Shown here piece after piece: positions 1-40,420 of a stretch of 40,420 nucleotides of DNA (its first letter is position 1; each line of letters begins with the position of its first letter). Location of the stretch: NCBI RefSeq assembly GCF_018256155.1, contig NZ_JAERLY010000019.1, positions 1-40,420 of the forward strand, in the 5' to 3' direction. The notes under the pieces were generated by a model, which saw only the letters and a program-made list of their open reading frames with translations, was not told the origin of the DNA and ran no database searches. Origin of the DNA: Gluconobacter sp. Dm-62 (GTDB lineage: Bacteria > Pseudomonadota > Alphaproteobacteria > Acetobacterales > Acetobacteraceae). The translations under genes were made by a program, and so were the position numbers.

Positions 1-119
1 CATTTCAGATATCCAAGCGGATGTGACGGCTTCCCGAAAGCCGACATTGTTAGGCGAGTAGCGATATACTGAGTTTGGGACATTCCAGCCGTTCGCGTTC
101 ATGGCCGAAAAGGGCAGGT

Positions 120-1410
120 GGAGGGTTCGAAAAACCCTTGGCTCTGAGCTGTTCTGTGTGATTCCATTTCTTCGGCGTTGATTGGGGATGGTGGAAGATG
201 AAGCAGCCTGGTTTCTTTGATGTTGAAGAGCGCCTTGCTCGGCTGAGCGGGCTTGGCGATCAGCTGGAGGCCTTTTCCCGGACTGTGGATTTTGAGATGT
301 TCCGCCCTGATCTGGAGCTGGCTCTGGCCTATTCAGACGGAAGTAAAGGCGGACGTCCGCCGTTTGATCCGGTGCTGATGTTCAAAATTCTGGTCATCCA
401 GACGTTGAACACTTTGTCTGATGAACGGACAGAGTATCTGATCAACGACCGCCTGTCGTTCATGCGCTTTCTGGGATTGGGGCTGTCGGACCGCGTGCCG
501 GATGCCAAAACGGTCTGGCTGTTTCGTGAGCGTTTGACACAGGCGGGTGCCATTGAAAGGCTGTTTGACCGATTTGACGCGACCCTACGGAACGCCGGTT
601 ATCTCCCGATGTCGGGCCAGATCCTGGATGCAACACTGGTAGCCGCTCCAAAGCAGCGCAATACGAATGCCGAGAAGGCAGATCTCCGGGCAGGACGTAT
701 TCCCGAAGACTGGCAGGACAAGTCGGCAAAGCTGTCGCACAAGGATCGTCATGCGCGCTGGACGCTGAAGTTCACGAAAGCAAAACGGCAGGATGACGGG
801 AGTATGCCCGCAACGGATCTCGCTATCCCGTTCTTTGGCTACAAATCCCACGTGTCCATCGACCGGAAGTTTCGGTTCATCCGAAAATGGAAGACGACGG
901 ATGCCGCCGCCAGTGATGGTGCGCGATTGAGAGAGGGGCTGTTAGATAAAACCAATACGGCCTCAAGCGTTTGGGCTGATACAGCTTATCGCTCGAAAGC
1001 GAATGAGGACTTCATGGACAAAGAGGGTTTTGTCTCAAAGGTTCACAGAAAAAAGCCGCATCTCAAGCCTATGCCCCGACATATCCAGAAATCGAATGCT
1101 GGAAAGTCCGTGATCCGATCGCGCGTCGAGCACGTCTTTGCCGACCAGAAATCACAGACGGGATTGTTCATCCGAACTGTCGGTATCACCCGGGCCACCA
1201 TGAGGATCGGGCTGGCCAATATCGTCTACAACATGCGCCGCTTCCTCTTCCTCGAAAGATTGAACGCGAGCGCATAGTCATCCAGCGGGAGAGCAGTCCC
1301 CGATCTGCTCAAAACGCAGATCAAAAGCTCCCCCAAAAACCGTCAATCAAATCGCCAAAAGCCTGAAATCACGAGCCAGGCGCATCAACCAACGGTTCTT
1401 CGATCCCTCC
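120..1410 (+). mobile_element. Intact IS5-family insertion sequence
   Basis: The element is bounded by imperfect terminal inverted repeats. The left end at 120-136 reads GGAGGGTTCGAAAAACC; the right end at 1394-1410, read on the other strand, gives GGAGGGATCGAAGAACC. Four more bases outside (AGGT at 116-119, ACCT at 1411-1414) also pair. It holds one transposase gene. I could not identify an unambiguous target duplication. The right side runs directly into an IS1031-group transposase fragment, while the left flank (1-115) does not resemble the missing half of that fragment, so one side has probably been rearranged. Confidence 0.85.
198..1277 (+). CDS. IS5-family transposase (DDE)
   Basis: This 359-residue protein catalyses cut-and-paste movement of the surrounding element. 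The N-terminal part (about residues 40-115) has the IS5-type DNA-binding region with the GGRPPFDPVLMFK and DERTEYLINDRLSFMRFLGL motifs. The catalytic core has the first Asp in QILDATLV (D144), the second in WADTAYRS (D261) and the Glu in SRVEHVFADQK (E311), so the DDE triad is intact. Length is normal for the IS5 subgroup. The ATG follows a GGTGGAAG ribosome-binding sequence. With both ends present the element could still be active. It is the only complete transposase in the window. Confidence 0.93.
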   Translation: MKQPGFFDVEERLARLSGLGDQLEAFSRTVDFEMFRPDLELALAYSDGSKGGRPPFDPVLMFKILVIQTLNTLSDERTEYLINDRLSFMRFLGLGLSDRVPDAKTVWLFRERLTQAGAIERLFDRFDATLRNAGYLPMSGQILDATLVAAPKQRNTNAEKADLRAGRIPEDWQDKSAKLSHKDRHARWTLKFTKAKRQDDGSMPATDLAIPFFGYKSHVSIDRKFRFIRKWKTTDAAASDGARLREGLLDKTNTASSVWADTAYRSKANEDFMDKEGFVSKVHRKKPHLKPMPRHIQKSNAGKSVIRSRVEHVFADQKSQTGLFIRTVGITRATMRIGLANIVYNMRRFLFLERLNASA

Positions 1411-1886
1411 ACCTATCTCAAAGCACACCGCACGGCTTCCAGCCTTCGGTTAAAAAAGGGGATCCAGGCCGCCTGATCGGCCGCACTAAAGGTGGTATGA
1501 ACACCAAACTGCATGCAGTCACCGATCAGAACGGACGACCGTTGAGTTTCTTCATGACAGCAGGACAGGTCAGTGATTACACCGGAGCCGCTGCTCTGCT
1601 GGACAGCCTTTCCATGGCACAGTGGTTGCTGGCGGACCGGGGTTATGATGCTGACTGGTTCAGGGATGCCCTGGAGGAAAAAGGGATCAGGCCTTGCATC
1701 CTGGGACGGAGATCCCGCGGAAAACCAATCAAATACGACAAGCGGAAATATAAAAGACGCAACCGCATCAAAATCATGTTCGGCCGCCTCCAGGACTGGC
1801 GGCGGGTCGCAATACGCTACGACAGATGCCCGATCGTCTTCTTCTCCGCGATCTGCCTCGCCGCAACCGTCATCTTCTGGTTATAA
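1411..1886 (+). pseudogene. IS1031-group (IS5 family) transposase, C-terminal fragment
   Basis: The first frame reads TYLKAHRTASSLRLKKG at 1411-1461. The reading then shifts, around the A6G4 run near 1452-1462, into GRLIGRTKGGMNTKLHAVTD and continues to the natural C-terminus ATVIFWL at 1886. The second catalytic Asp (LLADRGYDADWF) and the terminal Arg/Lys-rich EIMFGRL-type region (IKIMFGRLQDWRRV) are present, but the N-terminal half with the first Asp is missing. It is therefore truncated and frameshifted. Elements of this group were first described in acetic acid bacteria, which is one reason for the taxonomic guess. The missing half should lie where the intact IS5 element now sits, but it is not found to its left. 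Confidence 0.85.
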
Positions 1887-1974
1887 GTCCTGAGCCTAGA
1901 TTGCTCGTTAGAGCTTTATTCTCTCTGAATAAGTCTCCGTAGATCCTCGCACAGGTCAGTTTTTCGACATTGTG

Positions 1975-2011
1975 GTTTCCCCAAGCCCGTTCCAAACGGG
2001 CTTGGGGAAAC
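1975..2011 (-). terminator. Strong stem-loop downstream of the M20 peptidase gene
   Basis: A perfect 17-bp stem (GTTTCCCCAAGCCCGTT, loop CCA, then the exact complement) starts 7 bases past the peptidase stop codon. It probably ends or stabilises the minus-strand operon mRNA. No T-run follows on the minus strand, so an intrinsic terminator is likely but not proven. Confidence 0.6.
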
Positions 2012-2017
2012 GGACTG

Positions 2018-3154
2018 TCATTTCTGCAAAACCAGCTCTGTAAGCAGGTTCCATCTTACAGGGATACTGGAAATCTCGATGTATTCCTGCAAGGTGTGGG
2101 CGCCATCTCCGACAATGCCAAGGGCATCCAGCGTGGGAACGCCCATGGCGGCAGAGAAATTGCCATCCGAGCCACCGCCGGTGGAAAGATCGAATAGGGC
2201 CTGTCCATCGGTATGGGAGATGGTTTCTGCCTTTTCGACCAGTGCCGCAATGCCTTTGTCCTTCACATATCCGGGGCGGTTGATCGCGCCTTCGATTGTA
2301 AGTTCGACATCCGGATCGACAGCCTTGAGGGCCAGAATGCGCTCGTTCATTTCTGTTCCGGTGGCTTCATCCGGAACGCGCAGATCGACAACGGCGGAAG
2401 CGTGTTCCGCCACTACGTTGGCGCCCGTTCCACCATCAATGAGACCGACATTCACGGTAATGCCGCGGCTTTCATCCGTCATGTTTTCAAGGGCGAGGAT
2501 CTGATGGGCCAGTTCCCGGATCGCACTGCGGCCTTCAGCATGAGCCCGGCCCGAATGTGCCGGACGACCATGGCAGGTGAGGAAATACCGTCCCACGCCC
2601 TTGCGTCCACTTACGACGCCATTGCCGGGGCGTCCCGGTTCCGTCACGAGGACATATTGTGCCTTGGTGGCTTCTTCCTCAATAAGCCTGCGGGAAGAAG
2701 GACTTCCGATTTCCTCGTCCGACACGATCAGCATTCGGATCGGCAGATGTGACTTTTTCGAAAGGGCGGCGAGAACCCTGAAAGCGAGTAGAATGCCTGC
2801 TTTCATGTCGGCAATGCCAGGTCCGTAGAGTCTGTCCCCCTCTTTTTTCCAAGGCAGCGTATGAGCCAGGGTTCCGATGGGATGTACGGTATCGATGTGG
2901 CTGAGAAGGAGAATGCCCTTCTCGTTCGACATCCGCTCGGGATCGTACAGGACGATGTGGTCTCCGAGCGGGGCGCCGCGCGTATCCTTGTTACCGCTGT
3001 GGACCTCAGCCACCAGACCGGCATCGTTGGCCCGGGCCATGATCAGCCGTCCGAGTTCGTTAACTTTCTCGGGGCTTGTTGTCGGCGTTTCAATGCTGAC
3101 CCATTCCTTGAGTTCCGTGAGAAACGAAGACAGGGTTTCAGGTGACATCTGCAT
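2018..3154 (-). CDS. M20-family metallopeptidase (carboxypeptidase G2 / glutamate carboxypeptidase-like)
   Basis: This is a 378-residue di-zinc hydrolase of the M20A type, expected to release a C-terminal amino acid (often glutamate) from peptide-like or pteroyl substrates. Metal ligands follow the CPG2 order: H86 in SHIDTVHP, D116 in GIADMKAG, the E147-E148 pair in SDEEIGS, E172 in TEPGRP and H353 in GDGAHTLQEY. The middle third (GVGRYFLTCHGRPAHSG onward) is the dimerisation lid. No signal peptide is visible, so it is probably cytoplasmic. It begins 28 bases after the MHS transporter stop and is the last gene of a TonB receptor-symporter-peptidase run, which suggests it processes the imported compound. 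The substrate cannot be read from sequence. Confidence 0.88.
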   Translation of the reverse strand: MQMSPETLSSFLTELKEWVSIETPTTSPEKVNELGRLIMARANDAGLVAEVHSGNKDTRGAPLGDHIVLYDPERMSNEKGILLLSHIDTVHPIGTLAHTLPWKKEGDRLYGPGIADMKAGILLAFRVLAALSKKSHLPIRMLIVSDEEIGSPSSRRLIEEEATKAQYVLVTEPGRPGNGVVSGRKGVGRYFLTCHGRPAHSGRAHAEGRSAIRELAHQILALENMTDESRGITVNVGLIDGGTGANVVAEHASAVVDLRVPDEATGTEMNERILALKAVDPDVELTIEGAINRPGYVKDKGIAALVEKAETISHTDGQALFDLSTGGGSDGNFSAAMGVPTLDALGIVGDGAHTLQEYIEISSIPVRWNLLTELVLQK

Positions 3155-3181
3155 GAAAAATGCTTTCAGAGAGATGGAAAA

Positions 3182-4474
3182 TCAGGATGTGTGCGGAGTG
3201 GCTGCCAGAATGGATGGCTTATCGCGCAGGCGTTTCCTCATCCATAGGAACGGAACCGTGGACAGCAGGGCCATGGTCCCCACATAGAAGCACCATGAGA
3301 CCGAGCTTCCCGTGCGGTTGATGATCACGGTAAAAATAGGCTGGGCCGAACCGCCGAAAATTGTTACGGCCAGCGAATAGGCACAGCCTACCCCGACCGT
3401 TCTGACAGGCATGGGAAAGAGACGGGTCAGGATTCCTGTCCCGGTGCCAGACGCTGCGCCATGGAAAATGGCAAGAAACCCCAGAAGCGAAAAGACGGTC
3501 GGGAAACCCGCGCCATGGGAGAACAGCATGAAGACCGGCACGATCGTGCAGGCCAGGATGACGCGGCAGGTCACGACAATGGCTGTCTGACCCACCATTG
3601 AAACCAGATAGCCGCTGGCAATGGCCCCGAATGCCGTCCCGGCTCCGATAGCAATATTCACCGACAGCGCCGGAAGGGCGTGGAAATGCAGGTTCTTGCC
3701 TGCGAACAGGGCACAGTAAAGAAAGAAATACTGCAGAACCGTTCCGCCTGCCGTGATGAGCATTCCGGACAACACTTCGACCGGCATCCGGGTGAAGACG
3801 GACAGGATATGGGGCGGCTGGGCATCGCTCTTTTCAGGGACGAGGGTTTCTTCCAGGGCGCCACGCAGCCACAGGCCGATCGGACCGATCATGGCGCCAA
3901 TCGCAAAGGGAATGCGCCATCCCCAGCTGGCAAGTTCGTGGTGGGTCAGCAGCAGGCTCAGTGCTGCGCCCAGCAGGCCTGACGCCATCGTGGCGAAGGA
4001 CTGGCTGGCCAGCTGCCAGGAGGCCGCCCGACGGGAGGTTTTCGTATCGGGTGCGGACTCGACCAGAAATGCCGTGGCCGGTCCCATTTCCCCGCCAACG
4101 GAAAACCCCTGCAGCAGGCGTGCGACGAGGAGCAGGGCCGGTGCGGCAATGCCCATCGTCTTGTAGCCGGGAAGAATGGCAATCAGCAGCGATCCCACAC
4201 ACATGGATATCAGTGTGAGCGTCATGGCGGCCTTGCGGCCCCGCGTATCCGCATAATAGCCGATCAGCAGAGCACCCAGGGGGCGTGCGACAAAGCCGAG
4301 GCCGAATACGGAGACGGCCTGAAGAATACGGACGTAATCGTCCGTACTCCCGAAGAAATAGTCACCGATATAGGCGGCGTAAGCCGTGAAAACAGTAAAG
4401 TCAAAGAACTCCAGCGCGTTGCCGATCGTCGCGGCAGCGATGGTCCTGACGGTTTTCCTGTCTTTCATGCGCAT
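3182..4474 (-). CDS. MFS transporter, metabolite:H+ symporter (MHS) family
   Basis: A 430-residue inner-membrane protein with about 12 hydrophobic segments. The N-terminus has the MHS signature GNALEFFDFTVFTAYAA followed by the loop motif YADTRGRKAAM between helices 2 and 3, and VARLLQGFSVGGEMGPA in helix 4. MHS members import organic acids, amino acids or related solutes with protons (ProP, KgtP, CitA, ShiA are relatives). It lies 34 bases downstream of the TonB receptor and 28 bases upstream of the peptidase gene, so it probably carries the same ligand across the inner membrane. The ATG at 4474 (MRMKDRK) has a nearby AAAAGGG; the internal Met at 4468 is an alternative start. Confidence 0.9.
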   Translation of the reverse strand: MRMKDRKTVRTIAAATIGNALEFFDFTVFTAYAAYIGDYFFGSTDDYVRILQAVSVFGLGFVARPLGALLIGYYADTRGRKAAMTLTLISMCVGSLLIAILPGYKTMGIAAPALLLVARLLQGFSVGGEMGPATAFLVESAPDTKTSRRAASWQLASQSFATMASGLLGAALSLLLTHHELASWGWRIPFAIGAMIGPIGLWLRGALEETLVPEKSDAQPPHILSVFTRMPVEVLSGMLITAGGTVLQYFFLYCALFAGKNLHFHALPALSVNIAIGAGTAFGAIASGYLVSMVGQTAIVVTCRVILACTIVPVFMLFSHGAGFPTVFSLLGFLAIFHGAASGTGTGILTRLFPMPVRTVGVGCAYSLAVTIFGGSAQPIFTVIINRTGSSVSWCFYVGTMALLSTVPFLWMRKRLRDKPSILAATPHTS

Positions 4475-4508
4475 TGCCCTTTTCGGCTTTCCGATACGTT
4501 CCGCGTCA

Positions 4509-6842
4509 TCAGAAATTATAATTCACGCGGCCACCGATAAAGCGTGGCGGACCTGAAATGGCGGTCTGCACGTTCGTGGCCTGAGAGCGTGTGAGATCAT
4601 ATTTCCGGTTGGCGAGATTGGTCGAATAGATGGTGGCCGACCATTTTTTCGAAACCGGTTCGAACGTCAGGAACGAGTTCAGCAGGAAATAGGCCGGAAC
4701 GGTACGGTAAGGCGGGTTCCCCGGGATAAGACCTTCCGCTCCGCGATACGAATAATCGACATCGAACAGCAGGTGATAGCGGGAGGTGATGTAGAAGGCA
4801 TAGACGGCGGAGCCATTCATCGAGATCTTGGGAATGCCGCTGTCGACGCCATGATAGTCGCTATAGAATGCTTTCCAGATGCCGGTTTTGACGTAATAGG
4901 CGTTGACCTGGGTCGCATTGATCGAATGGAACTGGTCGTAGACGCCCCTTTGATACCCCACGACCTGGGTAAGGGTCAGATCCCGGGTCGGATGGGCTTC
5001 CATCGAGCCTTCGACGCCCCAGATCGTCGAACGCGGGACGCTGACATACGATCCCACGGAGCCATAGCTGGGGATGACGATGTTTCCCAGAACCTGCTGG
5101 TCGCGGTAATCATAGTAGAAGGCTGCGCCGTTCAGGCGGAGGCGATGGGAGAAGAAATCGTTTTTCGTTCCGATTTCGTAAGCCATGATCGTCTCAGGCT
5201 TGATGGGCTGTGCCTGCTGCGCAACGACCGTGTTGTTCGCCGTGAAGCCGCCCGGCTTCATGCCCTTGCGGACATCCGCATAGAGCAGGCTGGTGGGCGT
5301 GACCTGATATTCGATCCCGACCTTGCCGGTGAACTGGTTCGCCAGCGCGCCATGCGTTCCAAAGTTGAGATCGTTCTGCCCGAAATGGATGGTCGTGAGA
5401 TCAACGAGCTGCCGTGAGTCGGATTCATGCGCAATGCTGCCGACCAGACGCAGGTTTTTCAGGACCTTGTATCCCAGGGTCACATACTGATTGAAGGTCT
5501 CCTGCGGCGAGCTGAAGCTGGTTTCGGACATGTAACCACGAAGGGCATAGTCCGTGAAATCGTAGTAATTGCTCTGCTTCTGCATAACACGGTTGTAGTA
5601 CATGCCAACGTCCCAGCTGAAGCGGTGGGAACGGTCCTTCAGGTCATGGAGGCTGACTTCCTGCGTGAAGGAATTGGCGACCTGCGTCCGGTAGTTATCT
5701 GCTGTGGCGTACAGCATACCGTCCTGATCCTGATACTCATGAAGCTGTACGGCGTCATAGGCGCTGGAAACATCAAGCTGTCCGAAACGAAAACGATGTG
5801 CCATTGCCAGGTGAAAGCCCCAGTTCAGGTCATTGAAGTCAGGTTTCGTGTCATGATAGCCGATCAGCTTCGCAAAAGCGGGCTTGATGTCCCAGCCAGT
5901 CTGATAATACCCGAGGTCACGCCCGTATTGCCCTGCGAAGGACGAGAGGTTGTTGTTGATTCTGAAGCCGGGGGCTTCGGAACGGTTCAGGGACCAGTAT
6001 CCCGTCAGATTGACATCCGTATTCTCATCCGGCTGCCAGGCGAGCTTGCCGCGGATGGCGCCTGTATGCTGGTCGCCGAGCGACTGTCCGGTATCGCGGC
6101 TTGTATAATAGCCTCCCCCCTCGAGTAATTCTGCGGCCAGACGATACTGCAGGTTGTGCGTGATGGAGCCGGTGACGAAGGCATCCGTCTTGCTTCGGTT
6201 GTAAGAGGCAAAATCCTCGGAAATCCCCGCATGGAACTGCTTTTCGGGCGCTTTCGTTGTGATGCGGACCTCGCCACCTGTCGTAGTCTGACCGTGTGTA
6301 AAGCCGGAGGGGCCAGGATCGACGCCGATGCTGTCGATATCGAAAAGAGGGCCGGAGGTCATGGATGAAATCGAATAAGCGACACCGTCAATATAAGGCA
6401 TGACCGACGGTGTATTATTCATGGTCAGATCGTTGAAACCGACGCCACGAAGGTGGAAATTCAGTGCGCTCGAACCATACTGCGTTTCAATCTGCAAGTT
6501 GGGAGCCAGTTTCTGAATATCGGTCGTGGTAATAACGGCACGCTGCTGAAGAGTTTCAGAGCTTATCATTGTCGTGGATGAGCCGACATGTTGTTCTGTA
6601 TTGAAGTGTGTCGGAAGCTTTCGTACCGAAACCTTGATGGTTTCGGTATCTGTTGCCGTCCGGGACGTTGCATGGGACGCACTTTTCTTGCGTGCCAGGG
6701 GCGTGGCATGCGTCAGCGGATGTTTGGCGGAACGCACGGAATGCGTCTGTGCTGCTTCGGCGGGAATAAGAGTTGCTCCGACCGTGCCGAATACCAGAGC
6801 GGTTGTGAATTTGGAATTCCGTGAGAGAACGCGCAGCACCAT
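4509..6842 (-). CDS. TonB-dependent outer-membrane receptor
   Basis: A 777-residue receptor with a signal peptide ending near AEA-AQT (about residue 31). A TonB-box-like TETIKVSV follows, then a plug domain (about 85-200, with LQIETQYGSSALNFHLRGVG) and a 22-strand barrel ending in the aromatic VNYNF terminus. It should move a scarce ligand across the outer membrane using TonB energy. The start is supported by AAAGGAAG 6 bases upstream. It heads the minus-strand run with an MHS symporter and an M20 peptidase and is divergent from a LysR gene. That context points to an organic peptide-like or conjugated amino-acid ligand rather than a siderophore, but this is inference. The sequence between signal and TonB box is rich in His, Ser, Thr and Lys. 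Confidence 0.9.
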   Translation of the reverse strand: MVLRVLSRNSKFTTALVFGTVGATLIPAEAAQTHSVRSAKHPLTHATPLARKKSASHATSRTATDTETIKVSVRKLPTHFNTEQHVGSSTTMISSETLQQRAVITTTDIQKLAPNLQIETQYGSSALNFHLRGVGFNDLTMNNTPSVMPYIDGVAYSISSMTSGPLFDIDSIGVDPGPSGFTHGQTTTGGEVRITTKAPEKQFHAGISEDFASYNRSKTDAFVTGSITHNLQYRLAAELLEGGGYYTSRDTGQSLGDQHTGAIRGKLAWQPDENTDVNLTGYWSLNRSEAPGFRINNNLSSFAGQYGRDLGYYQTGWDIKPAFAKLIGYHDTKPDFNDLNWGFHLAMAHRFRFGQLDVSSAYDAVQLHEYQDQDGMLYATADNYRTQVANSFTQEVSLHDLKDRSHRFSWDVGMYYNRVMQKQSNYYDFTDYALRGYMSETSFSSPQETFNQYVTLGYKVLKNLRLVGSIAHESDSRQLVDLTTIHFGQNDLNFGTHGALANQFTGKVGIEYQVTPTSLLYADVRKGMKPGGFTANNTVVAQQAQPIKPETIMAYEIGTKNDFFSHRLRLNGAAFYYDYRDQQVLGNIVIPSYGSVGSYVSVPRSTIWGVEGSMEAHPTRDLTLTQVVGYQRGVYDQFHSINATQVNAYYVKTGIWKAFYSDYHGVDSGIPKISMNGSAVYAFYITSRYHLLFDVDYSYRGAEGLIPGNPPYRTVPAYFLLNSFLTFEPVSKKWSATIYSTNLANRKYDLTRSQATNVQTAISGPPRFIGGRVNYNF

Positions 6843-7002
6843 GAAAAGCTTCCTTTATGGGCTCATCTGATTTTACGAGCGAATTGCAAGACCGCCACCC
6901 TGATGGGCACAAACTTGTTGCTTAATTGGAATATTAAAAACCGATTGAATCTATGTCGTAACGGGCGCAAGAATGTTGCGTTCAATGCAACGGAGAAGCA
7001 GG
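6843..7002. promoter_or_regulatory. Divergent promoter region, TonB receptor / LysR
   Basis: The 160 bases between the two divergent start codons must contain both promoters. The AT-rich block at 6915-6955 (TTGCTTAATTGG... ATTAAAAACC) is the likely site of LysR binding and promoter elements. No single T-N11-A palindrome stands out, so an exact operator is not assigned. Confidence 0.35.
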
Positions 7003-7956
7003 ATGTTTGGCAGACACGAACTGAGCGAACGGACCCTGCAGTATCTGGACGCCGTTGCGCGCTTTGGCAGTATCCGTTCTGCCGCCGTAGCGATCGGGGT
7101 CAATGCTTCTACGATCAGCCGTCAGATCGCGGCTCTTGAAGACCAGTTGAATCTCGGTCTGCTGATGAAGAGCGGACGGGTCACGGTTCTTACCGAGATG
7201 GGAAAGGTCGTCTGCAATTACGGGCTTGAACGGGCGCGGCTGACACGGCGCTTTCAGTCCAGCCTTCAGGAATACCGCACTCTGGAGCGCGGACATGTCA
7301 CCATTGGCAGCGGAGAAGGGCTGGTCACCGTCCTGATCAAGGCGGTGCTCCACAAATTCGTGGCCAGTCATCCTGGCATCACCATCGAGATCCGGACGGC
7401 GGCTTTGCCGCAGCTTGTCCAGATGGTGCGTGATGATGAAGTGGATGTGTGTATCTATGCTGGCGCGGCGCGGGATCCCATCCTGAATGCGCGGCCTTTC
7501 CAGACCGAACCGCTATGCGCGATTCTCCCGGTGATGCATCCCCTGGCCAGAAAGGAGAAGGTGACCATCGAGGAAATCGTGCACAGCCCCCTGATTTTCT
7601 TCCAGCCCCATTTCGCAGCCCAGACCTATGTCGATGCGATTCTGGAGGATCGACAACTCGATTACTTCCCCGCGTTTCGATGCGACATGTTCGGTACGGC
7701 GCTGTCGCTCGTGGCGCATAATCTGGGAATAGCGTTCATGACGAAAGGCGCGGCCCAGGATTATGTCGATCTCAATCGTGTCTGTGCCGTCCCTCTGGAT
7801 CATCCGATCGCCAGCGCATTTCAGCGCTATGTCGCGGTACGGGCCGGACGACGGCTGATGCCAGCTGCTTTCGATCTGTGGCGCGATATTCTGAGCGCGA
7901 ATTCGAACGGACCTTCTCAAAAAGCGGTGCAAGATGTCACGGCTGCTGGATCGTGA
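7003..7956 (+). CDS. LysR-family transcriptional regulator
   Basis: A winged helix-turn-helix occupies about residues 8-65 (TLQYLDAVARFGSIRSAAVAIGVNASTISRQIAALE), followed by a LysR co-inducer domain (about 85-300). The start at 7003 (MFGRHELS) is chosen because GGAG lies 7 bases upstream; an in-frame ATG at 6973 lacks a comparable site. It is transcribed away from the TonB receptor-MHS-peptidase run and probably controls it in response to the imported ligand. Serine replaces the more usual Pro-Ala in the recognition helix (NASTISRQ), as in a subset of the family. It ends about 500 bases before the next recognisable coding remnant. Confidence 0.88.
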   Translation: MFGRHELSERTLQYLDAVARFGSIRSAAVAIGVNASTISRQIAALEDQLNLGLLMKSGRVTVLTEMGKVVCNYGLERARLTRRFQSSLQEYRTLERGHVTIGSGEGLVTVLIKAVLHKFVASHPGITIEIRTAALPQLVQMVRDDEVDVCIYAGAARDPILNARPFQTEPLCAILPVMHPLARKEKVTIEEIVHSPLIFFQPHFAAQTYVDAILEDRQLDYFPAFRCDMFGTALSLVAHNLGIAFMTKGAAQDYVDLNRVCAVPLDHPIASAFQRYVAVRAGRRLMPAAFDLWRDILSANSNGPSQKAVQDVTAAGS

Positions 7957-8520
7957 ACATAAAAAAATCCACCGAGCAAAGCATCGAACGCTAGCTAAAT
8001 ACGTTCTTTTGTAGCGATATCGACGTAGTTCAAACCGCTGAGAGCAAGCTGTCATTTTTTTGTCGGCATTGATCGGGCACGTCGATTTGCCGCATAGGAA
8101 TATGCGTTATTCTGGTTGGTAACGGAATTCAAATTGCTGAACAGTCCCGTAACCGGGAAACAATCTATTTACGTCAGATGCAAGGTGAGGTTGGGCCCTA
8201 TTACTAAGTAGTAATCTGTATGTCGTATAATATTTCTTATGCCAACTAGACTTCGTTTTTCTGAAGGATTCAGCTTTACTGTGGAATTTCGCAAAGCAAA
8301 ATCGCTTCTTGACGAGAATGGCACTTTGGCTCATCCAGAAGGAGTCTCGATCCCATCTGGATACCGCAAACCTTTAATAATCGATCGCCGCACTGCTGAG
8401 CATTCTTCAATGCGTCGGATGCTTTCACCCAGAATAAATTGCTGATGGGGTATTTCGAATGCCTGGCTTCTCAGTCAGTCGCGACACCATACATCGTATG
8501 GCATCGAGTGTGTTGGGAAG
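7957..8520. other. Gene-poor spacer between LysR gene and IS3 remnant
   Basis: I see no convincing gene. At 8200-8215 there is a short inverted repeat, ATTACT-AAGT-AGTAAT, followed at 8226 by a perfect TATAAT box and then by a 68-codon open frame (8239-8445). The frame has no recognisable domain and no good ribosome-binding site, so the promoter-like block may be a relic of sequence cut by the IS3 insertion. Confidence 0.4.
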
Positions 8521-9330
8521 CGTCCCGTGGAAGAGGATTTCTCCCGATCGCCCAATGGAAGCGCCAGGCGATTGAATGTAGGGCGGGGACGCTCTCTGGC
8601 AAGCGGGCATCCAAGACGACAATCAGTCCGGCCGACGTGGAGAAACTTCATGCGAAGATCGATCAGTTTCTGGAGACGCCGTATTACGGGGTGCGGTAAA
8701 AGACGAGGCATCTTTGCCGTCTCGGACATGATGTCTGTCGGGCGCAAGCGCGTTCGCTGGCTCATGGCGACGATGGGTCTGCGGACGATCTACCAGAAAC
8801 TACGCATGACGATATTGCATCCGGCACATCGGAAATATCCGTATTTTCTTCGAGACCTGGTGGTTGATCGCTCCAAACAGGTGTGGTGCTCGGACATCAC
8901 CTGCATCCCAATGCGCAAGGGTTTTCTGTATCTCATGGCAATCAAGGACTGGTCGACGCGTAAGGTTCTGTCCTGAAGGCTGTCGAACACGATGGATGCT
9001 GAGTTCTGCATGGGGGTGCTGCAGGAAGCTCTGATCCGCTCCGGCGCGCCGGAGATCTTCAACACAGATCAGGGGTCACAACTCACGACGCCTCGGTTCA
9101 CGGACGTGTCGCAAGCGCGCCAGATCCGCATCAGCATGGATGGGCGGGGCCGCTGACCGGACGAGCGCCCGATGAGGCGTATCATTAGAAGCAGCCCCCA
9201 CGGGGTCCGGGATTAACCCTGGATCCCGTGGCCAACAACAACGCCGTCAATCTGGCGACCTGACAACAACCAATTAAAGCTTATCAGGTCCATAAAACTG
9301 TCCGAAAGGACGGGTCGACCTCTCTGCGCG
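8521..9330 (+). pseudogene. Collapsed IS3-family transposase (OrfA/OrfB remnants)
   Basis: Several frames carry pieces of one IS3-family element. The OrfA tail reads QWKRQAIECRAGTLSGKR and SPADVEKLHAKI (about 8553-8665). It is joined by an internal deletion straight to a mid-OrfB stretch, QFLETPYYGV. A frameshift then leads to MSVGRKRVRWLMATMGLR (about 8730) and the integrase core VDRSKQVWCSDITCIPMRKGFLYLMAIKDW, where the Asp of SDIT is the first catalytic residue. A stop replaces the Trp of the usual VLSWRLSNTMDA at 8974. The frame continues through EIFNTDQGSQ (second Asp) to SMDGRGR near 9153. The catalytic Glu region is lost. The sequence near 9290-9325 resembles the element's far end. Confidence 0.85.
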
Positions 9331-9459
9331 ATCGGTCTTTGCTTTTAAGCGGCTACATTCTCGAAGAACACGTCAAACCATATCTCCATGGCCGCGTAAT
9401 TTATACAAACCGGTCCTTCCTAATTCCGGTATGGTTCAATCCTTAGGTATTGGAATATC

Positions 9460-11439
9460 ATGATGACGCTTACTGCCGATGGAAACAATAGACATCCCTT
9501 TATCGTAGAGGCCGATACCACAAGCGGATATTGGTCGAACCATCCCGATAATACGCTTCCTCCGCCCGATATGATGGGCGCCTATATGCGAAATCGGCCT
9601 TACCCCGCGAACCAGATCGAAGGTCGTAAGGGATGGATCATCGGCAGTGGAATTGCCGGCCTGGCCGCCGCTTTCTACCTGGTGCGTGACGGAGCCGTGA
9701 AGGGAGAGGATATTACTATTTTCGATGCGCTCGATATTGAAGGTGGTTCGCTTGATGGCGCTGGCAACGCTGAAGATGGTTACATCATTCGCGGTGGCCG
9801 CGAGATGAACTGGAACTACGACAATCTCTGGGATATTTTTCAGGATATCCAGGCAATCGAGCTTCCGTCGGGATACAGCGTCCTCGACGAATATCGCCTC
9901 ATCAATGATAATGATCCCAATTATTCGAAAGCCCGGCTTATGCACAAGCAGGGACAGATCCGTGATTTCTCAACCTTCGGCCTTTCTCGTTCACAGCAGT
10001 GGCAGTTAATTCGCCTCTTGCTGAAACGTAAGGAGAATCTCGATGACGTTACGATAGAGGATTATTTCAGCGCAGACTTTCTTCAAACCAATTTCTGGTT
10101 CTTTTGGCGTTCAATGTTCGCGTTTGAGAATTGGCATAGCTTGCTCGAGATGAAATTGTACATGCATCGTTTCATTGACGCGATCGACGGCCTCAATGAC
10201 ATGTCTGCGCTCGTTTTCCCGAAGTATAACCAGTACGATACTTTTGTACGTCCTCTCGTTGAGCATCTTAAAAAGCAGGGTGTAAAGTTCGAATTCGGCG
10301 CACGTGCCTACGACCTCGAGTGGCGGGATGAAGAGGGGAAATGTACTGTCACAGGCATTAGAATGCTCAACCATGGGGCCGCCGACCTTATCTCGGTAAA
10401 CGAAAAAGACCTTGTATTTGTCTTGACTGGATCAATGACCGAAGGAACCGCGTATGGCGACATGAACCATGCCCCCGTTCTTCAGCGTGGTCGTCACGAT
10501 CCAGGCAATGATAGTGACTGGGCGTTATGGAAAAACATAGCTAAAAAATCGTCGTTGTTTGGTAAGCCTGAGAAATTCTATAACGATATTGGCAGGTCGA
10601 TGTGGGAATCTGCCACCATCACCTGCAATCCTTCACCACTGGTAGATCGAATAAAAGAACTCTCTGTCAACGATCCTTATTCAGGCAAGACCGTAACCGG
10701 AGGGATCATTACCTTCACTGATTCCAATTGGGTCTTGAGCGTCACCTGTAATCGCCAACCACATTTCCCCGGTCAACCCGGTAATGTATTGGTTCTTTGG
10801 GCGTATGCTTTGCTTATGGACAAGGACGGCAATTGTATCAAAAAGCCAATGCCTGCCTGCACTGGCCGCGAAATCCTTCAAGAGCTTTGCCACCATTTGG
10901 GCATTACAGACAATCAATTTGAAGCAGTGTTAGCCAATACAAAGGTCCGTCTGGCGCTCATGCCCTATATCACCGCGATGTTCATGCCCCGGAAAGCCGG
11001 TGATCGGCCACATGTAGTACCGCAGGGTTGCACAAATCTCGCGCTTATGGGGCAATTCGTGGAAACTTCAAACGACATCGTCTTTACAATGGACTCTTCT
11101 ATTCGGACAGCCAGAATTGGAGTTTATACTTTACTGGGCTTACAAAAAAAGGTTCCTGATATCAGCCCGGTACAATATGATGTTCGTAATTTAATCAAAG
11201 CTGCCCGAGCGATCAATAATGGAAAACCATTCCTGGGTGAATATTTATTACATCTCTTACTTAAAAAGACTTACTACGCCCATATTTTACCACCACTTCC
11301 AGATCGGCGACAGGAATTTCGCGAAACTGCCGACGCCGAATTGAAGGGTTTACTCAAAAAGAGCGCTCAGACAATCAATACCGTGGGCAAATGGCTGCAA
11401 AAGGCCCGGGAAGAGATTATAGAAAGGATTCGAAAATAA
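9460..11439 (+). CDS. ohyA: Oleate hydratase (myosin-cross-reactive antigen family)
   Basis: A 659-residue FAD enzyme that adds water across the cis-9 double bond of oleic and related fatty acids, giving 10-hydroxy acids. It is used for unsaturated fatty acid detoxification. The N-terminal Rossmann site is [15 protein letters not shown] (about 60-74). The family signature [14 protein letters not shown] follows, with the Glu at 115 matching the water-activating Glu of characterised hydratases. Length is typical. The family also shows the long central region with [19 protein letters not shown] and the C-terminal substrate lid. The gene is more AT-rich and uses more A/T-ending codons than its neighbours. 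It sits between an IS3 remnant and an SMR gene tail, so recent horizontal entry is likely. Confidence 0.95.
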
Positions 11440-11487
11440 CATCATTTCGAAGGGTTAGAGTTTTGGTCAGATCTCAGAGACATAGAT

Positions 11488-11592
11488 GTTTTTTTGGGCC
11501 AAAGCCTTAATCTCCCGACCATCACCGGAATGGGCTTTGTCATTGCAGGCCTGCTGGTCATGAACTTCTTGCCAATGTTAGCGGGTCACTGA
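11488..11592 (+). pseudogene. C-terminal remnant of a small multidrug resistance (SMR/EmrE-SugE-type) transporter
   Basis: The 34 codons before the TGA read VFLGQSLNLPTITGMGFVIA and then GLLVMNFLPMLAGH. This matches the last membrane helix and tail of SMR proteins (the G-Q-S-L-x-L-P-x-I-x-G-M-G pattern followed by a hydrophobic helix and a short polar end). The first three helices are absent. It begins about 50 bases after the oleate hydratase stop, so the boundary between hydratase and this fragment is probably a recombination joint. Confidence 0.65.
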
Positions 11593-11623
11593 CCTCAATA
11601 TATTCCTTCTCTTGGAGCTTTCT

Positions 11624-11953
11624 ATGATCAATCCTTTGGTCCCACTTCCTGTCCTGTGCGCCCTTCTCTTCCCAGTCTGCGCTTTTGCGCAAAGCTCCCA
11701 CGACTGGTTGCCAGAATCTGGTGTTAAATCGCCTTACAGTCCACTTGCCGTCCCAACGACACTTCATCCAGTCACAGCTTCCCTAAACAGTCTACTAAAA
11801 ACGGGATATCGGATCACCACAACCACAAGCTATGAAGAATCTGGGGCGCTCTTCACGCTTGAGAAGCATGGTCAGACTATTCTCTGTGTGCTCACCCCCC
11901 CTAATCCGCAAACGGACCAGAATGTCCCAACATCACGCTGTTGGGCTTTGTAA
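11624..11953 (+). CDS. Small secreted protein of unknown function
   Basis: About 109 residues. The ATG at 11624 is preferred over an in-frame TTG at 11612 because GGAG lies 6 bases upstream. A clear signal peptide, PLPVLCALLFPVCAFA, is followed by QSSHDWLPESG, so the product should be periplasmic or secreted. The mature part contains Thr/Ser-rich segments and two Cys residues (TILCVLT and SRCWAL at the C-terminus) that could form a disulfide. I do not recognise a family. It follows the SMR remnant by 31 bases and may once have shared its transcript. Confidence 0.65.
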   Translation: MINPLVPLPVLCALLFPVCAFAQSSHDWLPESGVKSPYSPLAVPTTLHPVTASLNSLLKTGYRITTTTSYEESGALFTLEKHGQTILCVLTPPNPQTDQNVPTSRCWAL

Positions 11954-12401
11954 AGACTGTTATTCCGTAAGAATATGATGCCACCAGATCCACTTTATTA
12001 AGTATAGCCCGAAGAAAATTCTTCAGATCCCAAGAGCAAATATTCTGCTCCCAAGCCTAAAAATTGATTTTAGTCTCTAGTGGAAAGTTACGAAACACCT
12101 ATACACTCTTAGTCATGACGCTCTCATCCTTCGCCCCCTGACCACTTGGCCGAAGTCCTGCCTGTTCTAGAGCAGCGGTCCTAGACCCGGGCAACGCTGG
12201 TGCTCGCCCTTGGGAGAGGACGTGGAGATCACCCGGGCCCTGAGCAGGCGGCACTTACTTCCCTTTGAGTTGTATCTGTTGTCGTTGGATTTATGGCGTA
12301 TTCGTGTAAGCGCGCATTTGGTCGCACTCTGACGGTTTGTCCGGGTCGGTATCCCTGATACAGGTTTCTCAGGGTTTCATTTTCAGACCGAAGGCGATTA
12401 G
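11954..12401. other. Gene-poor spacer before the AI-2E permease
   Basis: No complete gene is visible. The GC-rich section at about 12160-12260 contrasts with the AT-rich section before it (11960-12110). It looks like a decayed coding fragment in composition, but no frame gives a family I can name. The promoter of the downstream permease is presumably in the last 100 bases. Confidence 0.35.
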
Positions 12402-13499
12402 ATGCCAGATCTTTTCCAGAATGGTCCGCAGGACAGCACCCGGTCCGTTCTGGTCGCCCTGCTGGCCTGCGGCGTTGTTATTAGCGCGATCTGGATTCTC
12501 AAACCATTCCTGCCAGCGACGATCTGGGCCATCACGATCGCAGTTACGACTTGGCCCATGCTGCTCCATCTTCAAGGCTGGGTTGGAAACAGCCGACGAG
12601 CAGCCGTTTCCTTGACCATTCTGATCGCGATGGTGCTGTTCATCCTGCCGTTGTGGCTCGCCATTACGACAGTCTCAAGTCACTTCGGCGATATCGCCGC
12701 CCTCGCCTCGTCTGCGTCCATTCTGCGTCTTCCGGATGAGCCCAAGTGGCTTGCACGACTCCCTTTGATTGGACCACATATTGGTCCGTTGTGGGCCAGG
12801 ATGCAGCATATGCAGTTTCCGGAAATGGTCAGGCAAGTCATGCCGTCTCCTGAGACCTTGATTCATAGTTTTCTGGCTTATGCGGGAAGTTTCAGTCTGC
12901 TCGCCCTCCAGTTCGTGCTTACGTTAATCATTCTGGGCGTACTTCTCATGCGCGCTGAATCGGCAATTGCGGTCGCTGAGAGTCTGGTGAGCATTCTCGC
13001 AGGCAGCCGGGGACGGGAGATGCTTCAGCTTGCCGCTTATACGATCCGGGGTGTTGCATTCGGCGTCACGGTAACGGCGGTCGTTGAAGCCGCTGTGGCG
13101 GGGATCGGGCTGAAACTCGCAGGTGCGCCATGGGTCAGTATTCTGACAGCAGTCACCTTCATGGTCTGTCTGTTACAGGCGGGCCCTGGTGTTACCCTGA
13201 TCCCAGCCGTGATCTGGGTCTATTTTGATCAGGGGCTGATGCCCGCATTGCTTCTGCTAATTGTGACTATTATCACGATCATCATCGATAATGTTTTGCG
13301 CCCGTTTCTGATCCGCAAGCAGGCCGATATCCCGCTCATTCTCATCATGCTCGGCGTCATCGGAGGTCTTGGCGGCTTGGGACTGGTCGGGATCTTCATC
13401 GGTCCGCTGGTCCTCTCCGTCGCCTATACCCTGACCAAGAGCTGGATTAACGACTCCCGAGTTAAAATCTCGCCTTTGCCGCCCAATTCATTACACTAG
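12402..13499 (+). CDS. AI-2E family transporter (PerM/YhhT-like membrane protein)
   Basis: A 365-residue polytopic inner-membrane protein with about eight hydrophobic segments. The first pair of helices (about 13-50 and 65-90) is followed by a soluble loop with the amphipathic stretch around residues 100-165. The C-terminal bundle contains the family signatures GVAFGVTVTAVVEA and IDNVLRPFLIRKQADIPLILIMLGVIGGLGG. The family includes the E. coli autoinducer-2 exporter TqsA, and also Na+/H+ antiporter-like proteins, so the substrate is open. It stands alone, with about 265 bases to the next gene. The ATG at 12402 has GAAGG about 10 bases upstream. Confidence 0.9.
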   Translation: MPDLFQNGPQDSTRSVLVALLACGVVISAIWILKPFLPATIWAITIAVTTWPMLLHLQGWVGNSRRAAVSLTILIAMVLFILPLWLAITTVSSHFGDIAALASSASILRLPDEPKWLARLPLIGPHIGPLWARMQHMQFPEMVRQVMPSPETLIHSFLAYAGSFSLLALQFVLTLIILGVLLMRAESAIAVAESLVSILAGSRGREMLQLAAYTIRGVAFGVTVTAVVEAAVAGIGLKLAGAPWVSILTAVTFMVCLLQAGPGVTLIPAVIWVYFDQGLMPALLLLIVTIITIIIDNVLRPFLIRKQADIPLILIMLGVIGGLGGLGLVGIFIGPLVLSVAYTLTKSWINDSRVKISPLPPNSLH

Positions 13500-13658
13500 C
13501 GTTTTCTGTGCTGAATGAATCGGTAAGGATTCCTAGGATGGCGCTGATCTGATTCCAAGAGACGACCGGGATAAGTGACAGATTCGGAAAACCCTTCTTT
13601 CGCATTTTTATACGCAACAATATCAATGATTTATGTTTATAAATCGACCAAAAAAGGA

Positions 13659-13675
13659 GGTTTTTCGAACCCTCC
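13659..13675. repeat. Solitary IS5-type terminal repeat
   Basis: GGTTTTTCGAACCCTCC is the exact complement of the left terminal repeat at 120-136 of the IS5 element at the start of the window. No transposase sequence or second end lies nearby, so it is probably the scar of a lost element. It also forms part of a GGAGG...CCCTCC imperfect hairpin. Confidence 0.6.
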
Positions 13676-13765
13676 ACATTGTGGTTGTCTCTTCGATACC
13701 TTTAAAGCCAGTTATGCTCTTGAGATGCTTCCTGTGCTAAGAAGACATCCTCAAGGGAGGGTATT

Positions 13766-14425
13766 ATGCCAAACCTCAATGGAGGGCGTAAAAAACCAAA
13801 GCAGACTGTTAAGAAAAAACCTTTTCGTCTCAATGAAGCGAAGAAACTAGTCGCTCCGGTGGTGATCATCACGGGCCTCTTTCTCGGGGCAATCGGAATG
13901 CGCGGAGTTTTTCTAAATCGGGCCTCAGCCACGTTGGGCGGCCCTTATACGCTCATCGATATGCACGGTCATCCTCTCACGGAGCGTCAATTCCGAGGGC
14001 GCTATACACTGATTTATTTTGGGTACACACACTGCATAGATGTCTGCCCGTTAACCCTCGCGACGGTCACACAGGCTCTCGATCTCATGGGAAAAGAGTC
14101 ACACCAGATTGTGCCGATTTTCATCACGGTTGATCCATCGCGTGATACTCCTGAAGTTGTTGCCGATTATGTCAGTCACTTCTCTCCTAACATCGTTGGA
14201 CTTACGGGAACTGAATCTCAGATCCACGCAGTTATTGACAGTTTCCACGTCATGGCGCGACGTCGTGGCACTTCGGCGGATCATATGTCCTCAGGCTATC
14301 TTATGGATCATAGTTCCGTTCTTTACTTAATGGATGGCAATAATCGGCTTGTGTCCGTTCTGCCAGTCGACACAAGCCCAGAGGAAATCGCCACACGATT
14401 GCGCCGTCTCGTCCCTGCCAGTTAG
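13766..14425 (+). CDS. SCO1/SenC-family copper-binding protein
   Basis: A 219-residue thioredoxin-fold protein anchored by one N-terminal helix (about 29-47, after a Lys-rich cytoplasmic start). The copper site is complete: THCIDVCP gives the CxxxC pair C90 and C94, and the distant His is H182 in MDHSSVLYL. SCO proteins deliver copper to the CuA site of cytochrome oxidase or act in periplasmic copper/redox handling. The start is backed by GGGAGG 6 bases upstream. It is convergent with the PepSY gene, the two stop codons touching without a spare base. With the TonB receptor and DUF2946-like genes this makes a copper-related cluster. Confidence 0.92.
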   Translation: MPNLNGGRKKPKQTVKKKPFRLNEAKKLVAPVVIITGLFLGAIGMRGVFLNRASATLGGPYTLIDMHGHPLTERQFRGRYTLIYFGYTHCIDVCPLTLATVTQALDLMGKESHQIVPIFITVDPSRDTPEVVADYVSHFSPNIVGLTGTESQIHAVIDSFHVMARRRGTSADHMSSGYLMDHSSVLYLMDGNNRLVSVLPVDTSPEEIATRLRRLVPAS

Positions 14426-15772
14426 TTACGACGCACGGCGGGCAGCTTGTGAAAGCAGAGTTGCGAGACAGAGAAGCAAAAGAGACGCTCCAAGTTCTGG
14501 CAAGAGTAATCCCAGTACAATCAGGATAACCAACGCGCCCACGCCCATCTTCTTGTTGGGATCGACAGGCGGCACTCCCAGCCTCCCTGGGGGTTTGCGC
14601 CTAAACCACAAGACAAGTGCTGCGATGCTCATCGCAAGTAATCCGACCGCTACAAGAAAATTCAAAAACTGATTGGCCTTCCCGAACAGCTGCCCTTCAT
14701 GCGCCGCAACTCCATAACCGATGACGCGATCAGTCCATGCTTTCTCTTCAAAACGATGGATCGACCGTACCCGACCGGAGGCCTCTACCATCGCACTGAT
14801 GCGGTTGGGACGGTTCTGCGTGTCGGAACGAACAACCCACGTTGTTTCTCCCGCTGAAGGTGGCGTTACGAGAACAGGTGCTGGAAATCCGAGTTGGGAC
14901 GCCGTCATGACCACTTGATTCAGGCTGTCTGATAAGGGGCTGTCCGACATCGCCATGGGCCCCATATCCATACCTGGCATTGTATCGGTCTGTTGGGGCG
15001 AGACCGAGCGCCCTGCAATCCGATTGCGTTCAGAAACAGCTCCGATGTCCCAGTCAGGAACCGAAGTCAGGCGGCTGAATTGTGTTTCCACCCGAGCCAG
15101 AGCGTGCCCCCAAACAAAAGACCACGGCAAGCCGGAAACCAGAAAAAGCACCAAAAACGAGGAGACCCACAACCCTGTTACCGCATGGAGGTCTCGCCAC
15201 CGGACACGACCGTTTCGGGTCATCCGTGGATAAAGAATACCCGCCAGGCTCTGCATCCGGCGCGGCCACCAAAGATACAGGCCTGTAGCAATCAGAACAA
15301 TTGTCCAAGAGGCCACCATTTCCATGATGATGGAGCCAGTATTCCCCAATAACAGCTGGCCGTGCAGTTTAAAGATGATGCGCTCAAAACGGTCTTCTTC
15401 AGGAACCTGTTTGAGAACCACGCATGATGTCGGATCAACATACACGCGTATGGCTGTGCCCTGACGATCAACGATCACCCGGGCAGCACCGGAAGTCGTC
15501 TCCGGAAGTTCATAGGTTAGAAAATGGCTGCCAGGGACAGCATGGAGTGCCGCCCTGACTTCCTGTAACGGGGTTGAATGTGTCGCACCGCCTGCGAGAT
15601 GATCGTAACGCCAGTCGATCCAATGATCCACCTGCGGTTTGAACAGGTAAATTGACCCTGTGAGGCATAGCAACACAATAAAGGGAAGACAGAAGAGACC
15701 CGCAAAGAAATGCCATCGCCAGATCGTTCGATAATCGGGCCAGACTGGGGCACTGGAAGCGTTCATCATCAT
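14426..15772 (-). CDS. PepSY-associated transmembrane protein (PiuB-type)
   Basis: A 448-residue inner-membrane protein. The first helix, HFFAGLFCLPFIVLLCLTGS, is followed by a periplasmic PepSY-like region and helices near residues 150-170, 205-225, 375-400 and 415-440. Relatives are often encoded with TonB receptors and are proposed to act in reductive metal release. The loop at about 265-285 holds a Met-rich patch, MPGMDMGPMAMSDS, of the kind that binds Cu(I), which supports copper rather than iron as the metal here. It starts 8 bases after the TonB receptor stop, with GAAGG upstream, and is clearly in the same operon. Three Met codons in a row at the start leave the exact start open by two residues. 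Confidence 0.85.
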   Translation of the reverse strand: MMMNASSAPVWPDYRTIWRWHFFAGLFCLPFIVLLCLTGSIYLFKPQVDHWIDWRYDHLAGGATHSTPLQEVRAALHAVPGSHFLTYELPETTSGAARVIVDRQGTAIRVYVDPTSCVVLKQVPEEDRFERIIFKLHGQLLLGNTGSIIMEMVASWTIVLIATGLYLWWPRRMQSLAGILYPRMTRNGRVRWRDLHAVTGLWVSSFLVLFLVSGLPWSFVWGHALARVETQFSRLTSVPDWDIGAVSERNRIAGRSVSPQQTDTMPGMDMGPMAMSDSPLSDSLNQVVMTASQLGFPAPVLVTPPSAGETTWVVRSDTQNRPNRISAMVEASGRVRSIHRFEEKAWTDRVIGYGVAAHEGQLFGKANQFLNFLVAVGLLAMSIAALVLWFRRKPPGRLGVPPVDPNKKMGVGALVILIVLGLLLPELGASLLLLCLATLLSQAARRAS

Positions 15773-15780
15773 GGATACCT

Positions 15781-18093
15781 TCAGAACTTGATCCGCACGC
15801 CACCAAAGAACGCTCTTGGCGATCCGGCGTAGATTGAGCCTGTCTTGTTGGCCAAAACACGTCGCCCAGCCTGCTGCCCGGTCGAAAGGAGTGTATCGCT
15901 GATGTCAGTCGCACCTGCGGCATAAACCTGATTGGTTACATTCTGTACCTCGAAGTAGCTGTGCAGACGGTGAGCCCAGCCCAGACGTTCTGGAGGGTCG
16001 TAATGAACCTCTAGATTGAGCAATGCGTATGAGGGGGCTTTCAGAATATTGGCATTGTCGAGGTAAAAGGAACTCCTCCACGTCACTTCTGCAAAACCTC
16101 CCAGCCCTTGCAGCCATCCGTCTGGCTGATCATAGAGAACACGCGCATCTAAAAAATGCGGCATAACACCGGGAATGAGATTCCCCTTCCGCGAGAAATT
16201 CCGCGCCATCGTGCTGTTGGACAGGGTCTCGGTGTATTTCGTGTAGATCTGGTTGTCATAGGTATAAGACAGCTTCAGCCGCGCACCGGGCAGAGAGGCA
16301 TGCAATGGCTGCCATGTCGCGCCCAGTTCAATGCCACGATGCTCTGAGGCCGGGGCGTTGAAAGTATAGCTTCCCGCGGGTGTATTGACACCCGCCGACT
16401 GGCTGACAAGTTCGTTCCGGTAGAACTCATAGAAGCCCGTGGCCTGAATATTGATGCTGGGCGACGGGTGCCATTCGGCCCCCAAGTCAAAACCGAGACT
16501 CGTTTCGCTCTTAAGCTGCGTATTGTTCCCGTAGGTTCCCTGAGGGGTTACGAAGAAACTGGAATAGCCAGGTGTGGCATAAGCTGTTCCAACACGACTG
16601 TGCAAAGTCCAGTCTTTGGTTGGTGTATAAACCAGCGAGGCTTCAGGTGCGAGATTGAAGAAGCGTCGATTGGCCGTAATATTCTGCAAAGAGGTTGAAC
16701 TTGCCGATCTATTGTAGAGCGTCTGAACTGCTCCAACATCAGATTGCGTCCCACCAAGTCCGATTACAGCATGCCAAAGCGGAGAAAACTGCCAGTCTTC
16801 CTGAAAGCGGAGGCCGATGTTCCACTGATGGCCGTATGACGTGGAATTCAAAGCACCGCGGGTCGCGCCGCCTTGCGGGGTCAGATTATAGACCTGATAG
16901 CCATAATCCATGTAGTCGAAGCTGGCACTGACAAAACTGGTGAGCGGCGTCTTTCCGATACGGCTGCGGTTCGTCAGATCCGTCTGCACATTATAGGAAT
17001 TAAACGGTCCGACAAAAGCCGTTGTCGAAGTTGGCTGATCGGTATGACGTTGATCGTAAGTAAACTGAGTATGCCAGGTTGTTCCTGGATCAAAGTCATG
17101 CTCCCATCGAAGCCCCACAATGCTGCGTCGGTCAAAACGACCCAGCCCTGCCTGCTGCGGGCTCATCGTCTGGCGGGCTCCATAGGCCCCATTCACCAGA
17201 AGATTGACCGAAGCGCATCCAGCAGCAGCCGATGCCGCATTGGCACAACCATTTTGGTAGGGATTACTGCGGAATTGGTTCAGAGAAAGGCGTAACGGCA
17301 GCGATGTATCCGTGACGTTATTAACGAATTTTAGAATGAGGCGATCTGATGAGGTCAGATTAACCCGCAGCCGCATATTTTCGGTAGACGTGTTGTACTG
17401 GCTGTTCGCAATGAAACCGTTACTGCGCACATCGCTACCAAACAGCATGAAATCGTAGCGTTTATTGCCCGCACCAATCGTTATGTAGTTATTGAACAGG
17501 CCGAAGCTGCCAAAGTCTGAACCCAGTTCCAGACCATGAATGTCAGCGCCGTTCCGGGTGCGGAAATTGATCGCCCCGTTAATCGCGTAATTACCGTATA
17601 GCGTAGAGGCTGGTCCCTGAAAGACGTCCACGCCTTCATAGGCATGTGGATCGATCAAATCTGCCCGGGCCGTACCGTCTGGTTGCGTCATGGGAAACCC
17701 ATCTTCCGTAACCTGAAGATTCTTCAGACCATAGGACTGACGTGCGCCCGACCCACGGACAGAAACGACGCTGTCACGCGGCCCATTACCTTGCAGAACA
17801 GTTACCCCAGGAAGGGTTGCGACCATATCGGCGACCGACTGTGCTGCCCTGTGTGCGAAATCTGTACGTTCCGCGCTGTAGGTTGTTTCATCGGTTGGAT
17901 GAAGTCGTGCAGAACCACGCGTCGTACCGCGAACCAGAATGCTTTCGACATTCTGATGTGCAGAAGACGCAACTGAGGCTGTTTTACGGGGACGCGCCTG
18001 AAGAGGTTGTGCATGAGCTGGAAAGGCTCCAAGAAAAACGCAGCCAAGCACCAGCGAGCCGAGAGGACGGCTTGATTCAAAAGAAGTATTCAT
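15781..18093 (-). CDS. TonB-dependent receptor, probable copper-linked
   Basis: About 770 residues. The chosen start at 18093 (MNTSFESSRPLG) puts a normal signal peptide (SLVLGCVFLGAFPAHAQ) at the N-terminus; an in-frame ATG at 18132 would add 13 residues before it. The TonB box is near VESILVRGT. The plug spans about 75-190 (VADMVATLPGVTVLQGNGP, SVRGSGARQSYGLKNLQV, GPASTLYGNYAINGAINF) and is followed by the barrel ending in FFGGVRIKF. It belongs to the OprC/FecA-like group by general features. It is the middle gene of a three-gene minus-strand operon between a DUF2946-like gene and a PepSY gene, which together suggest copper-responsive uptake or chelate uptake. The ligand is not directly visible. 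Confidence 0.88.
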   Translation of the reverse strand: MNTSFESSRPLGSLVLGCVFLGAFPAHAQPLQARPRKTASVASSAHQNVESILVRGTTRGSARLHPTDETTYSAERTDFAHRAAQSVADMVATLPGVTVLQGNGPRDSVVSVRGSGARQSYGLKNLQVTEDGFPMTQPDGTARADLIDPHAYEGVDVFQGPASTLYGNYAINGAINFRTRNGADIHGLELGSDFGSFGLFNNYITIGAGNKRYDFMLFGSDVRSNGFIANSQYNTSTENMRLRVNLTSSDRLILKFVNNVTDTSLPLRLSLNQFRSNPYQNGCANAASAAAGCASVNLLVNGAYGARQTMSPQQAGLGRFDRRSIVGLRWEHDFDPGTTWHTQFTYDQRHTDQPTSTTAFVGPFNSYNVQTDLTNRSRIGKTPLTSFVSASFDYMDYGYQVYNLTPQGGATRGALNSTSYGHQWNIGLRFQEDWQFSPLWHAVIGLGGTQSDVGAVQTLYNRSASSTSLQNITANRRFFNLAPEASLVYTPTKDWTLHSRVGTAYATPGYSSFFVTPQGTYGNNTQLKSETSLGFDLGAEWHPSPSINIQATGFYEFYRNELVSQSAGVNTPAGSYTFNAPASEHRGIELGATWQPLHASLPGARLKLSYTYDNQIYTKYTETLSNSTMARNFSRKGNLIPGVMPHFLDARVLYDQPDGWLQGLGGFAEVTWRSSFYLDNANILKAPSYALLNLEVHYDPPERLGWAHRLHSYFEVQNVTNQVYAAGATDISDTLLSTGQQAGRRVLANKTGSIYAGSPRAFFGGVRIKF

Positions 18094-18162
18094 GTGTTCG
18101 TTCTGATCTGAAAAACGCAGAAAGCCTTTCATCGCAGATGCGATAAAGGCGCTAAGTTTTTG

Positions 18163-18555
18163 TCAGATCAGGTTGGGAGGTCCTTGAGCATAAATGCCCG
18201 ATAGCCGCCATAGGGGAGGCCCCCGCACTGGCGGGAAACACCAGAAAAAACTCCGCCCTGTCACAGACAGAACGAGGAAAACAGCAGCGACGCATCCGAT
18301 TATCAGGATCGCCAGCAGGTCGTCGACCACTGCAATCCCATCACCAACATCCGCTGCGTGATGATGATCAGGACTATGCGGACCAAAATCCTGGCTGTCG
18401 CAAAGGGTCGACAAGTTGGTGAACTGTTTTAACGGATCATCAAGCAGGAACTGCGGTAAAGGCAGACTTCCAACGCTGAGGCGAATAATGATGGCAAGCA
18501 GAACCAGCGGCCAAAAGACCAGACTCCCTCCGCTATACCGCGCACTTCGCATCAT
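18163..18555 (-). CDS. DUF2946-like small membrane/periplasmic protein
   Basis: 130 residues with an N-terminal helix (LVFWPLVLLAIIIRLSVGS), a Cys- and His-bearing middle (TLCDSQDF, then SPDHHHAADVGD), a second helix (LLAILIIGCVAAVFLVLSV) and a C-terminal R-G-P-P / YAQGPPN tail. This architecture and its place directly before a TonB receptor match the DUF2946 family, found in copper-regulated operons. The family call rests on layout and motifs and not on a search. It is 30 bases upstream of the receptor reading frame, so probably the first gene of the operon. A role as a periplasmic metal-binding accessory is inferred. Confidence 0.6.
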   Translation of the reverse strand: MMRSARYSGGSLVFWPLVLLAIIIRLSVGSLPLPQFLLDDPLKQFTNLSTLCDSQDFGPHSPDHHHAADVGDGIAVVDDLLAILIIGCVAAVFLVLSVTGRSFFWCFPPVRGPPLWRLSGIYAQGPPNLI

Positions 18556-18816
18556 TCTTCTTCATTTAAAGCGGCTTGCAGCACTGCGCCAGATGGAAAT
18601 GTATTTTTCGACCATTTGGTTTGGGTTGTGATGCACAGAACCCCAATTTTTTAAGCGCTCCATGTTCATTGTCGATGTCCCTTTCCGGAAGCTTAAGAAG
18701 CTTCTTTTGTGCCCGAGATGTAAGCGTAACCGGACATGCTGCTTCCGCCTACTTCTACGACGTGGCTGGCCCGCTTTGCGTTGCCGGGAAGCGGACATAG
18801 GCGCATGATCCTCACC

Positions 18817-19555
18817 CTATGCGGCGGCTGCCTTCGTGCCAGTCTCGTCGGTTCGATATTCTCCCCATGCCTGCCGCAGGATCTGCAGCGCTGATGACAG
18901 GAATATGCCAGCCATGATCGCGGCCACCGCAAGGTCGGGCCATGCGCTGGTGGTGCTCCAGACGCCGAACGCCGCGGCCATGACGATCAGGTTGCCGATC
19001 GCATCGTTGCGAGAGCAGAGCCACACCGAGCGCACGTTGGCGTCGCCATCCTTGTAGGGCAGGAGCAGAAACACCGAGGCAAGGTTCGCGGCCAGCGCCA
19101 GAGCGCCGATCGCACCCATGATCTCGGCCTGCGGAACGCCGAGGATCAGCGTGTGGTAGACGGTGGACCCGAACACCCACAGCGCCATCAGCGACAGCGA
19201 GACGCCCTTGGCGAGTGCCGCCGTGGCTCGCGCCGATCACCGCCAGACTCAAACCGTAGGTGACGGTATCGGCCAGGAAGTCGAGTGCGTCGGCCTTGAG
19301 GGCTTGCGAGCCAGCGAGCTGTCCCGCCGCCATTTCGGTCACGAACATCGCGCCATTGATCGCGATCACCGTCCACAGGACACGCTTGTAGCGCGGGTCT
19401 ACACCGTCGAAGACCGGGACACCCTTCGGACAGCAAATATTCTCGACGGTGCCGCATGTCGTCACCTCGACGGTTGGTGTGACTGTTTTCGTGGGCACGA
19501 CCAGAGGTGGCGGAGCGCAACAGGCGGTCTCGGACTTGCAGCAGTTCTCAGACAT
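18817..19555 (-). pseudogene. Cation diffusion facilitator with Cys-rich N-terminus, frameshifted
   Basis: The first frame (from 19555) encodes a Cys-rich metal-binding head (NCCKS, ACCAPP, TTCGT, ICCPKG) and the first membrane helices, with the metal-site pattern ALDFLADTVTYGLSLAVIGAS. Homology then jumps frame near 19225-19240 to TAALAKGVSLSLMALWVFGS. It continues with YKDGDANVRSVWLCSRNDAIGN and ends after LRQAWGEYRTDETGTKAAAA at 18817. A few codons between GAS and TAALAKG seem lost as well. Unless rescued by frameshifting, the exporter is broken. It is divergent from a MerR gene and shares a MerR-type promoter with it, so its original role was metal (Zn/Cd/Co-type) efflux. Composition is more GC-rich than the flanks. 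Confidence 0.82.
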
Positions 19556-19576
19556 GGGTGACTCCTTCTCGGGATC

Positions 19577-19607
19577 ACCCTACAATCTCTAGCCACTAGA
19601 GCTTCAA
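19577..19607 (-). promoter_or_regulatory. MerR-type promoter and operator for the metal exporter
   Basis: Read on the minus strand, the -35 box TTGAAG (19602-19607) and -10 box TAGGGT (19577-19582) are 19 bp apart, the over-long spacing typical of MerR-activated promoters. Between them lies a perfect dyad, CTCTAG-TGG-CTAGAG (19587-19601), the expected regulator site. The exporter start codon follows with AAGGAG as ribosome-binding site. Confidence 0.85.
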
Positions 19608-19619
19608 GGGAAAAGCACC

Positions 19620-20027
19620 ATGAGGATCTCGATTGGCGAGTTGGCGCGGCGCACTGGGGTCAAGGTGCCGACGATCCGCTACTACGAAGGCGTCGGGCTT
19701 CTTCCGACACCGACACGAACGGAAGGGCGGCAAAGGCGCTTCGGTGCGGACGAGGTCGCCCGGCTCAACTTTATTCGTCATTCCCGCGAGCTGGGCTTCG
19801 AGGTCGCCGACATTCGTGAATTGCTGACGCTTAGCGAGCAGCCGGAGCGTTCCTGCGGCGAGGTGGACGCTATCGCCCGCCGCCACGTCGAGACTATTGA
19901 CCGACGGATTGGGAGGCTGGTGGCGCTGCGCGCCGAGCTGCAACGCTCGCTAGATCGGTGTGCGCGCGGTACGGTCGAGGAATGCCGGGTGATCGAAGTG
20001 CTGGGTTACGGGGACGACAGGGTTTAG
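19620..20027 (+). CDS. MerR-family heavy-metal-responsive regulator
   Basis: 135 residues. The N-terminal helix-turn-helix and wing read ISIGELARRTGVKVPTIRYYEG, then GLLPTPTRTEGRQRRFG. A long dimerisation helix and a metal loop follow. The cysteines at 79 (ERSCGEVD), 114 (DRCARG) and 122 (EECRVIE) match the spacing of metal-binding Cys in ZntR/CadR/PbrR-type sensors, so Zn, Cd or Pb is more likely than Cu or Hg. It is divergent from the exporter gene, 64 bases apart, with the MerR-type promoter in the gap. Its target gene is frameshifted here. The Tn3-type transposon inserted 21 bases after its stop codon. Confidence 0.9.
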   Translation: MRISIGELARRTGVKVPTIRYYEGVGLLPTPTRTEGRQRRFGADEVARLNFIRHSRELGFEVADIRELLTLSEQPERSCGEVDAIARRHVETIDRRIGRLVALRAELQRSLDRCARGTVEECRVIEVLGYGDDRV

Positions 20028-20048
20028 CTAAAGGCAGCTCAGAGTACC

Positions 20049-20086
20049 GGGGAGCAGTGAGAGGCTGTTCGAAAACGTACGCTAAG
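20049..20086. repeat. Left 38-bp Tn3-type inverted repeat
   Basis: Begins GGGGAGCAGTGAGAGGCTG and ends TTCGAAAACGTACGCTAAG. It pairs with 23805-23842 at 36 of 38 positions by hand comparison. The tnpA remnant stops 4 bases inside it. Confidence 0.93.
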
Positions 20087-20090
20087 GATT

Positions 20091-20268
20091 TTAGGAACCG
20101 GATTGCAACCGAAGAGGCCTGAAATTATCTCGCGGCGGCCGGATTTCGCCCCAAAGATAATCACCTGTCAGGCCAATATGCTCCCAGCCGAGTGGTGCTA
20201 CATGAGCAAGCACGTCATCGGGCACCGCGATGCCCGTCTGACGAAGATGCTGAGCGGCACGGTCCAGA
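20091..20268 (-). pseudogene. tnpA: Tn3-family transposase (TnpA), extreme C-terminal remnant
   Basis: On the minus strand the frame reads GLDRAAQHLRQTGIAVPDD, then VLAHVAPLGWEHIGLTGDYL and W-G-E...DNFRPLR before the stop. The LGWEHI-x-LTGDYxW block and terminal F-R-P-L-R are the characteristic end of Tn3-family transposases. Only about 58 of roughly 970 residues remain and all catalytic residues are gone. The break lies at about 20268, where the sequence passes directly into a resolvase fragment on the other strand. Confidence 0.85.
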
Positions 20269-20620
20269 CCTGACCAAACGCGGTGTCGGGTTGAAGGTCC
20301 TGGCGGGCGAAGGAGCCTCGATCGATACCACCACCGCAAATGGTCGCTTGATCTTCGCGATTTTTGCCGGACTGGCGGAGTTCGAGCGGGAATTGATCGT
20401 TGAACGCACACGCGCAGGTCTGGCTTCTGCACGTGCCCGAGGACGGGAGGGTGGCCGTCCCTTCAAGATGACCTTAGTAAACTTCGTCTGGCTCAGGCCG
20501 CCATGAGTGATCCTGAAACCCAGGTTGGAGATCTGTGTTCTGAACTGGGGATCAGCCGCCAGACGTTGTATCGACATGTCACTCCCGAGGGTAAAATCAG
20601 GCCGGATGGGGAAAAAACCT
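20269..20620 (+). pseudogene. tnpR: Serine resolvase (TnpR) fragment, frameshifted
   Basis: From about 20269 the frame reads LTKRGVGLKVLAGEGASIDT, TANGRLIFAIFAGLAEFERE and LIVERTRAGLASARARGREG-GRPFKMT. These are the middle and later part of the catalytic domain and the E-helix of a Tn3-type resolvase. A one-base shift near 20470 moves the reading to LSKLRLAQAAMSDPE and the C-terminal helix-turn-helix LCSELGISRQTLYRHVTPEG. The N-terminal region with the active Ser is missing. tnpA and tnpR point away from the joint, so a single deletion has removed both 5' ends and the res site between them. Confidence 0.87.
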
Positions 20621-20659
20621 CTGGCGCAAAAAACACGAAAAATCTCTCAAAACTGAGAC

Positions 20660-21811
20660 TTATGGCTTATCTCTGGTATGGGTAACGTGAGGATTGATCG
20701 ATACCAGCAGAAACGGCTGATGACTGCGGGAATGCCCCTGATGAAACATCGAAAGCCGGTCCAGTTGCGCAACAGGCAGCCAGAGACGACCGTCCAGAGC
20801 AAGACACGGTGCATCTGCCCAGTGCAGACGTGAATCCGAGATCAGTTTCGTGATCTTTCCCGAAACGTCTCTCCGATAGACGCCGTTATCCTTCAGATTG
20901 GTGAAGTAAAGGTTTCCTGCAGCATCCATGGCGCTGCCCCCGACTGGAGGTAAATCTGCCCAAGGCTTTACAGCCGCAGACAGATCGGTTGATGACACAC
21001 TGGGATCATCAAGCAACACTGTGGGAACTTGAGACCACGGTCCTTCAAGCGGCCCGAAATACAGCCATTTCCCGTCCGGACTGACTTCAAGCGGATCGAC
21101 ATTCACCAGAAGCGGCTGATGCGGACCGTTCTCCACGACGTGCCCGTCCATGACAATCGGTCGATCTGTCCGTGCGCGTGTGGAAACATCGTTGTCCAGA
21201 ACACGACGTGCCTGACCTGTTTTGATATCAAGAACGATCAGCGCGGCCTTGCCCGCATCCGTGAGATAGGCGTGCGTTCCGTTGAAACGGATATCGTCGA
21301 TATAGCTGCCCGCCTGCGCGATCTCTGGGCCCAGAGGATAGATCCGCCGCACATGACCTGTTGCCGGATCAATGCGGACCAGTTTGGCTCCTTCAGGTAT
21401 GGGAGCACCTCCAAAAGACGGAGTTCCAGTATCAACAACCCAGAGCGTGCCGTCAGGAGCAACGTGGAGGGCATTGACGCTGACAAACCGATGCGTTGCA
21501 TCCTGCCCGGGTTTCCAGCCATTCCAGTCAGCATCTGGAAAAGGCTTTATCTTTCCATTCTTTGTCAGAAGACCCACGGCCGGTCCGGAAAACCCGCTCC
21601 AGCGAGGGCCTGAGACAAACACATGACCGCCAGCAAGCGCTACGGCGTTCCAGTCTATTGCGTTAGTAGTCGCCTCAATCCTGATGGTCTGAGCACGGGC
21701 AGGATCAGGATGCCCGCATACCCCAACGAAACCCGTGAAAACGGCAATGGCGATCCTGCGCAGGCCTCTTTTTGTGAAAGCATGCGGCTGATTCTGTTTC
21801 ATGACTCCCAT
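20660..21811 (-). CDS. Secreted Yellow/major-royal-jelly-protein-like beta-propeller protein
   Basis: About 383 residues from the ATG at 21811 (MGVMKQN); this start lies just after the cupin stop and gives a proper signal peptide (RIAIAVFTGFVGVCGH...ARAQT). The mature part has the MRJP/Yellow pattern: HVFVSGPRWSGFSGP, PFPDADWNGW, FVSVNALHVAPDGTLWVVDTG, later RPIVMDGHVVEN, VDPLEVSPDGKWLYFGPLEG and GSAMDAAGNLYFTNLKDN. Bacterial members are often labelled SMP-30/gluconolactonase-like or L-dopachrome-tautomerase-related. The enzymatic activity is unknown. It is the last gene of a three-gene minus-strand run inside the transposon, and only its first 20-odd codons survive in the second cargo copy. 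Confidence 0.85.
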   Translation of the reverse strand: MGVMKQNQPHAFTKRGLRRIAIAVFTGFVGVCGHPDPARAQTIRIEATTNAIDWNAVALAGGHVFVSGPRWSGFSGPAVGLLTKNGKIKPFPDADWNGWKPGQDATHRFVSVNALHVAPDGTLWVVDTGTPSFGGAPIPEGAKLVRIDPATGHVRRIYPLGPEIAQAGSYIDDIRFNGTHAYLTDAGKAALIVLDIKTGQARRVLDNDVSTRARTDRPIVMDGHVVENGPHQPLLVNVDPLEVSPDGKWLYFGPLEGPWSQVPTVLLDDPSVSSTDLSAAVKPWADLPPVGGSAMDAAGNLYFTNLKDNGVYRRDVSGKITKLISDSRLHWADAPCLALDGRLWLPVAQLDRLSMFHQGHSRSHQPFLLVSINPHVTHTRDKP

Positions 21812-21815
21812 GCCG

Positions 21816-22250
21816 TCAGATCCCTGCGATAAAACCGGACGGCGTACCGTCGGCAGGATCCACGAACACCACGTCATCTGGCGCCCGTCGCGGCGTGTCG
21901 ATAGCAAGGAAAACAACTGGCTGGCTCAGAATGCGGGGTACGGCATGCACGGCCCGACGGGGGAACACCAGAAGATGGCCGGGTGCAAACGGGGCTTCCT
22001 CCTTGGGATCATCGATCCAAAACGTGCCTGTCCCGGAGAGGACATGAAGCACTTCATCGCACTGGGTATGATAATGCGGCGGTACTTCCTGATAAATCCT
22101 GAAGACCCGGATACTGGCTTCCGGCTTGTCAGTCAGATAGGTGTCCAGCAGCATCGTGTCCGCCGTTTCGGGAAACGCAGCGGCAATTTTATTCAGATCG
22201 AAGCGACCTCCCGTCCGGTTCAGGGTCATCAGATGTTCTTCGTCATTCAT
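21816..22250 (-). CDS. Cupin-domain protein
   Basis: About 144 residues from the ATG at 22250 (MNDEEHLM), preceded by GAGGAGCAGAC. The single cupin barrel has motif 1 (PPHYHTQCDEVLHVLSGTG, with two His and a Glu as metal ligands) and motif 2 (FAPGHLLVFPRRAVHAVP, with the second-motif His). A mononuclear metal dioxygenase, isomerase or binding role is possible; the substrate is unknown. It sits between the dehydrogenase and the MRJP-like gene and overlaps neither. An otherwise similar copy at 38361 lacks the motif-1 half. Confidence 0.87.
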   Translation of the reverse strand: MNDEEHLMTLNRTGGRFDLNKIAAAFPETADTMLLDTYLTDKPEASIRVFRIYQEVPPHYHTQCDEVLHVLSGTGTFWIDDPKEEAPFAPGHLLVFPRRAVHAVPRILSQPVVFLAIDTPRRAPDDVVFVDPADGTPSGFIAGI

Positions 22251-22302
22251 GAGGTCTGCTCCTCTCAAGCGCTTTGACTGTTTTCGTCACGGTTCTCTCC
22301 GC

Positions 22303-23322
22303 TCAGGCAGGAAAACTTTCGAGCACGATCTTGCCTTTGGCCTGACCACTCTCGATCAGAGCGTGAGCCTCTCGCAGATTGGCGGCGGTGATCGCGCCAA
22401 GATTTTTGCCGAGCGTCGTACGGAGACGCCCTTCGTCCAGAAGGCGCGACACCTCGTTCAGGAGTTTCCCTTGTGTGCTGATGTCTGCCGTTCCGAACAG
22501 TGAGCGGGTGAACATCAGCTCCCAATGCAGGGACAGGCTTTTGCGCTTGAGGGGTACAGCATTGAGTTCAGCAGGGTCATCAATCAGGCCGAAATGTCCC
22601 TGAGGGGCTAGAAGTTCGACGATCTCTGCCAGGTGCCGATCTGTCTGCGTCGTGGAAAAAACAAAACCGGGGGCGCCCGTAGGAAGGGCAGCAACCTGTG
22701 CGGCCAGAGGCTTGCTGTGATCGATCACGTAATCTGCCCCGAGAGATGTGACCCAGTCCTGCGTTTCGGGGCGCGAAGCCGTGGCAATGACCGTGATATC
22801 AGTCAGAACCTTGGCCAGCTGGATCGCCATGGAACTGACCCCGCCTCCGCCCCCAATGATCAATATGGACGGCGTCGTTCCCGGGACAGGCCGACGAATG
22901 TCCAGGCGATCGAAAAGCATCTCCCAGGCGGTGATTGCTGTCAGCGGTAAGGCGGCGGCTTCGGCCCAGTTCAGGGAGCGGGGTTTGCGACCAACAATCC
23001 GTTCATCGACCAGATGAAACTCCGCGTTGGTCCCTGAGAGATTGATCGCCCCCGCATAAAAGACCTCATCGCCGACAGAAAAATCCGTGACGTCCGGTCC
23101 GGTGCCGACGACAACGCCTGCGGCATCCCAGCCCAGGACACGCCACTGACCCGCCTCCGGCGTTGCGCTGCGGCGGACTTTTGTATCAACCGGATTGACC
23201 GACACGGCCCTGATTTCCACCAGAAGATCCCGGCCCGAAGGAACAGGTTTCGGCAGATCGATGTCCTGAAGGGACGCCGGGTTTTCGATGGGAAGCGGCG
23301 TCTGATAACCGATGGCCCGCAT
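22303..23322 (-). CDS. Zinc-type alcohol dehydrogenase / quinone oxidoreductase family protein (cargo copy 1)
   Basis: A 339-residue medium-chain dehydrogenase/reductase. The N-terminal GroES-like domain (LLVEIRAVSVNPVDTKVRRS, GWDAAGVVVGTGPDV) lacks the usual catalytic zinc ligands, as in quinone oxidoreductases. The Rossmann part has the NADPH motif IIGGGGGVSSMAIQLAKVL and GADYVIDHSKPL. The family reduces quinones or enals/enones with NADPH. The gene is divergent from the DUF24/HxlR regulator across 100 bases; the same pairing is known for redox-sensing regulators of quinone reductases such as QorR and YodB. It shares 317 of 339 residues with the second copy at 35889 by hand count. Confidence 0.92.
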   Translation of the reverse strand: MRAIGYQTPLPIENPASLQDIDLPKPVPSGRDLLVEIRAVSVNPVDTKVRRSATPEAGQWRVLGWDAAGVVVGTGPDVTDFSVGDEVFYAGAINLSGTNAEFHLVDERIVGRKPRSLNWAEAAALPLTAITAWEMLFDRLDIRRPVPGTTPSILIIGGGGGVSSMAIQLAKVLTDITVIATASRPETQDWVTSLGADYVIDHSKPLAAQVAALPTGAPGFVFSTTQTDRHLAEIVELLAPQGHFGLIDDPAELNAVPLKRKSLSLHWELMFTRSLFGTADISTQGKLLNEVSRLLDEGRLRTTLGKNLGAITAANLREAHALIESGQAKGKIVLESFPA

Positions 23323-23422
23323 GATGTCTGCTCCTCTGTTGAATGAGGAGAAGAGTGAGCACTATGCTGTTTTCAGACAAGAACGCACTTTTAACGCCCA
23401 TAGTGTCGGAAATGATACCGTT
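23323..23422. promoter_or_regulatory. Divergent promoter, dehydrogenase / HxlR regulator
   Basis: A 100-bp gap also conserved in length in the second copy (35789-35888). It contains the inverted pair CACTATG (23360-23366) and CATAGTG (23399-23405), a candidate regulator site; in copy 2 the first arm is altered to CATTATA. The block TTTCAGACAAGAACGCACTT between the arms is identical in both copies. Confidence 0.5.
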
Positions 23423-23809
23423 ATGACCCGTATCCGCCATCAGTCGCTCGATTGCAGCCCCGGCTGCGCTGTTGAAGCAACGCTTCAGCTCATCGACGGG
23501 AAATGGAAAGGCGTGATCCTCTATCATCTGCTTCAGGGGACCTTACGCTTCAACGCCATCCGCAAGCGCCTGCCCAATATCACCCAGAGAATGCTGACGA
23601 CCCAGCTTCGCGAACTGGAGCGCGACGGGTTTGTCTTACGGACGGTCTACCCGGAAGTCCCGCCAAAGGTGGAATACAGCCTCACCCCACGCGGGCGGAC
23701 CCTTGAGCCCGTCATCATGGCTCTCAAAGCCTGGGGCGATGAGCACACAGAGTTCGGACATGTTCCTGAGATCTGCGCCGATATGAAAGGCTCTCCAACA
23801 AACTCTTAG
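23423..23809 (+). CDS. HxlR/DUF24-family redox-type regulator (cargo copy 1)
   Basis: About 128 residues from the ATG at 23423 (MTRIRHQS). The winged helix includes CAVEATLQLIDGKWKGVILYHL, LRFNAIRKRLPNITQRMLTTQL and the wing REVYPEVPP-like VYPEVPPKVEYSLTPRG. The N-terminal Cys in PGCAVE matches the conserved redox-sensing Cys of DUF24 proteins (YodB, HypR, QorR); a second Cys is in LDCSPG. It probably represses the divergent dehydrogenase-cupin-MRJP run until an electrophile or quinone modifies the Cys. The stop codon TAG (23807-23809) lies inside the right Tn3-type inverted repeat. Confidence 0.9.
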   Translation: MTRIRHQSLDCSPGCAVEATLQLIDGKWKGVILYHLLQGTLRFNAIRKRLPNITQRMLTTQLRELERDGFVLRTVYPEVPPKVEYSLTPRGRTLEPVIMALKAWGDEHTEFGHVPEICADMKGSPTNS

Positions 23810-23842
23810 CGTACGTTTTCGAACAACCTCTCACCGCTCCCC
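23805..23842. repeat. Right 38-bp Tn3-type inverted repeat
   Basis: Begins CTTAGCGTACGTTTTCGAA and ends CAACCTCTCACCGCTCCCC, complement of the left repeat with two changes. GTACC follows at 23843-23847 as target duplication. It contributes the stop codon of the HxlR gene. Confidence 0.93.
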
Positions 23843-23847
23843 GTACC

Positions 23848-24233
23848 CCTTTCACACCGAATCGGAATGTCCGCTTCCACAGGTCGTTCGCTTGAAGCGG
23901 ACCGACTGCAATCCCCCCCCCCCAAAGCCGCCGCAAAACCAATAAAGGATTGCAGGCCTGTGCGGAGGTGTAATTCCTTACACACGGCATGGCAGAGGCA
24001 ATGGAACCAACTTGCCAAGAAGCGTCATTGTCTACTGACGATGGCTCCAGGCCAGCACATCGGAAGAGCTTTTGGGGAAGATTTTATGCATTCTACCCTA
24101 TGTCCGATAATAAGAAAAAACGGACATAGATTTTATGGCGGGAAACTGCCGGTTTTGGAGATTTCATGCAGTTTCTGGGGTGCTCTTTGTCTGGATACCC
24201 GCCATACCGCTCGCCTCTCTGAACTATACGCCG
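23848..24233. other. Spacer between transposon and toxin-antitoxin operon
   Basis: No gene is seen. It holds an 11-base C run (23913-23923) flanked by TGCAATCC and GGATTGCA arms, and a GTGTAA-TTCC-TTACAC hairpin near 23970. It also has a perfect 9-bp stem, CTATGTCCG (24098-24106) with CGGACATAG (24121-24129), followed by ATTTTA, which may terminate plus-strand transcription. Confidence 0.5.
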
Positions 24234-24260
24234 TTGACGTATATGCTATTAGCATATATT
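24234..24260 (+). promoter_or_regulatory. Toxin-antitoxin promoter with perfect operator palindrome
   Basis: A -35 box TTGACG (24234-24239) leads into a perfect 9-1-9 palindrome, TATATGCTATTAGCATATA (24240-24258), that overlaps the probable -10 region (TATATT, 24255-24260). The toxin start codon is 9 bases further on. This placement suits autorepression by the antitoxin or the complex. Confidence 0.8.
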
Positions 24261-24269
24261 CCATTGTGA

Positions 24270-24611
24270 ATGTCAAAGCTGCAGACCGTTGTCGAACTGC
24301 CTGAATTCATAAAGCGGGCAAAAGCCCTGATGTCAGACGACGATCGTATGGCTCTGATTAACATGCTCGCTGCAATGCCAGATGCTGGCCTTTCTTTAGG
24401 CGGCGGTCTGCGAAAGGTCCGTTTTTCCCGCGAGAATGGTGGGAAGAGGGGAGGGTACAGAACTCTCTACGTTTTTGGTGGAAGACAGATGCCTCTGTTT
24501 CTCCTGACTGTTTTTGCCAAAAACGAGAAAGACAATCTGACACGATCTGAACAGGCCGCCCTGGTAGAGTTGAGCAAGACGCTTGTTGCGAAATACGGAG
24601 AACCATCATGA
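24270..24611 (+). CDS. RelE/HigB-type toxin
   Basis: 113 residues of the RelE/ParE superfamily. The core strands read LGGGLRKVRFSRENGGKRGGYRTLYVFGGRQMPLFLLTVFAKNEKDNLT, split by basic residues expected to contact mRNA or the ribosome; KNEKDNLTRSEQAAL is the usual C-terminal block of the HigB-2/RelE subgroup. It precedes its antitoxin gene, as in HigBA-like systems, and the two overlap by four bases (ATGA at 24608-24611). Expected action is ribosome-dependent mRNA cleavage, by family analogy. Confidence 0.88.
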   Translation: MSKLQTVVELPEFIKRAKALMSDDDRMALINMLAAMPDAGLSLGGGLRKVRFSRENGGKRGGYRTLYVFGGRQMPLFLLTVFAKNEKDNLTRSEQAALVELSKTLVAKYGEPS

Positions 24612-24904
24612 GCGCTTATGACAGCATTCTGCAGGGGCTAAATGAGGCTCTTGCCTATTCGGACGCTCCGGCCGACGACTGTGTGACCCACCAGGTGCGT
24701 GTTCCGTCGGTTGACGTGGCGGCCATCAGAACCCGGACCGGACTCTCTCAGGCCCAGTTTGCCAGAAGCATCGGGGTCGCCAAGGGGACCCTTCTGAACT
24801 GGGAGCATGGCCGTCGTCAGCCAACCGGACCGGCTCAAGTTTTGCTGGCGATGTTGGATAAGCGACCGTCGTTAGTGAGTGAGCTGCTTTCTGCCGTTCG
24901 TTGA
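24608..24904 (+). CDS. HigA-like antitoxin with XRE helix-turn-helix
   Basis: 98 residues. The C-terminal half is an XRE DNA-binding domain: VDVAAIRTRTGLSQAQFARS, then IGVAKGTLLNWEHGRRQPTG and PAQVLLAMLDKRP. The N-terminal 40 residues should wrap the toxin. It is translationally coupled to the toxin gene. It should bind the palindrome at 24240-24258 and repress the pair. The two genes appear intact, so the module may stabilise this transposon-rich region. Confidence 0.88.
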   Translation: MSAYDSILQGLNEALAYSDAPADDCVTHQVRVPSVDVAAIRTRTGLSQAQFARSIGVAKGTLLNWEHGRRQPTGPAQVLLAMLDKRPSLVSELLSAVR

Positions 24905-25013
24905 GAAAACACAGGTCCCGATATACTCATTCAGACGACCGATATGGGGGGTAAGCGGAACGTCTGCTATCGGAAAGCGGTAACCGAAAACAGCCTTCTG
25001 GCGCGCGAGTGAG

Positions 25014-25913
25014 CTATCTTATCGACGCTGCGTTCAGATCCTGAGCAAAGAGATCGAGCGTCGCTATGAACGCACCCGCGGCTGCGGAGCGATAGGCCCC
25101 ATCTCGTTGTAGCAAGACCACCCGTCGCTCATCTATCGCAGGAAATAATGGCCGGGATTGCAAATCGTCCCGTTCATGGACGACCGCCTCGGGGAGGAGC
25201 GCCACCAGCGAACTCGATTTTACAAGTTCGATCATGGTCGTCATCGAGCTCGTCTCAATGACAATGTTCGGCCTGATCCCATGCCGCTTGAAATGCCTGT
25301 CGATAGTGTGGCGAGTGGCGAAAGATTTACCCAGCAGAACCATCTCCTCCCGCTCGATACATTCAATGTCGATAGCCTCATTGTTCATCACCGGATGATC
25401 ATATCGGCCGATTAACGATAGTCGCTCGGAGTGGAGTGGATGCGCAACGATGCCGGTAACGCTGGGTGTCCCAAACGCGATGGCACAATCGAGATTGTCA
25501 TCAGCAAGGTTGGTTTCAATTTCGTCCTGTGACATTGCCTTCAATTCGAGGCTGATCCCCGGATATTTCTCTCGGAAGCGGCGCGCGAGTGGTGCAATCA
25601 GATAGCCGCCGAAACTGGGAGTGAATCCGAGCCGAAGTACACCGGAGCTTAGGTCGCTCACGTCACGGGCGGCACGACCCGCAGCATCTAATTCGCGAAA
25701 GGCGCGATGCACATGGCTCAAATAAGTTGCGCCTGCATCCGTTGCGCGAACAGCTTTCCCCGAACGGTCTAGAAGTTGCACGCCCAGCTGTTCCTCCAGC
25801 TGACGAATCTGCTGCGATAGCGCCGGCTGAGAAACGTGCAGCGACTGGGCGGCACGTGTGAAACTAGCGTGCTCGACCACGGCGGAGAGGTAGCGAAGAT
25901 GACGAAGGAGCAT
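25014..25913 (-). CDS. cynR: LysR-family regulator, CynR-like
   Basis: 299 residues. The helix-turn-helix is HLRYLSAVVEHASFTRAAQSLHVSQPALSQQIRQLEEQLG, close to CynR and CbbR-type sequences, followed by a co-inducer domain. Middle features such as GVLRLGFTPSFGGYLIAPLA, MSQDEIE and FATRHTIDRHF resemble the cyanate regulator CynR. It is divergent from the carbonic anhydrase remnant and the cyanase gene, the standard cyn layout, so it should activate them when cyanate is present. The assignment to CynR rests on both sequence resemblance and position. Confidence 0.8.
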   Translation of the reverse strand: MLLRHLRYLSAVVEHASFTRAAQSLHVSQPALSQQIRQLEEQLGVQLLDRSGKAVRATDAGATYLSHVHRAFRELDAAGRAARDVSDLSSGVLRLGFTPSFGGYLIAPLARRFREKYPGISLELKAMSQDEIETNLADDNLDCAIAFGTPSVTGIVAHPLHSERLSLIGRYDHPVMNNEAIDIECIEREEMVLLGKSFATRHTIDRHFKRHGIRPNIVIETSSMTTMIELVKSSSLVALLPEAVVHERDDLQSRPLFPAIDERRVVLLQRDGAYRSAAAGAFIATLDLFAQDLNAASIR

Positions 25914-25930
25914 CCGTATAACGCCTGCTT

Positions 25931-26200
25931 ATGGAAACTATCTGTTATCCGTCTTGGACAGTTATAATCGAGAAGTCGATACTCCCCTCATCGACTACGG
26001 AGATCGACAGGGTGCAAAGGCTAATCGAAGAATTCAAAAAATTCAGGGAGGGAGAATATCCCGGCCGTATCCCGCTTTTCCAAGGGCTGGCAGCGAAGCA
26101 CGGACCAGATACGCTGTTCATTACCTGCTCCGATAGCTGGGTTGTTCCCGAGGCCCACGCGACTGACATCCCCTTCGCTTCCTGCTCCCATCGATCCTGA
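25931..26200 (+). pseudogene. cynT: Carbonic anhydrase (CynT-like), N-terminal remnant
   Basis: The part from about 26010 reads [40 protein letters not shown] and DSWVVPE. This is the start of a beta-class carbonic anhydrase, with the first zinc Cys in TCSDS; a Trp replaces the Arg normally following CSDS. After VVPE the similarity stops, and a short unrelated tail runs to a stop at 26200. The His-x2-Cys zinc pair further on and most of the enzyme are missing. In complete cyn operons this enzyme hydrates the CO2 released by cyanase so that bicarbonate, the co-substrate, is not depleted. Confidence 0.83.
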
Positions 26201-26234
26201 GCGATTTTATACCGCCCCAATGAAGGGTAGACTA

Positions 26235-26705
26235 ATGGCCCAAATACAAGTGACCCAGACGGCCCGTAAGACGCTGACCGAAACCGTCATTCAGGCGAAA
26301 GCCGAAAGGCAGCTTAGTTGGGCAGCTATCGCTGCAAACAGCGGACTTTCGAGGGAGTTCGTTACCGCCGCGCTGCTCGGGCAGCACCCGCTCCCGGCGA
26401 GCGCGGCTGAGGCTGTCGGTGAGACGTTGGGCCTCGCTGCCAGCGAAGTCGGGCTTCTACAGGCAATCCCCATCCGGGGTAGTTTCCCACATGGGGTGCC
26501 CACCGACCCGACAATATATCGCTTCTACGAAATGATTCAGGTCTATGCCACAACCTTGAAATCGCTCGTCCACGAGGATTTCGGTGACGGCATCATCAGC
26601 GCCATTAACTTTAAGCTCAAGTTTGAGAAGCAGGAAGACCCCGAAGGTGGGCATCGGTGCGTCATTACACTCGATGGCAAATATCTCCCGACCAAGCCCT
26701 TCTAA
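26235..26705 (+). CDS. cynS: Cyanate hydratase (cyanase)
   Basis: The start at 26235 (MAQIQVTQ), 7 bases after AGGG, gives exactly the family length of 156 residues; an upstream in-frame ATG would add 31 residues of low quality. The enzyme converts cyanate plus bicarbonate to ammonia (via carbamate) and CO2. The three catalytic residues are at their reference positions: R96 and E99 in YRFYEM, and S122 in [10 protein letters not shown]. The C-terminus, [14 protein letters not shown], is the typical strand that builds the dimer. It appears fully functional although its carbonic anhydrase partner is truncated just upstream. Confidence 0.97.
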
Positions 26706-26778
26706 CGGACCAGCAGGCCCCGCTGTGGTTTTGTAGGGCTGGCCCTTACCAACATCACTCATCACGAAAGCAAATAAA

Positions 26779-27243
26779 ATGTTTCGTCCTCCGCTGCCCC
26801 CCTTCACTCACGAAACCGCGGTCGAAAAGGTTCGCCTCGCCGAAGATGGCTGGAACAGCTGCGACGCCGCCAAGGTCGCCCTCGCTTACACGCTCGATAC
26901 ACGCTGGCGTAATCGGGTCGAATTCGCGACCAATCGGGAACAGGCTCAAGGCTTCTTGGAGCGCAAGTGGAACAGAGAACATGAATATCGGCTCATCAAG
27001 GAATTGTGGGCTTTCACCGGCAACCGGATCGCCGTCCGCTATGCCTATGAATATCGCGATGATGGCGGGCAGTGGTTCCGCGCCTATTGCAACGAGAATT
27101 GGCATTTCGCCGAAGACGGGCTGATGTCGAACCGCCACGCCAGCATCAACGAAATGCCGATTAAGGAGTCGGAGCGCCTGTTCCATTGGCCTCTCGGTCG
27201 TCGCCCGGACGATCATCCTTCGCTGAGCGACCTCGGGCTGTGA
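26779..27243 (+). CDS. DUF1348 protein (NTF2/SnoaL-like fold)
   Basis: 154 residues of the DUF1348 family. Typical segments are [60 protein letters not shown] and [31 protein letters not shown] text, ending with [22 protein letters not shown]. The fold is a cone-shaped barrel used in many unrelated enzymes, and the function of the family is not established. It lies 73 bases after cynS in the same orientation, so it may share the cyanate transcript. Confidence 0.88.
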
Positions 27244-27318
27244 GTTCCAAGCGCGTCATCCAGTCGATAACGCGCGTTCAACCAACTCATACGGAACAGC
27301 CGCCTATCGGACCCGCAG

Positions 27319-27573
27319 ATGCTATTCTTTTTGTTGAGAGGATTCCGCGTAGTCGCCCATGATCGTCGTGGTCATGGGCGACTACGCGCAAGTCAGCGAG
27401 GGGCACGACATGGACCATTACGCTGCCGACGCCGCAGAGGTCTGACAACGGTGCCGGAAGGGCGGCATTGTCCCGACGCGGTCATCGAGGTTCAGCTAGA
27501 AACGTCGGCTTTCGGGCAGCCGCCACCACCACTTCTATGTCGTAGAGGTAGGCGACTGCCGCCTACCTGCTAA
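27319..27573 (+). pseudogene. Alpha/beta hydrolase fragment (haloperoxidase-type), frameshifted
   Basis: The first 14 codons, FFLLRGFRVVAHDRRGHGR, match the strand and turn before the nucleophile elbow of non-heme chloroperoxidase-like hydrolases. The frame then shifts, and the continuation QVSEGHDMDHYAADAAEV is found in another frame up to a stop at 27445. No nucleophile serine or catalytic His can be found, and the remaining bases to 27713 hold no recognisable gene. It is a decayed remnant. Confidence 0.6.
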
Positions 27574-27713
27574 GCAATCGGCCATTGCCGGGCACGAGAT
27601 TTTCGCGTCAAAACTGTGTTAGTTCTCCCCGATTTTCTCGCATTCATTTAGCCTCCTCACTTGGGATGCGATGAAATTGGCGTTTGAAACCCGGGCTGCA
27701 CCAATCTGCGAAA

Positions 27714-28376
27714 TTATAGCTCTGCGTCCGTTATGCCATCTGGAGTACGCCGAAACGGCTGCAGCCGGTCCGTTAGATAGAGACGGTGCATTCGCCGCAA
27801 TTCGTCAGGCGCGCCTGGCGTCGTAGGGGCGTCCTTCGCCAGCATGCTGCGCAGCACTTTCATAATGTTTAGAACGACCGCAGCAATATCTCTCGCCAGT
27901 GCTTCATCCAACCCTGGCGCACAGACACGCAACGCTGCCGCAATTCCGGCTATGGCATGTCCTCGTGCACGATCACGGATCTCCATCTTGTCAGTCCGTG
28001 CCTCCATCAGCGCAGACAGGGATTTCACGCGAGGATGAAGCGTGACAAGCAGTTCGATCAGAACGTCTGCCAGAGCGTCCGGGGATAGTGTGGCGGCACG
28101 TTTGGCGAGTGCCGCGTATTCGTCTTCCAGAACGGCGATATGCCGCTGCACCAAAGCGTCCGCCACAGCCTCCTTGTTCGGAAAGAAGCGATAGAGCGAG
28201 CCGATTTTTGCTCCGGCGCGCGCGGCGATCTCCGCCATGGTCGTCGCTTCGTACCCTCGTTCCGCCATGAGGTCGGACGCGGCCTCCAGTAACTCCTCGA
28301 CGCGCTGACGCCCAGCCGCGCGCATCGGCTGAAGGGACGTCCGTTCACCTCTTGACGAATTTGAGTCCATCCTCAA
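27714..28376 (-). CDS. TetR-family repressor
   Basis: 220 residues. The N-terminal helix-turn-helix is RVEELLEAASDLMAERGYEA, then TTMAEIAARAGAKIGSLYRF and FPNKEAVADAL; a helical ligand domain fills the rest. It is divergent from the isochorismatase-like and DHA2 exporter genes. The intervening 102 bases contain a TetR-like palindrome at 28390, so it most likely represses those two genes and itself until an inducer binds. The start could also be the Met two codons later. Confidence 0.9.
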   Translation of the reverse strand: MRMDSNSSRGERTSLQPMRAAGRQRVEELLEAASDLMAERGYEATTMAEIAARAGAKIGSLYRFFPNKEAVADALVQRHIAVLEDEYAALAKRAATLSPDALADVLIELLVTLHPRVKSLSALMEARTDKMEIRDRARGHAIAGIAAALRVCAPGLDEALARDIAAVVLNIMKVLRSMLAKDAPTTPGAPDELRRMHRLYLTDRLQPFRRTPDGITDAEL

Positions 28377-28389
28377 ATAATGCTCCTGC

Positions 28390-28405
28390 TTGAGTGTCTA
28401 CTCAA
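28390..28405. promoter_or_regulatory. TetR-type operator palindrome
   Basis: TTGAGT-GTCT-ACTCAA is a perfect 6-4-6 inverted repeat 14 bases from the TetR start codon. A further CTCAA at 28371-28378 and TTGAG overlap form a second weaker pair. Its size and place suit a TetR dimer controlling both divergent transcripts. Confidence 0.75.
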
Positions 28406-28478
28406 CTTAATAACGTTTCCGCGTGTTCCGGACAACGGTTCGGGATGGCGGTCGAACGTCAACAGGGAAGGTCTTGCC

Positions 28479-29045
28479 ATGATTTCACTCCCCGCCACCA
28501 GGACGGCCCTCGTTCTGATCGATCTCCAGAAGGGCATTACGGGGCTTCCCCTGGCTCCGACATCGGGTGCGGCGATTGTTGAGCGATCGAAAGAACTCGC
28601 AATACGTTTCCGGGCTGCTGGCGCTCCGGTCATTCTGGTAAATGTAGCATTTTCTCCAGATTTCGCGGATGCCGTTCATGCGGTCGTCGATCGCTCCTTT
28701 TCACCGCCTGGCGGCTTCGCACCAGACTGGGCTAAACTGGTCGACGGGCTTGCCGAACCGACCGATCTGTGTGTCACGAAGCGGCAATGGGGTGCCTTCT
28801 ACGGCACGGATCTCGATCTTCAGTTAAGACGACGCGGTATCTCGACCATTGTACTGGGCGGAATCGCGACCAATCTGGGCGTGGAATCTACCGCCAGGGC
28901 GGCTCATGAGCATGGATATAACGTCGTGCTCGCCACGGATGTCATGTCCACATTCACCGAAGAGATGCAGCGCTTTGCCTGCGAGGAGATTTTCCCCCGC
29001 CTTGGCCGCGTGACGACAAGCGACGCAATCGCACTGGACGCGTAA
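28479..29045 (+). CDS. Isochorismatase-like cysteine-hydrolase family protein
   Basis: 188 residues from the ATG at 28479 (MISLPATR), preceded by GGGAAGG. The fold shows the catalytic Asp D15 in ALVLIDLQKG and the Lys K101 in VTKRQWGAF. At the position of the usual nucleophile Cys the sequence is IATNLGVESTAR, with Gly134 in place of Cys. Members with Gly here cannot use the amidase mechanism; EntB-type isochorismatases also lack the Cys. The substrate is unknown. It begins 102 bases from the TetR gene and is followed 48 bases later by a DHA2 exporter. Confidence 0.88.
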   Translation: MISLPATRTALVLIDLQKGITGLPLAPTSGAAIVERSKELAIRFRAAGAPVILVNVAFSPDFADAVHAVVDRSFSPPGGFAPDWAKLVDGLAEPTDLCVTKRQWGAFYGTDLDLQLRRRGISTIVLGGIATNLGVESTARAAHEHGYNVVLATDVMSTFTEEMQRFACEEIFPRLGRVTTSDAIALDA

Positions 29046-29093
29046 GCGCATGGTGGATGTCTGCGCGTCTCACGCTTCCCGGCGAGATCGTTC

Positions 29094-30497
29094 ATGAACA
29101 CCAGAACATCGTTGCCATCCCAGGGTTCGGATCAACTGCCTCCGGGCACCTGGAAAATCGTGAGCGTCGCGGCGGTCGGATCTTTCATGGCGCAACTGGA
29201 CGCCACGATCGTCAATGTGTCGCTCCCCGATCTTGTCGCGACCCTGCACGCGCCGTTTTCACACATACAGTGGGTGGTCAGCGGCTATCTGCTGGCACTC
29301 GCCCTGACGTTGCCGCTGAATGGATGGCTTGTAAGTCGCCTCGGGGGGCGGGCAGTCTATTTATGCTGCTTCGGTGCCTTCACGCTGACATCAGGCCTGT
29401 GCGCACTAGCGTGGTCTGCACCGTCCCTGATCGTATTCCGGCTACTGCAAGGCATGGCGGGCGGACTGCTCGCTCCTATGGCGCAGATGACGGTAGCTCG
29501 TGTGGCGGGCCGACAGATGCCGAGGGTCGCGAGCGCAATGACGGCACCTGTTCTGCTCGCGCCGCTTCTTGGACCCGTCGTCGCCGGTGCCATTCTCTCC
29601 ATTACGTCCTGGCGATGGATCTTTCTTCTCAATGTTCCGGTCGGGCTTGCGGCTTTTGTCCTTGCCGTTCTGTTTCTTCCTGACGATCGGCATGACGAGC
29701 GCCCCCGTCCACTTGACCTGACAGGGCTAGGATTTCTCGCACCCGCTCTCGTCTCGTTTCTCTACGGCATGGATCATGTCGCCCGGCTTTATGGACAGGC
29801 GACTTTAGGCGCGTCCCTCGTACTGTTCGTCCTGTATGTCCGATCCGCGCGACGCAAGGGCGATGACGCGCTGATCGACCTGCGCCTGCTGCGTGCGCCT
29901 GCTTTTTCGGTGTCGGCGATCATCATGTTTCTGACGAACGGGGTGTCGTTCGCTGGTCAGATGCTTCTACCCGTATGGCTGATCCATGCCTGCGGTGTCT
30001 CGCCCGAGCGGACGGGCCTGTTCATGGCCCCCCTGGGTCTGGGGATGATGTGCGTCTATCCGCTCATTGGCCGTCTGAGTGACCGGTTTGACGCGCGCGA
30101 TCTGACCGGTTGCGGGGCTCTTTTGTCCTTTGTCGGCACACTGATTTTAGTGTTGCTCGCTTATAACGGTCTGAACGTCGTCCTGCTCGCCTTAGCATTG
30201 TTGCTGCGTGGCGGAGGTGGGGGCGCTGTCGGTATTCCGGCGATGAGCGCGGGATATGCTTCGATCGCACGCGCAGATATTCCGATGGCAACGACTGCGC
30301 TGAACATCATGCAAAGGATTGGGGGACCGACATTGATCACAGCGTGCGCCACGTTCCTCGGGTGGCGGCTTGCGGCAATCGCTCCATCCCATGTCGCATC
30401 GGAGGCTTATGCCGAAACATTTGGATTGCTTGCATTATTCCATGGCGCTCTGTTGCTCACCACGCGTTTCATCAAGTCTTCAGAGAGGAAACGTTAG
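29094..30497 (+). CDS. MFS exporter, DHA2 (EmrB/QacA) family
   Basis: 467 residues with about 14 membrane helices. Motif D1, FMAQLDATIVNVSLPDL, lies in helix 1; WLVSRLGGRAVYL is motif A and FRLLQGMAGGLLAPMAQM motif B; motif C is in APVLLAPLLGPVVAGAIL. This family pumps drugs, dyes and aromatic acids outward with protons. It follows the isochorismatase-like gene and should be under the same TetR control. The pair suggests modification plus export of a toxic compound; the compound itself cannot be inferred. Confidence 0.93.
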   Translation: MNTRTSLPSQGSDQLPPGTWKIVSVAAVGSFMAQLDATIVNVSLPDLVATLHAPFSHIQWVVSGYLLALALTLPLNGWLVSRLGGRAVYLCCFGAFTLTSGLCALAWSAPSLIVFRLLQGMAGGLLAPMAQMTVARVAGRQMPRVASAMTAPVLLAPLLGPVVAGAILSITSWRWIFLLNVPVGLAAFVLAVLFLPDDRHDERPRPLDLTGLGFLAPALVSFLYGMDHVARLYGQATLGASLVLFVLYVRSARRKGDDALIDLRLLRAPAFSVSAIIMFLTNGVSFAGQMLLPVWLIHACGVSPERTGLFMAPLGLGMMCVYPLIGRLSDRFDARDLTGCGALLSFVGTLILVLLAYNGLNVVLLALALLLRGGGGGAVGIPAMSAGYASIARADIPMATTALNIMQRIGGPTLITACATFLGWRLAAIAPSHVASEAYAETFGLLALFHGALLLTTRFIKSSERKR

Positions 30498-30656
30498 TTC
30501 GGATCGAACTGAACCCGTCGTGCATGGATACTCGCCTGAGAAAATGAAAATTACCCAGGCAAGATTGGCCAGTGTCGTCCGCTATGCGGTCATTCGTTTG
30601 TGTTTCAGATTGTCCTATATGTAGGCGAATGCTGCCATGGCAGACACGTCAATTAT

Positions 30657-31646
30657 TTAGAGCAACTGCGCTAGCTCTTCTGTGAGCCGCTCCCAGTTTC
30701 CGTGCGCGAAGCCCTGCGTCGCGGCCTGGTCCAAACCGCAGTTTTCGAGAAAACGTCGTGCGTCGTAGCCGGCGCGGTATTGATACGGGTAGTCGGCGGA
30801 GAACAGCAGCCGGTCATAGCCGACGATCCGTGCCGCCTGTTCCAGATAATGTGGCAGGTAGATGCCGCTCGCCGTGACAGACAGGTTGCGCCGGAAATAC
30901 GTCGTCATGGACTGCTTCAGTCCGGAAACGCGATCCATGTTGGCGATACGCTCGGCGTAGAACAGAACCAGTTCGCCCCAGTGGCCCAAAATAACCTGTA
31001 GGTTCGGAAAACGGTCGAAATGGCCCGCCAGCACAAGGCGCAGGAACTGGATGCCGGCGTCATAATGCCAGCCGAGGCCGAAACAGGAAAACGCGGCGTC
31101 TACCTGCGGGCTGAACCCGGAATAATAGGCATCCCGAACGCCCTTTTCCGGTGTTCTAGGGTGAAGAAGGATTGGCGCTTTCAATACTGCAGCGCTCTGA
31201 AAGATCGGCAGAAGATCGGCGTGGTCTAGGTTGCGATGGCCCACGCGTCCGCACAGCATCGTGCCCTTGAAGCCAAGTGTCTTGACGCAGCGTTCAAGTT
31301 CCAGGGCCGCTTCGTCAGGGCTCGCCACGGGCAGCGTCGCCAGCGCCTGAAAGCGGTCTGGATGGCGGGCGACCGCCTCCGCCACGGCATCGTTCACGCG
31401 GCGCGCCAGATCGACGCTGTCTGGTCCGAGGTCGTGCAATGACGGTGTGGTGAGCGAAAGCACCTGAACGTCCAGCCCTGTTTCGTCCATGAGTGACAGC
31501 CGCTCTTCGGCAAGATCAGCCAGGCGCTTCCCAAGCGGTCCCCCATGGAACGCAACGCTTGGATCAGCGGCTTCAAGACCGATGGCAGACCAGGCGTCCT
31601 TCACTTCGGTGGTCAGGAAATGCTCTTCGATACCGATCAACTTCAT
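30657..31646 (-). CDS. Amidohydrolase-2 family protein (resorcylate/dihydroxybenzoate decarboxylase-like)
   Basis: About 329 residues from the ATG at 31646 (MKLIGIEEHF), chosen because the IEEHF metal motif normally sits at the very start; the longer frame adds 11 residues. The TIM barrel has metal-site residues in LLHPRTPEKG (His), VILGHWGEL (His) and LLFSADYPYQY (Asp). These match Zn/Mn-dependent decarboxylases such as gamma-resorcylate and ACMS decarboxylases. Expected chemistry is non-oxidative decarboxylation or hydration/hydrolysis of an aromatic acid or its derivative. It is divergent from a LysR gene. Confidence 0.88.
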   Translation of the reverse strand: MKLIGIEEHFLTTEVKDAWSAIGLEAADPSVAFHGGPLGKRLADLAEERLSLMDETGLDVQVLSLTTPSLHDLGPDSVDLARRVNDAVAEAVARHPDRFQALATLPVASPDEAALELERCVKTLGFKGTMLCGRVGHRNLDHADLLPIFQSAAVLKAPILLHPRTPEKGVRDAYYSGFSPQVDAAFSCFGLGWHYDAGIQFLRLVLAGHFDRFPNLQVILGHWGELVLFYAERIANMDRVSGLKQSMTTYFRRNLSVTASGIYLPHYLEQAARIVGYDRLLFSADYPYQYRAGYDARRFLENCGLDQAATQGFAHGNWERLTEELAQLL

Positions 31647-31806
31647 AGAATGGTTCCTTTCCACAGACTGCCATCCCAACGGACATGCCTGTTTTCACGT
31701 CATCGAAAATAGGTGCGAAACCAAAGCAGGCGCTAGACGCATGAAAATCAAAGTATCATTGCATGGGACGCTATCTGTTGCCGGTCATTGTCGATAGACT
31801 CAGAGC

Positions 31807-32730
31807 ATGGAAAACGTGGATTTCAACCTCCTGACAGCGCTCGATGTGTTGCTCGACGAGGCCAGCGTGACTGGCGCGGCCCGCCGGCTCGGGCTCAGTC
31901 CGTCCGCCATGAGTCGCACCCTGACACGGCTGCGCTCGACCACCGGCGATCCGTTACTGGTGCGGGCGGGGCGGCATCTCGTGCCCACGCCCTATGCAGT
32001 AGATATCCGCGAGCGCGTTCATGTCCTGACCCAGGACGTGCAGGACGTCCTACGCCCTCGACATGGGGAACTGGATCTGAAAGCGCTGGATAGGACATTC
32101 ACCCTTCGCGCCAATGAAGGCTTTCTGAATGTTGCTGCAGCGCCTCTTGTCACTGCCATCATGAAGGAAGCGCCACGGGTTCGCCTGCGGTTTGCACCCA
32201 AGCCTGACAAGGATGCGTTGCCACTACGAGAAGGAAGGATCGATCTGGAGATCGGCGTCCGGGGTGCGTCTGCACCAGAGGTCCGAAGTCGGCTCCTGTT
32301 CCGGGATACGTTCGTCGGCGTAGCACGTATCGGCCATTCTCTTTTCGTAGACGGAGATATCAGCGTGGCGCGCTACGCCGCTTGCCGTCATGTCGTGGCC
32401 TCACGACGCGGGACATTCAGGGGACCGGTTGATGATGCACTCGAGCAACTGGGGTACCAACGTACCGTGTCGGTCGTTGTGCCTGGATTTCCAGATGCGT
32501 TGGAAATCGCCAGACAATCAGATCTGGTCACAAATGTCCCGCGATCATGTCTCGCGAACCTCGCTGATGATCTTGCAAGGGGGGCGAACCTGAGACTGTT
32601 CCAGCTTCCTGTAAAAACATCTGGAATCGCCATCTCCGTCATGTGGCATCCCAGAATGGATGCTGATCCTGCACATCGCTGGTTTCGCGATACCGTCCGG
32701 GCAGTATGTCGCGAGTTTCTGGCTTGTTAA
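31807..32730 (+). CDS. LysR-family regulator (NodD/PcpR-type subgroup)
   Basis: 307 residues. The helix-turn-helix reads DFNLLTALDVLLDEASVTGAARRLGLSPSAMSRTLTRLRS, the pattern of the NodD/LinR/PcpR-like branch (start DLNLL... and SPSAMSRxL). The effector domain follows (PTPYAVDIRERV, LVTAIMKEAPRVRLRFAP). It is divergent from the amidohydrolase gene, 160 bases apart, and is its likely activator in response to an aromatic ligand, as for many members of this branch. It ends near a repeat-rich zone before the HNH nuclease gene. Confidence 0.9.
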   Translation: MENVDFNLLTALDVLLDEASVTGAARRLGLSPSAMSRTLTRLRSTTGDPLLVRAGRHLVPTPYAVDIRERVHVLTQDVQDVLRPRHGELDLKALDRTFTLRANEGFLNVAAAPLVTAIMKEAPRVRLRFAPKPDKDALPLREGRIDLEIGVRGASAPEVRSRLLFRDTFVGVARIGHSLFVDGDISVARYAACRHVVASRRGTFRGPVDDALEQLGYQRTVSVVVPGFPDALEIARQSDLVTNVPRSCLANLADDLARGANLRLFQLPVKTSGIAISVMWHPRMDADPAHRWFRDTVRAVCREFLAC

Positions 32731-32792
32731 CGATGTCTGCTTTCGGAAAGGCACTCTGTAGTTTCAAGCGTCCAGAATGTAGGCGAATGCGG

Positions 32793-32850
32793 CCTGTCTG
32801 CTCCTGCATCACTGAGCAGACAGGCGGATCAGGGGGGGGAGCGGAATGTC
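32793..32850. repeat. Structured direct repeat, copy A
   Basis: An 11-bp perfect stem, CCTGTCTGCTC (32793-32803) and GAGCAGACAGG (32814-32824), encloses a 10-nt loop. It is followed by a G8 run and GAGCGGAATGTCTGC. A second copy with the same stem length, loop length and tail lies at 34349. Confidence 0.75.
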
Positions 32851-32990
32851 TGCTATCACCTGATGAGATTAGAAGAGCGGCCGTTAATGCGGTCGATGTT
32901 CATGACAAATTAACGCCGCATTTGGATCATTTTTTTGCAACGCTCACGTTTCGATCTTCTGAGCTGACGGCTAGTTTCAAACTGCTTGAA

Positions 32991-34169
32991 TTACGCCGTG
33001 GCCAGCACATTCTCGATATAGGCGAAGGCGAATTGACAAGCCGCCGCTTCGTCCAGCCCTGTGACGTGCTTCCACCACGGCGTTGACCGTTTAACGAACA
33101 ACTCTTTTAACCTCTCTAAGTGCTCTGTCGTCAGCGGCTGACCCGGGACGCCTCCACAGTTGGCCCAAGCGAAGTCCAGGCTCTCACGCACCACATGTTC
33201 GCCCTCAGCGGTATGTTGTGCACCCGAGATTGAGCCGAGAATTGCGCCAGCAGCCTCCAATCTTTTTTCCTCATTGACACGTTCGCAGTTGTAGATCGCC
33301 CTGATATCCTCGGCATCCAAGTCGATATGGACCGCGACCTGTAGCTGTCCACCCGTGCGAGGATCTAATGCATAAACTGACTGTAACCGATTACAGACAT
33401 AGTCGCGGCCGAGGCAGACCACGATGCGGTGAATGCCGAAGTATTCCACGTAGCCGAGGATCAAACCTGTGGCCGGGTTTGCGTCGATAGCGACGCAATG
33501 CAGAGGCATGGCTTGCGGACGACCATCGACCAAATCATCGCCGTCATAGAATCTGAAACAGGGTTCCGCGTCTGTCTTACGCAGATACGATATTGCATCG
33601 CCGCATGCCTCAATTGGAAGACCGGCGTGGTGTGCCAGCGCCAACGCGCTTTTTACTAGGGATCGGCCCGACAATGGCCCCCCGAAGCTCAGGTCAATGT
33701 CGATAGCAACCATCGCATAGGACCGTTGGCTCTCCGCTCCGACTAATATCGCCTCCATATCCACCTTGGGATATTTGCGCTTCAGCCCCTTTAAGGTCTC
33801 TCGAGCCTGAGTGAACGATCCTGCTGTTACGTCGATACGCTCGTCATTCCTGAGCAGCGTACGCATAACTACTGGCCGTACCATTTCCAACTGGCCGCCG
33901 ACATCCAGCAGAAAGTCCTCATTCGCCGTGGTGGTGACCTTCATACGTGATGTTTTCCCGTTCTGGCGTTTGATACCGATGTGGAGAGCGAGAGGCCGCA
34001 ACTGCTTCTCTAGTTCTGCGTCCCAAGTCTGGCCTGCTCGGTTATTACAGTCGCCATGCAGGAAATTGTTTACAGTTCGGCGCCCCCCGATCGCGTTAGG
34101 GAGAATATGCTCTTTTGAATCATCGGCGGGCGCTATGCCTTGACCGCAAATGGCACAAATTGCTGACAC
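32991..34169 (-). CDS. HNH endonuclease domain protein
   Basis: 392 residues from a GTG start at 34169 with AGGGGG six bases upstream. The N-terminus is a zinc-containing HNH domain: CAICGQ (C5, C8), KEHILPNAIGG (E20-H21), RTVNNFLHGDCNN (N35, H38, C41, N42). The remaining 330 residues form no domain I can name, with features such as MVAIDIDLSFGGPLSGRSLVKSALALAHHAG split across a probable helical region. HNH proteins of this size occur in restriction, homing and phage-defence settings. It stands alone on the minus strand between two direct structured repeats at 32793 and 34349. A defence role is possible but unproven. Confidence 0.82.
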   Translation of the reverse strand: MSAICAICGQGIAPADDSKEHILPNAIGGRRTVNNFLHGDCNNRAGQTWDAELEKQLRPLALHIGIKRQNGKTSRMKVTTTANEDFLLDVGGQLEMVRPVVMRTLLRNDERIDVTAGSFTQARETLKGLKRKYPKVDMEAILVGAESQRSYAMVAIDIDLSFGGPLSGRSLVKSALALAHHAGLPIEACGDAISYLRKTDAEPCFRFYDGDDLVDGRPQAMPLHCVAIDANPATGLILGYVEYFGIHRIVVCLGRDYVCNRLQSVYALDPRTGGQLQVAVHIDLDAEDIRAIYNCERVNEEKRLEAAGAILGSISGAQHTAEGEHVVRESLDFAWANCGGVPGQPLTTEHLERLKELFVKRSTPWWKHVTGLDEAAACQFAFAYIENVLATA

Positions 34170-34348
34170 ATCATCCCCCTAGGCAAACAGCGTCGGCCCC
34201 AAGGAAACGCGTGTTTATCTCTCCGATTTTACCCTAAAACTGTAAGTCTCGCTATCGGCCTAACCCGCCTGCAAGAGATCGTGTTGCTTATGTCCGTTAT
34301 GCGGAAAGCTGTTCATCGGTGAGTATGTCAAATATGAGGGCACTGCTG

Positions 34349-34410
34349 CCTGTCTGTTCAGGTTTCCTCGAGCAGACAGGTGGCTCTTGGGGGAAGGCGA
34401 ATATCTGCGT
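34349..34410. repeat. Structured direct repeat, copy B
   Basis: CCTGTCTGTTC (34349-34359) and GAGCAGACAGG (34370-34380) form an 11-bp stem with one G-U pair around a 10-nt loop. It is followed by a G run and AGGCGAATATCTGC. The loop differs from copy A while the stem and tail are kept. Confidence 0.72.
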
Positions 34411-34523
34411 TTCAACGAGAACCATGAGGAAGCTGGCGTCACCGCCAATACCGGAGCGTTACACATCCTTACCGAGGCAGCGTGTAAAAATAATCGTTCC
34501 GGATGTGCAGTCTGTCGTCCCGG

Positions 34524-34682
34524 TCACCCATTGGCGGAAGCAAGTTTCAGTTTCACCATGACGACTTTGGGATGGTCGCCGATGCGCTCGACATCTAAGA
34601 GGCCGGATGCCTCGGCCAATTCGGACAGGCGGCTATAGCCGTAGTTGCGTGCGTCGAAGTCCGGTGCCTGTTTGGCAAGAAC
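34524..34682 (-). pseudogene. C-terminal LOTUS/OST-HTH remnant of an NYN-domain protein
   Basis: On the minus strand the frame reads KQAPDFDARNYGYSRLSELA, then EASGLLDVERIGDHPKVVMV. The FDARNYGYxKLSxLxEAxGL block is the LOTUS (OST-HTH) RNA-binding domain found at the end of bacterial NYN (PIN-like nuclease) proteins. Only about 50 residues are present. The IS3-family OrfB fragment joins it directly upstream, so the IS has cut or replaced the rest of the gene. Confidence 0.7.
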
Positions 34683-34825
34683 AGCTCTTTGTCTTTCTGG
34701 CTGCGCGCACAAGGTTTTTTCTGCCTGGCAACGGTTGCATAATAGACAGATGGCGCAATCGGCAGGATCTTGCAGATTGACCCGACACCATATGTCTGCC
34801 GATGCTCCTCAATGAAGCGCGTCAT
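34683..34825 (-). pseudogene. IS3-family OrfB, N-terminal fragment
   Basis: Reads MTRFIEEHRQTYGVGSICKI, then LPIAPSVYYATVARQKKPCA and RSQKDKEL. This is the normal start of an IS3-family OrfB (transposase catalytic subunit) up to the residues just before the conserved YGxRKVW block. It overlaps the end of OrfA by four bases, as required for the programmed frameshift of this family. The sequence then passes into the NYN/LOTUS remnant, so the integrase core is missing. Confidence 0.82.
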
Positions 34826-35145
34826 GGCCCGAACCGGCGGTCGAGTTCCGCCTGGGCAAAATACGCAGAAGCCTTACGCAGGATTTCATTGGCCTGCCGC
34901 AATTCGCGGTTCTCTCGCTCCAGTTGCCTGATCTTTTCCCGATCAGGCAGTTCACTCACCGCAGGCGCATTGGCCCGCTCATGCAGACGGGTCCATTTTG
35001 ACAGCGTGTCAGGATGAATATCCAGCTTTGGCGCTATCATCATCACCGCAGACCAGCGTGATGGATGGCTCTTCTCTTCCTCCAGAACCATGCGAGCCGC
35101 ACGTTCACGAAATTCAGGCGGAAAACGCTTCGATTTGTTGCTCAT
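34822..35145 (-). CDS. IS3-family OrfA (transposase DNA-binding subunit)
   Basis: 107 residues. The helix-turn-helix starts RFPPEFRERAARMVLEEEKS and includes LDIHPDTLSKWTRLHERANA. A leucine-zipper region, REKIRQLERENRELRQANEILRKASAYFA, follows and is typical of the group. The frame is intact, but its OrfB partner is cut after about 45 residues, so the element cannot move by itself. The 5' end of the element is presumably near 35160-35180. Confidence 0.88.
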   Translation of the reverse strand: MSNKSKRFPPEFRERAARMVLEEEKSHPSRWSAVMMIAPKLDIHPDTLSKWTRLHERANAPAVSELPDREKIRQLERENRELRQANEILRKASAYFAQAELDRRFGP

Positions 35146-35195
35146 GAATTCTTCTTACCTCTCGGGTCGTTCTGTCTCCACAAAACCCGGGGCAA

Positions 35196-35287
35196 TTCAG
35201 ATTGCCTTTTACAACCAACAGCGCCCTGATCAGGCATTGAAGATGATGACCCCGGATGCGGCTTACGCCGCTACATTAACCGCATGA
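35196..35287 (+). pseudogene. IS3-family OrfB, extreme C-terminus
   Basis: IAFYNQQRPDQALKMMTPDA followed by AYAATLTA and a stop is the usual C-terminal end of IS3-type OrfB (the Y-N-xx-R-P-H-Q-A-L block). It lies in the opposite orientation to the neighbouring OrfA and so derives from a separate copy or an inversion. Confidence 0.75.
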
Positions 35288-35319
35288 CCTGAGCAGAAAG
35301 CGGTGGGTCATTACATGGT

Positions 35320-35407
35320 CGTACAGAAGAACCAGCGTGATCAAGCAAAACCAGAAAAATGGAATCACAGTGGATCCCTCAATAACAGCAGGTTTTTAGA
35401 ACCCTCC
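35320..35407 (-). mobile_element. End of an IS5-type element (relic)
   Basis: Read on the minus strand, GGAGGGTTCTAAAAACC (35391-35407) is followed 39 bases from its start by GTGATTCCATTT. The intact IS5 element at 120 has the same arrangement (GGAGGGTTCGAAAAACC, then GTGATTCCATTT after 38 bases). No transposase remains. This end supplies the stop codon of the second HxlR gene. Confidence 0.7.
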
Positions 35408-35788
35408 ATCTGTTGGCGAGCCCTTCAGGTCGGCGCAGACCTCAGGAACACGTCCGAACGTCGTATGCTCATCGCCCCATCTCTTGAGAGTCATAATGAC
35501 GGGCTCAAGGGTCCGACCGCGTGCGGTCAGACTGTATTCCACCTTTGGCGGAACTTCCGGGTAAACCGTCCGCAACACAAACCCGTCCCGCTCCAGCTCG
35601 CGAAGCTGGGTGGTCAACATTCTCTGGGTGATATTGGGCAAACGTTTGCGGATGGCGTTGAAGCGCAGGGTCCCCTGAAGCAGGTGATAGAGGATCACAC
35701 CTTTCCATTTTCCGTCGATGAGTTGAAGCGTTGCTTCAACAGCGCAGCCGGGGCTGCAATCAAGTGATTTATGGCGGATGCGGGTCAT
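35396..35788 (-). CDS. HxlR/DUF24-family redox-type regulator (cargo copy 2)
   Basis: About 130 residues from the ATG at 35788 (MTRIRHKS). It is nearly identical to the copy in the Tn3-type transposon: the Cys in PGCAVE and the helix-turn-helix are unchanged. Differences cluster near the C-terminus (ALKAWGDEHTEFGHVPEIC versus TLKRWGDEHTTFGRVPEVC). The last residues, TDGGF and the TAA stop, come from the IS5-type end that replaced the Tn3 repeat here. It is divergent from the second dehydrogenase copy across a conserved 100-bp gap, so regulation should be alike and cross-talk between the two copies is likely. Confidence 0.88.
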   Translation of the reverse strand: MTRIRHKSLDCSPGCAVEATLQLIDGKWKGVILYHLLQGTLRFNAIRKRLPNITQRMLTTQLRELERDGFVLRTVYPEVPPKVEYSLTARGRTLEPVIMTLKRWGDEHTTFGRVPEVCADLKGSPTDGGF

Positions 35789-35888
35789 AACGGTATCATT
35801 TCCGACACTATGGGCGTTAAAAGTGCGTTCTTGTCTGAAAACAATATAATGCTCACTCTTCTCCTCATTCAACAGAGGAGCAGACATT

Positions 35889-36908
35889 ATGCGGGCCATC
35901 GGTTATCAGATGCCTCTTCCCATCGAAAATCCGGCAGCCCTTCAGGACATCGATCTGCCAAAACCTGTTCCCACGGGGCGTGATCTTCTGGTGGAGATTA
36001 AAGCTGTCTCGGTCAATCCGGTTGATACAAAAGTCCGCCGCAGCGCAACACCAGAGGCGAGTCAATGGCGCGTTCTGGGCTGGGATGCTGCGGGTGTTGT
36101 CGTTGGCACCGGACCAGACGTGATGGATTTTTCTGTCGGCGATGAGGTCTTTTATGCGGGTGCGATCAATCGCCCGGGGACTAACGCTGAGTTTCATCTG
36201 GTCGATGAGCGGATTGTCGGACGCAAACCCCGCTCTCTGAACTGGGCTGAAGCCGCGGCCTTACCCCTGACAGCAATCACTGCCTGGGAGATGCTTTTCG
36301 ATCGCCTGGATATTCGGCGCCCTGTCCCGGGAACAACGCCGTCCATTCTAATTATCGGAGGCGCAGGTGGGGTCAGTTCTATGGCGATCCAGTTGGCCAA
36401 GGTTCTGACTGATATCACGGTCATTGCTACGGCTTCGCGCCCCGAAACGCAGGACTGGGTCGCATCTCTTGGGGCAGATTACGTGATCGATCACAGTAAG
36501 CCTCTGGCCGCACAGGTTGCTGCCCTTCCTACGGGCGCTCCCGGTTTTGTTTTTTCCACGACGCAGACAGATCGACACCTGGCAGAGATCGTCGCACTTC
36601 TTGCCCCACAGGGGCATTTCGGCCTGATCGATGATCCGGCTGAACTTAATGCTCTACCTCTGAAGCGAAAAAGCCTCTCGCTGCACTGGGAACTGATGTT
36701 TACGCGTTCACTGTTCGGAACGGCAGACATCAGCGCTCAGGGGAAACTCCTGAACGACGTGTCGCGTCTTGTAGAGGAAGGTCGTCTTCGCACGACGCTC
36801 GGTAAAGAGTTCGGGCTCATCACTGCGGCCAATCTGCGGGATGCTCACGCCCTGATCGAGAGCGGTCAGGCTAAAGGCAAGATCGTACTCGAGGGTTTTG
36901 CAGCCTGA
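35889..36908 (+). CDS. Zinc-type alcohol dehydrogenase / quinone oxidoreductase family protein (cargo copy 2)
   Basis: 339 residues, the same length as the copy at 22303-23322. Twenty-two substitutions are counted by eye, including IIGGAGGVSS for IIGGGGGVSS in the cofactor loop and a cluster near the C-terminus (GKEFGLITAANLRD versus GKNLGAITAANLRE). All likely functional motifs are kept and the leader GAGGAGCAGAC is identical, so this copy is probably active. It is followed not by the cupin but by an SDR gene 79 bases downstream. Confidence 0.92.
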   Translation: MRAIGYQMPLPIENPAALQDIDLPKPVPTGRDLLVEIKAVSVNPVDTKVRRSATPEASQWRVLGWDAAGVVVGTGPDVMDFSVGDEVFYAGAINRPGTNAEFHLVDERIVGRKPRSLNWAEAAALPLTAITAWEMLFDRLDIRRPVPGTTPSILIIGGAGGVSSMAIQLAKVLTDITVIATASRPETQDWVASLGADYVIDHSKPLAAQVAALPTGAPGFVFSTTQTDRHLAEIVALLAPQGHFGLIDDPAELNALPLKRKSLSLHWELMFTRSLFGTADISAQGKLLNDVSRLVEEGRLRTTLGKEFGLITAANLRDAHALIESGQAKGKIVLEGFAA

Positions 36909-36987
36909 AATTATATTTCGATGACCTTACACGAAGAGAAAGCCTTCCCATTTTTCTGAAATTCGAAATCTCAAAATGGAGATCAAC

Positions 36988-37746
36988 ATGAAACTGACAG
37001 ACAATACCATACTGATTACTGGAGGTGGTTCCGGCATCGGTCGTGCCCTTGCCGAAGCATTTCATCAGAATGGCAACAAGGTCATTATTGCCGGGCGTCG
37101 CCGTTTAAGGCTTGATGAGGTTACAGCAGCGAATCCTGGCATGGAGGCCATTGAACTGGATCTCGAAATTCCGGCTGATATCCAGAACGCTGCGGAGCAA
37201 ATTCAACGAAATTACCCGTCGTTGAACGTGCTTATCAACAATGCCGGAATCATGTTGCCAGATACAGCGGCCGGGCGAATAGATGACAATCTTCTGACCT
37301 CAACCTTCACCACTAATTTTGCTGCTCCGATTCGACTGACTTCTGCTCTCATGCCGCACCTTAAGGCACAGTCCCAATCAACCATTATCTACAATACTTC
37401 CGGACTGGCCTTTATTCCGCTTGCACTGACAGCAGTTTATTCTGCATCTAAAGCCGCTCTCCATTCTTACGTAATGTCGCAGCGTTTTCTGCTTAAGGAC
37501 ACGAACATCGACGTCATCGAGATCGCACCGCCGTGGGTGCGGACCGAACTGATGAACAGTCAAGAAGCAGAAGCCGCTGTCCCTCTAAAGAAATTTATTT
37601 CCGATACTATGGCTCTTTTGGCCACAGAGAAGAACGAAATCATCGTTGATGAAGCAAAAAAATTTCGCGAGGCTTCAGGCCCGCAAGAATATGAATTCGT
37701 CGAAAGTTTTAATGAGAAAATGCAAGCACTTTTCCAAAATGGATAG
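36988..37746 (+). CDS. Short-chain dehydrogenase/reductase (SDR, DltE-like)
   Basis: About 252 residues from the ATG at 36988 (MKLTDNTI), 6 bases after GGAG; an in-frame ATG at 36976 overlaps that ribosome-binding site. The cofactor motif is ILITGGGSGIGRALAEAF, followed by LNVLINNAGIM (NNAG) and the active-site pattern with Ser in YNTSGLAF and Tyr-x3-Lys in AVYSASKAAL. The Arg after the first glycine motif (AGRRRLRL) suggests NADPH. It has no counterpart in the Tn3-type copy. It lies directly after dehydrogenase copy 2 and probably shares its HxlR-controlled transcript. Confidence 0.9.
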   Translation: MKLTDNTILITGGGSGIGRALAEAFHQNGNKVIIAGRRRLRLDEVTAANPGMEAIELDLEIPADIQNAAEQIQRNYPSLNVLINNAGIMLPDTAAGRIDDNLLTSTFTTNFAAPIRLTSALMPHLKAQSQSTIIYNTSGLAFIPLALTAVYSASKAALHSYVMSQRFLLKDTNIDVIEIAPPWVRTELMNSQEAEAAVPLKKFISDTMALLATEKNEIIVDEAKKFREASGPQEYEFVESFNEKMQALFQNG

Positions 37747-37970
37747 GGAGGGGGCATCTATACCTGTCTGGTAAATAAAAAAGGCTATCATACGGCATGT
37801 CATCTGTTTGCGTGCCGTATAACCCCTGTGACCACAAATGGGATCACAATTGATGAGTTACTAGAGATACCGACATACTGGAGAAAAGGTTCAAATCCGC
37901 ACTCACATGTTTCACTGACTTGGTATTGCAGCAAGCAGCCTGATCGTTTCTTGCTGGGTATTTAATCCCT

Positions 37971-38141
37971 TCATTTGATGGGGGAATTGAGGATGAATGT
38001 TTCTGGCTCTGAAGCCCATATCCTGCAGATGTATTCGTAAAGCGTGAGTCTTAGCTCGAAATGATTGGCGAACATGAAGTCATTGAGGTGCGTTCTCAAC
38101 AGATCATAGTTGCTGTAATGGAAATATTTCACGGTTTGTCC
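37971..38141 (-). pseudogene. IS481-family transposase, C-terminal fragment
   Basis: On the minus strand: TVKYFHYSNYDLLRTHLNDF, MFANHFELRLTLYEYICRIW and ASEPETFILN. This is the end of an IS481-type transposase (pattern VKRxHYDxHxQLRxHLxDFV...TPYExIxxxWxxEPExFxLNP), with the short R-L-K-x-L-x-G-L stretch before TPYE lost. The rest of the element is absent. Confidence 0.75.
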
Positions 38142-38360
38142 CCTTCGACATCGGGTAGACGCGAAATCCCGTAACTCTGAATACCGCGTTGTAGAGCTCA
38201 ACGTGTCAGATGCCTCTCGCGTGCGAAAAACGATTGGACAGTCAGGCAATATCGCCTTCGTGCATCTCTGAACCGTAGAAAAAGGCGAGATTATAGTGCT
38301 GCATCAGGTCGCCGATACTGCTGCCATACAGAAACTTCTTGGAAGTGGAGAACTGGTGTT
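38142..38360. other. Spacer before cupin remnant
   Basis: No gene is seen. Part of an IS481-like end may continue to about 38250. The last 40 bases include GGAAGTGGAG before the cupin start codon, unlike the GAGGAGCAGAC leader of copy 1, so the joint of the second cargo copy lies just upstream of 38361. Confidence 0.35.
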
Positions 38361-38636
38361 ATGAATGCCGAAGAGCATCTAATGACCTTGAACCGGACGG
38401 GTGGAAGGTTCAATCTCAATGAAATTGCCGCCGCGTTCCCGGAAACGGCGGAGGAGGCCCCGTTTGCACCCGGTCATCTTCTAGTGTTCCCCCGTTGGGC
38501 GGTGCATGCCGTGCCCCGTATTCTGAGCCATCCAATCGTTTTTCTTGCCATTGATACGCTGCGACGGGCGCCAGACGACGTGGTGTTCGTGGATCCTGCC
38601 GACGGTACGCCGTCCGGTTTTATTGCGGGGATCTGA
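38361..38636 (+). pseudogene. Cupin (cargo copy 2) with in-frame deletion of the metal-binding motif
   Basis: 91 residues, starting MNAEEHLMTLNRTGGRFNLN and ending DPADGTPSGFIAGI, nearly the same as the cupin at 21816. Between FPETA and EEAPFAPGHLLVFP, 53 residues are missing in frame, including motif 1 with its two His and Glu ligands (HYHTQCDE in copy 1). Reading is open but the barrel cannot form normally. The joint has a short GGA microhomology. It may still be translated, but is unlikely to work as a metal cupin. Confidence 0.85.
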
Positions 38637-38640
38637 TATC

Positions 38641-38751
38641 ATGGGATTCATGAAACAGAAGCGACGGCAGGCTTTCCGAGCAACTAGCCTGCGCAGTATC
38701 GCTGCTAACATCAGACCGATTATCCCGGTAAGCGCACAGTTACCCAATTGA
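38641..38751 (+). pseudogene. Start of MRJP-like propeller gene (cargo copy 2), truncated
   Basis: MGFMKQKRRQAFRATSLRSI matches MGVMKQNQPHAFTKRGLRRI, the signal-peptide start of the propeller gene at 21811. The similarity ends near 38706 and an unrelated tail runs to TGA at 38751. More than 90% of the gene is missing. The spacing from the cupin stop (4 bases) is the same as in copy 1. Confidence 0.8.
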
Positions 38752-38790
38752 TTGTTGACTTAGGAAATGATCGTTCTCTATGTTGGTTTC

Positions 38791-39405
38791 ATGAACAATA
38801 TAGTCTCATCTTTCCCCAGCCCGGCTATGGGCCGGCCGCGTGCCTTCGATATGGAAACGGTTATCGCACGTACCGTGCCGGTATTTCGCGAGTATGGATA
38901 TGCTGGCGCCTCGATCGATCGTCTTAAAACCGCTACCGGGCTCACCGCAGGCAGCCTTTACAAAGCATTCACTGACAAGCGGGGCGTGTTCGAAGCGGCG
39001 TTCACGCATTATGTGAAGCAAAGACGGCAAGATCTTGCAGCTCGGCTTCTGAAGGCGAGCACCGGACGTGAACGCATTGCCGAGAGCCTCCGCTTCTATT
39101 TGGAAGCAGCTTCCGGCTTCGAAGGGCGGCAAGGTTGTCTCGTTCTAGCAAGCCTGATCGAAGCCACGACGCTGGACGGTGCCCTTCATGAGAGACTCAG
39201 CGATACACTGGCTACTAACCGAGCGGCGCTGATCACCATGCTGCGGGAGGGTCTGCAGGACGGATCAATCCGTGCCGAACTGCCGATCGAGGCCAGTGCC
39301 GATCTTCTTCTTAGCCTACTCCAAGGTTTTCGTGCCGTGGGCAAGCTTCACGATCCGGGGGACCATGACGCGTTGATAGGCATGTCTCTCAAGATATTAG
39401 ACTGA
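38791..39405 (+). CDS. TetR-family regulator
   Basis: About 204 residues. The helix-turn-helix is FDMETVIARTVPVFREYGYA, GASIDRLKTATGLTAGSLYK and AFTDKRGVFEAAF, followed by a C-terminal domain of the TetR_C type with GCLVLASLIEATTLDGALHERL. A -35 TTGACT at 38758 and a TATGTT 17-18 bases later suggest that transcription begins close to the ATG at 38791. The start could instead be 38827 (MGRPRAFD), which is the usual family start. It lies 14 bases upstream of the hydrolase gene in the same direction and probably controls that small operon. Confidence 0.88.
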   Translation: MNNIVSSFPSPAMGRPRAFDMETVIARTVPVFREYGYAGASIDRLKTATGLTAGSLYKAFTDKRGVFEAAFTHYVKQRRQDLAARLLKASTGRERIAESLRFYLEAASGFEGRQGCLVLASLIEATTLDGALHERLSDTLATNRAALITMLREGLQDGSIRAELPIEASADLLLSLLQGFRAVGKLHDPGDHDALIGMSLKILD

Positions 39406-39419
39406 GAATAGGACGAATT

Positions 39420-40298
39420 ATGATCGAACACCTCAACACTGCCCCGTTCAAGCATGCTTTCGAGACGGTTGATGGATTGCGGCTGCACTATGTAACGTGC
39501 GGATCGCAAGACGCTGAACCACTCGTTCTCCTTTCGGGCTATCCACAAAGCTGGTTTACTTGGCGTAGGGTCATGCCTCTCTTGGCAGACCGGTTCCGTG
39601 TCGTCGCTATTGACCTTCCTGGCCAAGGGGATTCCGATAAACCGCTTGATGGCTATGACACTGGAACGGTTGCGCGCCGCGTCCACGGCCTCGTCGCACG
39701 TGTCGGTCTGACCCATTACAACCTTGCGGCACATGACATCGGTGCTTGGGTCGGACTGCCCTACGCGTTGATGTACCCAAACGAAGTCAGCCGTCTCGCG
39801 CTCCTTGATGCCGGCATACCCGGTGTTACATTGCCCGATATGTTGCCAAACGCACCCGACCAAGCGTGGCGGACATGGCATTTCGCGTTCCATGCTATAC
39901 CTGACCTTCCTGAGGCTCTGATCACAGGACGTGAGCGCGTTTACCTCGACTGGTTCTTGCGTCGTAAGGCTGCCAACCCGCTAAGTTTCAGCGATGCGGA
40001 TATTGACGAATATGTCCGCATTTTCAGTCTTCCCGGTGCATTACGTGCAGGCCTCGCTTTCTATCGCGCGGCAAGTATATCCGCTGAGCAGAATCGTGCG
40101 CTGGTCCGTGATAGAAAACTCAGCATGCCCGTGCTCGCCGTCAGTGCTGACCAAGGATCGATCCCTGATATGGTCGCCCCGCTTAGACCGTTCGTAGACG
40201 ATCTACGCGGCAACACAGTGTCGTCCAGCGGTCACTTCATCCCCGAAGAACAGCCAGTGGCTGTTGCTCAATTGTTCGGAGAATTCTTTGCGGGCTAA
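39420..40298 (+). CDS. Alpha/beta hydrolase, epoxide-hydrolase-like
   Basis: 292 residues. The nucleophile elbow AAHDIGAWVG carries Asp106, so this is an epoxide hydrolase or haloalkane dehalogenase type and not a serine esterase. The oxyanion motif is LLSGYPQSW (Ser in place of the common His of HGxP). The catalytic His is H272 in SSSGHFIPEEQP, and AVSADQGS holds the probable acid. A cap region with FYRAAS contains a candidate epoxide-activating Tyr. It likely hydrolyses an organic epoxide in the cytoplasm. It follows the TetR gene by 14 bases, so the two form a self-regulated detoxification unit. Confidence 0.88.
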   Translation: MIEHLNTAPFKHAFETVDGLRLHYVTCGSQDAEPLVLLSGYPQSWFTWRRVMPLLADRFRVVAIDLPGQGDSDKPLDGYDTGTVARRVHGLVARVGLTHYNLAAHDIGAWVGLPYALMYPNEVSRLALLDAGIPGVTLPDMLPNAPDQAWRTWHFAFHAIPDLPEALITGRERVYLDWFLRRKAANPLSFSDADIDEYVRIFSLPGALRAGLAFYRAASISAEQNRALVRDRKLSMPVLAVSADQGSIPDMVAPLRPFVDDLRGNTVSSSGHFIPEEQPVAVAQLFGEFFAG

Positions 40299-40349
40299 TG
40301 AGCGCGAAGTTCGTGATGCCCCTCAACGGCTGGCGTCTCACAACCAGAG

Positions 40350-40420
40350 GTGGCCCCCATTTTTCGGACAGGTGTCTAAGCTATAATCCGACCTGAGAGA
40401 GGACGGGTTTTATGGGCAAG
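40350..40420 (+). mobile_element. Start of an insertion sequence, cut by the window edge
   Basis: From about 40352 the sequence GGTGGCCCCCATTTTTCGGA resembles the terminal repeat of IS3-family elements. It is followed by TATAAT-like bases, a GAGAGAGGA ribosome-binding site and an ATG at 40412 (MGK...). The transposase itself lies beyond the window. Confidence 0.5.

Follow-up and report, generated by a model that had tools for sequence, protein, structure and literature searches.

A stranded deletion derivative of a Tn3-family transposon in Gluconobacter and the probable capture of its HxlR-oxidoreductase-cupin-propeller operon

The window analysed here, the whole stretch of 40,420 nucleotides from Gluconobacter sp. 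Dm-62, contains an element, now stranded, that very probably derives by internal deletion from an autonomous Tn3-family transposon found in acetic acid bacteria. The same explanation, held at that strength as a whole, has the transposon taking up a ready-made operon, in a direction of capture that we infer, and carrying it between plasmids. The element measures 3,794 bp from its left (IRL) to its right (IRR) inverted repeat; its features, and those of a second cargo copy in the window, are as follows.

20044..20048 and 23843..23847: target-site duplication GTACC, a perfect 5-bp repeat (single GTACC in G303)
20049..20086, + strand: IRL, 38 bp, 2/38 mismatches against IRR
20049..20268, + strand: 220 bp from the left end of the parent, meeting tnpR at 20267/20268
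20097..20270, - strand: tnpA remnant, the last 58 codons of the transposase, 90% to residues 933-990 of a 991-aa transposase
20267..20650 (end approximate), + strand: tnpR (serine-resolvase) fragment, N-terminal part lost and frame broken
20660..21802, - strand: MRJP/Yellow-type propeller protein, 380 aa (PF03022, 54.9 bits against a cut-off of 19.8)
21816..22250, - strand: cupin, 144 aa (PF07883; HxHx4E...H metal motif, by eye)
~22264..22290, - strand: scar of an NTF2/SnoaL gene, approximately its first 9 codons, like that of the resident operons
22303..23322, - strand: MDR-family oxidoreductase (adh_fam_1), 339 aa (TIGR02817, 547 bits against a cut-off of 284; PDB 4dvj)
23323..23422, no strand: divergent regulatory region in which 18 copies agree at 72 of 99 columns, with inverted half-sites CACTATG / CATAGTG
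23423..23809, + strand: HxlR/DUF24 regulator, 128 aa (PF01638, 123 bits), stop codon within IRR
23805..23842, - strand: IRR, 38 bp
35411..38702, + strand: decayed cargo copy with HxlR and oxidoreductase genes open, an SDR gene between, cupin pieces and an MRJP start
38207-38364: NTF2 remnant in the decayed cargo copy

Tn3-family ends are inverted repeats of about 38 bp that begin with GGGG and finish with TAAG. The preliminary description of this DNA reported 38-bp ends matching at 36 of 38 positions and a GTACC duplication, and the coordinates of both were confirmed in the window. With up to three mismatches allowed, the inner 21 nt of the ends have two matches in the window and none in 100 shuffles, and the full 38-bp end, with three mismatches allowed, occurs in the 3.46-Mb draft genome as two copies only, namely IRL and IRR; at two or fewer mismatches it was present in 3 of the 299 family genomes searched. 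An empty GTACC site, which the same description had proposed seeking in relatives, was located in one of them, G303, where a single uninterrupted GTACC lies within 770 bp that align gaplessly, 700 bp of them to the left of the joint and a short stretch of 70 bp to its right. Additionally, perfect 5-bp duplications surround related copies elsewhere, giving four sites in all (GTACC, TTATG, TCGTA and TATCA), and the same ends bound tnpA and tnpR in other elements; together with the empty site, these observations bear out both the proposed movement as a unit by Tn3-type transposition and the linkage of the repeats to Tn3-family genes.

The autonomous parent, present in G303/G. cerinus, is 7,313 bp long and flanked by TTATG/TTATG. 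It encodes a DDE transposase of 991 aa (PF01526, 487 bits; NF033527, 1010 bits against a cut-off of 500), a serine resolvase whose PF00239 match (145 bits) identifies it as a site-specific resolvase, and the series MRJP-cupin-SnoaL/NTF2-oxidoreductase-HxlR; its long DDE transposase, ends of about 38 bp with the GGGG start and TAAG finish, 5-bp duplication and resolvase place it in the Tn3 family. In the gap between tnpA and tnpR, where a res site of three subsites would be expected, one imperfect close dyad was seen. Full-length copies are also carried by Komagataeibacter nataicola: one on pKNA09, flanked by TCGTA/TCGTA, and two on pKNA08, which are directly repeated, have flanks exchanged between them and probably represent a cointegrate. 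The transposase of one pKNA08 copy is divided into two ORFs, the oxidoreductase and MRJP genes of the K. nataicola copies are frameshifted, and the cupin and NTF2 genes of the pKNA09 copy are broken too.

Among the plasmid records listed for the transposase, the best of those from sphingomonads are approximately 74% identical. The alphaproteobacterial Tn3 elements of the sphingomonads Sphingopyxis flava (L032) and Croceicoccus (L017) measure 4.93 kb end-to-end, and their ends differ by four mismatches from the consensus used; their 5-bp flanks are unmatched, and that of Croceicoccus carries a different passenger ORF, with no Pfam match. The 40 matches listed from this plasmid search, which extended over 5,000 records, were mostly unnamed Tn3 elements, and the present assignment is to the Tn3 family as a whole. 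As described in passages of PMC7157771, Tn3-family transposons with divergent tnpA and tnpR, the layout of Tn3 itself, resemble the present lineage in having a long DDE transposase, a serine resolvase, ends of 38 bp, duplications of 5 bp and passengers, whereas tnpA and the presumed res region are missing from the window copy; the passengers named in those passages are resistance, virulence and catabolic genes, unlike the resident regulator-enzyme-propeller operon found here. No title or abstract start among the matches listed, obtained from a licence-limited collection with few word combinations, described such a cargo or element; the literature on mosaic Tn3 cargo among these matches dealt mainly with resistance plasmids.

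A single deletion, with a 2-bp overlap at 20267/20268, removed approximately 3.16 kb of the parent from the window copy, taking away the greater part of tnpA, the beginning of tnpR and, between them, the gap in which res would be located. With tnpA reduced to 58 codons, tnpR truncated and the gap deleted, this copy is not autonomous, and no related transposase other than its own remnant was found in its draft genome. The ends are retained, so that movement would require the arrival of a matching transposase, and the cointegrate left by such a move would not be resolvable in cis. The preliminary description had termed the element non-autonomous, which is correct in that the window copy has no intact tnpA; this state is, however, secondary, because autonomous relatives carry the same cargo. 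That description also recognised the four cargo genes but overlooked the tnpA tail, the resolvase fragment, the NTF2/SnoaL scar and the second, decayed cargo copy. A serious alternative, to which we give somewhat less than an even chance, is that the element already lacked tnpA when it transposed, the transposase being supplied in trans by a relative that is autonomous, so that it is truly non-autonomous, given that ends and a perfect duplication surround tnpA-less units at two sites, GTACC (window, H24 and G. kondonii) and TATCA/TATCA (K. xylinus pC). However, the three GTACC copies all share one deletion as well as one site, so that a single insertion followed by deletion in place explains them equally well, and the tnpA-less derivatives at GTACC and in pC have unlike deletions.

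Each of the four cargo genes named previously (HxlR, oxidoreductase, cupin and MRJP) is supported by profile matches. The propeller protein has a secretion signal, as judged by eye, and its structure model has a mean pLDDT of 88.9; the window oxidoreductase contains no cysteines. The HxlR gene most likely starts at 23423 rather than at the ORF start at 23312, as judged from the aligned copies: a coding N-terminal extension is unlikely because the third codon position shows no bias, the 18 copies varying at codon positions 1, 2 and 3 in 13, 6 and 8 of 33 columns, respectively. Cys11 and Cys15 of HxlR are present in all 17 translated copies. The protein matches the PDB entry for YybR, also named HypR, at 129.9 bits, sharing its HxlR domain and N-terminal cysteine (Cys15 aligns with YybR Cys14); the position of YybR Cys49 is occupied by Leu, and, as the second HypR cysteine is thus not conserved, the redox switch may differ. 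The window half-sites are arranged as CACTATG-N32-CATAGTG, and both vary among the 18 copies; a single candidate operator is therefore not assignable.

HypR (YybR) of Bacillus subtilis and SydR of Sinorhizobium meliloti are redox-sensing MarR/DUF24-type regulators according to passages of PMC10458429 and PMC11633110. SydR, as described there, shares an intergenic control region with its adjoining target gene, as is the case here; its operator TATCGCGATA was searched for in the HxlR-oxidoreductase intergenic region and is absent. From the regulator, the enzyme class and the propeller fold, a role of the cargo in redox or quinone stress is plausible. Judged by its protein families, the cargo would probably serve for detoxification under redox or electrophile induction: HxlR would keep the divergent promoter repressed and release it upon modification of its N-terminal cysteine, whereupon the reductase, the cupin, the SnoaL-like protein and the secreted propeller would act on quinone- or enone-like compounds. 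It is unlikely that the cargo is instead a module of sugar or lactone metabolism, with the propeller acting as a secreted hydrolase of gluconolactonase type in a bacterium that oxidises sugars: the PF08450 SGL profile falls just below its cut-off (25 against 26.3 bits) and lactonase structures are among the Foldseek matches of the model, but dopachrome conversion enzyme and MRJP1 rank above them (top rows at 11-22% identity, lactonases included), and the regulator is of the HypR/DUF24 redox-sensing type. The Aedes dopachrome conversion enzyme and royal jelly MRJP1 have the propeller fold in common with the window protein at 13-16% identity; the latter differs from them in being bacterial and in sharing its operon with a regulator of the redox type.

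Other Gluconobacter genomes have the same four genes with no transposon ends around them, one such operon lying near ffh-rpsP-rimM-trmD. Relatives carrying them at the same locus without the repeats would have spoken against a transposon; the end-less operons found lie at other loci and are likely the source of the cargo, and no refutation of the transposon. One HxlR-IRR fusion is common to all seven IRR-bearing copies translated, which points to a single capture, and the HxlR end is different in all six translated resident Gluconobacter copies. The ancestor would have captured a resident operon of MRJP, cupin, SnoaL/NTF2 and MDR oxidoreductase genes with a divergent HxlR gene, and the shared junctions suggest that its right end became fused to the last hxlR codons while the MRJP gene came to terminate against the tnpR side; copies inserted at several sites, as the 5-bp duplications and the one empty site show. 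The reverse direction, in which the operon stems from the transposon and the end-less operons are what remains of old insertions after loss of the ends, is improbable. In its favour are a decayed insertion on a 1.5-Mb contig of G317, with a tnpR remnant and an IRR of six mismatches, and the second cargo copy of the window, which has a transposon-like HxlR end and no inverted repeat (best end-like match in 34200-39500, 17 mismatches). Against it, the resident hxlR genes continue beyond the position of the IRR junction and have endings of their own, alike in four of six, five of eight oriented loci have a common left flank, and two Komagataeibacter plasmid loci that were fetched carry hxlR-oxidoreductase-(NTF2)-cupin at approximately 80%, with no MRJP annotated alongside and with every end-like sequence at 16 or more mismatches. 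The notion that the repeats arose by chance or from insertion sequences around an ordinary plasmid operon, suggested by the frequent transposase genes and fragments around the locus, is ruled out by the shuffle test (chance expectation 0), by the tnpA/tnpR elements bounded by the same ends at other sites and by the element-free site.

Since the capture, cargo alleles have been exchanged with other copies. The window and G. kondonii copies, at the same site, show 0/642 and 0/243 differences at the ends and 233/2909 in the cargo, a mosaic that homologous recombination would explain. Similarly, trees of MRJP, oxidoreductase and the whole cargo, in which several nodes are weak, do not split transposon and resident copies into two clades, which we read as recombination; the four NTF2-bearing transposon copies cluster in the whole-cargo tree (99% bootstrap), so exchange has not wiped all history. 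As a tentative synthesis, which we consider possible though somewhat short of probable, a Tn3 element may have captured a whole resident stress operon once and now shuttle alleles: ends and insertion sites would be inherited, and the cargo repeatedly overwritten by homologous recombination with copies on chromosomes or plasmids, within one recombining pool of transposon and chromosome that spans Gluconobacter and Komagataeibacter. Such a cargo would give mobile protection against quinones or electrophiles in polyphenol-rich fruit and tea. One transposon lineage can be traced through autonomous copies, a probable cointegrate, an element-free site, deletion derivatives and a likely cargo source in bacteria from vinegar, kombucha and fruit, and two matters become testable: a redox-controlled operon as a selectable Tn3 passenger, and the frequency with which passengers are overwritten by homologues elsewhere in the genome.

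Median dN/dS values of 0.084 (oxidoreductase), 0.076 (HxlR), 0.085 (cupin), 0.190 (MRJP, six pairs, after exclusion of copies whose extracted length departed from that of the reference and of pairs whose dS did not exceed 0.05) and 0.187 (NTF2) indicate that purifying selection acts on the cargo genes; full-length copies with an internal stop, such as the pKNA09 cupin, were retained in this analysis. The resident MRJP gene of G311 likewise contains an internal stop.

The 38-bp ends and the perfect GTACC target duplication claimed in the preliminary description were both confirmed in the window sequence, with the left and right inverted repeats (IRL and IRR) being identical at 36 of 38 positions:
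20044-20048, GTACC duplication, left copy, bracketing the element
20049-20086, IRL
23805-23842, IRR
23843-23847, GTACC duplication, right copy, bracketing the element
The inner 21 bases of the end matched the window twice at up to three mismatches and not at all in 100 shuffles, and a search of the 3.46-Mb draft genome allowing up to three mismatches detected no full end beyond these two. With two or fewer mismatches, the full end was present in three of the 299 family genomes searched (own genome counted), and its inner core retrieved 27 stretches from a collection of species genomes. The same element (99.9%) with identical flanks is carried by a plasmid of Gluconobacter oxydans H24. When the joined flanks were used as a query against 26 genus genomes, some match was obtained in five and a match across the joint in one, contig C8 of G. 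cerinus NBRC 3267, where an empty site of the kind sought in relatives is present: 770 bp align without gaps over a single GTACC (700 bp to the left and 70 bp to the right, where similarity stops). Three records of the plasmid collection matched the joined flanks, none of them across the joint. The insertion has a MerR regulator beside a cation-efflux gene on one side (window 18812-20027) and, on the other, a RelE-type toxin/HTH antitoxin pair (24270-24904).

Searching for the ends in relatives, as had been proposed, identified the same ends bounding Tn3-family transposase (PF01526, NF033527) and resolvase (PF00239) genes in Komagataeibacter nataicola DS12 and G. cerinus NBRC 3267. In the former, they enclose the transposase, the resolvase, a Yellow/MRJP-type propeller, a cupin, an NTF2/SnoaL-like gene, an oxidoreductase and HxlR. 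This strain carries two copies on pKNA08 and one, flanked by TCGTA on each side, on pKNA09; several cargo genes are broken in these copies, and the transposase is split in one pKNA08 copy. The best parent copy is that of G. cerinus (7,313 bp, TTATG on both sides), which encodes a transposase of 991 aa and in which every cargo gene is open. Apart from a res site of three subsites, for which the tnpA-tnpR gap showed one imperfect close dyad, every Tn3-family feature tested was found in the parent. A tnpA-less derivative unlike that of the window is present on K. xylinus pC, with TATCA on each side. In sphingomonads, elements of 4.93 kb that have similar ends and a related tnpA and tnpR occur in Croceicoccus (L017 2922-7854) and Sphingopyxis flava (L032 194-5126), the former with a different passenger ORF lacking a Pfam match. 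Additionally, K. xylinus NBRC 15237 contains a MITE-like stretch of 232 bp (L018 4670-4901) bounded by two related ends, with 2 and 6 mismatches, whose 5-bp flanks differ.

The parent's left 220 bp correspond, at 92.7%, to window positions 20049-20268, and at the junction 20267/20268 the window sequence jumps into tnpR with a 2-bp overlap. Approximately 3.16 kb is gone, including the larger part of tnpA, the gap between tnpA and tnpR, and the beginning of tnpR. Within the genome, the parent transposase matches nothing but a 58-codon transposase tail, and the reading frame of the remaining resolvase fragment is broken; with only these two left of the transposition genes, the window copy is unable to transpose alone, in agreement with its initial description as non-autonomous. 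Both the site and the deletion are the same in G. kondonii NBRC 3266.

About nine NTF2 codons persist between the cupin and oxidoreductase genes in the six resident operons aligned (copies without transposon ends) and in the decayed copy of Gluconobacter G317. The window copy carries the same scar, one position different from residents G306 and G311, and the NTF2 gene is retained in the transposons of G. cerinus, G. sphaericus, K. xylinus and K. nataicola. Comparison with the G. kondonii copy, which has insertion site and deletion in common with that of the window, revealed 0 differences in 642 positions on the left, 233 in 2909 across the cargo and 0 in 243 on the right. In 300-nt steps, the nearest relative of the window cargo alternates between residents (up to 99.3%) and the G. 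sphaericus transposon (99.3%); the right flank is likewise mosaic. In trees of MRJP, the oxidoreductase and the whole cargo, transposon and resident copies are not separated from each other, several nodes being weak, and in the whole-cargo tree the four NTF2-bearing transposon copies cluster (99%). We conclude that the cargo was probably overwritten by homologous recombination within inherited ends.

MRJP copies at 83% identity or more are found in 10 of the 26 genus genomes (own counted). These number 11, of which three lie between two ends, one has a decayed right end and seven are without an end in the stretch read, one of the latter on a contig that stops inside the operon. The left flank is common to five of the eight oriented loci (the seven end-less and the decayed one), with one of the three non-sharing loci offering only 651 bp of flank for comparison. 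The neighbours of the G306 locus include ffh, rpsP, rimM and trmD, and the operon is therefore chromosomal in that genome. Two fetched Komagataeibacter plasmid loci have the order HxlR-oxidoreductase-(NTF2)-cupin (~80%) without ends. In all seven IRR-bearing copies translated, HxlR is 128 aa long and ends in TNS at IRR; the six resident proteins translated have different endings and measure 117-136 aa. Similarly, the resolvase-MRJP junction is similar among the transposon copies aligned and unlike that of residents. These shared junctions point to a single capture event. In G317, a 1.5-Mb contig holds a decayed copy of the transposon (L074 7577-10946) that has a right end with six mismatches and a tnpR remnant.

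The two pKNA08 copies (L003 4621-11919 and L042 3283-10585) lie in direct orientation, and their 5-bp flanks are exchanged: TAATT/GATGC for one and GATGC/TAATT for the other. Typing of pKNA08 identified two replicons and two relaxases. Joint reconstruction covered the GATGC flanks, which when joined align without gaps over 594 nt to a PF01609 transposase gene that is uninterrupted at window 198-1277 (85.5%). The pair is compatible with a cointegrate of the Tn3 type, which is the probable arrangement, or with copies on two plasmids having recombined.

The best PDB match of HxlR is B. subtilis YybR (HypR; 129.9 bits), with Cys15 aligning with Cys14 of YybR, while a leucine replaces Cys49. Cys11 and Cys15 are present in all 17 copies translated. 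Related regulators, according to passages of PMC10458429 and PMC11633110, respond to quinones, diamide or hypochlorite. The divergent control region (23323-23422) is invariant at 72 of 99 columns in 18 copies, and differs from the two Komagataeibacter loci at 11 of 99 positions; the two adjoining genes differ by ~18-20%. High conservation of this region extends over the copies in transposons, in resident operons and in Komagataeibacter, and in the window it contains CACTATG-N32-CATAGTG. The oxidoreductase is a TIGR02817 member without a single cysteine and therefore lacks a cysteine zinc ligand. The MRJP structure model (mean pLDDT 88.9) matched, in order, an uncharacterised Anabaena protein, mosquito dopachrome conversion enzyme and royal jelly MRJP1, and other propellers including lactonases. 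Median dN/dS values were 0.084 for the oxidoreductase (90 pairs), 0.076 for HxlR (60), 0.085 for the cupin (102), 0.190 for MRJP (6) and 0.187 for NTF2 (13). Our best guess, made with moderate confidence, is that the cargo constitutes a redox or electrophile detoxification unit. Judged by passages of PMC7157771, such cargo is unusual for the Tn3 family, and among the titles and abstract openings listed no description of this cargo or element was found.

A second, decayed cargo copy is located at window 35411-38702, in which HxlR and the oxidoreductase are open (94% protein identity). It contains an SDR gene between the oxidoreductase and cupin remnants, in addition to an NTF2 remnant, and its HxlR ending resembles that of the transposon copies, without an inverted repeat. 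The H24 plasmid displays the same arrangement of the oxidoreductase, regulator and SDR genes of this copy.
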